Shown here: positions 1-64,000 of the stretch, piece after piece
Numbering within the stretch: position 1 is the first letter of the stretch
How the letters are laid out: each line of letters opens with the position of its first letter
Assembly: GCA_037893245.1 (NCBI GenBank)
Contig: JBAIAA010000398.1
Location: 372,001-436,000 of the forward strand
Length of the DNA: 64,000 nucleotides
DNA from: Crossaster papposus
Taxonomy: Eukaryota > Echinodermata > Asteroidea > Velatida > Solasteridae
Direction: 5' to 3'
Position numbers and translations under genes: made by a program
The notes under the pieces: generated by a model
What the model was told of the DNA's origin: nothing
The model's database searches: none
Seen by the model: only the letters and a program-made list of their open reading frames with translations

Positions 1-190
1 AGTGCAACATGGCGGACCCACGACGTCACTCTGTGAGCCAATGAAATGTCCAGGTGTAAGGTTCAGTGGGTACGGTACGTATGACGTAATGTTTATAAAT
101 ACAAAATGTATAGAGTAAATCCACTGACCTCTACACCTAGACATTTCATTGGCTCACAGAAGTGACGTCTTGGGTCCGCCATGTTGCACT
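1..190. mobile_element. MITE-like inverted-repeat element, cut by the window edge
   Basis: Bases 1-69 are nearly the reverse complement of 121-190, separated by about 50 bp. The outer end reads AGTGCAACATGGCGGACCCA on the + strand and recurs inverted at 171-190. No coding potential is seen. The left end coincides with the start of the window, so the left target-site duplication cannot be checked. This is the layout of a non-autonomous DNA transposon (MITE), but the superfamily is unknown. Confidence 0.7.
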
Positions 191-599
191 TCCAGTTCGC
201 GCCGACTTCAAGCGCTAGCACAGCAGAATATGGACAATGGTCTGTCCAGGTGTTGAGGTCAGTGGGCGGCACTCCCCTCACCTCGAAGGTTCTCCCCCTT
301 CTGGACTAGGACTAGTCTTGCAAACCAGACTAATCTATAACCTGAGCTACGTGCGTCGTTAGACCATAGAGCAACTCTATGGTTAGACCCACTTCTTATT
401 CCTCCATGGTCATTGTGACTATCTTGGTATCACGTGACGTCTCCGTCATACTTTATCCTTGCACCGCGCCACAAGTCTTTGTAAACTCGTCTCTTTTGTA
501 TTCTCTCGTATATTGTATTATACAAGTACTATGTCTTTACTAATTAAGTAAGTATCCACGTGAGGTTGGCATTGTGTTGGAATAGGAAAAGGTGCACAC
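191..599. other. intergenic, no gene seen
   Basis: I see no coding frame with recognisable content. A small perfect hairpin (CCATAGAG / CTCTATGG) lies at about 366-384. Confidence 0.5.
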
Positions 600-902
600 C
601 TCCCTCCCTCCCTCCCACATTATTTACTCCCACTTTCTCTTTGTTTTTCTTCGTAAACCCCCAACCACTCGCCACTCACCCCCACCCAATAACCCCCCTC
701 CTCCACCCTACAACCCCCATCCTCCACTCTACAACCCCCCCTCCCCCACCCTACACCCCCCCCCCCCCCTCTTCCACCCTACAACCCCCCTCCTCTACCC
801 CCTACAACCCCCCTCCTATACCCTACAACCCCCCCTCCATCCCACCCCACCCACTCCCCCGTCCCAATCACTCCCCTCCTCAACCACTCCCTCCCCCCCC
901 CC
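600..902. repeat. C-rich low-complexity tract
   Basis: The stretch is almost entirely C with scattered A and T. It contains loose repeats of an ACCCTACAACCCCCCTCC-like unit and pure C runs at 756-769 and 893-902. Open frames here read as proline/threonine/histidine low complexity and are not genes. Confidence 0.85.
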
Positions 903-1075
903 GTATGTCTGTCTGTCTGTCTGTTTAAAGAGATTTTAACGAAACTTGGTAGATGATCGTTCAAGGATGATTCCATTGTTCAAATTGATCTTGATATGAT
1001 CCAGATCAGGAATCCGAATCACTTTGAATGATTTGTTTAACACTGGCAAAGTAGGGCGTTGTGGTAGACCGTTTT
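903..1075. repeat. (GTCT)n followed by a dispersed repeat segment
   Basis: A GTCT microsatellite at 906-925 runs into a segment (about 930-1045) that resembles 9985-10115. Shared stretches include GATGATTC, then AGGAATC and an AATCA/ATCAA block followed by TTTGA. A GTCT array also precedes unrelated unique sequence at 9329 and 60565. This suggests a transposon family carrying an internal GTCT array. Confidence 0.5.
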
Positions 1076-3398
1076 CTTAAATAGCGCCCTCTGTTGGCCA
1101 TGTTATGCAGGCCGTGTTGTTTGTTTCTGGTTGTGTCGTTGGTCTGAGCTCCATTGAGTGCCTCTATGCTAGTTGTCAAGTGTAATAATTAATTCACCCC
1201 AGAGATTGTTAGTGTTATGCATTTAGATAGTATGTCAATTATGTCATGGAGTAGGCAGCTAGTATACAGGGATTATATCAAGTGTCGATGTTGTCATTTT
1301 GCACGGTCTAGTTATGACAGCCCAGGAATATTAATAGAACGACCTTTTAAATGCCAGACGGTTATATTGGTAAAACATGAAGAGATTGTCACCTTACCGT
1401 GATGACGTTCGATTAATGTGTGTGTTTATTAGAGTTTCTGCGTCGAATGACTGATCCCGCGGATCATTGCTCGGTTGATAACAATAGCGTGACGTCACTC
1501 ATGCGGTGCTCGTCTTTCCGAACCGCCTTGTGAAGAACACGCGAAGCATTGTGGGGAGCGCACCTGTCTAATCGTTATTCACAAATTCCACGCGCACATG
1601 TCATGTACGCGGAAGTATTGACTTTGGGTTATAGGTTAAACAAAGCACACCCCTTGAAAGTTAGCGTGTAAAAGTCGGTTTTATAATTATTTTGTTGTAC
1701 ATTATTTGATTTCTTAAGAAAATCACCTCCAGAAAAAGCCTTTGTAAAATTGTTGCTAGCATACAAACTGAAAAAAACTGAATGACGTAAAGGATAAATA
1801 TCGTGCCAAAACTTTCAAAACTTTCCCTTTCAAAAATCTAAAATACCGTGAACTCGTAGAATCGAAGCACTCGTACACAGATGGACATTTATGATATTAT
1901 TTTGAGGCGGTCATTGGGTAAAAACTTTAACTTAAATAGGAGACTAAAATGTTTTTTGAAAATAAACTTGAAGAACTGATTTTCATTTACAGACAAATTG
2001 AAAAAATTACCGTTAATAAGAATTGTTGAAAGAGTGATCGAAATGTATAAAATCTATAATTCATCGGATGTAGGTTGGTCAATCTTCACGTCGTTTTTAT
2101 TTTCGTTCTCACGCAAGTAGCCTACGCCTTCTGTCTATGGTAAATATGCAACCACTTAATGAGAGACGCAACGATTTATGTAAGTCATTATTTTAGTAAA
2201 CTTAAGAATAATAATCACAAATTACACCACCTCCTGCCACCCCCCCCCCCCCCCCCCGTGAAATCTAAAATTCATGCTACACTGGACCTATAATAATTCA
2301 TTAGGAATAGTCAGAATTGTTTGGTCTGGGAACCAGACTAGGCCAAGTAAATGTATTGGTGATACTGGTTATGATTGGTACCCTGTCTATGACGTCAATA
2401 GTCGGCCCTGACATTTGCTAAGTTATTAAGATGATACGTGACTCTCCGCTCAGCTTGAGTTTAAATAGAAGAATAAAGGACTTCTGTATTTAAATACAAA
2501 TGTCACAAAATCTGATTTCTTTTGTTTTCAAATATCGCATGTATTGTCAACATACTGCCCTAAATTGTAACAAGGTCGTTTAATTAGAACCACAATGGAA
2601 ATTCCGGTAACCCAATAATTTCTGGGGCAGAATCTCGGCCACGAATTATTTTATTTACCAAAACGACATCGGATTGGATGGATTGTTGAGCGCCCTCTAC
2701 AATACTTTTATTATACGTACGCATTACAATTCAATACATTCTCGTCTTCAGTTGATTCCGTTCGCTCAGTCGAATATATCAGAGGTTGTGGGTTCCAAAC
2801 CTCGAGGTTGTTCCGTTTGTTATGTCTAATTTAGTTTTTTTCAAATTTGTGGCTCCGGAGGATTTCTTTAAAGGGAAGTGAAGTTCGAAATCAGTCACAG
2901 CGTACACCACATTCGGAAGTGTCATAGATCTTAGTGATATTCCCCGACTTCAAAAACTCACAAAAATACAACTCTTCAAGGTATTTGAGACACATCAAAA
3001 TTATAGCTAATTTTAACATCTTTCATTTTCTGTTCAATGTTTTGGGTAATCCAATGACGTTTGTGAGACATTACCATTCAAAGATTATATCACCCTAAAA
3101 TGTAAAATAGTTGTGAAACTCGTCGCCATTATGACCCCGCAGTCACAGAGTGTGGAAATGTGTGTGGAGTAAAGTGTATCTGAAATATATTATGCGATTA
3201 GGATCTTTCTTTTACCAATGTGCAGACTCGATTCTTGTGATGTACTGCAGTAAACAGTGTAACATCATCAGTACATAGTGTTACTGGTGGAGTAACAACT
3301 GGATACACTAGATGGAATAAAAACCAGACAAAATAGTGCCAAATTGTATCCGAATTTGACAGTAATACAAACGGGCAGTTACGTGTACGGTCTTCACT
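1076..3398. other. intergenic, mostly unremarkable
   Basis: No gene is recognised. It holds an 18-bp C run (2240-2257), two CTCF-like GCGCCCTCT cores (1083-1097 and 2690-2698), and a short tRNA-promoter-like patch at about 2757-2808 (box B-like GGTTCCAAACC). Confidence 0.5.
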
Positions 3399-3847
3399 CT
3401 TAAGCTGAGTTCGCACTGGATAAACATTTTGGGTAACTGTACCATGACGCCGGGTAACATTCCGATGGGTTAATCTTCCCACCGTCCGCACTTGGAATTA
3501 ATTGATGCGGGTAGAATTGCCGAGACCATGGGTAAACTAACCGAGCTGGTTCCAAAACAATAAAGAGGGCGCCCTGCGTGACCTATGCTCTCAACATTAT
3601 TTTCTTACATAATGGTGATGGGAGATTTAACCGAGACGTCGCATCCGCACTGGATTTTCTGGCTCGGTTAAACTGACCTGGTCAATCTTCCTGGGCACCT
3701 TTGGCTCGGTTAAACTACCCACGCGGCGTGGGAAAGTTACCTGTGAGGAAAGTTACCCAGGCTGTTCGCACTGGACTTGAAATGGGTAAGTTACCCATTG
3801 GCTCGGTTAGTTTGCCCAAATTAAGTCCAGTGCGAACAGGGCTTTAG
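3399..3847. mobile_element. TIR element, about 450 bp
   Basis: The left end (3401-3420, TAAGCTGAGTTCGCACTGGA) is mirrored by the right end (3826-3847, TCCAGTGCGAACAGGGCTTT). The interior holds several inverted and direct copies of a GGCTCGGTTAAACT-like unit and of TTACCCA. There is no coding capacity. The right end recurs at 6759-6786, so this is a family. I see no clear target-site duplication and do not assign a superfamily. Confidence 0.7.
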
Positions 3848-5011
3848 TTGTTTTTATTACAAACCCTTACGTTCATGGCCCACAGAATGCTCAAATAGAT
3901 GAGAATTTGAGGGCACACAAATTGTGATTTGGCCCGTGTAGGCATTATTTTGTCGACCGATTTACGGGTCTGCATTCATAGCACCCTGGGGAAATCATCC
4001 GTCACCAGGTGCCTGAAGATTTCAAGTGCTACGGTGTCCGCGTCCGGCCGATGGTTTACGAGACTCGGCTGTTATGCCAATAGTACATATAATAGTCATT
4101 TGATAGGGCAATCAAATGACGGCTGTGAATGAGACTAAGATTGATGGTCTCGTCGAGATACTGTGTGGGAGGAGTTTCAGATTTATCTCGTTTATTATTT
4201 TATTTTCATTCAAAAGAACTCCGTATTTCATCTTTCCAGGATAAATCATTCCTTGCTTGAGACTGCTAAAGAAAAATGTCGTGGTGTAGTTTGTCACCAA
4301 AGTAATTTAATGATTTCAGTGGATTTATCTGTTTAGCTGATTGAACGTTAATGTCACGTGATACCAACTTGCAGCGAAGGTATATCAAGCTAGTATTCCT
4401 ACTTTTCTATATTCTTTTACCTTGCACCTATACTTTTCAATTTTTTTTCACGAAATGTTCTCGAAATATTTACAATGTTTCCTACTTTTTGTTCCACAGC
4501 TCCGAAAAATGAAATCTAAATGAATATTTTTCATAGCAGTGTTGGGTGTTGGATTCAGGAGTACTGCAACTGTACTTCCAAGAGCTTAGTTGAGGATGGA
4601 GCACAAGTGTTGTGAGTACAGAGCATGCCAAACGAGGCTTATGATGTTGTGGACATGGGTGAGTATCAATGAAAACTGCTTCTAAAAGCTCGCAAAATTC
4701 TACTTTCCACCTGATTTTGTTCTACTTTTGTTCTTTAAAACAAATCCGTGATCCTACTCTTCTACCTTTCCACCCAGGTTTGCTTGAAAGCCCCTCTCTT
4801 TATTGTTTACGCGGCACCTGTTGTTGTATCCATTTTAAATGATTTCCGGCCGGCAATAGTTGTAAAAACCATACTAGTTTTAAACACTGCCCCCATTTAT
4901 TGACTTCGTCTGTAGGAAGTCAACTTTTCGGGAAGGCTGTATTGAATTGTAAATAAATCTTAGCAGTAAACAATATTCAATAGTTCTATAATATTGAATG
5001 GCTTTGAGGGG
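3848..5011. other. intergenic, no gene seen
   Basis: AT-rich sequence with no recognisable coding, RNA or repeat feature. Confidence 0.45.
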
Positions 5012-5104
5012 GGTACAAAAATATATTGCACGAGCTATAACAATATTTTACGAGTCAAAGACGAGTGCAATATTGTTATAAGGAGTGCAATATATTCTTG
5101 TATC
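5012..5104. repeat. imperfect palindrome with CGAG-type core
   Basis: Arms 5012-5050 and 5066-5104 pair at 31 of 39 positions. They flank the 15-nt centre CGAGTCAAAGACGAG (5051-5065). The core differs from CGAGCCGAAGGCGAG, the core of the palindromes at 11290 and 18286, at three positions, all transitions. It sits exactly at the symmetry centre (5058). Its arms are AT-rich and unrelated to the other two palindromes. Confidence 0.8.
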
Positions 5105-6690
5105 TCCGAAAAAAACCCACATGACGATTTTAATCTTAAATCAAATACAATGCTTGAAAATTATCAATTCAATTGGAAAAATATTTTCAGGTTGACACAC
5201 CCAATAAGCACAAACGCACCAACTTTAATAAGTTTATTTTCCCGCTACAGTTAACCTTATTACAAGCGGCCAAGGGGTTGTGTATTATTTAACATTTGTT
5301 CCAACCTTACACTGGCCTTAACTCTGTCATTTTATCAGGATCTTTGGCCAGTGACCAATCATAATGGTCGCCGCTTCCCACCCAGAAATCACATAAATCT
5401 CAAACTAGAGGAGTGTAATGGGATCAAATAAATACAAGCCCCGCCAGCAGAAAACGAACATGTCATAACATTGATTTCCCATCAATTTCCCGTGTAAAGA
5501 CCGCATATTTTCAATACAAATAGTCCCGCGTGAGAGCAACTGGTACTTTGTAAACAAAGGAATTTCAACTTTTAGTTTGAAATCCCCTTAAACCTCTCCC
5601 GGACCGCTCATAATAGTTTATTTTATATATTTTTGAAGGGGGGTGGGAGATCTTGATACGATGTATTTTACAATCACAAGCCCAATAATATTTTGGTATC
5701 AAGGGTCTATTTTCATCAAACTAGAGATGTAAACAAACAGCGCATAGCGTCCAGGGGGTCGCCTCCCGTAGCTTATACCGGCCCGGGGTCCGAGTCCAGG
5801 GCTGCTTGCAGGCAGTACGTGGCAATGTTCACGGTGACAAAAACATTGGGCTTTTTCGAATCCCTGGCTTTGTCTTCGTCTTAGCTTTAAGGCGAATTTA
5901 AGCTCCAAACTCCGTAAACACATTCTCGTGCCTGTTGTGCTTAAGAAACAATAAATCAGTTGATATGAACCCAAACGATCGAATTTTCTATTTGCTTCCA
6001 TTTCTATTTGGTTCTTAATTGGAGGTGAAGCCGAAGCCGACGACGAAGCAAAGGTTTCGAAAACCCCCATCATAATGACTATGGGTTCACTGCAAAACGA
6101 GGTTGAGATCTTTTTTATTACAAGTTTGATTTATTGTCCATGTTGACGGGCCACTTCCAAAAAGCGTCACAGCCACATGCACTAGCGGCCGACCGTTTGT
6201 TTTATCGCCCCAGCACGAGCATAATCGTGATGGATTTATGCCAGTCCGCGATTCTATATTTTGAAAGGTTCGTAGGCAGTTACCGCCCAATTATTGAAGT
6301 AAAACAAAACACGCACTTCCGGGGTCGGTCGTGAAAGTTTCCGAGGAACGCAAAGGCTGAAGGGGAAGAAATATGCTATGCTTAAGATCGCAGACAATTT
6401 GGCAAGAATTTTAAGTGCCCTCCGAATGGGGTGGCGATAAATAAAATGCACTGGTCCTAGAAGAATAATAGATATTTCATTAAAGCAAACCTGAATTGCA
6501 TGTTATTGCGAACCATTGCCGACTTTGGGTAATAAAATCAGACTTGATAGTCTTGACATCAGCAGCGCTGATGTATTTTTAAGATTGGCACCTAGCTAAT
6601 CGATTTCAGATTCTTTTTTCGCGCAGTTCATGAGTTAAAGGTTGGAAACATAACCTTTAGTCACAGTGTGCCTTATAAAAAGAAAGCTGT
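5105..6690. other. intergenic, no gene seen
   Basis: Overlapping open frames exist on both strands between 5.69 and 6.45 kb, but none shows a recognisable domain and their content is not protein-like. Confidence 0.45.
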
Positions 6691-6699
6691 GGAAATCAC

Positions 6700-6786
6700 T
6701 TAATTGATGGCAAAGTTCGGTGGAATGTAAACCACCACGTAGTGTAACTTGTTACAATAGTTAGTCCAATGCGAACACGGCTTTAA
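6700..6786. mobile_element. terminal fragment of the 3399-3847 TIR family
   Basis: TTAGTCCAATGCGAACACGG at 6761-6780 matches the right end of the element at 3399-3847, and the following CTTTA matches too. The rest of the element is not recognisable, so this is a decayed fragment. Confidence 0.5.
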
Positions 6787-6828
6787 ATATATATCTACCT
6801 TCGTCCTGGTTTTTAAAGCACCCCTCCT

Positions 6829-6847
6829 CCCCCCCCCCCCCCCCCCC
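6829..6847. repeat. poly-C run (19 bp)
   Basis: Uninterrupted C homopolymer. Confidence 0.95.
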
Positions 6848-7379
6848 GATTTTATTCTTCCGGTTTAATATTTTATGCAGGGCTTCAATCCGTTATGATT
6901 TCCCTTATGGCCGGTCGTAAAACTAAAGACATGGAATCGGATTATAGACGTGTGATGAATAATAGATATGTTAATCTGGAATCTCTCCGGCATTACCATC
7001 TTATGGTAACTCGGCGGCTGGTCTTAATTTATAATTTAACTCTTTGTCATTGTATTTTTACCGGAGAAATAATAAATGAAATGAAATACAAATAAAATGA
7101 GTTCAGTGTAAAAACCAGGTCAGATGAACCTCCCCCTAGGCCCTATACCCAACTTTGATTTTTTTGTAAACTAAAAGATAGTTTACTGCTAACAGAACTT
7201 TAAAAAGTAACGAATCTATCCATCAACCCTAACACTCCTAAATCCTCCAATTTCAATATCATTTTGCACACACCCTAGGGAGTTAAGATTAGGCCTACGC
7301 CGGGTTAACGCTTTGGATAAGTTTTCTATGTCTTCAGCTACTAGCAAAGGCGAAAATATGGGTGGTTCAGGGTAGCAAA

Positions 7380-7520
7380 CCAACTTATACCCAGCACGAT
7401 ATGGCAGAGGGATACCCCCTCTTATCCCTATACCCTATACACACTCCACACTATATTGTTACCTAACACACACCCCCCTTAAAACCTAAAGAGAATTCCT
7501 GAGTTTCCGGGGTCACAATG
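7380..7520 (-). repeat. dispersed repeat family copy (minus orientation)
   Basis: The reverse complement matches the copies at 29575-29725, 45716-45830 and 54393-54530. Shared blocks are GGTAACAATA, AGTGTA.AGGTAT, and TATCGTGCTGGGTATA. The outer part includes an AGGAATTC block that is also seen at 29601. Function and class are unknown. Confidence 0.7.
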
Positions 7521-7685
7521 GCCCACACAAAAGAGGGGGAATTTTCTTTGCCACATTCGCGCTTCATAATTATGAACCAACTGTCCAAACCCGCTATCTT
7601 GTGAACAAATCTCCAAATTAGCTTTTTACAATTTGCTGATAACATCACCAGTCAATATCAGATTTCTTGCTTCCTCCCTTCATGC

Positions 7686-7792
7686 AAGCTCCCCCCCCCG
7701 ACCACCCCCCCCCCCCCCCACACTCACCCCCACTCACCCCCCCCCCCCCCCCCCACCCCCCCCCCCCCCCCCCCCCCCCCCACCCCCTGTAG
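7686..7792. repeat. long interrupted poly-C tract
   Basis: About 105 bp of C runs broken by single A or T bases. Confidence 0.9.
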
Positions 7793-9320
7793 TATGTATC
7801 TCTGATTTGAATAACCGAATTGCCGATAGCAAATTGTGTCGATTTTAAATTCTTCGCTTGAAGACGCCCGCCAATAAAGAATGACGGATCCGTTCAGCCG
7901 CAGCTGAATGCCCCCGTGTCTGCCCGGGCATGTGCATCACTTTTAAAATCATTATTTCCAGATATTTTCGCCGTAAAATGATACAGGTCCGTTTACCATC
8001 TTTGCCCCCAACCGAACATGTGTCTTTGATTCTGAACTATAAAATTCAGATCAATACGCTCTCCTGCATATTCCAAACATGAGAATAGTCGGGCATTTTA
8101 GGAGTGGGTTCATGATGCAGTCATATTCTTTTCATTTTGTTTTATGCTTCTTAGAGATCGATAATTTGAAAATGCCTAAATATTTTGGAAGTGATATAGG
8201 CGGAAACGATTGTTGCCACAAAGATTGGAAAGGCTTATTTTCGCCTGTTTTCTCCATGGGCAGAATGTTTCTTTTCCTTAGGGTTTTGGTTATGAAATTG
8301 AGATGTGCGCAAATGTATTTGTTCCAACAGGCAATGGGTATTTTTCGTCTGGGATATTGCGTTGAGATGTCTTTCGATTAGTTGCAGGTGTTTTTTGTTT
8401 AATAGAGACGCGTTGAGGGGCATGGATGACATTTTGTAGTTTAATTGAAGTCATTTCTATGGCGATAGGAAATGTTAGACTTCCGGATGCTTTTTCGATT
8501 GTGGTAAATTATCCGATTCGGTTGTGTGTTTCTTGTAATCGCCGGTGGTATTTCTTAGACCCATCGCGCTGTGGTTCACCAAGCACATTAACAAACAATG
8601 TTTCTGTAGTGTTTGGAAATGTTCGTCATTGCTGCTATAATATTATAAGTAATAACCGCACCGGGCATCTGGGTGTCGCCAATATTATAACGAGTGGATT
8701 AGTGGTATAAAGTACAAACCACAAAAATGTCGATGACGGATTCCGTCAATTGACTTTCAAACGGCGAAATATTCCCGTGGCATTTCAGCTTTTATGGGAC
8801 TCTTAAAGTTAAAGCATTCTTGGAATATTTCGTTGAAGCAAGAAGCAGACGTGTGGTTCCGCGTGAATGTGACCAGTCAACTTTGAAAGTGCACTTTGAG
8901 AGTTCTCACTGGTCCGTCCAATCTTTGGCCTTGAACGGGGCGATCATTTCTTGGTAATAATGTCGTTTCCAATGATGGTTGTGTTTCTCTTGAGTGATCA
9001 TGTTTTGAAGTGTACTATTTTTCACCAGTTCAAATTCAAAGTTCAGTTATTTCTTTAGGTAGGCATAGCTGATAAATTTACTGGAATTGAATTCCTAACC
9101 ATTGGCAAGTCTGCAGCTACCTGAACGTCGATATTTCATTCTTCTCGTTTGCTGTTAACCTTTGATGGAACTGTGGCAACTATTTTTTATATTGCGTGGA
9201 AATATTGAATATAGCGGCTGCGGACAGAAAATTACTCTTTGTAACGAAGATTCTTATTGGTCCAAAAATTTCAATGTAACCCAGAATTCTTGTGGTCTCC
9301 GCCCATCACCGATGTATTTA
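7793..9320. other. intergenic, no gene seen
   Basis: Open frames up to 100 codons (8079-8381) show no recognisable domain. No RNA gene is recognised. Confidence 0.45.
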
Positions 9321-9379
9321 CTGCGGTCTGTCTGTCTGTCGGGCTGTCTGTTTGTCGGGCGGGCTGTATGTAGGTCTGC

Positions 9380-9584
9380 GTGTATGTGCTTGTTTTCTTT
9401 TGCGATCGAGGATCGAAAAACAAAAGAAAACAATGGGAACAAAAGATCCTCGAAGGACGGTTTCTTTGTCCTCGATCGGCAAGATAAGCGCTAAGCAATG
9501 GGGTTAGGTTTCAGTAAAGGAATAAAGGAAAACACAATAAGGAATCCTCGGTCGTAATGGCAATTCACGAACTGTAGGTCTGTA
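9380..9584. repeat. dispersed duplicate of 59984-60183
   Basis: About 200 bp is shared with 59984-60183 with only a handful of differences, in the same orientation. It contains a short inverted repeat, CTTTTGCGATCGAGGATCG with ATCCTCGA and TCCTCGATCG. It is preceded by a GTCTGTCTGTC-rich stretch here but not in the other copy. No coding potential. Confidence 0.85.
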
Positions 9585-9728
9585 TGTATGTAGATCTGTA
9601 TACATGTATGTGTATAATTATGTATGTTACTAGGAGGATTACGGGAAAACGAAACTCGTCGGGGATGTTACAACGAAACTAATGCACCGAAACTTGGTAA
9701 TGACGTCAGCTCACGAGATTCGTTTATA

Positions 9729-9938
9729 GCGAGCCCATTTACGAGACGATATTTTATAGTTATTTAGAGATATATCCAAAGGAATTAGAGACATCTTTAA
9801 TTATTCATATCAATCTCGAATTATTTCGAGATATGTCTTTAGTTATTTAGAGATATGTCGAGTGTAATCCATTGAGATATATCTCTAAATAACTATGAAA
9901 TATCGTCGCGTAAAGTAATAAATGTTCAATAGGCTCGC
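9729..9938. mobile_element. MITE-like inverted-repeat element
   Basis: The left end GCGAGCCCATTTAC (9729-9742), followed by the arm ending about 9775, is mirrored at 9871-9938 (ends AGGCTCGC). The inner unit ATAGTTATTTAGAGATAT appears three times, twice on one strand and once inverted. No coding capacity. Confidence 0.7.
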
Positions 9939-9984
9939 CATAGACAAATCTTGCGACCTATTACGTCACCTTTCTGTGTATTAC

Positions 9985-10115
9985 TACTTTTGTTGCAACA
10001 GGTAGACATCTTCAATCTGGGTTAAAGATGATTCTATTACGTTTTTAGAACGATCTGTATCTAGTTTAGGAATCTGGATCAATTTTGATGTGTTTTGGAG
10101 ATAGGCCGGTTTTGC
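9985..10115. repeat. segment related to 930-1045
   Basis: It shares GATGATTC..TT, then a TAGGAATCTGGATCAATTTT-like block, with the segment at 930-1045. Likely debris of the same transposon family. Confidence 0.4.
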
Positions 10116-10566
10116 GTGTTTGCGGTCGGGGCGAAATTTTTCGCTTTGCCGAGTGTCATTTTCTATTTTTGATTTGATTGGTTGCAATCTTCCCATACTT
10201 GTTAACCCCTCTATTGTCGCTATTTATGACATATTTATATGGGTCACATAAATTCATGGAAATCGCAATGTTTTGAGTTCTATAGATTGCCTGCTTTGCA
10301 CATGGGAAAAAGATATGCACTATTAAATCCTTGAATCATAAAAATAAATTCATTGAACCACAAATATTTTGGCTGGATCAAAGACCTCCTCGGCGCTGAC
10401 AAAAAAACCTGCTAAAATAACTGTCAAAATTGTCTGTGCAGTTGCACGCGGGTCCCGATGAAATATAAACATGACATTCTTATCTTATTTATCTGTCGAT
10501 TATTTCATCAGATTATTGACAATAGTTCATTTGATTTAGGATAATGTGTGTGGGGGTGGGGGTGGT

Positions 10567-10596
<30 letters not shown>
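10567..10596. repeat. poly-G run (30 bp)
   Basis: Uninterrupted G homopolymer, the second longest in the window. It is flanked by G-rich GGTGGGGGTGG-like sequence. Confidence 0.95.
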
Positions 10597-10597
<1 letters not shown>

Positions 10598-11194
10598 GGG
10601 GGCATGGTACAAAATTGCGCAATTTTAAGGGAAAAACACAATGTGTGATTCTTCTTCTGATTTGCGGAGAAAGAACTTTGGTTATTGGAACTTGAACGAA
10701 ATACCAATAAATATAGCCGGTCCGCGATCGATGCAGTCGGTCATTGGGGGAATATATTAATTGGCATTAATCGTTTTCAACCTGCATTCATAAATACCTG
10801 GGACAGTTTAAGCATTCCTATTGGTCGAAGGCCCGTCACGTGGCCGGTATTAAACGGACGATAAAGACATGGCTTGTAGTGTTTAAAACCAGCTGGCAAC
10901 AACGCGATGTCGCATTATACCCGTCCCCAGGGCTCACTTTATTTCCAACCGTACCTCGTCTCCAATAGTAAGAGCGGGTGGTGTTGGGCGCGTACAGCTC
11001 GACACCCTGGGAACGAGGTTGCCAATGGCAGTAATAGTCTGGTTCATAGTAAATACGCTTTGTTGCATGTATTGTGTAGAGCGACAGAGGCGGAAACATG
11101 TCATTTGACACAGACAGAATGGCGAAACACCGAATTTTCCTTTCGACAATTTTCCGAGATTTTCGGGGCTTTTTGGGCTGAATTTTACAAAAAA
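10597..11194. other. intergenic stretch bounded by inverted 14-mers
   Basis: The 14-mer GGTATTTATGAATG lies on the - strand at 10785-10798 and on the + strand at 11195-11208. The latter directly abuts the palindrome. The segment between may be a 420-bp inverted-repeat element. No gene is seen. Confidence 0.4.
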
Positions 11195-11207
11195 GGTATT
11201 TATGAAT

Positions 11208-11372
11208 GGGAATAAATGTGTGTTCGGTCGGTTTTAATCACTCTGTTTAATACCGCTTGGAGTCTGGGTGCTGATAATTACCCTCGCCTTCGGCTCGGGT
11301 AATTATCAGCACCCAGACTCCAAGCGGTATTAAACAGAGTGATTAAAACCGACCGAACACACATTTATTCCC
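11208..11372. repeat. perfect 165-bp palindrome, core CTCGCCTTCGGCTCG
   Basis: Arms of about 76 bp are identical reverse complements with no mismatch that I can find. The centre (11283-11297) reads CTCGCCTTCGGCTCG. On the other strand this is CGAGCCGAAGGCGAG, exactly the core of the palindrome at 18203-18369. The core can fold as a GCC-GAA-GGC triloop with tandem G.A mismatches beneath it. The arms are unrelated to those of the other palindromes. Perfect arms imply recent formation or ongoing gene conversion. Confidence 0.95.
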
Positions 11373-11451
11373 TTATTATATACATGTAGGGCCTATACTG
11401 CATGTTGACTGGGAGAAAGAATTCGAACTCATGTGGAAACTCAGCATACCA

Positions 11452-11467
11452 CCCCCCCCCCCCCCCC
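11452..11467. repeat. poly-C run (16 bp)
   Basis: Uninterrupted C homopolymer. Confidence 0.95.
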
Positions 11468-12269
11468 TTTCCACCCTCAAATATAACCAGAAAAATAATC
11501 AAACACAAAGGATATAAACAAAAATATTAAATATTCACTAAGTTTTTTGAAAAAACTAAACGTTACAGAATAATTTATATTATTTTCAGAGGAAAATAAT
11601 ATAAAAGTAAACACTAGCCCTTGATTTAGGGTTCAAATAAAAGTCACTTCAAGCTAAATCAATAAAAGTCAACTGAAGTTAATAAGAACTCTCAACTTAA
11701 AGCATTCACAGGTGGTTCAGATATCTCAAGCCAAATTAAAAAAGACAAGCAACTCAAAGAATTTCTAAAGAACTCCGAACCACAAAGCGTTCCAACAAAG
11801 AAATAAAGTAAATTGGATCAATCACAACTTGAGAATAAGGCGAAAGTCAAGAAAAACAAAGTGAAGGTAATTTCACATAAACCTTGAATAGGTCAACCCT
11901 TTTGAAGTAAAGTAGTTCATAGCTTTTGGGGGAAGCTGATGGTCCTTGACCGCAGGTCAACCCCAGTGGCTCAATTAGAGGTCACTCACGCTAGTCATTT
12001 TCCTTGTTTGTTTTAATTTAAATTTACTAAAGGTAAACATACTCGAACTGTACATCCTAGGATTATGTTAAGAATATCTCAGGTACATACTAATTATTTA
12101 TTATCACTCAAATGGAATAATTGTACTGGAAGACAGCACTGTGTGGTGAGTTTCTGAGAGAGATGTTTCTTGACGAGGGCCTATAGTTAATAAAAGTCCT
12201 GATCTCGGGATGATGGAAGGAACTGCTGTGGATGCCGGTGTGGGTTGGGTTGGTAACACCTTCTTATTC
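11468..12269. other. intergenic, A-rich, no gene seen
   Basis: A-rich on the + strand, with many AAGTCAACT-like scattered motifs. No recognisable gene. Confidence 0.45.
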
Positions 12270-12280
12270 CTTCGTGGTTT

Positions 12281-12502
12281 GATCCTACCCACACTGACCT
12301 TTCCCTTCAGCCTAATCCTCCTTTTGTCTTTCCACAGGACTCTGTACATGCTTTTTCTTTTGTGTTTCTCCCGCCAGCTTTGATGTGCATCATGCTGTAT
12401 GTTGCCCTATACATGTATATGTTTGTTTCTTGTACACAGCCATTATGTCTCTGAAGAAGATCTTGTTAAGATCGAAATATTAGGCCCTCTTAACTTCATT
12501 TG
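12281..12502 (+). mobile_element. short 3' end of a Penelope-like element, with 11-bp TSD
   Basis: The segment matches 28860-29081, the 3' end of the Penelope-like element, block by block. Shared blocks include GATCCTACCCACACTGACCT, the ATGTGCATCATGCTGTAT block, CTTGTACACAG, and the terminal CTGAAGAAGATCTTGTTAAG hairpin. It is flanked by the direct repeat CTTCGTGGTTT at 12270-12280 and 12503-12513. This looks like the target-site duplication of a strongly 5'-truncated insertion. No coding sequence remains. Confidence 0.85.
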
Positions 12503-12513
12503 CTTCGTGGTTT

Positions 12514-13084
12514 GTGGTAGACGCTGCGAGCGAGACTCCCGTCCGGCTTGTTGGACATCTCAACGTCAATAAATGATATGCTGCCTTCCCTTTCTTGTTC
12601 CATGGTGTACAGGGTCTGCTGTGAGGCCTATTGAGGTGTTTAAGAGCTGGAGGTTATCCTACCCATGCTTGAATGTTTCCACGCTTTCATTTCTTCGGAT
12701 TTCGTGTCGCTCAAACGAAACAATAGAATTATTGGAGGAAGCCTTATTGGTAGGTAGCACCGATAGGTATAGATGTTCTGTTGACCATGGATTGCCAGAC
12801 ATGGGGATTTCGAGTTTTCATATGAAACCTAACCAAACGGGGGTAATTACAAGTTGTCTTAGGCCTACTGGTAACGACATACAGGTTAGATTTGCAACAG
12901 ACCACGCACACCCAGACACACGCTCATTCTTTGAGAGGATGGGGGGGGAGGGGGGGGGGGGGGGGGGGTGACGTTAATCCTAGTAATTATAAGTTCCAAT
13001 TATAATGTTCCTTTTTTTATCAAAAGACAGTCATAAAATGATTCCGACTATCTATACATATCGTACTCTTTAGTTTACCATAAC
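12514..13084. other. intergenic with a poly-G run
   Basis: An open frame at 12573-12971 ends in poly-glycine encoded by the G run at 12951-12968. It shows no domain and is probably not a gene. Confidence 0.45.
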
Positions 13085-13400
13085 AAATGGAATTTGAAGG
13101 ATTAGAAAGACACATTGATCGATAAAAATCTCTATATAATAATGGATGATTCCTACTGTTATCTACCAGATGAGCTAATATTGGCCCTCTCTATGGAAAC
13201 ATTATGCATATGCAGTTCGCTTGCCGCATATATGAATATAAGCCGAGAGACAAGTCGTTAGACCTGTCGGTCGCGTAACGTTGACCGGTGGGCATGGTGG
13301 CTCAGCGCAGGTTCATTTCAGTACATTATCTGGCGACTTGATTTCAAGTCTACTAAAACACATTCTACCTGGGCAATTCCATTGGCATGAAAGGCAGAGT
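13085..13400 (+). repeat. dispersed repeat, inverted partner of 38760-39105
   Basis: The sequence matches the reverse complement of 38760-39105 over about 300 bp. Shared blocks are ATTAGAAAGACACATTGATCGA, TACCAGATGAGCTA, CATATGCAGT, CTTGCCGCATATATGAATAT, and GACTTGATTTCAAG. Both copies are diverged by small indels. There is no conserved reading frame. Class unknown. Confidence 0.75.
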
Positions 13401-13579
13401 AAATTCACTATTATAGGATTTGAAAACTGAGCTCCTATAAAAGCTCTTCCGCTGAAATTAACCCATACCACGATTATAATACACGTAAATATCGGGTACC
13501 AGCCTACCTGCTAGCAGCCATCCTTCCTTTATAAAGTCTCGTGTAAAAGTCCGTCCGAGCTCACCATACCTTTGTTTAA

Positions 13580-13745
13580 CTCCGGTATTATTATTCCCCC
13601 TGGATGGGACGCCTTAAGTCCATAGCTGGGTGGAGACTGAAGAGAGAAAAATCGGTGTGAAGTGCCTTGCCCAAGGACACAACATATGACCACCAGCTGG
13701 ATTGGAACCCTGATCTTCTGATCAGAGGTCACGAACTAAACGAAA
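13580..13745 (+). repeat. SINE-like dispersed repeat
   Basis: It contains CCTGGATGGGACGCC, then AGTGCCTTGCCCAAGGACAC, then GGATTGGAACCCTGATCTTC. To my knowledge this series belongs to interspersed repeats found in many aquatic animals. The last block resembles an RNA polymerase III box B-type stretch. Only one copy is in the window. Family assignment is from memory and uncertain. Confidence 0.45.
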
Positions 13746-13837
13746 TGTTTCAGAAGACTATTTTTGTTTCTTGATTCTCTGAGTTCAGGCTGTGTACATT
13801 TTAATGGGCCAAATCGGGATCTTCATAATTCAATGTT

Positions 13838-14060
13838 ATAACGTCACACCTTTCCGGTCGATCGTCACAGATTTCGTCTACACATCAGTGGATGGTATCC
13901 AGGAAAACTGGAAAATTCCAAGTCGAACCGAATTTGCAAAGTGCCAAAGTGTTTTGTCACAACAACCTGTGTAAATTAATTGGTGAAAATCAATTAAACT
14001 GGAATAGAGTTCGTCTATACAACAACAATAGTTGCATCTGCAGTGAGGCCGAAGAAACTA
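13838..14060 (+). repeat. dispersed repeat, inverted partner of 44735-44925
   Basis: It aligns with the reverse complement of 44735-44925. Shared blocks are AACGTCACACCTT, CGATCGTCACA, GTGGATGGT, CCAAGTCGA, TTTGCAAAGTGCCAAAGTGT, and AATAGTTGC. One frame reads similarly in both copies: NVTP near the start and then PSR(T/S)(E/D)FAKCQSV. It is interrupted by a stop soon after in both. It may be a relic of a coding mobile element or of an exon duplicated to two places. I recognise no domain. Confidence 0.6.
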
Positions 14061-14631
14061 AAAAGCCTTTCTTTCATCTAAAAGTAGAAACCGGCTTGTA
14101 TGTCGTCACTTATTGTTATCGTAGTATCGTAGTTTATTGTGTAGTATCTTATAATACATTAGACTTGTAAATCGAATACAATAATTACAGTTGTATTTAG
14201 GCTATTATCGTAGTCACTCGCTGCAAATAAGGGTATTTTCTTAATGCTGTACATCCGGCCATGCTCGGCTGTCCAATTGTTCCGAGTACTATAGTATAAA
14301 TTTTTTGGGTTCATTTTATGCAAATCGTCCATCACAAGGCCAAAGGTCACCCGAGGTGTATTCGCCAGAGTTGAACATTAATGTGTTCCATTTTTGCGAA
14401 TTTGCAGAGTGACAAATTGCCCCGACGACACAAATTCGCTTTCGTGCCGAGTACGAACCGGCCTCAGCGCCGAAGTGAAACGCGAACGCGAGTAAGTAAC
14501 GTCATCGGGGAGTGTTTGCGCTGAAAATGTTAAAATAATTTCAACTCCGGCGAATTTGTGCAGCGAAAGCTTTGTTGCTTCAACTTCTTATTCGATTTCG
14601 CGTGAAGTATGAACCAGCGTTTTGGCATAGA
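14061..14631. other. intergenic, no gene seen
   Basis: No coding, RNA or repeat feature recognised. Confidence 0.4.
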
Positions 14632-14722
14632 AGTGCCAGCACAGGTTGGGTTCGAACCCACAACTTGCAGAATTACCCACAGACCACGAAATCAATGCTC
14701 CTAACCACGATGCCATGGCACT
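14632..14722 (-). tRNA. tRNA-like sequence (degenerate; pseudogene or SINE head)
   Basis: Read on the minus strand, the 5' end AGTGCCA pairs perfectly with the 3' end TGGCACT as a 7-bp acceptor-like stem. It is followed by a box A-like TGGCATCGTGG, and box B GGTTCGAACCC lies near the 3' end. Total length is 91 nt. Against a working tRNA, six extra bases lie between the T arm and the acceptor strand, and the anticodon arm is unclear. A tRNA pseudogene or the head of a tRNA-derived SINE fits better than a functional tRNA. Confidence 0.4.
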
Positions 14723-16814
14723 TTTTACGTCTCTAATTAGCAATCGTTTGGATTGGTAGCTAGCGGTCGGCTGAATAATTGCTTTGTTTGCGTCAAGTGG
14801 ACGATGTTTTCATACAATTAGATATTGTTATTTAAGCGCTCGACGTTTGTATGGATATTGTTGTCGGGAGAGCCAAGGCCGCCACAGGACTACGCAATTG
14901 CATAATTATAGTCAAGGAAATCAACCAATCATTGTTTGATAGCGTACGTGCCATAACGATGAGACGTTTTGTACATCGATTGCTCTGGTAGGGTATTATT
15001 ATGATGATGAGTAATTTGAATTCCCAAATTGCCTCGTTGCATTGTATTTTGTATACGCAATTCAAATATTCTTCTTTTGTGATGTGTATGTGTGACTCGG
15101 CGTGTCTTGCAATGTCAATAGCGTTGTAGTCAAATGAAATGAAACGGAATGACGTGTAAAAGGTTGCTGTTTTCCCAATAGGTGGGGGAGGGGGGGTGTT
15201 GACCAAAGGGGTGCCAGTGGGGGAACATACCCCCCCCCCCCCCCTTGTACCCCGGGCGGCATTTTCCACGTCATACAAACAATAAAAAAATAATTTTAAA
15301 AGAAGATTTATGATTGGAAAAAACATACCCGTGTGATTCTGGGTACCGTCCATCAAGCAATGTTACGGTGTTATACGCGGTGCGTGCTCGTCGACCGAGC
15401 ATGCACTACATCTGCCCCGGTACTCCAGGCGCCCATGTCCGGTGTGTGGTGGCCGTTGGCGTAACCCGCCCGTCGGCTCAACATTTAATAGATGATGGAA
15501 CCCAGACTCGTACGGGTATTTTGTTGCCACTGTTCGGAAAGGAGCCTTCTTAATTGTTTTACGTCTTTATTGTGTACATCATAAAACAGTTATGCGGGAT
15601 AATATAGGTTTTCCCAGGCGATATCGAAAAATGTGCACGATCATTTTGTAAAAGATACATTAATTTCGCGCTGATTTTGATAACGACGTATATATCCGGG
15701 TTTCATTTCTGCCAAAACAAACATTCGATTTCATTTTGTTTCATTTAAATAAATGAATGTGCATAACATTTAATTTCAACGATTACAAATACTTGATTAG
15801 GCTTTCGGTTTCACGCATGCGTGGCCGATTATTATATTAAGAATGTGCAATCTATTTCGCAGCAAATTGATTCGTCATTGTGTCGGCCTGAATTGAATAT
15901 TCTTTTTCATTTGTTATAATTTAATTCGCATATTCTGCGTTCAATTTGTTTGTATTGCGCATGCTGTGGAAGGTTGGGTCATTGGCCAGACTTTATGGGA
16001 GTTAATGTGACACCCCAATTGCGTTTAAAACCGGCTGGGCCGTTTTAAAATAGGAAAATAGTCTCCAAAATAGTCGATAAATTGGAAACTGTCTCAGGTA
16101 TTTATGATTTTTATTTTAATGTCTTTTCTCTCTCATTTTCAAGACATCGGGGATGTATGTCTAAGAATGGTTGTACCATGCATGCAGTGCGTTTCGTATA
16201 GGTGTCACCTCTCCAATGTTTAAAAAAAATAGACCACGTGGGGTCAATTTCATAGAGCTGCTAAGCAAACAAAAATGCCCAACATGAACATTCTTCCAAT
16301 TTCCAGGTGATGTATTGTTGTTAGTGACTGATTCAGTTAGTTTTTGCTTAGCATAAAAAGTACATGAAGTTTTGGCTAGTAACCTGATTTTACTGAGCAA
16401 TAATTGTTTGTGCTAAACAAACAGTTGTGCTTAGCAGAACTCCCAATAAAACTGACCCCTGGTTCAGTCCCCTAATGTTACTTTGGTTGAAACATACATA
16501 TACATTTTCGTTAATGCGCAGGAAATCGGCTGCACATTTAGCAAAACCGATTGTTGATAAATTAATAGAAGAAACATAGGATTTCGAATGTGCATTCGAA
16601 TTACTTGACAAATTGATAGAAAATGACTCGAATGATTGGACCCCTGCACACTTTCAATGAGACCGCAATTCACACCTTTCGCATGGGCTCATTTACATAA
16701 ATTATCATATTAGGGTACAAAGGTTAATGTAAAAAACAATTTTCTTTCGACCCAAAATTGTCAGCGTTAGCTTAACATGTTTTCCTCTCCATTTTCTTAC
16801 AATAATTCTGGTAC
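14723..16814. other. intergenic, low information
   Basis: It holds a G-rich then C-rich stretch at 15182-15244 (C run 15230-15244). A weak local inverted similarity lies between 15318-15356 and 15490-15525 (GATGATGGAACCCAGA-like). No gene is recognised; open frames here have low-complexity or composite content. Confidence 0.4.
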
Positions 16815-17010
16815 ATGTACTTATACCTGTATAGTGCTTTTTATCGTATACATGTACAACATTCCTAAAGCGCTTTACAATGAAAATATTACCCCGTTAA
16901 TCAGGCCCTGGACCACGCGGCAGCATTATGCGCTTAATCGGCATCGACCCTCGCATTTCATTATACCCTAACCCAAAACTACCTCCAGTCTAGACCACTA
17001 CTGGACGAAG
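16815..17010. repeat. dispersed repeat with AAGCGCTTTACA motif
   Basis: TATAGTGCTTTTT followed by AAAGCGCTTTACAATG and a CCTGGACCACG stretch resembles a widespread class of animal repeats with paired GCGCTTT blocks. A related copy is at 23935-24050 (TATATAGCGCATTTCA, then AATGCGCTTAACA). Probably a SINE or MITE. Family name not assigned. Confidence 0.45.
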
Positions 17011-17378
17011 ACCCAAACGTTTATAAGAAAACAGGAAAATGTCCCCACAACTCGGTCAGCCTTTTTTCTAAACAAAAGAAACTGTCCCCCCAACTAGATG
17101 TATACCTACCCACTCTTGTACGTGTTTGTGAGGGGGCGGGGTCGCGCTGATTTTAATGAGACATGTACAAGACGCGTTAAAATGACAAGATTCTCTTTAG
17201 TACACACCTGTCCCCCTCCCTAAGATATTCTACACGGTGTCACGATCTTAGATGTCTGTATATACTGCTTTGGTACTCTCCATTACAACTGAGTATAATA
17301 CTCCACAGTTGATATACATGTACCATCCTCATATGTAAACATGAACATGCGTGGGAATACGGGAAGGCGCTACAATTA

Positions 17379-17800
17379 AAACGACAACGTCGTGCGGCTT
17401 TGATAACGACATCGTCGTACTTGCGGCTTTGGTTACGACATCGTCGTACTTGCGGCTTTGATTACGACATCGTCGTACTTGCGGCTTTGGTTACGACATC
17501 GTCGTACTTGCGGCTTTGGTTACGACATCGTCGTACTTGCGGCTTTGGTTACGACATCGTCGTAATTGCGGCTTTGGTTACGACATCGTCGTACTTGCGG
17601 CTTTGGTTACGACATCGTCGTAATTGCGGCTTTGGTTACGACATCGTCGTACTTGCGGCTTTGGTTACGACATCGTCGTAATTGCGGCTTTGGTTACGAC
17701 ATCGTCGTACTTGCGGCTTTGGTTACGACATCGTCGTACTTGCGGCTTTAGTTACGACATCGTCGTACTTGCGGCTTTGGTTACGACATCGTCGTCGGCT
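17379..17800. repeat. 29-bp tandem repeat, about 14 units
   Basis: The unit is GGCTTTGGTTACGACATCGT followed by CGTACTTGC. Each unit contains the inverted repeat TACGAC-ATC-GTCGTA. Units differ at one base (CTTGC or ATTGC). The order from 17420 on is C C C C C A C A C A C C C, so part of the array evolved as a 58-bp dimer. Because 29 is not a multiple of three, all frames read through with an 87-nt period. These frames are an artefact of the array and not a gene. Confidence 0.95.
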
Positions 17801-18011
17801 TTAGTGTTAGGGTTTGGGTATAGTATGGCTAGTACAGCTGTTTTGAATCTCGGATATTCTCGCGAGACAATTAGTGATTTAGCAAACTACTGTGTTAATA
17901 ACAAAATTGTAAACGTCTTTTGGATGAGGTCCAAAATAAGGATTTTGTTTAATGCCATCAGTAAGTTGCTGATGTTTGTTTATGTCTCATGCACATATTT
18001 TGCAGTGCAAT

Positions 18012-18055
18012 CGGGAGGAGGGGGTGGGGGGGGGGGGGGAGAGGGGGGGGGGGGG
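18012..18055. repeat. G-rich tract
   Basis: G runs at 18026-18039 and 18043-18055 separated by AGA. Quadruplex-capable. Confidence 0.9.
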
Positions 18056-18202
18056 TTTGTTTACTTCCTCATTATTGTTATGCCTCGTCTCAGTGTGGAG
18101 GCGGACTCGCCCCATATCGTCTGGCATTTGTTGCTTTAATTGCTCTAGCATTAACAGCCTTTAAGGCAAGACTAGCCGACAATCTACTGAAGTGTTATAT
18201 AT

Positions 18203-18369
18203 AGGTAATAACAGTGCGAGAACCCGGTTATTACTGCGTGGTAATGACCGGGTTGGGGGATGACCGCTGGTAATGGATCGAGCCGAAGGCGAGGTCCATT
18301 ACCAGCGGTCATCCCCCAACCCGGTCATTACCACGCAGTAATAACCGGGTTCTCGCACTGTTATTACCT
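18203..18369. repeat. perfect 167-bp palindrome, core CGAGCCGAAGGCGAG
   Basis: The 75-bp arms are identical reverse complements. The centre (18279-18293) is CGAGCCGAAGGCGAG, the same 15-nt core (opposite strand) as the palindrome at 11208-11372. The arms themselves contain smaller inverted repeats (AACCCGG..TATTAC with GTAATGACCGGGTT). The arm sequence is unrelated to the other palindromes. Confidence 0.95.
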
Positions 18370-18510
18370 TTAATAAATATCTTTTTAACGAGAAAAATTG
18401 TGAAAATACTCCGAATTTCGCGACTTCGCGGCTTCTTCTAGGCCGTTTTACAAACGCAGCTTCGTTTCCGTATTTCGGCTTTGTTCATGTAGTTTAGCAG
18501 TGGTACGCTG

Positions 18511-19247
18511 TTTTCCTAGTTCCGGATTTTTCCTAGTTCCGGATCGCTTCAAATAAAAACCTACCTTGTTATGGCTTGGTCTCCAATACTATTTGTTTAG
18601 ATGAAGTGCATTTTGAAAAGAAGCATACAAGCTTCTTGATACATAAGTAAAAAATAAGTCTAAAAGTCTCCAGTATTAAAAAATCTGCCAAAGACTGAAC
18701 GTTCATTTTTTCCTAGTTCCGGATCGCCCGTAAAATACATGCATCAACTACACGCGCGCAAGCGATTTCATATGACGTGTTCTGTTGAACCATGGAGAAA
18801 TGGACAAAGTTTATCGGCTCGCGCCACACACGTACGTACACGGACAAAACATTTCGAAGCATTTCCTTGCAAGTCCTCTTTTTAAACGTGAAAGTATTTG
18901 AAATTTATTTTATACTGTATTTATATAAATTAATAAATACTTTATCAGAAATATAGGCTTGATTCGGGTTGGTTCTAGCTAGCATGGTTCTAGCGTGAAC
19001 ATTTTTCATGCACGAAGCAGTTTTTTACTCGATCCGGAATTGGTTAAACTGATCCGCAACTAGAAAAAGGGATGTCGGTACATTTGACGTCGTATTTTCA
19101 AATAAAGTAGAGCATAAATATCGAAACAAAAACGGTAGTTTCTCCATCACTCAAGGTAAACTACTACACCTATTTCATTTAAATTTCGAAGATTAGACTT
19201 GCCGAAAACAGCCTGGATATTTTTTGCGATCCGGAACTAGGAAAACG
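18511..19247. mobile_element. candidate element bounded by inverted TTTTCCTAGTTCCGGAT
   Basis: TTTTCCTAGTTCCGGAT begins at 18511. A second head-to-tail copy of TTTCCTAGTTCCGGATCGC is at 18529-18547 and another at 18709-18727. The inverted form GCGATCCGGAACTAGGAAAA is at 19226-19245. Degenerate inverted forms occur at 19030-19040 and 19051-19067. Repeated motifs at and inside both ends fit subterminal protein-binding sites of a non-autonomous transposon. A clear target-site duplication is not visible. Confidence 0.5.
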
Positions 19248-20788
19248 TCTGTAATGTGGCCAGAATGCAGCCCAAAGCCGGGGTTTAGAAAACGGCCCTT
19301 GGAAAGCCCATGATATTACTACATATAATGACCTGCACGTGATCGAGTCTCGGCCAATCAGAAGCCTTCAACTCTCCTAGGCATTTATTAAAACTATTTC
19401 ATGAATAGTTTTTGTGTTTATTATGCATTATCCCTTTAAGAATGATTGACCTATAAGAGGCCTTCGGTGTTAAGGCGTAACTCCGACGGCTCGTGTTTGC
19501 CAAAGCATCCATCCGACCATTTGTCTCCAACCCGTAAATTAATTAAGCCTCTCTCTCGGGGTTAGGCATATGTTTGCCCATGTATGACCATGTTTGACAA
19601 TACTTCCGCGGCTGGGCCCATTTAAAGATCCGCTCTTAATATCAAAATGACGGCAAGGTCTCAGGACTAAAGCGCGCCAGTATTGCTCTATTCCCAACAG
19701 ATTCCCTGGTTTGATTTTCGTGGAGGCCACCATTTTTTGCCATAAGTGGGTTGATAATTAGCTGTTGGACGTTAAAGGACAGTCCAACACATTATAACGC
19801 ATTCACTGAGATGCTATAGGCGCCATGCTGCTCATCTTTAGACTATTTCTAGCACTAACACCATGCATTCCTCAAAAGTGCCTGTACTATATAAATTGGT
19901 GGTAAATTTGAAGATATGTTATTGGTTGAAACCCATTGACTGTCCTCTTAATAGCAAGCCCTCAGGAGTGCTTTTTGCAAATAGGAACATGTAGTTTATA
20001 GGCCTTCACCACTATAGAATAGGCCTACCAAAGTTAATACGTCATCTTTTGTCTGTTGCCAAGGCAATAAGCTCCACACCAATATTACTCAGCCATTTCC
20101 CTGTGATTTCGCAATAGACGTTTGAGTCGACTAATCAATGTCACAATTAAAGATAACCCTATATTATGGATCCATTACAATGACAACTGACGTCACACTT
20201 GGGTACGGTGAATGAAAATGTTCGATTTCATAGCCGAGTCCAATGACAATATTTAGTTTAGGCTCGTGCGCCGATCCTTTTTACAAGTCGTGTCCGCGAA
20301 TCCATTTTATATTCCCAAAAACATGCGATTGTGTATTCACACACGCGCCAACGTGGCGGGAAATTTTCAACTATCGTTGTAGCTCGCTGTACATTTAGAC
20401 AAAGAACCCAAACGATGGTTTATCAATTTTATAATTACTTCATCATAAAGAAACAGTACCAATGTGTTGTTTATTTTGTGTCATCAGTTCTTCAAGAAAC
20501 AACTTTAGATGATAGCCGCTGTTTCGTGTCACTCGTGAACGTGACTATAGCTCCCTATTCAAGGCAAAACCACCAAAATGACCTTGTGATTTTGAAATGC
20601 AAAGTCAAATTGGATGTCAAATATGTAAATATATACCAAGTTTAGTTTAGGTTTAGTATTTCAACCTCCACCTCACAGGTTTTACTTGTCTAACATCGGG
20701 TCGTCGGAACTGGAATTTAAATCGCACCATTACAGATTGTGTAATATGATATGATATAATCACCGTGGATGATAAAAGCATGACAATT
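19248..20788. other. intergenic, no gene seen
   Basis: An open frame at 20331-20645 (104 codons) has no recognisable domain. Nothing else stands out. Confidence 0.4.
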
Positions 20789-20975
20789 AGCAAACAGTCA
20801 GAGTATGTCATGAGAAAGATATTTGGCTATAGGGCCGTCGTAGATTTGACCTGTGAAAAAATATGTTTAATAACATAATGGCAGCCATTTATGAATATTT
20901 TGAAAATTGCTTGTTATTCCACCTATTGTTTTTTAAAGGACATCTCTGGACGGCCCTATAGCCAAAATGCTATAG
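20789..20975. mobile_element. MITE family B, copy 1
   Basis: It has the inner inverted pair GGCTATAGGGCCGTC (20824-20838) and GACGGCCCTATAGCC (20950-20964). It begins with the CAGTCAGAGTATGTCATGAG block. Related copies are at 40779-40925 and 56488-56745, both starting with a CATGGAA-TTGG-ACA block. No coding capacity. Confidence 0.65.
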
Positions 20976-22058
20976 GGCTTTTATAATTTGATTGAATTTG
21001 TTTCCACCAGTTTGCCTGACTACTATATTGCCGTTTTCGAGAGTTTCAGAACACAAACCATTTAAATCTAGAGCCTTGACCTTTCCCCCGACTCTGATCA
21101 CTTGCAGTTGTTAAACATTCCGATCAGCCGGTGGTTTTGTCACTAAGGTGAGTCCGGGGAGCCGAGAGGTCCCAGACGATGGGATCGCTTTCTCTTGGGT
21201 CCCGTTGAGGGGACAAGGTGGCAATTTAACGCTCGTTCGCCTATCGGCTCCAATGCAGGTCGGTATAATCGCGCCAACAGCTCGGCGGATGAAATATTCA
21301 TTGGAGATTATTTCCTGGTGGGACCTTGGTACAAGCACAGCTAGGTGCAGCGAGATAGGGGCATGTTAAAAGTGGGAGGGAGACTTTCCATTTCCTGTGT
21401 TACTGTTGCTTTTCGTTGCAATTCTTTGTCTTCGGTTATTTGAATTTCAAATGACGCATAATTCATTTCTAAGTAAATTACATCTTATCTCTAAGATGAT
21501 GACGATAGACATTCGTAGAGCTAGCTTAAACGAAAACAATAATTAACACAAAACACGCTTAGAGTAATTTAAAAAAAGCTCTAAAACTGTAAGTTTTCAG
21601 TGTTTTTTACGTTACAATAGACCCGAGACGTAATGACGCCATGGCTTTGTTTGCATACGTTTTCTTAAGAGAGCGAAGTCGGGATGCCAGACGAAAGTAG
21701 GGACAGACTCGCTTACAGGAAAGCGAACATCAAAGCGTGACGTCATTAGGTCTTAGGCATGTTTGAATTTGTGATTGTTCAGCGTTTTGATTATTTTAAC
21801 CAGGTATCTGTGGTTCTGATTTCTAGATGTAATGTGATCTAGATGCAATATCGGACAGCCGGGGGGGTTTTATGGACGTTTCTGCAAAGAAAATAAAATA
21901 AAAGATGGGACTATTTGTATATTTGAATTTAGAATTGCAAACCCTACGGGGACCATTGTTAATTGGGGTCGTGCTCTCGGCTGTGTGTCCTATATCTGAG
22001 TTACGCTACTGCAATGTTGCTGGTTTTTCAGCTTTTGTAGTTAGTTGGCTGAGCTAGC
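20976..22058. other. intergenic, no gene seen
   Basis: No recognisable gene. The overlapping frames at 21111-21369 are mirror frames of each other without domain content. Confidence 0.4.
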
Positions 22059-22062
22059 TTAT

Positions 22063-22102
<40 letters not shown>

Positions 22103-22167
22103 CTGGCCTGGCCTGGCTTGGCCTGGGCTGGGCTGGGCTGGCTGGCCTGGCTGGCTGGCTGGCTGGC
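22059..22167. repeat. (GGCT)n microsatellite with GGCCT variants
   Basis: About 110 bp of GGCT repeats with interspersed GGCCT and GGGCT units. Confidence 0.95.
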
Positions 22168-22391
22168 TTTAATGTTTTAACACTTTAAACGTCCAATTTG
22201 GGTTATATTGTTATGTTTGCTTATAATTTTGCAAAATGTGTTCATTGTTTTTAGGAAGAAAGTTTCACCGCCTTTCTGACTCTTTCTGACTGATTTTTTT
22301 ATTTTGGGAAAGCTTTAAACGAGCTGACCTGGTTCGCTTATTACAGCTTAGCATCAACCTAAATTACGACGCTTGAGCGGTTACTATAGGG

Positions 22392-22495
22392 TTGAGTAAG
22401 CCGGCTACAGACCACTTGACTCGGCCCTGTCTCAAGGTTACCTAGGGTGGAGTAGGTCGATTGCAAAACTATTACGGACGGATACGTAAATGACC
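22392..22495. repeat. dispersed repeat, partner of 24985-25127
   Basis: GAGTAAGCCGGCTACAGACC and the following CTCGGCCCTGTCTCAAGGTT recur twice at 25022-25127 in the same orientation. The adjoining ATTGCAAAACTATTACGGAC block recurs inverted at about 24985-25017. Confidence 0.75.
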
Positions 22496-23929
22496 TACAA
22501 AACTACGTATCCTCCCAAAATCACTGTAAAGAATAATTATTAGCTATCGGTAGCGTATCCGAGTATGCAATTGGCCAGTGATGGTCCAGCCTTTGACAAG
22601 TAGGAGCGCTTAGCAATTACCATAATGAGACAAAAGAAAAAAATAAAGATAGAGAGGCCCCCAACTCTCGCTAGCCACCTGGAAATTTCCATAATAATAC
22701 CCTTATGATAGTGTACGGTAGGATAGCTTCATCATTGTTATCACTGGAAATGGTATTCACCGCGTCTATTCCTTTTAATCTTTTACAAGCCAGATGTGAT
22801 TGAGTATCGCCAAGTACAGTAAACTTTGAGTGTATCGCCACGATGGCAGACAAAGCAGTTGCAAGGGGTCGCTTTGTAATGAGTGACCAAGAAAAGAGAG
22901 TAATTCGTAGAGGATGGCTGGTACACAGAAATAACTATGTCCGTTTGTTGGCTTATGTTAGGGACAGACTTTGTTATCCTCAACGCGGTGCTTAGACCAC
23001 AGGGCTTGGCTGCAAAATGTGCTCAGAAATCAATTTCCTTGGCGCACCTCTTGAATCTAAGTGGAATCACTGCAGTCTGTTAGCTGGGATCATGTGGATC
23101 ACGAAAAACAAAAATCCCCAATTAAATGTTCACCAGTTAATTAAATATTTGCATTTTAATCACCTGTGTATAACGGGCGCCCTCTATTGACCAGGATTGG
23201 AAATGGGAAAAGATTGCTTATTGCAGTTGCTTGCTCAAAAGGGAATCTACAGAGACAAAATTCGATTAAAGAGGAATTAGGATGTGTTTTAATGTCTTAA
23301 TACAAATTTTGTTCATTGCCATAATTTGAACTTTTTAATAGTGTCATTTTTTTATTGTTATTGTTTGATTTTTGTATTATAATTGTTTAATTTTTTTTTT
23401 TTTTTTTGGGGGGTTGAAAATCTAAATGTAAATTGTATGAAAAAAATATATACACGACCAGAGTTTTTTTTTAGCTTTAGTCTTTGATACATGTTTATTC
23501 GTGACGGTAAAACTGAAATTTGTCCATGTCTTTAACAATGTACATGTGAGTGGGTGAACAACAACTCGTACCGATTTACATTTAATACACAATTCTGTTA
23601 TAACAAACATTTTGCCCATTTCCAGCTGAATTTATATTAGGGAGAGTCAGATGGAAAGCAGACTGTGTGATACAATGTTTCTGTGGTGATAAGATCCTTC
23701 CCTTCGATCTGTGAGAGCAGCCACTGATTTTCTTTTTTCCTCGCTGCTTCCAGAAGCTTTCCTACAGTTAGCGTCTGGCATTGTGAATGTTTGTCAAGGA
23801 CAGTTGTTCGGGTCTTTTTGTCCAAACTCCACCTCTGTTCTCTTTTTTTAACGGCATATACTCAACTACATCACGTACTGTTGACAATGCGGATTCCTGC
23901 GGTACATCAACCAGTGCGTGTACGATTGG
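22496..23929. other. intergenic, no gene seen
   Basis: It contains a T run at 23391-23407 and a CTCF-like core at 23177-23193. No gene recognised. Confidence 0.4.
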
Positions 23930-23934
23930 AATGC

Positions 23935-24050
23935 CAATAATAATAGCAGGTTCTTATATAGCGCATTTCAGATCCACTGGATCTCTCAATGCGCTTAACA
24001 GTATTATTACCCCTGGTCACTGGGCCATTTTCAATCCTTAAACCATCTCA
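23935..24050. repeat. dispersed repeat with AATGCGCTTAACA
   Basis: Related in layout to 16815-17010 (TATATAGCGCATTTCA, then a CAATGCGCTTAACAG block, then CTGGGCC). Family uncertain. Confidence 0.45.
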
Positions 24051-24984
24051 GCTCCCTGAGGAGTATCGGCGATTTTTGCTTGGATACATTTTCCCACCTA
24101 CCGGCACAAGCGTGGAATTGTTTTAAACTCTTTTCAGAGAACAACAAAACCGTGGAATCTGCATCTGAACCGTGCATAATATACTTTTTCTTGTTCAAAT
24201 CGCTATCATCTGAGCAGCTCGTGTCAACAGCGCCTACGCTCGCTCTATTTTACAACGCCCGCTATTGGTCCATTTTCCCACAATTCGCACAAACGTGCCG
24301 CACCACGACAGAAGGGCCTCGTTGATTGGTCGTTGGAAAACATGAATTTTAAATTGAGATTTTATCGAGTACTGGTTCGCAGACCGTTTGGGGATTTTAT
24401 TTGTGAGTTTCCCAACAACTTCCTCAGTAGTTTAAAGTAAAATTTATATAGATTCACGATATGCGTCAAGAAGGCGCAAGATAATCGGCCATGCCCTGCG
24501 GTCTAGCTCTCACTGACATCAAACAAAACCGAAAGCGAATTAAAGTCCGGATATTTACGGAGCCAGATTAATGTCATTAGTAGTCGGTTCTGTTCATTTT
24601 GCAACAAATACAGTCAACAGCAGTGGTTAATTGTCGGAGGACGTTGTCTGTAATGCTGTGGAATGGAAAGGGCGTTAAACAAGTAAGACACACCCACCCA
24701 CACACGCACACAAGTGGGTAAATGCCGTCAATAGGGGACGGGGCATTGTCCGACCGTCTTCCCTCTTTTGTTTGTACTCTAACGTTTTCGGATGATCGCC
24801 ATAGGATTTGCACACGAGTCTGAATCGGGGACCTTTGCGGAATAGGGGACCCCATTGTTCCCTTTGTCATACGTCCCCTATTTCAATCAAAAACAAACTC
24901 ACGCAATCATATAAACCCTTTGTTAGAGCCCAGTAAGCGCCATCCAATCAGCATGCACATTGTGATACCTTATCGGGTACGTAA
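24051..24984. other. intergenic, no gene seen
   Basis: No recognisable feature; short open frames only. Confidence 0.4.
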
Positions 24985-25127
24985 CCTACGTATCCATCCG
25001 TAGTAGTTTTGCAATCTCCCTAGTAAGCCGGCTACAGACCACTTAACTCGGCCCTGTCTCAAGGTTACCTATAGGTGGAGTAAGCCGGCTACAGACCACT
25101 TAATCCGGCCCTGTCTCAAGTTGCTGT
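24985..25127. repeat. rearranged copies of the 22392-22495 repeat
   Basis: It holds one inverted block (24985-25017) and two head-to-tail copies (25022-25074 and 25079-25127) of the GTAAGCCGGCTACAGACCAC unit. Confidence 0.75.
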
Positions 25128-26326
25128 CAGTGCTTCCATCCCCAGAATGTTCCTAGACATGGTCGGCCACCTATGTCTCATTTCTTTCCCTAAACTCAGT
25201 TCACCTGCTAGTAATCTGATCATAGATGCTCTCTCTTCCATGTTCATACCTTTTCCTACCTAACCACATAAAAGCACCTTTTTGCAAACTAGAATTTGCC
25301 TCTTTTTTTGTCAGGGTTGCCCCGACTCAACCTTCAAAAATTACTAATAAATGCTTCAATTTTTTATAAATTCGTACCAAATGAAGCAAATGCTAATATT
25401 CTAACAAAATACTAAACAGCAAAAAGTAAATACTTTGGGTTTTGGGCAAATACTCTCAGTAAAAGCATTTACTTAATTGTTATTCATAAAGATGCTAGTA
25501 AACGCCTAAAAATTGGTAGCAAAGAAATTGTAGATTTCGGACCCGAGTGGGCAAATATCGGCTGAACAAGCCCTCACTGAGGACCCCCCCCCCCCCCCAC
25601 CCACAACCACCCCCCCCCCCCCCCCCCCCACCCCACCCACTCGCCGATACAGATTTACGCCATCGGTCCGATCGTAAGAGACAATGTCGTTCGCCGTTTT
25701 GTTTATACATAAATGACATAGTACATGTAAAGTGCGATTGCCCTTTCGTCGAATTTGTGTTAGCCCGCTGCTCAGGTCTCAACCAATCAAATCAGCCGCT
25801 CAGACCGACTGTAAACTTGAGAAATCACCATAGCAACTGTCGTTGCCATGAACCTGACGGGCGGAACGTTTCGATTAATATTCTCTTTCCGCACCAGAGG
25901 CGCCATTGGGTATTACCGCAAAATTGGAAAGGGAAATTAAGGGAAGTTTTATATTTTTGCTTTAGCTGGTATTTGAAACCTGTAACCAAAGTGCTAAGCT
26001 GTATATCTAAGCTAACATATTTTGTTCAAACATAATTAAAAAACTTGATAGAAAATAGCAATGCTTGGTTATACTTGTAGATCCTGTAGATATACAGCAA
26101 CAGCAGTCTTTCTCAATACGTTTCCAGGTTTGTTGTACGACTTTAAATGGAAACCAGGGAATTATTCAAAGTTCCTACGATCAACCAATTTATAAATCTT
26201 TGCCTATGTTTTCTGCGTTTTCATTTCTCCTCTGTTTGTCTTATAGACTAGGAGCAAAGTTGTGAAAGCCCTGTAAATAAGAATTTTGCTCAACACCTAC
26301 TACATCCAAGGTTTGACTTCACAATA
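25128..26326. other. intergenic with C runs
   Basis: C runs at 25584-25598 and 25610-25629. The 162-codon frame at 25547-26035 begins in the proline-rich translation of these runs and has no domain. It is not supported as a gene. Confidence 0.4.
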
Positions 26327-26971
26327 TGGAAGAACATACCCTACTGAACACTGCTAGGTAGTATGTGGCTTCAAATTGTGGTATCACTTTTGAGAAAAAC
26401 TTGGTTTTTGAGGGTAAAAAGTTGGCATTGTTCTTAATTTGGCACCAATTGTTAGTAAACAGTCTAGTCATATATTCATAAAAAAATAAAAAAATGAAGC
26501 ATTTTATTTTGTATATATCTTAATATCTTATATAAATTATCACAACTATCATTTAAATATTTTTTACATTTCATTTTTATAAAGTACATACTAAAATGTG
26601 AAATAATTTTGAAATAAGAAAAAAGAAAACTTGTACGAGGCTACTTCCCAAGATTTGTTGGTTTATTTTTATTTTTTTTAAAGGTTATCTTTTAAAGGGG
26701 CGTGGCCACGCCCCTTTGTCTCCTTAGACCATAATTATTATTTTTTTGCCAATGAGGAACATTTGAGTCATGAACTCATTAAACAGCATCATTTGCATGA
26801 ACAAAAGTGATGTTTATATGCTTTCATTGTGTCAAACTTATCTTAAATTTGTTTTTTTTATTATTTTTTATCAAATTAATTTTTTTGTAATATTTTTTGA
26901 TAGCAGCGCTAAATTTATACCACAATTTGAGTCCACATACTACCTAGAGATGTTCTACTAGGTCTATTCCA
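26327..26971. mobile_element. AT-rich TIR element, about 645 bp
   Basis: The left end (core 26354-26384) and right end (core 26917-26947) are inverted copies carrying CTAGGTAGTATGTGG and CCACATACTACCTAG. Weaker symmetry extends outward to about 26327 and 26971. The interior is AT-rich with one exception: a perfect 24-bp palindrome at 26694-26717 centred on GTGGCCAC. No coding capacity. The Penelope-like element inserted about 90 bp to its right. Confidence 0.7.
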
Positions 26972-27063
26972 CCAGATAAAGCAATCGAACCTTAGATGTA
27001 GTGAGAGTTGAGCACCCACTTTTTTTTTTGGTCCGTGCTCCTAGTCTATTAGTTATATATCTA

Positions 27064-28629
27064 TATAACAAGACTGGTAACCCTGGTAGGCCTATCGTCT
27101 CGGGTAATGGCTCACCCACTGAACACATCTCCATGTTTATTGACAGTTTTCTTAAACCCCTTGTCCATAGGATTCCATCATACATCCATGACACCCCGGA
27201 CTTCCTGCGCAAGCTCGAAGGAATCAAGGACCAGATTCCCAGAACGGCCATCATTGGGACCTTTGACGTCTCATCCTTGTACACTAACATACCACACGAA
27301 GAAGGTATTCGTGCTTGTTCCATAACCCTAGCTAGGGCAGGACACACGACCCCTCCCATAAGTGACATTCGCGCCCTCATGAAACTTGTACTAACGAAGA
27401 ATAATTTTTCCTTCCTAGATAAGCACTATCTACAGGTACATGGCACTGCAATGGGTACTCGTATGGCACCCTCCTTTGCATGCCTCTTTTTGGGTGACCT
27501 CGAGGAACGCATGCTTGCCTTAGCACCGTGCCGTCCCTGGATCTGGTGGAGATACATTGATGATGTATTTTTCATATGGACCAGTGATGAGGACAGTCTA
27601 CTGACTTTCACTAATCACATGAATTCCTTCCACAGGACCATCAAGTTCACATCAGAGTACTCACATCATCAGGCCCACTTCCTGGATGTCACCATCCGCA
27701 AGGAGGACAACTTAATAACCACTGATCTGTATTCTAAACCCACAGACACACACCAGTATCTCCACTCCTCCAGCTGTCACCCTAGGCATTGTAAGACTGG
27801 TATAGCATTTAGTCAAGCCCTCAGACTCAAAAGGATTTGTTCCAACGACTATGATTTCTCCCGCCATTCACAGATACTGAAGAACAACTTGGTTGCCAGG
27901 GGTCACAGTTCCCGCCAAGTTCAACGTGCCATTGCCAGAGCCAAAGCCGTACCCAGAAATTTGGCTCTAAAGGTAAAGGCCCCCCAGGCTAATGCCAAAC
28001 CCATGATCCCCCTGGTCACTACCTTTCACCCCAGTCTCCCTTCCCTTCGCAAAATCACCAACGACAGCCATCACATTCTCCACACTTCAGATCGCCTTGT
28101 CCGGGCCATCCCCGACAGCCCTGTATTGGCCTATAGACGCCCTCAAAATCTACGAGACCTCATTGTTCGAGCCGAAGTTCCCAGCTTGGATGCATCTCCC
28201 CCCATCCAACACGGAACTTTCAAGTGCAGCTCTAGATGTGTGGTCTGCCAGATCCACATTCAGGAGTCTGACTCCTTTTCTGGCCACTCTTCTGGTACTA
28301 CTCATAGAATTATTGGTAACATCACTTGCAGTACATCTAACGTCATATATCTCATCTCTTGCAGGTTTTGTGGAGTTCAGTATGTCGGAGAGACCAAAAA
28401 TGCCCTAAAAAAGCGTTTCTACGGTCATCGATCGACTGTCAACACCAAGAAACTGGATACCCCTGTAGGACATCACTTTAACCAGCCTAACCATTGCATT
28501 TCTGATATGATTCTTCAGGGCATAGAATCACTTGGCCATCGGAAAGACTCAGTCCGCCTCAGCCGGGAGAAAGTCTGGATGAATCGTCTTCGGACTATTG
28601 GGCTTAACATCCAACTAGGAAATGATTAA
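27064..28629 (+). CDS. Penelope-type reverse transcriptase with GIY-YIG endonuclease, 5' truncated
   Basis: The open frame encodes 521 residues from the element boundary to a TAA stop. The frame is open upstream to 27001, but that part is host flank and has no ATG. Seen in order: GNPGRPIVS near the start; motif A FDVSSLYTNIP with the catalytic Asp at residue 68; HGTAMGTRMAPSFACLFLG (the Penelope counterpart of the QG...SP motif); and YIDD at 164-167. A CX2C pair sits at 392/395. A GIY-YIG-type endonuclease starts with VIYLI (427), has YVGET at 440-444 and KKRFYGHRS after it, and ends with a WMNRLRTIGLNIQLGND tail. In this family the RT copies element RNA and the GIY-YIG domain nicks the target. 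The truncation removes the N-terminal part, so the copy is presumably dead on its own, although the remaining frame has no stop. Intactness suggests a young insertion. Confidence 0.93.
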   Translation, partial: YNKTGNPGRPIVSGNGSPTEHISMFIDSFLKPLVHRIPSYIHDTPDFLRKLEGIKDQIPRTAIIGTFDVSSLYTNIPHEEGIRACSITLARAGHTTPPISDIRALMKLVLTKNNFSFLDKHYLQVHGTAMGTRMAPSFACLFLGDLEERMLALAPCRPWIWWRYIDDVFFIWTSDEDSLLTFTNHMNSFHRTIKFTSEYSHHQAHFLDVTIRKEDNLITTDLYSKPTDTHQYLHSSSCHPRHCKTGIAFSQALRLKRICSNDYDFSRHSQILKNNLVARGHSSRQVQRAIARAKAVPRNLALKVKAPQANAKPMIPLVTTFHPSLPSLRKITNDSHHILHTSDRLVRAIPDSPVLAYRRPQNLRDLIVRAEVPSLDASPPIQHGTFKCSSRCVVCQIHIQESDSFSGHSSGTTHRIIGNITCSTSNVIYLISCRFCGVQYVGETKNALKKRFYGHRSTVNTKKLDTPVGHHFNQPNHCISDMILQGIESLGHRKDSVRLSREKVWMNRLRTIGLNIQLGND

Positions 28630-29081
28630 CTTCTATTTTTTCTCCATTTGTCATCTGTTTCAGATTCATTCCTTGCCAGAATTTTGTTTTTGTTGTTGTT
28701 TTTGTTTGTTCTCACTTCTCTGGTTTTCCTCAAACCCCCCCCCCCCCTCCTCATTACTCCTATTCATACTTATTTGTTAGTTCTTCCCTTTGATCTCCAC
28801 CCTGGACCCCTTTCCTCGTGGCTTTACCCCTTCTGTTTTTGTTCCTACCCCGCCTTTGATCCTACCCACACTGACCTCACCCTTTAATCCCTCAGCCTAA
28901 TCCTCCTTTTGTTGTTTGTTCCATTGAACTCTGTGCTTTGTTTCTTTTGTGTTTTTTAAGCGTCCATGATGTGCATCATGCTGTATATTGCCCTATATAT
29001 GTTTGTTTCTTGTACACAGTCATTTAGTCTCTGAAGAAGATCTTGTTAAGATCGAAATATTAGGCCCTCTTAACTTATTTG
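28630..29081 (+). other. 3' non-coding end of the Penelope-like element with terminal hairpin
   Basis: T/C-rich sequence with a C run (28735-28747) leads to the terminal motif at 29031-29076. There CTGAAGA is followed by one base, a perfect 6-bp stem GATCTT/AAGATC with loop GTT, and then GAAA. The layout resembles the central part of a hammerhead core (CUGANGA-stem II-GAAA). Hammerhead motifs are known in Penelope-like elements, but the extra base and the lack of a stem I mean it is not a convincing ribozyme. Confidence 0.7.
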
Positions 29082-29090
29082 AGTTATATA

Positions 29091-29210
29091 TCTAGAGAGC
29101 AGCGAGCGAAGCGACGCAATAGACGGGCCATTCAGAAAACGGGTTATCTAGGGAGAGAGCAGCGAGCGAAGCGACGCAAGAGACCGGCCATTCAGAAAAC
29201 AGGTTAAACC
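29091..29210. repeat. 60-bp direct repeat, two units
   Basis: GAGAGCAGCGAGCGAAGCGA recurs at exactly 60-bp spacing, followed in both units by a GGCCATTCAGAAAAC block. Each unit contains GCGAAGC, a sequence known to form an unusually stable DNA mini-hairpin. Confidence 0.85.
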
Positions 29211-29574
29211 AACAAGTATTCTTAATTAACGAGCAGCAGATCCCGGGTGCGCAACCAGTATTGTCATCCCCTGTGTATCGATTGTTCATATTATTTTCTT
29301 GACATTTTGAACATTGTTGCTAAATTGCAGTTGAGATGATGTCGCAATTACTCCTACTATATTAGAGCGTGGGCCGTGACCACCACCAGATATTCTGCAA
29401 ACAATAGAGATGTGGAGATTTTCTAACTTGTACTCGTACGTTTACGTGTAAGCACGCTATCAGATTACTAACAAAATAGACAAGTTTTCAGTGTTCATTT
29501 TAAGCGGATATGGTTGATTTTATGAGTTTCAAATCAAGTTTGCCCCAAACGTTGACATTTCAAGAAGTAATTGC

Positions 29575-29725
29575 GCTTGCGGAATATTGTGGTCTTCTCA
29601 GGAATTCCTTTTAGAGGATTTTAGGAGGGAGGTGGGGTGCGTTAGGTAACAATAGTCTAGAGAGTGTAAAGGTATTGGGGACCAAGGGGGAAGTCCTCGG
29701 TCTCATATCGTGCTGGGTATAATTT
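29575..29725 (+). repeat. dispersed repeat family copy
   Basis: The same family as 7380-7520 (inverted), 45716-45830 and 54393-54530. It starts with ATTGCGCTTGCGGAAT and contains GGTGCGTTAGGTAACAATAG. Confidence 0.75.
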
Positions 29726-29734
29726 GTCCGGGCA

Positions 29735-29850
29735 GATTATTCCAAATATTGGTACCACTCACAGCAAAACTAGTGGCATAGCATTATTTTCGGTCGAAAA
29801 AAACTTTCAATGCTTTGTGGATTGATTGCCTTGTTTCGTGAATCACTGTA
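29735..29850 (-). pseudogene. 3' end of a non-LTR reverse transcriptase ORF, relic
   Basis: On the minus strand the translation reads approximately TSFAVSGTNIWNNLPGQI. This is the usual C-terminal signature of non-LTR retrotransposon ORF2 proteins (RGA..W..LP..LR). The same signature is found at 55650-55760, and DNA identity between the two is high (GGGCAGAT.ATTCCAAATATT). Only this end is recognisable. Confidence 0.6.
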
Positions 29851-30058
29851 AGTGGTGCCAAATGTACAAAAGAGTCATTTTGTTAGGACTTAACTATTAA
29901 AAAGCAAGACATAATAGCATGTCCAGGCGGCAAAAAGGAAGAAATAGATTAAATAAAACCTTCAATTACAATCAAAAGAGAATGCACTTCAAGTAGAACG
30001 TAAGAGCGCGATATTTAAATGACGAACGCCATCTTGAAAAATGGTCACCCGACGGACC

Positions 30059-30320
30059 TACCAAACTTTTAGTAATCAGTTTGAATCGGCCACTGGTTCG
30101 CTTTATCAATTAGGCGGGATTTCATTGTGAACCAATGGCCGAATCACACTGATTGAGATCAGTGATCCAGCCGCTGTTTCACTCCATCAATTGAACGGGA
30201 TTTGATTGTGAACCAATGGCCGGATCACACTGATTGAGATCAGTGATCCAGCCGCTGGTTCACTCCATCAATTGGACGGGTTTGATTGTGAACCAACGGC
30301 CGGATCAGACTGATCGCAAT
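30059..30320. repeat. 81-bp tandem repeat with internal dyads, about 3 units
   Basis: The unit contains GTGAACCAATGGCCGGATCA and later TGATCCAGCCGCTGGTTCAC, which is nearly its reverse complement. Each unit therefore folds back around CACTGATTGAGATCAGTG. Confidence 0.85.
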
Positions 30321-31224
30321 TCGGAACTGCGTGAAACAAGCATGCCCGTATAGTTAACAAACAAAAACTTCCGAAAACTATAGCCTATCCAACCCTCTGC
30401 GCATATCCACCGCGCCTACAGTTGAACGGGTCTAACAAGTGGGAAGGGACACGGGAAGACATTCAGTCGGTGATAAAGGAAAGAGAGATATATAGATAGA
30501 TAGAGAGCTGTTAGGAAAACAACATGATTAAGTGTGACACGAGGCATTAATAGATGGAAGCCGGCGAATTCTTGACGAGACGAAAACTGACAATCGGTGA
30601 ATTTTAGCTCCGTACGACGACCGATTAGATTAACCGTAGAAAAAACAACGAGTTGCAATATATCGAAGTGATCTTTATAGCCCCCCTCCCCTCACCCTCC
30701 TCCCCCAAATGGGATGTAGATGTATATTGTGATTTTAGTACGTTGGGAGATGGGTAGGGTTTAACGCCAAGTGCTTAAATAATGTACCTGTAAGGTGGGT
30801 CCGTTGTCCAAGACGTTAATATCGATGTCTGGTCACTCTGGGAGAGGAACGTTTTGAGTATTAAACGACGTCCAACGCCACCGAACCTTCTCCTGGGGGC
30901 TCGTTTTAAATTCTGACATATAATAATTGGCGGCTGAATGTGGAGTTTATACAGCATTGCATGGATGGATAACTATACCTCAAATATCTGGTAAAATAAA
31001 CAGCCTGTAAAAATGGCATATCACTCTGAAATAACTGTTCACATGCTGATGATTTTGCCAAACGGTAGGTGTGCTGGGACAGTTTTTAGAAAACGTCTCG
31101 TTTGATAAATATAACTAGAATCGTTTGCTTTTGTGCATTTTGCCGTTATAACCAAATAACCGTATAATCAAATCGCTCCAAATCTAAGGTAAGGTACATC
31201 AACGCACCTGATGAGGTTTTATTT
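30321..31224. other. intergenic, no gene seen
   Basis: Short open frames only; no recognisable feature. Confidence 0.4.
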
Positions 31225-31375
31225 CAGTTTTAGTTTTAGTTCAGTACGGGTATATAGCCATAGCCCTATGGCTGGCTGCGTTCAAGTGTTTCACTAAGTA
31301 GTTTTAGGTTTTGTACGGATATATAGCCATAGCCATATGGCTGGCTGCGTTCCAGTGTTTTACTAAAGTGTCCCA
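31225..31375. repeat. two-unit tandem duplication, about 77 bp
   Basis: GTACGG.TATATAGCCATAGC followed by ATGGCTGGCTGCGTTC occurs twice. Confidence 0.85.
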
Positions 31376-31397
31376 AGAAGCCTTTTTTACATATCAT

Positions 31398-31592
31398 TGG
31401 AACTCGGTTGAACTCAATGGAACTCGGTTGAACTCAATGGAACTCGGTTGAACTCAATGGAACTCGGTAGAACTCAATGGAACTCGGTTGAACTCAATGG
31501 AACTCGGTTGAACTCAATGGAACTCGGTAGAACTCAATGGAACTCGGTTGAACTCAATGGAACTCGGTTGAACTCAATGGAACTCGGTAATG
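31398..31592. repeat. 20-bp satellite with 60-bp higher-order period
   Basis: The unit AACTCGGTTGAACTCAATGG is repeated about ten times. A GTT-to-GTA change occurs in every third unit (31461, 31521, 31581), so the last nine units form three 60-bp higher-order repeats. Confidence 0.95.
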
Positions 31593-34044
31593 CATGACCA
31601 ATAATGTAAAGCTTACAACCGCAATAGTTTAGGATACAACCATAATTATACATAATGTTCATAGTTTGTTTATACATGTACATTTGTTTGTGGTTTTTCT
31701 TTTTATTGGGACATATTTTGATAGCAGTCCTATTGAGAAAGATTGATGTCATTATAGGCCAATTGCCTTGGCAACATACAAAAGATGACGTATTGACTTT
31801 GGTATACTCATTAATTCAAACAGTATTTTTAACCGGTGCGTAATAATCCCCCCAAATGTCAGCTCACTAAAGTGAAGATGTGAGGCAAAGTTCATGCTCC
31901 CTTTATACTCAAACACTAAGATACACACGATGGTGTATACAATATTTGCATTAAAAACAAATATCACTTATTTGCCAGACCACGCTGAATGGGTGCAATT
32001 AAAAGCAACCGTCGTGTGTGCTAGTCACGCCGAGCGGATCAAGCCATGATGCACTGAACTTTCGCGCCGACAAGAAATCAATTTTTCTGTTCAGAAAGCA
32101 AATTATTCGCGTTGTATTCCGCCGCCTCGCACAAAACCCGACCGTGCATGTTTCCTAGGATTGACTAGTTTAACTGGTAGACTATCGAAGACGTGATTAA
32201 TAATAATTCAGTTGGTCGCTATATGCGCCTCTCATAATACTAGGCCAGTGAATAAAACATCTCATTGGATGAAGATAATCATGACAGTTTTTTAGATTTC
32301 TTTTCTGGAAAGTCTGTTTGAACATTACGGAATTTCTGCAGCTGCATGTCCATTTCTAACCACAATAGGCTCAATTTATAAGCAAATGTCAACGTTTATA
32401 TAGTTACAAAGGTTTTGTTTTTGAGGTTGGTGTCCAAACACTCATGATTTCCGATAAATTGTTCCCCTTTCAACCTCAACAAGTGACATGTTTTTCCCTC
32501 AGTAGTGGTAATCTACTAATATTTGTTTGCATCTCGAGTAAAGAACTTGCGAAAGATGTCCACCCGCCGTCGATTTACGTCCTAGCTTGCAACGCCAGAC
32601 GGGAGCCTCTGGTCGTAGACTTCAGATTCTGTGGACCGTCTGTGTCCACATTTGACCGTCGGGGCTAATTACTCGAGATGGCTGTCCAATTTCAATGAGC
32701 CGTTGTCTTGCAATGCATTTCATGATTTTGCTTGTCAAACTCGTTTACACTCAATTGTTGTAAATGGCAGCGCTGTCGACATTACGCCGTTTTGTCTTTA
32801 AAATCAAGTCTTGTGAGTTTCTTTCACAGTATTCTCTGTACAATAAGTTGCAGAATATTTTTATTACAATTACTATATATAGAATTATACGTATATACGT
32901 TTATGTTTGTAATCATTGTTAACAAAAGCCCTGTCATATTATACAATCTCATAATTATTACAACGTTTCAAAATGAAACAATATCTCAATTACGTATTTA
33001 TGACACGTTACGTTTCCTGTCACTTTTCCTGTACTCTGAAGTGTTAATTTTGCAAACAAAAACAGATTCTCCAAAAAGAAAAGTTTACTAAAAACATCAG
33101 AACTGTTGTAAGACGCAATTACAGCTTTTGTCTTTGAAAAAAAAGATCTGCGTTAAACTACAACAAATGTTAACTGTGTGCGGTTTGAAATCCTATTCGT
33201 GCTGACGTGATGATTGAGTATATAAATTCTGTCTAACTATGCAACTTCTCCATCACTGGGGTTTCTTCGGCTTACAAAAGTATACATTTACAAGACACAA
33301 TGAATTAAGTATACAGTGAACACACGCCGGGGAAGAGTAACAAATCTAATGAATTGGGGAAAGTCGTCTTGCAAGCTAACCTCGTTCTAGGGGTTTAAGT
33401 CCACATCGGTTGAACCTGAGTGTAAACTCAATTCATTTGCTCCGATTCGATCGCGCCATCACAAGTATTTACATGCTCGAAGTCTAGTTTTAAATCAGAT
33501 GCCTTGACATTATTTAAAAGCAACACTTTAAAGGCAAATTCGCGCCTAATTATAACGTCCAAGATTTGTTTCTGGTGCAAAATGCTAAATACCAGGCTGA
33601 TGGCTAGTGATACTGACCTTGGAGTATACAATAAAACTAAGAACGATGTTGTCTTCCAGAACTCCCAACGTTATCCAAAGGAGCACTATTTGGGTGCGTT
33701 CGTTTAGACAAAGGTTATAGCTCTGACGTCATACTCAGGGCTTTAGTCAGTCACCACAGACCATTAGCCTCTGTCATGACCTTTCTAAAAGGTCAACGCG
33801 AGGAAAATTGTCAAAATGGCGGCGCTTACCAACAGCAACACGTGTGTCGTCGATGTCAGAACTTTATGGCTTACGACGGAGCTCTAAAGGCTGTGGTTAT
33901 TTCGAGAGGATAAACCGTAGGCATAAGGTTAAATGTCATCCAAAACCGTAAAATTACGAAAGAGAAAGAAACAGCGACTGAAAAAATGGTCAGTTTGTGA
34001 AAGCGTGCTGCGCTATATACGTACGTGCGTAGCTAGCGGATGTC
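31593..34044. other. intergenic, no gene seen
   Basis: Open frames up to 119 codons (32732-33091) are AT-rich and without domains. No RNA gene is recognised. Confidence 0.4.
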
Positions 34045-34146
34045 AGACAAGTCGACCGTTGAGACAACTCGACTCGGGACAAGTCGACCGTTGAGACAAC
34101 TCGCCCGTTGAGACAACTCGCCCGTTGAGACAACTCGACCATTGGG
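34045..34146. repeat. short minisatellite, GTTGAGACAACTCG units
   Basis: Units of CCGTTGAGACAACTCG occur four to five times, mixed with GGACAAGTCGA. The unit contains the dyad GTTGAGACAAC. Confidence 0.85.
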
Positions 34147-36038
34147 AGAGCTATAGCTGTACTTCGACGTTTACATTGTTTATAAACAGTAAATGTTGGG
34201 CCGACTTTCCTCATGCAATGTTGCCATACTTCTTTGTTGACAAACTGCAAATTCATTGTACCTTTACCATGTTAATGTTATTAATGCTTGCTATTTACCC
34301 TCTGTTAACAATTTAGGTGTAAGCTTAGTCCGAAAAAAAACCCAAAACGGTGGCGTCCAGAAATTGTGCACACAACCGAGTGCTCCCTAATTGGTCGTGG
34401 CGCAATTGAATAATTCTTGAAAAATTCAAGTTTAATATTTACGAACTTCTTTTAATGTCAGGTTTCAGTCAATAAAAGGGTAAAATATTACTAGATTTCA
34501 CAGGCGTCTGTACATTTAATGTGACAGTATTTAAAACTGGTTTTTAACATTGCAGGATCAGGAATGTTGAGGTTTAACGTCCATATAGTAATTATGTGAA
34601 CCAAGTGCTTGTGTGTAAAGCCCCAAATTTATATTTGATGTCAAAAAATAATTAAAAATACAAAAATAATATTGCTTGTACATGTATCAAGTTGTATGAA
34701 TTGGCCCCAGAATTTGTTTACTGTATGGCATTCAAATATGGCTTTCAAATAAAGCTTCAGTTCAGTGCCACTGAATTTTTTGTTTTGTTTAAATGTTAAT
34801 TGGGCCTAACCGGTTTTCTAAGGAGCATAAATACACGGCGGGTCTTTTCAAGTGCAGGAAAGAAAATCTAGTTTTATGATTGGCCATTTTTTATTAAGTA
34901 TTTCCCCGCAATTCACTAACTATCTGTTGTCTTTCCTCCATGGTATAGCTACTTACGTTAGTCTTACGCGAGAGCTCGGAAGCCATATTGACAAATTTCC
35001 GCAAAACGCCCTCTTCGGTTGATTTTCGTCATTTCATGACAGAGGCTAATGCTCGTACAGTCGCTGCTTGAAGACGTCACACGCATGCGTTGTTTATTCC
35101 AAGCAATAGACAAAATAATGGGCGGGCAGCGGATATAGATCCCTAAAATAACTTTATTGAAAGTCAAAACTTTTTTTTTTAATAACGGAAAACCAGCAAA
35201 TTTTAAAGAAAGCCGAACAAAATGTGCATTATCAATGGTTACGGCAGTTGCTATGAGACCACTCCACGCGTAATCCAGAGTTCGATTGGCGCGGTTTTCA
35301 ATGCTAACTCGCCTGCTTGTTAACTAATCCGGTAAGCTACTCGAACACACCCATGGATACGGGCATGTAACTCGTGTGTTTCACCGTAGCGTGACCATCT
35401 TCGCTACAGAGTATTTACACCATGGTCATGTGTATAATTATGAATTCCTGTCAACCATAATCTTCGTAATTCCCTCGTAGAATTGACCGCGTTAAAAGAC
35501 AATACACACCAATTTATACTACGGCACGACAACGATCTTCCGAAGATGTAGTAAACGTCGTCTCTGTATACGAAAATGGTTATAATGCAACGGTTTAAAT
35601 GGAAACACGTAATCGTTGCTAGGAAACGTCGCTGATGCGCGCTACATGCGCATCTTGCCTTGAAACAAGATTACAAATAATCTCAAGGTTTTCTGTTTGA
35701 AATGTTAGATGTTTAGATGAGTTAACACGAGGTGGTAGTTGCGAAGACGTTTTTATAATCGTGTAACTTACTCATCTCGAGCCATCCCATATAACAGTTG
35801 AGGAATTAACAGGTGTTATACTATACAAGGCATTAACAGAGAAGCTATAATCCTGGATTGAAATGCACTTTCCAGTGCTTGGAAGACAGCCTGAATATAA
35901 AACTAGCTAAGTAACCTTTTACGTAAGGTTGCTGGTCCACTGTGGAATTATTGTTGTCTGAGAAGAAGTGTGGTTCAGAGACGTATCAGAAAGAACAGAT
36001 TACATCGTCCGTAGTTCCTACGAGAACAATGGTTTTCC
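34147..36038. other. intergenic, no gene seen
   Basis: No recognisable coding or repeat feature. Confidence 0.4.
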
Positions 36039-36042
36039 TTAA

Positions 36043-36421
36043 AGGTGGATACACCATTTGCAGATATCAAAAATATTTACTGCCGAATTAATAAGAAATA
36101 TCTTACTCATTTGAAAGTAAATGCAGATTCTAGGCATCCAGCAAAATGATTGCGCTAGATATCCTGTTATTATTCAATTTTTTTTTTATTTTATAATGAA
36201 AAATTCGCGATCGCTAGACGGCGATCGCGAAAAAACAAAGATAACATAAGAATAACTGCTTGACGCCGGTTGAAAAAAACCGCTGTTTTTCGTGCTTTTC
36301 TTGGCATCCATGATTGTAAAACTTCGGACAGCTCAGTTAAACGATATTTACTATAAAATACAACCCCCCAAATATACTCATTTATGATAATTCAAGCAGT
36401 TACCAATGGTGTATACTACCT
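36043..36421 (+). mobile_element. TTAA-flanked MITE family A, copy 1
   Basis: TTAA lies on both sides (36039-36042 and 36422-36425). The ends are AGGTGGATACACCATTTGCA and an inverted form of AGGTAGTATACACCATTGGT. The interior carries a GCGATCGC palindrome and GGCATCCATGATTGTAAAAC. TTAA target duplications are the hallmark of piggyBac-type transposons, so this may be a non-autonomous relative. Copies are at 39851, 40301 (inverted) and 49237 (inverted), and there is an array of ends at 47545. Confidence 0.8.
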
Positions 36422-36425
36422 TTAA

Positions 36426-38759
36426 ACCCGCTTCATTTGGAAAAATCTATGGGACAAAAACGTATTGGGGGTTAGGGTTACATACCTTGTGGAATTATCT
36501 TCTCCAATATTTTCTTACCCAGTTAAACTTGACACAATTCAATAAAAATGTCGACATTACGCCATCAGCCTTGGAGTTAGTCGGTATCGAAATGAGGGGA
36601 ATCATACAAATGTGTCTGTGTGGTATTGTTTTGCTGCTTATGTTTGTTTTGTCGAATATCTGCTCCAATGATGTTTACCAAGCCCTTATTATAAACTGTT
36701 GTAAACACTGCAATATTGGAACTGCGATACTAACCAGCGTACCTGCTTCTTCTCAATTCAAGACCGAGGCATTAATAACCATTTTCTAAAGACCCTACGC
36801 GTTTCAGGCATTAGCTATAATCATATCAGATGCCGTTATTTGTTTTGTACTAATGAATTCACAAAACAGGTTTACTCTTTCCTGTTTAATCGATGCATAA
36901 CTGCATATTACGGGATTTGTCATTGTATAAGTTCTTAGAAGGTGCATTAATTCCTGGAGCCTTATAAACTGTAATTTCGACTGATCGTTCATTTACCCGA
37001 CAACATATTTACAAATTATGTGGGAGAGTGGTACACACATGCAGTCAGGGTCACGCAAACCAAAACCGACTTCCGGAACCGGAAAAAGGCTGTTTTTGTG
37101 ATACGTTGCCATGGACACGTCGTCTAAAAATACGCGGTACGTCTGCGGCGACACCACGCACGCATTTATAGATGGCCAGTCTTCCGTAGATCCGGGAATT
37201 AAACCCAATCGGGGCTCCCGATTTAATGTTCTCGATGTTTGTTTGCGAACCATGCTGGATTGCTTTCCAAGTATTATGTCACCGCGTTTCGGCTGCCTGT
37301 GACTGTCTGGTTTTGTCATGTTGGGATATTCTTGCGGTTTTCAGGTGTCACTGTCAATCCTCCATCTATTAACATTGTGTTATGTTTCAGCCAAGGCCCC
37401 TACCCCTAAAATTCGCGTGTGACACGCAAACCGGAACACTCACAACCTGTTTCGCTATATTTAGCCACAGGGAATGTCCCCGTATGAACCCGCTTGTCTT
37501 TTGACTTTGTTATTAACTTGTATAAGTTTTTATCTATCTTGATCGTTTGAACAAACAGTCCCAAACTCGCATACCTAGATTACCTCCTGGTGTGTTCACA
37601 ATTTCACCAAATCTTTGCGTGGGTCATGTTTTTCTGTTGGCACAAAAATAGTCTGGTGACTGACACGGACATTTGTGACATATCTACCCGGAAACAAAGT
37701 CCCACTGCGGGACGGGTCATATCTCGAGAACTCGATTTCAGAAGTATCAATTTGGTCCGTTTTATGACGCTCAAAAAACTCTTGAAAAAGATTTACAAAA
37801 GGAGAGGCCTGTAGGGAAAAGAGGAGGGCAATGTTGTTGGTACAACAAGTTTAAAAAAAAACAGTTTCGTGTTAACATGGATAAATATTTAGCGATTAAT
37901 TGCAAAATTAATTTCTTATTATCTCGATACAAAATCAACAGAACGCGAACAGTCATCTTATTAAATATTCGAGTAACAAAAACATCTTACCAATATATTA
38001 AAAATGTACAGTACTCATATGGTAAAAATAATACAATAACACTTTGACAAGTTTAGAACTAAAACTATCAGGTTTAACACCTGTGGGGTTTTCTTTTCAA
38101 TTGTCAGTAATTTTGATTGACATTCAAAATACCTGGCGGTGTTGTCACTACTAGTTTTGAACGTCTCGGGTGAGCAAGGTCGAGCCGCACACGAGAGTTG
38201 CACATCTGTCTAGTCCCGCTGGCCACCTGTAGCGTAGCCGGGTTCAACCAATAAAGACGCAAAGATATTTTGGACAGCTGATTAAATACGAATACTTGGA
38301 ATTGTACTTGAATGCGTGGTGCGCCAACTCGTGAGATTCTGTATGGATGAAAAGTAAACAAGTTAATGCCAAAGCGGGCATTACCTTTTGTCTTCGTGGT
38401 ATCGGCCTGTTTTGTTTTAGTAATATACGTGTCTGTTCCTTGCTCTATGGTCAGACTGACCCCTTCTTTTGTGTTGGTCAAAGTGTTACAGGTATTTCAG
38501 GCATTCCTTTGATATATAGTTAGTGTATGGACATGGGGGAACCCCTCGTGTGGTATACTTTTGTTAAGATGTGGTATACTTTCACCTGTCGATTTACAAT
38601 GCTTTTATTTCGAGTTAGGTCGATGGGTCAAGGAATATATTCTGAGTATTCAGGTAAATCAAATGATGACTATAAAAACGTCAGACCGTTTACAGTGAAT
38701 TTCAAGTGTGTGCTTTTTTAGTTCGGTCACAGAAATCCATAAACATTCTCCAGGGACAT
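36426..38759. other. intergenic, no gene seen
   Basis: Open frames up to 127 codons (36406-36789) partly overlap the MITE and show no domain. Confidence 0.4.
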
Positions 38760-39105
38760 TTGGGTTTTCTGTGGCAGTAAACGACCCAATACCATGACGC
38801 GTGCCAGGGTGACGGTCGATGTCCGTCCGCTCAGCGTAGTGGTGCATGCGTTTTACTAGTCTTGAAATCAAGTCGTTAGACACTGCTGTTCAACGTACCG
38901 TGACCCGACAGGTCCAGTCTAACGACTTGACCCATATGAATCCGGGCTGATATATTCATATATGCGGCAAGCTCACTGCATATGCATAACGTTTGCACAG
39001 AGAGGGCCAATGGTAGCTCATCTGGTATAATAGGAATCACCATCATACACAATGAACATCTTTTTCTCGATCAATGTGTCTTTCTAATCCTGCATATTCC
39101 ATTTG
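38760..39105 (-). repeat. dispersed repeat, inverted partner of 13085-13400
   Basis: Shared blocks on the minus strand include TACCAGATGAGCTA, CATATGCAGTGAGC, ATATGAATATATCAGCC, and GACTTGATTTCAAGACTAGT. Confidence 0.75.
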
Positions 39106-39846
39106 TTATATTAAACTAAGAGTACGATATGTATAGATAGTCTGAATTATTGTTGTCTGTTGAATAAAAAGGCCCAATATTATAACGAAACTACTATGAT
39201 TAATGACCCGGTCACCCTTCCAAGGATGAGCGTGTGCCTGTTGTAACTCTAATCTGTAACCCAGAAAACGTGTGATTGTCCCCGTTTGTTTTCGTTTCAG
39301 AGCACTAGAAATCCCCGGTTTTGGCAATCCATACTACCGAACATGGTCTATACTTTTCGATACATTAGGCTTTCTCCAACACCCAAATTGTTACGTTTGA
39401 GCGACACGTACGTAATCGCATTCGCTATAAAAAGCATGTAACATGAATGTTCATATTCTAATTTTCTTTAAATTTGCAACCAATGCGCCGTAAATAAATA
39501 TTCATATTTTCTTGATTCTTAACCAATCAGAATGCTCCGTCCAAACTTGGTAACAGGCCCCTGCCTCGTGCACAACAAAAATTACAGATGATTCAAATAC
39601 ATAATTGGGGATCGACATACATGCATCTTGGGGCTGAGGTTGCACAGAACGTTCCCACATTATTAGTATACCGCTCGCTACACGTAACCCCTGAAAGAGC
39701 GGTAGAGCAGTGTCAGTTGCGACGACGCAGGCGCAGTAACGACCAATTACCGATTGATTTCAAGTCTAGTGTTCACACACGCGTTCGTCAACAATTTGTT
39801 TGATTGTATATTAGGCCCTCTTAAAGACAGACATCCAAACAATCAC
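39106..39846. other. intergenic, no gene seen
   Basis: An isolated match to the Penelope 3' end (ATATTAGGCCCTCTTAA at about 39809-39825) is noted. Nothing else is recognised. Confidence 0.4.
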
Positions 39847-39850
39847 TTAA

Positions 39851-40235
39851 AGGTAGTAGGCCTATACACCATTTGCAAATATCGAAAATATTTACTACCG
39901 AATTATTAAAAAATATCTTACTCAATTGAAAATAAATAATGATTCTAGGCATTCAGCAAAAGGATTGCGCTAGATATCCTGCAATTATTCCCAAAAAATG
40001 AATTTTATAAAGAAAAATTCGCTCTCACCGTCCGGCGATCGCGAAAAAACAAAGATAACATAAGAATAACTGCTCGACCCCGGTTGAAAACAAACGCTGT
40101 TTTTCGTGCTTTTCTTGGCATCCATGATTGTAAAACTTCGGAAAAGTCAGTTAAACGATATTTACTATAAAATACAACCCCCCAAATCTACCCATTCATG
40201 ATAATTCAAGCAATTACCAATGGTGTATACTACCT
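39851..40235 (+). mobile_element. TTAA-flanked MITE family A, copy 2
   Basis: TTAA at 39847-39850 and 40236-40239. It is highly similar to copies 1 and 3 and lies in the same orientation as copy 1. Confidence 0.85.
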
Positions 40236-40300
40236 TTAACATACCAAGAACTACAAAGAAAAAACAGGGAGTTACTTAAAAAAACTGAATGTTACTTTAA

Positions 40301-40684
40301 AGGTAGGATACACCATTGGTAATTGCTTGAATTATCATGAATGGGTGGATTTTGGGGGTTGTATTTTGTAGTAAATATCGTTTAACTGACCTGTCCAAAG
40401 TTTTACAATCATGGATGCCGAGAAAAGCACGAAAAACAGCGTTTGTTTTCAACCGGCGTCGGAAAGTTATTCTTATGTTATTTGTGTTATTTCGCGATCG
40501 CCGTCCGGCGAGAGCGAATTTTTCTTTATAAAATTCTATCTCCAGAATAATTACAGGATATCTAGCGCAATCATTTTGCTGGATGCCTAGAATCAATATT
40601 TACCTTCAAGTGAGTAAGATATTTCTGAATAATTCGGTAGTAAATATTTTCGATATCTGCAAATGGTGTATAGGCCTACTACCT
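40301..40684 (-). mobile_element. TTAA-flanked MITE family A, copy 3 (inverted)
   Basis: TTAA at 40297-40300 and 40685-40688. It is the reverse complement of copy 2, only 57 bp away. The pair forms a giant inverted repeat with arms of about 385 bp. Confidence 0.85.
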
Positions 40685-40778
40685 TTAAATGGTATGATGA
40701 TAAGTGTTGACGTGGAACAACACGTATTATAGGCCTACATTATGTGCTCATTTTAAAAGAGATTTGTTCCTTTGATGA

Positions 40779-40925
40779 TACAACCATGGAACTTGGCACA
40801 CAGTCAGAGTATGTCATAAGAAAGATATTTGGATATTCATGTAGGGCCATCGCAGAATTTTGTCAGAATAACAAACAATTTTAAAAACTTCCAACTTTGT
40901 GGCTACCGTTGCTCTTTATTCTACC
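40779..40925. mobile_element. MITE family B, copy 2 (partial)
   Basis: CAACCATGGAACTTGGCACA followed by CAGTCAGAGTATGTCATAAG and AAAGATATTTGG matches 20797 onward and 56488 onward. The right half is not recognisable. Confidence 0.65.
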
Positions 40926-41267
40926 TTTATTTCTTCAGATGAAAAATCCTTACACGAAGGGGCGAACTTCATGAATTTTTTTCTATTTATCGATATTTAT
41001 CGATTGTTTTTATGAAAACGATTAAATATTGCAGTATTTACAACCTGGTAAAGTTATATTATCAACAAAAAATTATTAAAATCCCAATTAACCATATAAG
41101 TCATCAGCAGTGGGGAAATGTATATATTCTGACTCTCACAGCAACAGGGGCGAATTTGCTAATTTATCGGGGGTTTTGGTGGTTTTTTTTTCACGAAGAG
41201 GTGCTTCTATTGATTGATTAATTCTGCAAAACTAATCACCTAATTGTTGTTTAAGTTTGCTATATTT

Positions 41268-41410
41268 AACGGTAGGATACACTATTGATAATTGCTTGAA
41301 TTATCGGCACAAGGAGCCATTATGTTACAGGATGCTTCAGACTGCCATTCCCTAACAGTCCAGTAAAGTATTTTGTAATATATTTTTTTCATTTATTTCT
41401 TAGATTTGCA
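41268..41410. repeat. decayed end of MITE family A
   Basis: GGTAGGATACACTATTGATAATTGCTTGAATTATC-like sequence (41271 on) matches the left end of copy 3. A CACAGGATGCTT.AGACT-type block just after recurs at 44537. Confidence 0.5.
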
Positions 41411-41582
41411 AATGTTGTATATTCTCTTTAAGTTATCTTTAACGTTGTTTTGACATGTTGTATATTCTCTTTAAGTTATCTTTAACGTTGTTTTGACATG
41501 TTGTATATTCTCTTTAAGTTATCTTTAACGTTGTTTTGACATGTTGTATATTCTCTTTAAGTTGTCTTTAACGTTGTTTTGA
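41411..41582. repeat. 43-bp tandem repeat, four units
   Basis: The unit starts ATGTTGTATATTCTCTTTAA and ends ACGTTGTTTTGAC. Copies are nearly identical; the last has GTTGTC for GTTATC. Confidence 0.95.
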
Positions 41583-42660
41583 CGCATGATAACATATATA
41601 CATATATTTATATTTGAACAGTTGATCAATTCTTTATACGAGCCTAGTTAGAATGGACGCTGTGTATCGACGATTGCTGCCACAATTCTAATAAAAATGT
41701 CTCCAACAGCTAAGTAATAGGCTGCGTTGAGTTATGATGAAATTGATAGGGAAAAATCCAATCTGTATTAGAAGAAAATTAAGCTGGACCTATTATTTAA
41801 ATGAGTTTAACCACATGTTGTGCACCCACACGGATAGGCTGTAATTATGTATGCTTACCGTCACCAGCAGGATTGAAAAGTAATAAAATAGACATTGGAA
41901 ATAAATAATGTCTGGTACATTGTCGAAATGACAGAACGTGCTGTGCAAATATCAATCTGCGAGGTAAACATGTCCAATAATCATAGAAGTGTCCTTAGGG
42001 CTGTGCCGAATAGTCGAATAAACGAATACTGATTCATACATTCGATAACGTGAGACCAATCCGTGAAGATGAAGAGAAAACGCCCACGATGATATTGTAA
42101 TCGTATAAGATGCGTGGTCATTGTAAAATGCAATGCTTTATCGAAAGGCGATTTCAACAGACGTAATTTGGGAGTTTCAGTGAAGAATATTTAGCTCCAG
42201 TTTAATGTGTGCAATCTGCTGAAAATCAGCCTTAAAAAAACCTACATACATGATGTTTTTATTATTAGGCTTGTTGTAAATATTCGAAACGCATGTCCAA
42301 ATGACGGTCAGCCTATAGGCTGGCACTCGTACAAATTAACCAGCGCGTTTCGAATATTGTAATAATATACATAGTGGCCCGTATAAAACAGATAAGCATA
42401 CCCAGTACATGTATATACTAGCCTAAGGCTAAAACTACCGATATCAATGGATGGAGAATCTCGCCCCCGCGAATTTAACATGACACGCGTTTAGTTATTT
42501 CTCAGTGCGAAAGGAGCTCTGACTTTACTTCACAAAATATGGTCTGGATCTATAACTACTGGCCTAACTCGAGATATCTTGGTATCATTTTTCTTCTAGA
42601 AAGATTATCCATCCATTGTCACAGGTAGTTTTGGCCTCAGAGTAAGTGGAAGTATGCTTA
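41583..42660. other. intergenic, no gene seen
   Basis: No recognisable feature. Confidence 0.4.
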
Positions 42661-42664
42661 TTCG

Positions 42665-42752
42665 TTGAGGTATGATTGTCCCTTGAGGTGTGCTTGTTTC
42701 TTGAGGTATGCTTGTCCGTTGAGGTATGATTGTCCCTTGAGGTATGCTTGGC
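42665..42752. repeat. 18-bp minisatellite, five units
   Basis: The unit is TTGAGGTATGCTTGTCCC with small changes. Since 18 is a multiple of three, a minus-strand frame reads a six-residue repeat (HTSRDN-like). There is no other evidence of coding. Confidence 0.85.
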
Positions 42753-44023
42753 GACGTTCGTATACGTGTGCGTGTACATGTACAGCACTGTATAAAATAA
42801 CTGCTTCCATTTTGTAAACGACCGAACATTTATCATGTTACATGTACATGTACATATTTTCTTGTGCTGAATGAGTGTACGATTTAACAGTTCGGTGTAA
42901 TAATGTTGTATCATGATCTTCAAACACTCTTCCAATTGATTCGTTGTAAAAGACAGCTGTATATATATTTTTTGCCAAGTCAGACTCTATTTTTATTGAT
43001 CTTTGTTTTTTTCACAGTGGAATTTATTTTCCCCGACTCCTGGACGGGGTCATAGTTCAAGAATCACTTGGCTTTTTGTTCCTCATCCGTTTTCTGTGTA
43101 TTCGTCACTCTCCCCGTTGCGAAATACAAAACAAAGTGGGACACTGCAACCCCTGACGGGAAATAACTGGGGTTTGTTTGGCCCAAATTACACCGGCCGC
43201 GATCAAGTAGTACTTGAAAACAAGTGGTGTTTACCCCCGTAGACCCCATACAAGGAATATAGGTTGGTATGTTATTATGTCATCAAGAATTGGGTGAGTT
43301 GAGTGATCACAAAATATATATCGAGGTAAATATGACCGAATCCATCGAAATGAGTCTTAAGGACATGTTTTCTGGCATAGCTTTTTACTTGCAGAAGAAA
43401 GCACATAATTTACTCTTCACTTTGCTATATCACCGAGAGTGACATGGGCGAAAACGTCCATTGCTCATTAGTTTCTATTGTGCAGAATGCTGTCAGAAGG
43501 CTAGCTCTAGCTCTGGTGACTTGTTTGTGACGCCTTTATTGGGTTGGGTCCCACATTGTTTTTCTGCTTGCCTGAAAAGCATATTTTCGTGGTTTTTATA
43601 TAAAAACAAATCTACTCTTACATTTTTTTCCAGACACACTATGCTACCCCACACTAACTGATTTTGTATGTTTGTACTGATAATCCGTGCATGTCGTCCT
43701 ATTTCGAGCGAGCGATGCTATTTTGATCTCCCGGGTTTCAAGCTGTTTTTGACGGAAGGTATGTATGCCCTAGGTGCATACGGTGGTTGAAAGCTTGGCG
43801 ACAGACATGCATTCCGTTAAGTAGGCCTAAACATTGTGTCGTATTTCTTTTTCAATTTTGAAAATTGAACAAAGAAATTGACTGCAGCGGGGCTTGATTC
43901 AGCGACCTCTGGGGCGTATTCGAAACCCCTTTCTCGTGTTAAATGAACCCGCGAACGGTGTTCGCAAACAGGATTTTCACTCTCCGCTCAATGGGGAGAA
44001 GATGAAGAACGTCAAGAACAACG
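42753..44023. other. intergenic, no gene seen
   Basis: No recognisable gene or RNA. Confidence 0.4.
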
Positions 44024-44270
44024 AACCACAAACTCAGTTGGTAGAGCACTAGAACGGCAATCTGAACGTCGCAGGTTCCAACTCGTATAGGCCCACACAA
44101 CTTCAAAATAGTATTAACTGCACATAGTCAGTTTCCCTTGTGGTTCAATTGAAATATTTGTTCAATGATGTTTGCAATTTCGAAAGTGTTCGTCTTCATT
44201 TTCCTGAAGACGAACAGAGTGTTTGAAACGTCGAGACCATACTTCAACCACCGGCTCTTTTCAGAACCAA
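44024..44270 (+). mobile_element. composite: tRNA-like head followed by Penelope-type tail motif
   Basis: ACTCAGTTGGTAGAGC (44033-44048) resembles a tRNA box A. GGTTCCAACTC (44074-44084) resembles box B at about normal spacing. About 120 bp downstream, CTGAAGACGAACAGAGTGTT followed by TGAAACGTCGAG (44204-44235) has the CTGAAGA-N-stem-GAAA layout of the Penelope-like end at 29031. It may be a tRNA-derived SINE with a Penelope-type tail, or two adjacent unrelated fragments. Coordinates of the ends are approximate. Confidence 0.45.
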
Positions 44271-44734
44271 CACTCCCTGACAAAAAAAACATCTGTCCGC
44301 AAATCTACTGCTCTGTTTGTCAATATTAATATAGAGACACATTTACAATGCTTTTACATGAGATTAAACTATCCTTTTCCCCATCAACATTTAATTAGTG
44401 ACGAAGGGGATGTGTACAACTTTCTGTAAAAGTCTGTAGGCCTAATCTCAGAAATTTAATTTTCAAAATTGTCACAATCTTAATAAACAACATGTATAAA
44501 CTTGAAAACCAAAGCACAATATGTGCCGTGATTTCACAGGATGCTTGAGACTTATTCACCCACAGTCAAGTAAGGTATTTCATAATAATTCAGTATGTTT
44601 TCTTTGTTAAATTTATGTTTGCAATTAAACAAAACGTTTGGACAGCGAAGTGTTACCATCGTCTTTTCTATTGCACGAAAAAAACGCATTGGTTACCACG
44701 CTTCCCATAGCCTCGTGTACCTTGTGTACATCAC

Positions 44735-44925
44735 TGCCGAAGCAACTATTGTCGTTGTAGGCGAACTTTATTGAAGTAATTTTCCCTATTCGATTTGCAC
44801 AGGGTGGCACACACTTTGGCACTTTGCAAAGTCGGATCGACTTGGGATTTGGCAGGTTCCCTGGGGACCATCCACATATGTGACGATCGTCCAGGAAGGT
44901 GTGACGTTATGTAACATTGGAAGAT
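44735..44925 (-). repeat. dispersed repeat, inverted partner of 13838-14060
   Basis: On the minus strand it matches 13838-14060 over about 190 bp with indels. One frame reads VTYVDGPQGTCQIPSRSDFA followed by KCQSVC, against SVDGIQENWKIPSRTEFAKC followed by QSV at the other locus. Neither copy is open for long. Confidence 0.6.
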
Positions 44926-44935
44926 GACGTCATCT

Positions 44936-45713
44936 AGTATCAGATTACAAGCAACCAAACATAATATTTTTGAAAATCAATATAAAATCAACTGTAAAAG
45001 ATGTGATTATAATTTTGACGAGAACTGATATAATAATCCAGGTTCTGCAGCAGAATTACGTGACACTTTCTTCTGTCCAAACCGAAAGTGCCCTTGTAAT
45101 TTGAAAGTGGAAAATGATGTGAACTTACTTTCAACAATGTCAGTCTCTTGCTACATTTTACTTCACACAAAAAAGTTACCGGTGACGTCATCAAATGCCA
45201 TAGCGCCCTCTAGCAGCAGGTTAAAACGTGTTTAAAATGGACAATTAGTTATTAGTGTGGCGAAGTTTGCTGAAATCACTTTATATTAATGTATATAATC
45301 ATATTCATGCTACGAACCACAGGTGACGTCAACTAACCAGAAGTTACAATGAAGATACCTTTAAACCCTAAAACACAACGATCTGATTGTCACGAAACTT
45401 GGTGGGATGGCTTGCAAAACAGCAAAATAAGGCACTGAGCTCTGTTTTGTCATAACATTTATAATTATGCTTAAAACACGCTGACGAAATAAGCACGAAT
45501 ATAATTATTAAGAAATATTCATAATACGGAAAACCCATATGTTTTGTTCATCGAGCAGACATAGGCCGTTTCTATGTCACGGAGCTATAAAAATGACCTG
45601 TTTATAGCTCCATAGTCCACTCGTGTTTTACTTGTTTGATTAATTTCAAGTCAATATAATTTTCTTTCGGTTTGTTTTTGCTAATAATAGCATATTCTTG
45701 TTAGGTTTTTATT
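44936..45713. other. intergenic, no gene seen
   Basis: It contains a CTCF-like core at 45202-45218. Nothing else is recognised. Confidence 0.4.
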
Positions 45714-45870
45714 GGGGGGGGGGGGGGGGTGCTTGAGGTAACAATATTCTAGAGAGTGTAGAGGTATGGGGGACTAAGGGGGAAGTCCCTCGGTCCCATA
45801 TCTTGCTGGGTATAGACAAAGGAGAACAAAATAAGGGAAGTCAAGTTGAACATTTAGGGGGGGGGGGGGG
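45714..45870 (+). repeat. dispersed repeat copy between two poly-G runs
   Basis: G runs at 45714-45729 and 45857-45870 flank a copy of the 29575/54393 family (GGTAACAATATTCTAGAGAG ... CTTGCTGGGTATA). Confidence 0.75.
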
Positions 45871-47544
45871 CTTTAGCATTTAACAAGCCCTGTGTATTCC
45901 TCACGCAAGCACACTATACCGGTGACATATTTTCTATGATTGGGTCACTTTTGAAGTCATTGCCAAACCAAATCATTTACTCACACGAAGCAACTGGTGT
46001 TCGTCCACGAACATAATATTTCGAGTTTATCTTTCGCGTTTATAGAAAAAATTGTCCATTCTTGTTGTGAACATGCGCAGTTGGAATACCGAACAGGCTT
46101 ATTACTGTTGAATGAGAAGATGCATATTAATGCTGTGGTTGCTATGCGAGCTAGAATGAGTAAACACGAAGCAGTTTATATTCAATATATTCACCTCCTC
46201 ACATCTCAAACGCCAACCGGCACTATAAATATTTATTTAAAACCCATCGCAGATTGCAGAAAAACAACTACATCATGACGACGTGCTTTAAAAATGATCC
46301 ACGTTTGAGAGTGGACCAATATTAAATTTACAATCCCGATATGTTGTTGAATATTTAATTGGCGTGTTCAATATTCCAATGGATTGATTCTCTGTTCGTA
46401 ATCATCTATATCATAGAGCAGGTACCGTACATGACGCAGTCAGAGAGCGCATTGTGTCTAGCAACCGACCTTGACTCCCACGCCTGTACAAACAACGACA
46501 CTCCAAGCCTCGCTGATGACGTAGAATTCATTAGGCTAGATGAATCCAACAGTTTGTTGAATTATTTGATTGGGTGGAGGGGTAATTTCATCCGGATTAA
46601 TTATTACATATTCGCATATTTTAGCGCCAAATATTATATTTTGCAATAACTGGGAAAAGATATTTGTTTTATTTCTTTCTTATAGAAGCATCAACCTAGT
46701 TTGATATCATTGTGTGACTCAACAAGACGACACACGAACCGTCGCTTTCGTTTGTTTTCGCCAAGGTTTACATCCCAATGATTGCATCTCGTACATGTAA
46801 TAAGTATTAAGTTCGCGTAAAGGTGCCTGCGCGAGCCGCAGCACTGTAGCAACAGACTTCACTGTGTGTGAGTTTACGCAAAAACAAAAGGCCGTGGTCG
46901 CGCGCCTTCTGGGAAAGAAACGCACGCACCTGTGCGTAACTTCCATATAAAGCTGGCTGGCTCCTGGTAGGTTACTGAACTTGGTGGAAACTGGCCGAAC
47001 TTGAACCTTTTCCAGGCTAGTTTCCCGTTTGTCTTTCCTTTCAGGCGGTTGTTTAGTGATTTCCCCTGTTTGCACATTGAACTTGTCGGCCACTAGTCGT
47101 CCAAAAAGAATAAACTGTCTATGTCTATCTCCAAGACATCTAAAACCAAACTTCCGTTGCCAACGCACGTTTTGGTTGGTATGATTGTTTTTACCGCAGT
47201 TCATTCTTCGGTCAAGTTTTAAGTCTGCTTAAAAACAAAAAACAACAAAAAATATTACTTTCTGTTTAACGCACTCTTATTAATTACCTCTTACAATTAA
47301 GTTCAACTTCTAAAAGGCGTTTAATATTAAGCCCACATGTAAAATAACAGTGGAAGTACAATAATTTTACTTTACAAACGACCCCACACCTTTTCGACAA
47401 CCGGTACTGCCTTGTCAATGCTTCGAACTCTGACATAGGTTACGACTTTCAAACCTCATTCCCTATCGCTCTTTTTACTTTCCGTAATTTTCATTACATG
47501 TGATTGTTTGTGGTCAATTCTTGACCCTTCTTTATTGCACCCTT
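45871..47544. other. intergenic, no gene seen
   Basis: The 161-codon minus frame (46719-47204) and the 93-96 codon plus frames have no recognisable domain. Confidence 0.4.
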
Positions 47545-47792
47545 CGTTATTGGTGTATCCTACCTTTAAATCTACCTATTCATGGTAATTCAAGCGATTA
47601 CCAATGATGTATCCTACTTTTACATCCACCTATTCCTGATAATTCAAGCAATTAGTGTATCATACCTTTACAGCTACCCATTCATGACAATTCAAAACAA
47701 TTACCGATGGTGTATCCTACCTTTACATCCACCCATTCACTATAATTCAAGCGATTACCAATGGTGTATCCTACCTTTAATCTTACCTAGCT
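47545..47792. repeat. tandem array of MITE family A termini, about four units
   Basis: Units of about 60 bp contain CCATTCATGATAATTCAAGC-like sequence followed by ATTACCAATGGTGTATCCTA and CCTTTA. This is just the terminal inverted repeat of family A repeated head to tail, without the element interior. Confidence 0.85.
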
Positions 47793-48062
47793 TTGCGCTC
47801 TGATTGGATACATTGTGTGTGACCTCTGAACTAGAGGTCACCAGTTCCGCGGCGAAGCTGCGCTGTCTTCAATTTGAAATGTCACGGTACGCTATACTCA
47901 AAATGCCGTGCGTTCCCTTCACAGAATTCTGTGAAGACTCATCAGCACTTCTCAGCGTCCATCAGTTGAGACGGTGCGACCAAGCGAATGACACATTATT
48001 CCTCATTTAAAACAACAGCCTAGGGCTGACCCGAGAGATAAACATAACGTACACTGTGACTG

Positions 48063-48063
<1 letters not shown>

Positions 48064-48097
<34 letters not shown>

Positions 48098-48103
48098 CCC
48101 CCC
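48064..48103. repeat. poly-C tract (31 bp pure plus 8)
   Basis: C run 48064-48094, a single T, then C 48096-48103. The longest homopolymer in the window. Confidence 0.95.
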
Positions 48104-48219
48104 TGCAGAAACGACGGTGCTGAGGTTTAATTGTGAATCGCAGCCCGGGGGAGAATGTCATGTTCTTTAAAATGAGACAAACGAATTTTTTTCCGACACC
48201 TTACTCTACAAAAAATGTG

Positions 48220-48398
48220 TTTAGCGAGTAAACATAAACACTTTCTTGCTATCAGTTTGTAAACATGTTGACATGCTAAACATGTTTACGGATGAGGACG
48301 GATAGCGTTTGAACATTGATGTTTAGGAATTGGACACGTGCGTTTAGTTTATAATGTTTACAAACTGATAGCAAGACAATTAGTGTTTACTTGCTAAA
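48220..48398. mobile_element. MITE-like inverted-repeat element
   Basis: The left arm (48220-48266, TTTAGCGAGTAAACATAAAC and on to TTGCTATCAGTTTGTAAACA) is mirrored at 48353-48398 with small indels. No coding capacity. Confidence 0.75.
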
Positions 48399-48902
48399 TA
48401 TTTCCCGCCGCCTCAACAAAACATAGATTCTGCTGTTTGAGAGACTTAACTTGTTTTTCTGTTAGTATTAATCAATGATATATAGCAATGCGGCACGGAA
48501 TGAGCTTATGTAAAACTAAGGTTTGTAAGATTTTAAAAAAGCTTCGTGACCTGCCTTTAATTATCTGCATTGGTGACTCGCTGAAGGTTTGACTTCAAGT
48601 TCAAGTCACTAAATATAAATTACGTCCTAAACAAGACGTTCAGGTCCAGTCAAACTATAGTCTTGTTTCGGACGCAAGATGGATGACGCGTTGTTTGTGT
48701 CCAAGGTATAAACATAGCTGGTGTCACCGCCTTCGGGTGGTCGATTCCTCTGGCGACAATACCCGTCCTCCTCGCCCCTGACACGGGGGCTGTGGCATGA
48801 CGTTTGTAGTGTTCCCTCGTCGATATATCTACTCATTAATTATCTTTCGTTTTTCTCCCGACATACAATGCGTACGGCGGCGTGTCAAAGACCGCATCTC
48901 GT

Positions 48903-48930
48903 GGGGGGGGGGGGGGGGGGGGGGGGGGGG
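48903..48930. repeat. poly-G run (28 bp)
   Basis: Uninterrupted G homopolymer. Confidence 0.95.
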
Positions 48931-49236
48931 TTGCCAGCTAGGGTACTTGATGAACCTGTAAGTTGGTCTTTTCAGTACCCTAACCTGACATTTAACCAAT
49001 TTGGGGGGTTATTTCCATGGCGCTTAAACAGCCATTCTACAGAACCAAGCAGAGAGGAATAATTTATATGAGAGTTGAACGTGAACAGCCAGTTAAGTTA
49101 TTTGATAAGTCATTTACCCTGTCCTATCGTCGAGCAATGTCAGACCTCAGCCTTTTGTACTTGATCTCGAGTGGTCGAGAACAACTAGGTAAATCAACTA
49201 TCGGGTTTAATTATTTCATCGAGATCACCCCATTAA

Positions 49237-49608
49237 AGGTGGGATACACCATTGGTAATTGCTTGAATTATTAGGAATAGGTGGATTTTGGGGTTTGTAT
49301 TTCATTGAAACATCGTTTACCTGAACTGTCCGAAGTTTTAGACAATCATGAATGCCGAGGAAACAAGCAAGAAAAACGGTGTTCGTTTTCAACCGGCGTC
49401 GGGCAGTAGTTCTTGTTGGTTTTTTTTCGCGATCGCCAGCCGGCGATCGTGAATTTTTAAAATAATATTTTCAGAACAATTTCAGGATAGGCGCAATCCT
49501 CTTGCTGGGTGCCTAGAATCATTATTTAGTTTCAAATAAGTAATATATTTCTTAAAGGTTTTCGATATCTGCAAATGTGTATGCCTTAAGTCTGGACTAC
49601 TGCACCTT
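49237..49608 (-). mobile_element. MITE family A, copy 4 (diverged)
   Basis: TTAA at 49233-49236, then AGGTGGGATACACCATTGGT and the family interior with the paired GCGATCG blocks around CAGCCGG. The right end is decayed (GCAAATGTGTATGCC) and lacks a TTAA. Confidence 0.75.
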
Positions 49609-49743
49609 TGGAAACACAAAATAGCATTGTGCTGCGCAAATAAATCTTGACTATGTAGGCCAGTGTTTGAGAAATGTCAGCCTGAATTTTTCAGGAACTG
49701 AATTCGAAAACGTCAAGCAGATAGACATGAATACTCAAAATTG

Positions 49744-49828
49744 CCTAGATCAAAACAACTTACAAAAGTCACCGATCAATCTCATTATGAGATTAATCGG
49801 TGACTTTTGTAAGTTGTTTCGATCTAGG
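49744..49828. repeat. 85-bp near-perfect palindrome
   Basis: The 42-bp arms match at 40 positions around the centre CTCATTATGAG. The ends are CCTAGATC/GATCTAGG. It does not carry the CGAGCCGAAGGCGAG core of the other palindromes. Confidence 0.9.
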
Positions 49829-50029
49829 TTCCTTTTGTCTATTATCTTGGATCTGTGGTCGTGATTTGATTCATGATGTTGGACTGGAATGGTTTTGGGG
49901 CATCCTTGGGTGAGGAATACGCAAAATCGAAATTCTTTGTTGGAGGTCGAAGGGATCTGTATGTGCATGGTATCAATCGCGTAATGTGGTCAAAAAGTGG
50001 TGGATCAAGGATTAGCACAGCTTGTAGTG

Positions 50030-50056
50030 TCTCCTCCTCCTCCTCCTCCTCCTCCT
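50030..50056. repeat. (TCC)n microsatellite
   Basis: Eight to nine TCC units. Confidence 0.9.
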
Positions 50057-50146
50057 TCAACCTCGCCTTCCGTTCACTCTCGCCTTCCGTTCACCCTCGC
50101 CTTAGTCAAACCCCAGTCATACTGAGAGATGAGACAGATCATATAG

Positions 50147-50380
50147 CAGGGATGTAGTCGAGTCCATCACAAGTCCCTGCAAGTCCCTGTAAGTCCCTGC
50201 AAGTCCATCACAAGTCCTTCAGTTCCAATTCAAATCACAAGCTATTTAAATCAGCTTTGACAAAGGCATTCCTTTGTCATTGTTCATCCAGTTACTTGTG
50301 ACTGCCTTTATGAAGGGACTTGTGACTGGCTTCACGAAAGGACTTGTGAAAGGACTTGCAGGGACTCGACTACAACCCTG
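50147..50380. mobile_element. hAT-like MITE with 8-bp TSD
   Basis: The ends are CAGGGATGTAGTCGAGTCC and its inverse GGACTCGACTACAACCCTG (one mismatch in 19). TCATATAG is directly repeated at 50139-50146 and 50381-50388. The 8-bp duplications and CAGGG ends are typical of hAT transposons. Inside both ends, many AAGTCC/GGACTT copies form subterminal repeats. It is 234 bp with no coding capacity. Confidence 0.88.
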
Positions 50381-50388
50381 TCATATAG

Positions 50389-52640
50389 TAGGTTATGATA
50401 GGCTACGACTGAAAATCGCAAAGAATCGTACAAATGTCCTGCCATAAGTCCTTGTTGGTCTTGAGTATTCGCACGACCGAATTCTAGTCTTAGCTATATA
50501 GGTCTTCAACAGTCCTGGCGATTGTCGTGCGAATATCGCAAAAGTCGTACGACGGTCGTGTAATTAGTGGTGACTTTCAAAGACCTATCCTGTTAGATAC
50601 AAATCGCAGACTAGTCAGGGATACTGTGGTCTTATTGCCTGCTAGGCTATCCTCGCAGAAACCAAAATACAACCGAACTAAGACCGCGCCAGATTGCACG
50701 ACTGGCATGGTTGCATGGTGTGGGTAATCGCAGCTCGAATTGTGACTTGGGCAACAGTGAATCAAACTTGCCTCTCGATTCCAACCGCTGCAATTTCTCC
50801 TGGTTCAAACGTTCACATAATGTCACTAGCTGTGACCGTAGGCAGTTTATTTGCTGCATCATTGGTCTTAATAAACTAATCGAACCGAGCTGTTTGAAAT
50901 GTGTGTATACAAAGAAAAGGACTGCCGTTTCAGACTTCGTCACTTTAGATCCCGCTTACTCGTTCAGATTAGTTGGCTCAGTGAACCTTCCAAATGGCGA
51001 GACCTGTTTAGAGAAGGCCGTTTCTTCTATTCTTCTATAAGTTTTTATTTTTTTATTTCACGTGACTCTTGTGTTGAATAAAAACTGCACGATATGCAAT
51101 AATTACTTTGGTGTATATAAGCGCCTGTGTGTGAAGCACACGGCAGGTTAATAGACCTCGTTGTTCCAACGTCCGTTCGTCGTACCATCCACTTAATTGC
51201 CATCCATGAAATGTTTGTGGCACGAGTTTATTAAATTACATTCACGCCGATGCTTCTGTGCAACGGCCCCCAAAAATATGATTCTAGAGTCTATAATTCA
51301 GCAAAATAGTTGCCGAAGGACTCCTAGAGTGGACGGGACAAATTGACGCCCTTCTTATCGCAACAATACCCTAATTGAATGGGACCAGTAATTGGTCGGT
51401 ATTTGGGTGTATGTTGATAGTTTTAATTAGCGGTTTGTCGGATGTCTTATATTCTTCTTGCCCTATTATATATTGCAAATCCTTAATAAAAACAACCTTT
51501 AGTGTTATTGTTGTACTTGCTTCCTTTCATTCAACCTCCATATTACATAGGCTGCAGTGTGCTCCATACGGTCAAATTAGCGCCTATGGTACTCAGTTTG
51601 TATATAGATGGCAGCATCTTGTAATTCAGCTAAATTTGTAGCTTTTGTAGTTTCACTACACGGGACCTCATTTATTTGAAAGACCATACAGAATTATTAC
51701 TGTTTGTTCAGTTTTATTTTTAGGGATGATAGGCGATTGGATAGTACCGCATTAATAGTTTATTTGTATATCTTTGGTGGTGTGTATGTTTTGTCGGAAA
51801 TGGGTTCGACAATGCTGGAAAGCGACACCATATGCGGGACGCCCGCGCGGACGTGTGATAATCATGTCGCTATGTTTCCTACTGTTTTGTATTAACCCGG
51901 CTTGACCAGCCAGACAGTCACAATGTCATGATGCCGCAGTGTCATCATGTTGTGCTCCTTAAAGGGTATTAAGACTGTGAAACTTGAGTTTATTCAAATT
52001 TAGGATCGCAAAAGTGGGATCCACAATTCAAACAAGTGCGGGAGAAACAGAATTTCACGAAGGCTTTGAACCGTAGCGACAAGAGGTCTAAGCGTGTATG
52101 GAATAATATTGGTATTTAATTCTTATCCATGAAAAGTTATACGAATATATTTTCTTCAAAACATAATTTATTTATAAACTGTATGTACGGTTACAAGACG
52201 AAATAAAAATAAAAATCACAAATTATAATTCATAAAGATTGACAAATATAAATCATAGAGCTTGACAATGTTATCCGTCACTGTACCCATCCATGCACTT
52301 GTTGTAATGACCCGACAAAAAACTTAGTCTTGTTTCCAACCTGGTATGCCATGCTAGCGTCGATACGGAATGCCATTTACAAGATAAAAAGCTGTCAATA
52401 AAGAAATCCAACGCTGCTGTTAGCCTCATCTCCAGTCGTCCATCTCCATCAATCTCACTAGTAATATGATTTACTGCACGCTGAGAGGTGAAATGTAAGC
52501 GCGCGCGTGCGTGAACGTGCTATTTGATTCCATGATGACATATAGCACCGCCTACCGTGAACCAGCGGCTGTGGTTGGATTGCGATAAAATAGCGCTTCA
52601 ACCGGTGGTACTTCGACTTCCGACGGAAGCACGCCCGCCC
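50389..52640. other. intergenic, upstream of the prokineticin-like gene
   Basis: A small inverted pair, GTATTCGCACGAC (50466-50478) and GTCGTGCGAATAT (50525-50537), may be another MITE. Open frames up to 109 codons lack domains. No other gene is seen. Confidence 0.4.
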
Positions 52641-52655
52641 GCGCATGCACAGGCT

Positions 52656-52690
52656 TATAAAGGCAGTGCGTGCGCCGCTCAATCTTCAGT
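52656..52690 (+). promoter_or_regulatory. TATA box and initiator of the prokineticin-like gene
   Basis: TATAAAGG begins at 52656. Initiator-like TCAATCT (A at 52681) and TCAGTT (A at 52688) lie 25 and 32 bp downstream, which fits a TATA-type start at about 52681-52688. The region just upstream is CpG- and GC-rich. The implied 5' UTR to 52932 contains no ATG, so the start at 52933 is unopposed. Confidence 0.65.
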
Positions 52691-52932
52691 TAGTTACTGG
52701 CTACGCTACAGTTAGCTTGATAGACGAACGACACAAGAAGAAAGATACCCTTGGTGTATTCACAGCTAGCTCAGTGCGCAAACCCAAAATAAAATAGCAA
52801 TTAGACGGCGAGGTAATCTGTACTGCAAACAAACAAACAAGGCCATTTTCTTGATTGTCTAGTTTGGAAGAAGGACAACTCGAAGGAAAGTGAGAAGAGT
52901 AAAGACTTAAAACAGTTGAGGCGATTGAGACC

Positions 52933-53172
52933 ATGAACATGAAACCGGACAGTATGTTGGTTGTTAGTGGCACGGTTTGGTTGGTTCTACTGGTAGTGAC
53001 TGTCTTAACAACAGGTGTTAATGCGAAGCCCTTTGATGAACAGGCGACGCAGCTTCAACCTAGGAAGCCATACCACAATCGGGAGTGGTTCCGATTCACC
53101 AGGACTGTGCCTGATTTTGTACTGGGCGCTTTGGATCAGCTACATCACCGCGAAAAGAGATTCCCCAGAGTG
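52933..53172 (+). CDS. prokineticin/astakine-like secreted peptide precursor, exon 1
   Basis: Exon 1 gives 80 residues. The start MNMKPDSM has A at -3 and no upstream ATG in the inferred 5' UTR. A hydrophobic stretch (about residues 8-28) ends in VNA, a likely signal-peptide cleavage at 31/32. A 45-residue propeptide follows (KPFDEQ...LHH). It ends in REKR (73-76), a furin-type site, then FPRV. The donor GTGAGT begins at 53173, in phase 0. Joined to exon 2 this gives a 158-residue precursor and an 82-residue mature peptide, close to the 81-86 residues of vertebrate prokineticins. Those lack a propeptide and begin with AVIT; here the mature N terminus would be FPRVPMGAQC. The likely role is an extracellular signal to a receptor. 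The exact ligand class (prokineticin or astakine) is inferred from cysteine spacing in exon 2. Confidence 0.85.
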
Positions 53173-53236
53173 GTGAGTACTCCTATAATTGTCAATTGAT
53201 AACAATTTGTCGATCTCTCTCTAAATTCCAAAGAGT

Positions 53237-53388
53237 GAAACTAGGGACTAGACGTTTTAGAGTGGTTCTCACTCTAAATTTAGATTGAAGCACACTTAAA
53301 AATGGTACCATTTTAGTGGAATTTGATTAGATTTCAGTGGAATTTGGGGTAAATTAATTTCACTCTAAAACGTCTGGTCCCTAGTTTC
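53237..53388. mobile_element. 152-bp MITE with 28-bp TIRs
   Basis: The ends 53237-53264 and 53361-53388 are inverted copies with one mismatch (GAAACTAGGGAC..GACGTTTTAGAGTG). It starts only 64 bp after the splice donor of exon 1. No coding capacity. Confidence 0.85.
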
Positions 53389-53619
53389 AGACTGTGGGAG
53401 TGAATTTTCAATCGAATAAAGTGAATTTTTACTCTTTAGAAATAAGAGAGAACCACGGTCTGACCTATCTCATTTTGTTTTGGTATTTTCAGAGAAAAAC
53501 GCATTTTAAATTGGGCCTATTTCGAATCCACCATTCCCCCCACAATTTTGACTCAGTTTTTGTATAAAAGTTGGGTAGTTAAATGATATTAAACTGTTTC
53601 TATAAGTAGTTTGCAGTAA

Positions 53620-53725
53620 CACCAGGTGGTAATTCTGTTTAATGAGTTGTGTGGTTCTGAAGGAAAACAACGGAGGGAACTCAACGTTTCGGACAGTACG
53701 CTCTGCCCGTCGTCGGGAGACTGAT
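53620..53725 (-). mobile_element. Penelope-type terminal motif, fragment
   Basis: Minus strand: CGACGAC, then the stem GGGCAG/CTGTCC (loop AGCGTA), then GAAACGTT (53683-53716). CTTCAGAACCACACAACTC follows. The same order (hairpin, GAAACGT, CTTTTCAGAACCAACACTCC) is seen at 44204-44276, so both are tails of one family related in layout to the Penelope-like end at 29031. Confidence 0.55.
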
Positions 53726-54392
53726 TAAAACTATGCGGCAAAATTGACCTATCACGATGCGTTAGTTTGTGAAACGATAAACTTGCATTTGTTTGAGATG
53801 TAAAAATATTTAATTAGCTGAATTAGATAATTAGACCACATGAATTTGAATTTTGAGAAAATAAAGATCATTTATAACTACAATATGCTAAAACCCAAAT
53901 TTGTAAAAACAAATCAGATAGTTCAGAACATGGTACGATCGACAAAATGTTGTAGCCTCTAATCTAGGTACGATGTTACGTTTTATATACTATATGCACC
54001 AATCAGAGTTACCTATATAATAGTTTCCCGGAGTGTTGCCACCGCTGTAGAGCTCGCTGAAGTATTCCACGCAATGCGCTCACCTATACCGGTTCAACTG
54101 GCGCCGATTTCACCAATGCTAATTTCAATCTTAGGAAGATTTGTATAATAAAGGCGCACAAACCCGTTACCGTATTCAAAATCTAATTTGTGTAAAGACA
54201 GAGACACAATAATATTTGAGGGAAAACGCAAGAGGGTTGTTAGTTTTAAGACGATGTTCGCTACACCTTACCTATACGGCTAACACGATTACTACCCCTC
54301 GCTATATAATTTCAGTGTTTATATTATACCATTCTACATTCATTATATTAAATCCTTTTGTGGGGTTTATTTAGTATATGTACAATGGTGCT

Positions 54393-54530
54393 CATTGCGC
54401 TTGCGGAATGTTGTGGTTTATTTTTAGGGGGGAGGGGTGCGTTAGGTAACAATAGTCTAGGGAGTGTATAGGTATGGGAGACTATAAGGGGAGTCGCTCG
54501 GTCCCATACCTTGCTAGCTGGGTATATGTA
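54393..54530 (+). repeat. dispersed repeat family copy
   Basis: It starts ATTGCGCTTGCGGAATGTTG and continues GGTGCGTTAGGTAACAATAG, as at 29575. It ends with GCTGGGTATA. Confidence 0.75.
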
Positions 54531-55639
54531 CGTGGAAGTATTCAGCAAAATGTCCCACAGGGTTCAGATAAGATTGGCCAGTTATAAATACAATCCTTGT
54601 CTTGCGTGACTGCTAATGTAACGAAACCTCGTTGAACACCTGACGCACGGGATCTAATGCCGGGGCCCGAAGACTAAAACTGTCTGCCGGCGTCTGGTAA
54701 CTAATACCTTTGCCTGTATCATCTCGTCGGGGTCTTCCAAATGCGCACAGCATAAGTTCGATCATGGTTCGATCATGATCACTTAATTATTTAAAGTTTT
54801 AACTCAATTCAATTCAATGGTTTATTGATATATTCGTCTTTCGCGGCGCAAGGCGAAATTGCAGTTGGATTAACAGTAAAATCTTTTCGAAAACAACTAA
54901 AAATTACAACCGAATTGCAGTTGGATTAACAATAAACTCATAAAAAAATTGTAAGACACAAAAACTAATTCAGGAGTAATGACTTATTAAAACAATATAG
55001 ACGCGCTGCAGTCTTTGCACAGCGAACGAGCACACCTTTTTCCAATTTTTTTTCGAATTTTGTTTAAACAAAATTATGAATTTTGTAACACTTGTATTCT
55101 GATTGGAACTTTAAAATTCCCCATTTGGTATTAGATTTACTGAACCAAATGGCACTTTTTGATCAAACGCAAGAAGTTGATTTTAGATGTTGTGAATGTT
55201 TATAGATGATCAGATTTTGCCTAAAGATTTTGTTTAAAATTGACCAAAACAAGAAAGAAAAGGGCTGTATTTTAATGTTGAGGTTTTACTTATTATTACA
55301 TTTCTTTACCCAGGGTGTGCCCAAACAGTTTAAAAACTGGTTTCCTGTGGGGCCCTGCATACATCATTAAATAAAAATTGATAACAAATTACATCAAAAG
55401 TTATCAACAAAACCGTAAACTACCAACTAACAATAATACATATAAATACAACAACATGTGCACAAAAATACAAACATAATTTTTACAGACGTACAATGAT
55501 ATTTACAGGAATACAAAACATTTATACCCAAGTGTGTCTGTACATTAACTCTTAGAAAAGTCCTGTTTTAGGCCAATTCTTAGTTATAACTCCGTAGATC
55601 AGCGCAATTGGCATAATATCTAACGGATGGCATTACTGA
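54531..55639. other. intronic, no feature named
   Basis: A 20-bp block GAATTGCAGTTGGATTAACA is repeated at 54915 after a similar AAATTGCAGTTGGATTAACA at 54855. Probably LINE 3' debris, given the minus-strand RT remains next to it. Confidence 0.35.
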
Positions 55640-56146
55640 GCTCCGATTTAAATGTGCCCAATGAGTCTAATGTTCGCAATTGTTCGGGCAGATCATTACA
55701 AATATTAGTGGCACCCCTCACAGCGAAACTTGTGGCGTAGCATTCTTTTTATGTTGACTTAAATGTGTGCATTGCTGTCGTATTCAAAACGTGAAGTCTC
55801 GTTAATGTTTGCGTGTATAGTTATTGATGAAGCATTAAGCCGATGAGGAACAACACCAATGTGTACGATTTGTAGCTTTGATATGGTGCCGCCAATATTC
55901 ACAGACTGACTATACGATCACTTGGGTATATAAATTAATTACAGAAGATGACATGTTCATCTTTTCAAGTTTCTCTAGTAGGATTTCATGATCAACACAA
56001 TCAAATGCTTTACTGGGATCTATAAAAACACCGAGTGTAACTTCTCTATTCCCCATGGCCCCAAAACACTTGTTTGTTAGGTCGTGTAGGGTGCTTTCAG
56101 TTGAGTAAAGGTGTCTAAATCCTGAGTGGCAACTAGGAATCTTCAT
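55640..56146 (-). pseudogene. non-LTR retrotransposon reverse transcriptase, internally deleted
   Basis: On the minus strand, 55910-56146 encodes TESTLHDLTNK, then LGVFIDPSKAFDCVDHEILL with the motif A catalytic Asp (FID) and the KAFD.VDH signature of non-LTR (Jockey/CR1-like) reverse transcriptases. About 150 bp later, at 55650-55760, the frame gives FAVRGATNICNDLPEQLRTL followed by DSLGTFKSEL, the C-terminal signature. The YxDD region and much of the palm should lie between but are missing. It is therefore an internally deleted relic in antisense orientation to the host gene. Confidence 0.85.
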
Positions 56147-56487
56147 TTAACTAATGAAGTTACAGCATTCCAAGCAAAGTCAGAGATGGTGATTAATATC
56201 ACGTCTCGTGAGTAGGTCATATTTTACTCCGTAACAACATTTGTGAGAGTTGTTTTTCTCAAGATGTGACGATGTTTACCTGACCGGCTGTCGTCACAAA
56301 TCCTTGTCTGTGTTTACCTTCTCAGAGCTGCGCGCACCAGCAGCGAAACCTTTTAAAATAAAGATCAATATACCCATAAAATTAGGTCGCAGTTAAACAG
56401 GCGGTATTAAGATTGTTGCGAAACCACTGGCAATAGATTCCACAAGTTGACACGTTAGTACGGGAGATAGGTGCTGGGGTTGTGCTA

Positions 56488-56745
56488 TTGATAACACAAA
56501 CATGGAATTTGGTACATAGTCAGAGCAGTATGTCAGGACATTTAACTGTAGAGCCATGGCAGATTTGTCATTTCAATAAACATATGATGAAGAATAACAA
56601 GCATTGCAGCCATTTTAAACATTTTAAAAATTGCTTGTTATTCCACCTATATTCCTTTAAAGGACTAATCTGCGATGGCCGTATATAGCCAAATATCTTT
56701 CTCATGACATAGGCCTACTAATGTGCCAAATTCCATGGTTGCATT
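56488..56745. mobile_element. MITE family B, copy 3 (most complete)
   Basis: The left end has AACATGGAATTTGGTACATA (56499-56518). The right end, ATGTGCCAAATTCCATGGTT (56720-56739), is its inverse. The inner CTTGTTATTCCACCTAT and GATATTTGGCTAT-type blocks match 20789-20975. Confidence 0.8.
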
Positions 56746-57293
56746 ATCAAAGGCATATTTCCCCAAATATTTCCCCAGTCTGTCCCCAGTGATTTGACTG
56801 CACTTGAAGGGTTACATTTTCCGCATTTTTGTCCGAGTGATTTTTTTTGTAATAATGAGGAATTTACATTTCCCACCCCTGATTTTATTATAAACCTTCG
56901 GTATGATTCTGGCGAAAGTTTCCGAAAGTAAACCTCCCTAATTGAAGGGACGATTTTGGCCCACCGGCATAAAGGATTCCTAGTCGCTGAATATTCATGA
57001 TTTTTCATACATTTGCATATAAATTTGTACGTCCAAAATGTGCACATTGGGTGTCCAAAGTAGCGGGGAGGTTTTCCGAATTGAGACACCAAAACGCTAA
57101 CATTTAATCTTGCTTGAGTATTTGATTTTTATCTGTAACATCCACTTTATAAAAAATACACGCTCTTTTAAAAAAAACACTAACGTTAATCTTTAAGATT
57201 AAAAAAATATAATTATGCGTCATTTTAATATGGGAAAATGTGGTTCGCGGTGTTAAACAAGTATGTTTAAAACCAGCTCATAGGACCTGGACG

Positions 57294-57332
57294 CGTTTAT
57301 TGCTCCAGCCGAAGACGAGCTAGGCATTAACG
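57294..57332. repeat. decayed palindrome with core variant CCAGCCGAAGACGAG
   Basis: The core at 57305-57319 matches CGAGCCGAAGGCGAG at 13 of 15 positions. Short arms (CGTTTATTGC and GCATTAACG) pair with one indel. The 14-mer GGTATTTATGAATG follows at 57356-57369, as it precedes the palindrome at 11208. Confidence 0.55.
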
Positions 57333-59983
57333 ACATGAATGGCTCAATTGTCTCTGGTATTTATGAATGTACATTCAAAGAAAGCAGTGAAAACAAAGAT
57401 CGTTTTTAGACAATCGTTTTTAGACAGAAAGTAAAATATATCTCAAAAGATATCTAATAATAGGTCCTATTTTTAAACCTGGTAAACGTGAATCTGGACC
57501 TCGATCAAGCAAATCAGTCAGGAGTCCACCATTATAGCGACCACAGTCAAACGTCTGTATATGTAACACAATTGATGACAGATATTGTCTTATTAGCCTC
57601 GTCTTCCAATGTCTATCAGCAACGATCGTTTAGCACGAAGCGATCGGATAATAATGCCGGACTAGACGGAATGACTGACGACATCTCGCCTTGCTAATGT
57701 CATAATCATCAGCATACTGGTGAAATATAATTCGGAATTCCGGACAAGTGTAGGTGATTGGCACGTGTGAATGACGGCTTAATCAGGGACCGAGAGTGGA
57801 GTTCAGACTTCGCCCGTGTTTGTTACCTACAGCTCGGCGGACGATGACGCTTCGTGACCCCCTGGCAGGCCTGGTCGTGCACAGGACTCTCAACGGTCGC
57901 AAAGTCCGGCTCGATTTAATTTGGGTTAGAAGTCCCCAGCGTTCCTACTTTGATACAATTTAAATTGACGCCCGTTGATCTGCAATGTATTAATTTCAAA
58001 ACCACTTGTGTGTCCTCCCCGCTAAATTCCCTCCCCTTCTATTTTAATTAGAAGTCAAAATATTAGAAGAGATTTTAATAAAGACGCCTCAACCTTCTCA
58101 ATCCCGAGACTAAGAAGGTCGGGTCAATTTAATAACACGTTTTCAAGGAGCTATTTTATTGCTTTATAATTTTTGTGGACATGTCACCACGAATTTTCTC
58201 TCCCAAAATTCTCGTTTTCAATTATATTTCGAGCACTGTTGAACACATAGACACTTGCTATTAAACACTGAATCGAAACAAGCATGCTCGTCTTTAATGC
58301 ATGGATAATAAAAGTCAGTATGCTTATACTATTATGGGTTGTCTGTTGATAGCGGAGGGATACCACGAGTCATTACCGGTAACACAGGTACACCTCGGCA
58401 TCTATACCTCCGCTAATGTCGTCATTATAAGCCTCTATCTATCCACTTAACAACTAGTGCAAGCACATTGCAATGCCGTCTACTTAATGAGACGGGTTTT
58501 ACTTCACTTTTTTTTAGTTAGCAGTTTTCTCCATGCGACAAATTTTAGCTCGCCGCTCACAAATTTAAAATCATGTGGATCCTTGAATATTTATTTTGAA
58601 AAGCATAGTCATAGTTTAATAAAATAAAAGTCTAAACTAAAATTAAAACCACTCATTGGTTTGTTCAGTATTAAGTAAAATATATCTAAGGCAACAAATC
58701 CGTCCACCCTTTTTTAAGTCCAGTCCTCGAATTTTAACACCGGGCGGATAGACATTGAGCTGACTGAACCAAACGTGAAAGGGAAAACCCTGTGATTCTA
58801 CCGGTTCCGTTTCCTCGACACTTTAAGTAAACAACAACGAATACAGCCTAGTTAATATTTCCGATTGGCGAGTCAGGCCGACACACACCGAGGCCGATAC
58901 GGCGCGCATGGTACATTATAGTTGGCGGTTGTTCACGTTCGCGTCTACATTGATTTTTAACGTATACATAGAACACATCCTTTTATAGAAAACAACTCGG
59001 TAGTTAAACCAACCATCGCTAACACTCGATGTTTGTTCACCAATTCCTCGTTACAATATCGATCAGTCATTACAGAATATAAAAGTCGTGAGTATAATTA
59101 AAATCTCATAGCTTGCGCTCGCACGGCCGAAGAATTACAAAAAGGCCCCCTGTAACGATTTTACTGACTTGACGCGCGCCAATATTTTAGGATTAATATG
59201 CGAAAGAACGTTTAGCTACATTAAAATCGAGTGAGGGACACGCATTACACGTACACAGCCTGCCGAGTAATGACAGCCTGGTGTCATATAGAAATCAGAC
59301 TCCTGTGAAAATCGGACCCATGTTCCTATAATTATGGTTAAATTCTCATGTGACCAACCACTCTAATATCTTTACTTAGGCATGCGCAATACTACCAATG
59401 GCGGCGTATTTCATAGTTTGAAATCATGCTACACCGGTTTTGTTATACGAAGAACACCAGCGCATCCAGGTCCGTGTGGAATTTCCATAACAAAACATAC
59501 CTCATTTTGTAAAGGAAAGTGAAACGATATTTTGCAAGGATCAGGAAATACAAGATATTTTCGAATCTTTCCAAATGTATATTTTATATTACAAACACCT
59601 ACTGACCAAAAGTGTCGTTTTATTAAACTACTTACAGTTATTCATTATTGTTCAGGTGAGAAAAGCCTACACGGACAGCGAGGAATGATTCTGTCATATT
59701 TTCCCTTCTAAATTGAGGTGTTTAAAAACACTACATATACTACCAGTAATGCATTTCAGAGTCACGAGACCATTCATTCACCAATCATCACCGAGTTTTA
59801 TTGCAAAGTGAATTTTGGCTTTTTCATAGCTTTGCACCAACAGACCACATCTCTTGAAAAATTGACCAATCACAGCACATGTCACAGCGCATGATTTAAG
59901 GCCCGACAAATTACCGCCAATTGCCGCACGCTTTTTGCCGATTTTACTTTCGTTTCCCTTGTACTGTTTAATAGCTCCATGCC

Positions 59984-60183
59984 TGTATGTGCTTGTTTCC
60001 TTTTGCGATCGAGGATCGAAAAACAAAAGAAAACAAAGGGAACAAAAGATCCTCGAAGGACGGTTTCTTTGTCCTCGATCGCCAAGATAAGCGCTAAGCA
60101 ATGGGGTTAGGTTTCAGTAAAGGAATAAAGGAAAACATAATAGGGAATCCTCGGTCGTAATGGCAATTCACGAACTATAGCTC
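59984..60183. repeat. dispersed duplicate of 9380-9584
   Basis: It shares about 200 bp with only a few substitutions, same orientation. The flanks are unrelated. Confidence 0.85.
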
Positions 60184-60548
60184 TGATTCAATTATGTTTG
60201 GTACCGGGGATAGGGTGAAAGTAGTTTGTTGGCCATTTCCTAAGCCAACGATGTTACCTACATTACACATGGATGTATTATACTGTGTGCACTTGCCGGC
60301 TGGCCGGCCGAGCAAGTGTGACGTTAGTATGTACGGTACATGTTATTATGGTAAGCGTGGCATATTGGATCGGTGTATTCATATTAATCCCTGCCAACTT
60401 TACAACCAACCCGTGTTAATTCTCAATGACAACTGACATCCCTCAAAGATTACTGTACAATGTACTTATAACCACGAGTGTCTGTAGGCGCGTGTCGTTA
60501 ATCCATCTACATACAGCAGCAGTCCCCCCACACTGCCGTCAAAACCAT

Positions 60549-60900
60549 CTATATAATAATACGCTACTCTCTGTCTGTCTGTGTGTCTGTCTGTGCGCGC
60601 TTTTTCGTCCCCTTCCCGGGGTCGTGCGGCGTTCAAACTCGGTGGGTGGGTCCGGCTCGGTCCCCGCGAGAACCAGTTTGCATTCGCTAGGGCGTGCGAG
60701 GTCAAAGGTCATCTAGGGGTCACCTTTTTGAAGTTGGTCGGATCGTGCTTAAACTCGGTGATCGCAATGCTCGATGCGAAATAAAACGGGTTAGCGTTTT
60801 TTCGGGTCTTCCGGGGTCAAAGGTCGTCTAAGGGTCGAATTTTCAAAGTTTGTCCTATCGGGCTAATGGGGACTGGGAAAAAAATTCTAACCCGGGAGGT
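60549..60900 (+). repeat. GTCT-containing repeat, possible Helitron-type 5' end
   Basis: TCTATATAATAATACGC (60549-60565) precedes a GTCTGTCTGTGTGTC array and a G/C-rich stretch with two GGTCAAAGGTC.TCTA.GGGTC blocks (60692-60720, 60816-60838). Helitrons begin with TC and often have TCTATAT-type starts. No CTRR end with a hairpin was identified, so this is a weak assignment. Confidence 0.3.
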
Positions 60901-62285
60901 CATTCAGGGGGTGAAACATCCCTTCAAAATAATGGTTTGGGCCAAAAGCCATAGAGTTGTGCAGACAAATCGAAATCTGATCCCTTTGTGTTTAGCCGCT
61001 GTCAAAAAAAGTCTCTGACATCTCTTTGAGCGGCCTTGGTAGAGAACAAACACAGCTGTTATCAATCGCCACCCAGATATCCCCTGGGGGGTAGTTAGAG
61101 CTGTTGGTCGTTGTATCATGTATCATATGGCTGTTTCATGTCTGTATTGCGCAATACTGATTTCAATGTTTACATGCTTGCAATGGATGTCCTTAAAAAA
61201 ATACATAAAATAGCCAGAATGTTTAGTCCAGGGTCCTTATATCCAACTGTTGAGACCGTGAGAAAAAGATTTGTACCCCCAAACACAGTTCATTACCCCC
61301 AACATAAAACGTCCCCCCTTTGGAGGCACGAGGTGCCTCGACAAAAAAAAAAAAGGTGGTGTCTCCCAGGGTTAATAGACAGCAATATTGCACGATTTAT
61401 GCAAGTATGGTGGTGCTTTTGAAATCAGGCATTTTTATTTGGCACCTCCATGATAGAGTCAACATGTATCCACAATCCCCATCCATCCAGGGAAGTAGCT
61501 ACAAACCCGAGAACCGACAAACCCCGGGTGACCGCCTAGTGTGATAGAATTACTGCCAATCTCTCAAATATTCGTAGTCTCGCTGCAGACGGCGGTGTAT
61601 ACAATTTGAATCACGAAAGGTACTGACGCTGAATGATTCTCGCCAGATCTGACGTGTGAGATTTTCTGTATTTTCTTTTCACTTTTGTTGTCTCTTTCCT
61701 CCTTAATGTCAGTGCTTCTTTCTTGAGTATTAATGTATTAGTGTAAAGCAAAGTTCACTCAGTAATCCACGGTGGTTTTGTTCATTTTCCATCAAGACGA
61801 TTTAAGTACAAACTCGTCACCTTCACCTTTTGTGTTCAACAGTCAAAACAATACCTCAGATGCTAATCGTTTGAGATAGGTTCATTGCCACCCAATGCGC
61901 GCCAATCGTTTACGTGCAGAATGCCAACATACCAGCTAGACCGTGGGCCAGAAATCCTCTCGCCTGGGAAATAAAGTCCGTTCGTGATTGTTGGTGGCAA
62001 CCTGTTTTTGTACTTTGTCAATTCGAGGGTGCTCAATTGGAATAGGGCCTATGTTTGTTGCCAGGCTGCACGTTTAGGCGCAATCTTCATCCAAAGTTTA
62101 ATCCCGAAATGTCAAAATATATCCCTTTAAAAATCTGAGGAACAACTCCTCTCAATTTAATGTCGACATTCATCCACTTACAATAATTACTGATAAATGA
62201 CAGTTCATAGACAATGAGATTTCATTTTAAGATTTCATTATAAGCGGTTTTCGATCAAAAGACAGTGAAATGTATAGTTTTACTG

Positions 62286-62437
62286 TGATGATAACTCGTA
62301 CGCTTAGCTATTGGGATGATAACTCCTACGCTGGGCTATTGGGACGATCATCACTCGTACGCTGGGCTATTGGGATGATAACTCGTACGCTGGGTTATTG
62401 TGATGATAACTCGTACGCTGTGCTATTGTGATGATAA
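62286..62437. repeat. 28-bp minisatellite, five to six units
   Basis: The unit GATGATAACTCGTACGCTGG followed by GCTATTGG is repeated with small variants. It ends 54 bp before the exon 2 acceptor, so copy-number changes would lie close to the branch region. Confidence 0.9.
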
Positions 62438-62491
62438 GTGCATTTGTCTAATTTGGTTTGTTTTCTTTTCTTTCGTGTGTTCTTCTTGCAG

Positions 62492-62728
62492 CCGATGGGG
62501 GCCCAATGTACCGGCGACAGCCACTGTCCACATGACCACTGTTGCGCCATGAAGCTAGGCAAGGCGGTGTGTATGCCCCGTCTGACTAGGGGACGCACCT
62601 GCCTTGTCAATGGTCCCCGAGCCTACTCCACCAACATTCTCTTCACTCAGTGTCCATGTAACAACTTACAGGGATTATCGTGCCAACGCATGGGCAACGG
62701 TAACCGAGGCGTGTGCAGCGCAAGATAA
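62492..62728 (+). CDS. prokineticin/astakine-like secreted peptide precursor, exon 2 (cysteine-rich domain)
   Basis: The frame after the acceptor at 62490-62491 begins PMGAQC and ends VCSAR-stop: 78 residues, phase 0 with exon 1. Ten cysteines lie at precursor residues 86, 92, 97, 98, 107, 117, 134, 136, 144 and 155. The order C-C-CC-C-C-CPC-C-C and the spacing match the prokineticin (AVIT) fold. The pattern includes the vicinal CC, the CPC motif and a basic loop RLTRGRTC. In this family five disulfides form a compact colipase-like fold. All ten cysteines are present and no break is seen. The AVIT start that activates vertebrate receptors is absent, so receptor specificity is open. Invertebrate astakines share the fold without AVIT. 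Confidence 0.9.
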   Translation, partial: PMGAQCTGDSHCPHDHCCAMKLGKAVCMPRLTRGRTCLVNGPRAYSTNILFTQCPCNNLQGLSCQRMGNGNRGVCSAR

Positions 62729-62788
62729 ACCAGAGTTCTGCTAGACTTGAAGACTTACAAAGTCCAGCTCTACTGATTCAACAATATC

Positions 62789-62820
<32 letters not shown>

Positions 62821-63100
62821 AACTATACATAAACAAGTCGACTTGGACCTGTAGCTGTGATCGTCAGATGAATCGATTCTCTGCTTATCCCAAAGCCCAT
62901 GGCGTCTTAATTACCGTTTCCACCATGGAACAATTGTGTAAAGTGAAGCAAAACAAAACAAACTGTAGAATTCGCCCTGTACATTTTGGTATAGTTAGCT
63001 CTGCACTGCACGCGTCTCCAGGCAATCAACGCACCGCATGCAATGCACAGCACGAAACACGTCTAGAGATGATGAACAACAACAACAGAACAATTAAAAC
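62729..63100 (+). other. 3' UTR with (CAA)n tract
   Basis: A CAA repeat of about 12 units lies at 62784-62820. No AATAAA is present, but ATTAAA at 63093-63098 could serve as a poly(A) signal. The open frames at 62868-63119 and 63130-63426 have no recognisable content. Confidence 0.45.
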
Positions 63101-63757
63101 GACTAGAATTTCCCTTTAAAAAACGATGTGTGTCCTACAATAACTCGACGCTCGTTGTACGAGATGCAACAACACCGACCTTGCCACGGCGACTTCACTG
63201 GTATATTCGTGAATTGTCTTTGCAACTTAATAGACTGACATTAACGCACTTTAATCTGCCCTGGGAACTCTTACCAAAAAGAGTCAAACCAATGCAAGAA
63301 CTGACTGAAGACGGAGTAAAGAAAGCTTCGCGTGAGTCGGTGATGATTTATCGAAGTGGTAACTTATCCTTGGCCTTCACAGATCACACTCATCATTTAT
63401 ATCGAGTATGGCTCGACCATTCTTAGCATCAATCACTTGTCATACCCTACCTTCAAACATACAAACAACCATCCTCGCCACCGACGAGCGCCGGGGAACG
63501 ATACGCCTCTTCAACCGTTGATTCACCCACTTCATCGGCCAATCGATCGGGCAGGCTTCGGCCGGCCGCCGTGTCAATGCTGCACAGTTTGATGACTGGC
63601 TTCTCATCAAAATGTTCCCTTGTCAGGGAGACTTTGGTTTTTAATAATGCGGGTGTTTTTCTCTTATAGCGGGAAAAAAATACAAACAAAAACGCCGCGT
63701 GTTTAAATTATTTTGTCATACTGAGCTTTCAAATAATGGCTAATGTATTCTTATTAC
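63101..63757. other. downstream flank, no gene seen
   Basis: No domain, RNA gene or repeat recognised. Confidence 0.4.
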
Positions 63758-63972
63758 ATAGACGATGTGACCTCTGTTTACATCTGTATTCAATGTGCCC
63801 AGCAGTGTGCGCAGGCATCGTGTTTTGCATAAAATGTTGACGTCGCAGGTCAGATCGCCTTTGAATTATGTGACCTTTGATGTCACAAATGTATGCAAAA
63901 CGCGATTAGTGCGCATCCCGCCAGGCACACATGAATTTATATGTAAACGTAACAGAGGGCACATTGTCAACA
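63758..63972. mobile_element. MITE-like inverted-repeat element
   Basis: Left blocks GATGTGACCTCTGTTTACAT, TGTGCGCAGGCATCGTGTTT and TGCATAAAATG are mirrored on the right by ATGTAAACGTAACAGAGGGC and AAAACGCGATTAGTGCGCAT. Arms are about 95 bp with indels. No coding capacity. Confidence 0.75.
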
Positions 63973-64000
63973 TAGTTTGCACATTTATGTTCTTAATGTT

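Follow-up and report, generated by a model that had tools for sequence, protein, structure and literature searches.

Canonical Helitrons bear a 5' TC and a 3' CTRR end and insert between A and T. The HINEs, among them DINE-1 and the oyster Cg_HINE, are, in the excerpts of two accounts (PMC4067079; PMC7492417), non-autonomous elements of high copy number that leave no target duplication and carry asymmetric inverted repeats of 12–15 bp, with a palindrome that at one end comes after the inner copy; the same excerpts mention the tandem repetition of whole elements for the Helitron group, and give the palindromes of mite HINEs as 5–10 bp long (PMC4067079). The zebrafish Angel is a palindromic MITE, self-pairing as a single strand, for which a stem-and-loop model of amplification was advanced (Izsvak et al., 1999, as related in an excerpt of PMC12628747). 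Template switching between the arms of inverted repeats, in the portion of PMC8604942 consulted, makes non-identical arms identical through clustered changes.

The palindromes described here, from a 64-kb stretch of Crossaster papposus DNA (the window), are best read as the terminal hairpins of two related, high-copy, and apparently non-autonomous families of transposable elements, a reading to which we assign, with its rolling-circle step included, a probability of about 0.7. A mobile-element end takes the place of the palindrome-making sequence that had been claimed in a sequence-only reading of the window.

Palindromes and Their Common Core

The first two palindromes have the perfect arms that had been attributed to them, with 76 of 76 complementary pairs between 11208–11283 and 11297–11372 and 75 of 75 between 18203–18277 and 18295–18369; and both have precisely in the middle the same 15-nt core, CGAGCCGAAGGCGAG, on the minus strand at 11283–11297 in the former and on the plus strand at 18279–18293 in the latter. 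Palindromes and common centre are thus real, but the accompanying statement that the arms were unrelated did not survive. When anchored on the core and compared without gaps, the arms of the two palindromes match at 38 of 75 positions, other offsets giving 18 to 24, and none of 127,850 window segments reaches 38 in a control for which the arm was taken backwards, the segments forwards and from both strands. A gapped comparison gives an identity of 46/72, a value that one of 41,984 other segments of the window attains. The arms are diverged homologues, and the two palindromes are the ends of two related and very abundant mobile-element families, henceforth families 1 and 2.

The frequency of the core in the whole host assembly (1.02 Gb) is far above chance: the exact sequence occurs at 2,752 sites (1,625 forward and 1,127 reverse) versus 1 + 0 for the reversed pattern, and with up to two mismatches at 3,597 + 3,037 versus 261 + 212. 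Repeat counts throughout are to be taken as lower bounds. Among 100 places listed, all on contigs C1 to C29, we read 89 exact sites at 88 loci and left out 11; the sites are not all independent, since some loci are near-duplicates (L199/L201/L202/L205; L208/L209; L211/L212; L258–L260; and, among the relatives of the first palindrome, L218/L219; L221/L225/L241; L228/L242). The flanks are symmetric at 75 of the 89 sites, and a family-1 or family-2 arm is present on at least one side at 87, the other two being unassignable. Arms are passed on as part of the family of which they are members, and in both families the core lies at the tip of the hairpin.

One core common to two long palindromes whose arms differ greatly had suggested a fold-back primer by which any neighbouring DNA would be made palindromic, and that idea finds some company in the archaeal contig L163, where the core is centred in a palindrome whose arms, different again, pair at 18 of their first 20 positions, and in a third repeat family of the same genome with a related core. 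For this genome, however, the inherited arms at 87 of the 89 sites read refute it: the common centre came with the element, and the core does not make palindromes from arbitrary DNA. Beyond it, none of 125 core sites on viral contigs (among the matches listed) and one of 46 on prokaryote contigs, for which the search pattern demanded TAAT upstream, reached 12 of 20 flank pairs, and we regard such a primer as scarcely credible. Flanked-core scans of viral contigs returned two near-identical contigs, protein-coding by eye, and otherwise nothing new. Of the earlier interpretation, including its variant of a foldback transposon, there remains the core as the loop in a mobile element's hairpin; neither the palindrome-making core nor the capture of flanks, which had no support whatever, is retained. 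Of the two findings named beforehand as fatal to the main idea, one was made, the arms being transposon-family ends, and the other was not, most of the sites read (75 of 89) having symmetric flanks. An assembly artefact was rejected on account of the many copies with differing flanks.

Structure of the Elements

Neither palindrome stands alone, each of them terminating a longer element. The family-1 element of the window (10786–11374, minus strand, 589 bp), whose ends were set from the flanks of 29 copies, one empty site, and tandem junctions, has some 600 bp of homology to the insertions L169 and L171 and bears its 165-bp palindrome (11208–11372, minus) at the left end; one copy of an inverted repeat lies immediately inside the palindrome (11194–11207, minus) and another at the opposite end of the element (10786–10799, minus). 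The family-2 element (18203–19391, plus strand, 1,189 bp), with about 1.2 kb of homology to L166 and L170, likewise has its 167-bp palindrome at the left end (18203–18369, plus), and its inverted repeat is placed in the same manner, at the far terminus (19379–19391, plus) and directly inside the palindrome (TTTAATAAATATCT, 18369–18382, plus), the first T of this inner copy being the last base of the palindrome. With the palindrome oriented last, the element termini are ATTC and CCTT. In 51 copies inspected by eye the outer flank of the palindrome varies and the inner side is element sequence in most, and the lengths of the elements at 78 long loci cluster near 590 bp in family 1 and, in family 2, around 0.65 and 1.2 kb. 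A set of 30 loci was selected by similarity to the first palindrome, and L214, which is the copy of the window itself, is one of them. Both families may already have been catalogued.

A fourth site had been taken for a decayed palindrome; it does possess the 13/15 match to the core (57305–57319, plus), but it is a 139-bp internal-deletion derivative related to family 1 (57230–57368, plus), consisting of the left arm, the core variant, and the right end, without the right arm and the interior. Its arm (57232–57304) matches that of the first palindrome at 56 of 68 ungapped positions, which none of 41,994 control segments reaches, and for its right end the score is 48.5 with the family-1 end, which none of 17,606 segments attains, and only 24.5 with the family-2 end, which 646 attain. 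A second arm was not found at this site, but its interpretation as a one-armed fold-back substrate was rejected in that its right side is the other end of the element; similarly, a 14-mer common to the flank of the first palindrome and 57357 is the inverted repeat and not a chance match. An isolated family-1-like right end, with no recognised left end upstream, lies at 16091–16109 (plus; raw score of 44.5 against the family-1 end, without control).

By structural analogy, the elements resemble rolling-circle elements of the Helentron/Helitron2 kind. With the HINEs they share an apparently non-autonomous nature, a high copy number, the absence of target duplication, the tandem arrangement of elements, and asymmetric (subterminal) inverted repeats, here of 14 bp in family 1 and 13–14 bp in family 2; the inverted repeat, though, is farther from the palindrome end than described, and the palindromes are of 165 and 167 bp rather than the 5–10 bp given for mite HINEs in the excerpt of PMC4067079. 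That excerpt also assigns to Helitron2 asymmetric terminal inverted repeats and palindromic ends, whereas the palindrome is here at one end only; and, as compared with Angel in what is excerpted of it, the likeness is a palindromic element and the difference that the palindrome is here one end of a longer one. Helentrons are reported to insert within TT, whereas the target is here T|A, and ATTC and CCTT are not the ends of a canonical Helitron.

The rolling-circle movement of such hairpin-ended elements would form the first step of our reading. The assembly contains at least 150 matches to the Helitron-like Rep (PF14214), none of which could be tied to these ends as a Rep/helicase partner, and the four of them on C17, C18, and C22 have no listed exact core within 60 kb. 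Among five open reading frames of the window, Pfam recognised one reverse transcriptase and left the other four without a match, and a search of Rfam gave 0 matches.

Insertion Sites and Head-to-Tail Junctions

The elements insert at T|A. The base at the left flank is T in 28 of 29 copies and that at the right A in 19, G in 7, and T in 3, which variability past the right end excludes a constant 2-bp TA duplication. Empty and filled sites within another repeat (unoccupied, for example, at 36358 and 40172 of the window; occupied in L171, L229, and L240) allow a duplication of 0 to 2 bp, and none beyond 1 bp fits the copies compared, whether by those sites or by the flanks of the 29; the flanks of the window palindromes alone offered best exact duplications of 4 and 3 bp, such as random places often match. 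The flank pairs do yield direct-match signals, with z up to 8.1, which we tentatively attribute to a target bias common to the two flanks, each of which has positions of biased composition.

In a cut-and-paste MITE of the ordinary kind, bounded by long terminal inverted repeats, the high copy number, the shortness, and the internal deletion derivatives would be quite usual; yet a transposon of that type has inverted repeats at both termini and a target duplication, and here the repeat is terminal at one side only, no duplication beyond 1 bp was found among the copies compared, and direct head-to-tail fusions are present, so that we consider this origin improbable. Somewhat better placed, albeit still rather unlikely, is a tyrosine-recombinase (Crypton-like) or other circle-integrating element, whose circle would insert by site-specific recombination at TTTAY-TAA, a site resembling its own right end TTTATGAA: the left-flank consensus of the 29 distinct copies is TTTAYTAA, the right flank is biased too, target duplication is absent, and exact head-to-tail junctions are compatible with any circular intermediate, that of a tyrosine-recombinase element included. 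Against it stands the arrangement of inverted repeat and terminal palindrome, which is the one described for HINEs.

The junctions themselves demonstrate that copies can join end to end with nothing between. With at most one mismatch, the family-1 head-to-tail junction occurs in the assembly at 615 + 17 sites and its control at 0 + 0; 84 of the first 100 listed are on contig C783, in steps of about 584 bp, and the one unit of this array that was read is a complete element fused to its neighbours at both ends. Off C783, true family-1 junctions are found in L218/L219, and some of the dispersed junction sites may be inner-side variants, as in L231. In family 2 six sites were found at one mismatch and none exact, which we did not count, and whose sequence suggests variants of the inner repeat. 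C783 suggests a route by which dispersed hairpin-ended elements become tandem arrays; here, to judge from the one unit read, a 165-bp palindrome apparently returns at intervals of 584 bp. Long palindromes are generally considered unstable, and given that presumed instability the persistence of this array becomes a testable question.

Comparison of the Arms

For the arm statistics, copies with insertions or deletions were omitted, so that 36 of 45 two-armed family-1 sites and 21 of 31 of family 2 were kept, these being collapsed to 26 and 15 distinct ones. None of the 36 ungapped family-1 copies has perfect arms, their pairs numbering 59 to 74 of 75, and the family-1 consensus has four mismatches between its left and right arms. 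Among the 26 distinct copies, L196 carries the right arm's block in its left arm, L251 carries the left arm's letters in its right arm at all four mismatches, and L203 is a partial case, in the manner of an intermediate whose block changes base by base. Both L251 and the L196/L213 group agree letter for letter with the partner arm at 3 to 4 positions that lie within 7 nt, and a block change has occurred in at least one of the two whichever state was ancestral. Comparison of the copies indicates that one arm was rewritten with the letters of its partner, the polarity of which event we infer; and since the mismatches were erased towards either arm, the perfect arms would reflect arm-to-arm correction. 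The earlier idea of copying persists in this weaker form, with one arm as the template that corrects the other and no copying of arbitrary flanks.

In family 2 the arms covary: 6 of 80 pairs are altered on both sides, as against 0 to 2 when the arms are slid, and one of 500 shuffles is as high. The paired changes at 19/149 and 39/129 could also have come about if base pairing were selected and independent mutations had struck both sides with no copying between the arms; but the blocks of L251 and the L196/L213 group carry the partner's letters, as templated copying predicts, and we hold such selection to be an unlikely source of the perfect arms. The clustered changes that make arms identical parallel the template switching in the excerpt of PMC8604942, with the difference that they lie here in a transposon end, proceed towards either arm, and were then carried into many copies as a subfamily. 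The family thereby affords a natural record of the correction of palindrome arms in both directions.

The Hairpin Tip and the Third Palindrome

In the rolling-circle reading, the core would be kept as the turn of the hairpin because, forming that turn, it cannot be copied from a partner arm. The mini-hairpin d(GCGAAGC), reportedly found by Hirao and co-workers in 1994 (cited in PMC11292364) to be extraordinarily stable, has like the core a GAA triloop closed by a C–G pair, from which the core differs by its extension with GCC/GGC and with tandem G.A mismatches in CGAG/CGAG, which may form sheared pairs. A bolder and doubtful proposal is that this 15-nt tip, with its triloop and tandem mismatches, might serve both as the terminator of a rolling-circle initiator and as the pivot of arm copying, so that the arms would drift together around a fixed tip upon which unrelated elements had converged. 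No paper was found for the core 15-mer in literature text, and the matches listed for shorter pieces were unrelated by title, except for PMC8604942, which was used otherwise.

The third palindrome (5012–5104, plus) belongs to a separate repeat family. As had been noted, its central CGAGTCAAAGACGAG (5051–5065) differs from CGAGCCGAAGGCGAG by three transitions, and 31 of its 39 arm pairs are complementary by reading. Its family has 39 other matching places, with 40 of 92 candidates scored, and six of the 39 were aligned with the copy in the window.

The palindromes and their shared core

The two long palindromes were confirmed, the arms pairing at 76 of 76 positions in the first (11208–11372) and at 75 of 75 in the second (18203–18369), with the identical 15-mer (the core) exactly central in both; likewise, the centre of the third palindrome (5012–5104) is related to that core, and the fourth site (57230–57368) holds 13 of its 15 nucleotides. 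Core-less inverted repeats are also present in the 64-kb window, such as a further, near-perfect palindrome of 85 bp (49744–49828) and an imperfect inverted repeat of 840 bp (39847–40688), related copies of the latter lying at 36049–36425.

The sequence-only reading had considered the arms unrelated, which view does not hold: when compared ungapped from the core outward, the first and second palindromes have the same arm letter at 38 of 75 positions, versus 18 to 24 at other offsets, and no segment of the 127,850 taken from the window did as well (the arm being read backwards and the controls forwards). With gaps allowed, 46 of 72 aligned positions are identical, a score reached by one of 41,984 other segments. 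The fourth-site arm matches the first palindrome at 56 of 68 positions, as did none of 41,994 segments; its comparison with the second palindrome is without significance on its own, 1,724 of 41,994 segments being equally good.

Upon DNA folding, the core encloses GAA within GCC/GGC, the model leaving the tandem G.A unpaired. Tandem sheared G.A pairs and GAA triloops are unusually stable, which property the folding model does not show here, the isolated core having no remarkable stability in it (z = −0.91). Since the probability of retaining 15 of 15 core positions by chance at an arm identity of 46/72 is about 0.001, the tip seems to be constrained, in a comparison of two families whose genome copies were found through the exact core.

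Core sites in the assembly and in other organisms

In the 1.02-Gb assembly containing the window, the exact core occurs at 1,625 + 1,127 sites on the two strands (reversed-pattern control, 1 + 0) and, with up to two mismatches, at 3,597 + 3,037 (control, 261 + 212). We read 89 exact-core sites in 88 loci, from a listing of 100 places on contigs C1–C29. The earlier reading would have been refuted if most such sites lacked symmetric flanks, which was not the case: in 75 of the 89, complementarity extends to 15 or more of the first 20 flank pairs. Family-1 arms, those of the first palindrome, lie on both sides in 45 sites and family-2 arms, those of the second, in 31; one recognisable arm is present in 11 and none in two. 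The arms are thus two inherited sequences, and not the arbitrary flanks formerly supposed. With the first palindrome as query, 40 of 201 candidate places were scored, two being identical (one of them itself) and 38 about 99% identical.

The third palindrome belongs to a separate repeat, found in 39 other places among the 40 scored of 92 candidates, whose core varies among seven aligned copies and is similarly built. By eye, the copies L283–L288 have termini close to TATTRGATG...CATCTAATA, and their arms contain another CGAG/CGAG mismatch pair.

The proposal that the core alone makes palindromes finds no favour elsewhere: among the matches listed, none of 125 core sites in viral contigs reached 12 of 20 flank pairs, and in prokaryote contigs (with a pattern requiring TAAT upstream) one of 46 did so, the 15-mer by itself therefore being usually without a palindrome. 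The exception, at position 6206 of an archaeal (Woesearchaeota) contig (L163), is a near-perfect palindrome centred on the core, with pairing at 18 of the first 20 positions, and lies between two divergent open reading frames. In one viral contig (L118), symmetric-looking decayed repeats surround the core at 3834 and 5401 (8 and 11 of 20 pairs), with a shorter CGAGCGAAGCGAG nearby, by eye.

Anatomy and insertion of the elements

One flank of the palindrome is copy-specific and the other continues as common element sequence in most printed copies, exceptions including L165, L172, L177, L187, and L195 (both by eye). The window's family-1 element spans 10786–11374 (589 bp; minus strand) and its family-2 element 18203–19391 (1,189 bp; plus strand). 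In a survey of 78 loci longer than 2.5 kb, 30 of which had been chosen because they resemble the first palindrome, we located both ends in 44 loci of family 1, with lengths of 555 to 1,056 bp, mostly about 590, and in 14 of family 2, with lengths of 605 to 1,715 bp, mostly around 0.65 or 1.2 kb; nine further family-1 and five further family-2 loci were missing a recognisable end, and six were untypable. The family-1 far end is AGGTATTTATGAAT, with its reverse complement immediately internal to the palindrome, and family 2 has a corresponding pair; the far ends of the two families are homologous, with a score of 60 against a best of 40.5 among 12,310 window segments. The right end of the fourth site scores 48.5 against family 1, as did none of 17,606 segments, and 24.5 against family 2, reached by 646. 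The fourth site is a deletion derivative retaining the left arm, the core, and the right end, and need not have been a single arm awaiting copying.

Another repeat offers both empty copies (e.g., window 36358 and 40172) and filled ones (L171, L229, L240), which latter may represent one common insertion. The inserted piece is AAGGG...GAAT, and this comparison alone leaves room for 0 to 2 bp of duplication; since the base following GAAT varies (A 19, G 7, T 3 of 29 copies), a constant 2-bp TA duplication is excluded. Among 29 distinct flank pairs, the left flank approximates TTTAYTAA and the right is biased too; direct-match scores between them reach z = 8.1, which signal may reflect the base biases of both flanks.

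A tandem array

The family-1 end-to-start junction, with at most one mismatch, occurs at 615 sites on one strand and 17 on the other (control, 0 + 0). Contig C783 holds 84 of the first 100 junctions listed, all on the strand with 615 sites, between 24,036 and 73,607 in steps of about 584 bp, in a large head-to-tail array that extends beyond 73607 with a period of 584 bp. The one unit read there is a complete element whose palindrome pairs at 68 of 75 arm positions, and it abuts the next without intervening sequence. This array probably explains the strand imbalance of the core counts, and the exactness with which units are joined end to end suggests an intermediate of circular or rolling-circle type.

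Probable correction between the arms

The family-1 consensus arms differ by four mismatches, all within seven nucleotides. Among 26 distinct copies, 19 keep all four and three keep three; in the unselected sample, none of 36 ungapped copies is a perfect palindrome, the pairs numbering 59 to 74 of 75. Three of the four mismatches are erased in L196, as also in 28 of the 30 loci selected for first-palindrome likeness, both arms carrying the usual right-arm letters; in the window's copy (L214) and L213 the fourth is also erased, both arms carrying the usual left-arm letter. L251 is the opposite, with the usual left-arm letters in both arms at all four positions, and L203 is a partial case. The polarity was taken from the majority state; whichever state is ancestral, at least one block change must have brought in letters of the partner arm, an indication of templated correction between the arms. 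Homogenisation of inverted-repeat arms through template switching is known (PMC8604942), as is the capacity of polymerase theta to extend stem-loops from two terminal pairs (PMC11292364).

In family 2, eight of 21 copies have 75 of 76 pairs, the exception being a T/G adjoining the core, and pairing holds in 98.0% of the 1,280 cells across 16 distinct sequences. Further pair types were no more numerous than in shuffles (496 of 500 as high); both sides had changed at six of 80 pairs, versus 0 to 2 in slid controls and a mean of 2.4 in shuffles, one of 500 reaching six.

Classification

HINEs and Helitrons, as described in PMC4067079 and PMC7492417, consist in order of an inverted repeat, a body, a second inverted repeat, and a palindrome, show no duplication, and occur in tandem, and to that extent our families resemble them; the elements here do not share the TT target of Helentrons and HINEs. 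The assembly contains at least 150 matches to the Helitron Rep domain PF14214 (of 273 candidates, 150 were scored), none of which is tied to the element ends as an autonomous partner. On these two grounds we judge the elements Helentron/Helitron2-like in layout and do not file them as members. Against the published descriptions, any novelty lies solely in the great length of the terminal palindrome, the constancy of the tip, the correction documented in both directions, and the array.

Many of the PF14214 matches fall within very long open frames, the longest reaching about 3,470 codons. Within the window, an open frame at 26980–28629 matches reverse transcriptase just below the Pfam cut-off (E = 1e-6); its C-terminal half resembles, by eye, a Penelope-type GIY-YIG region.
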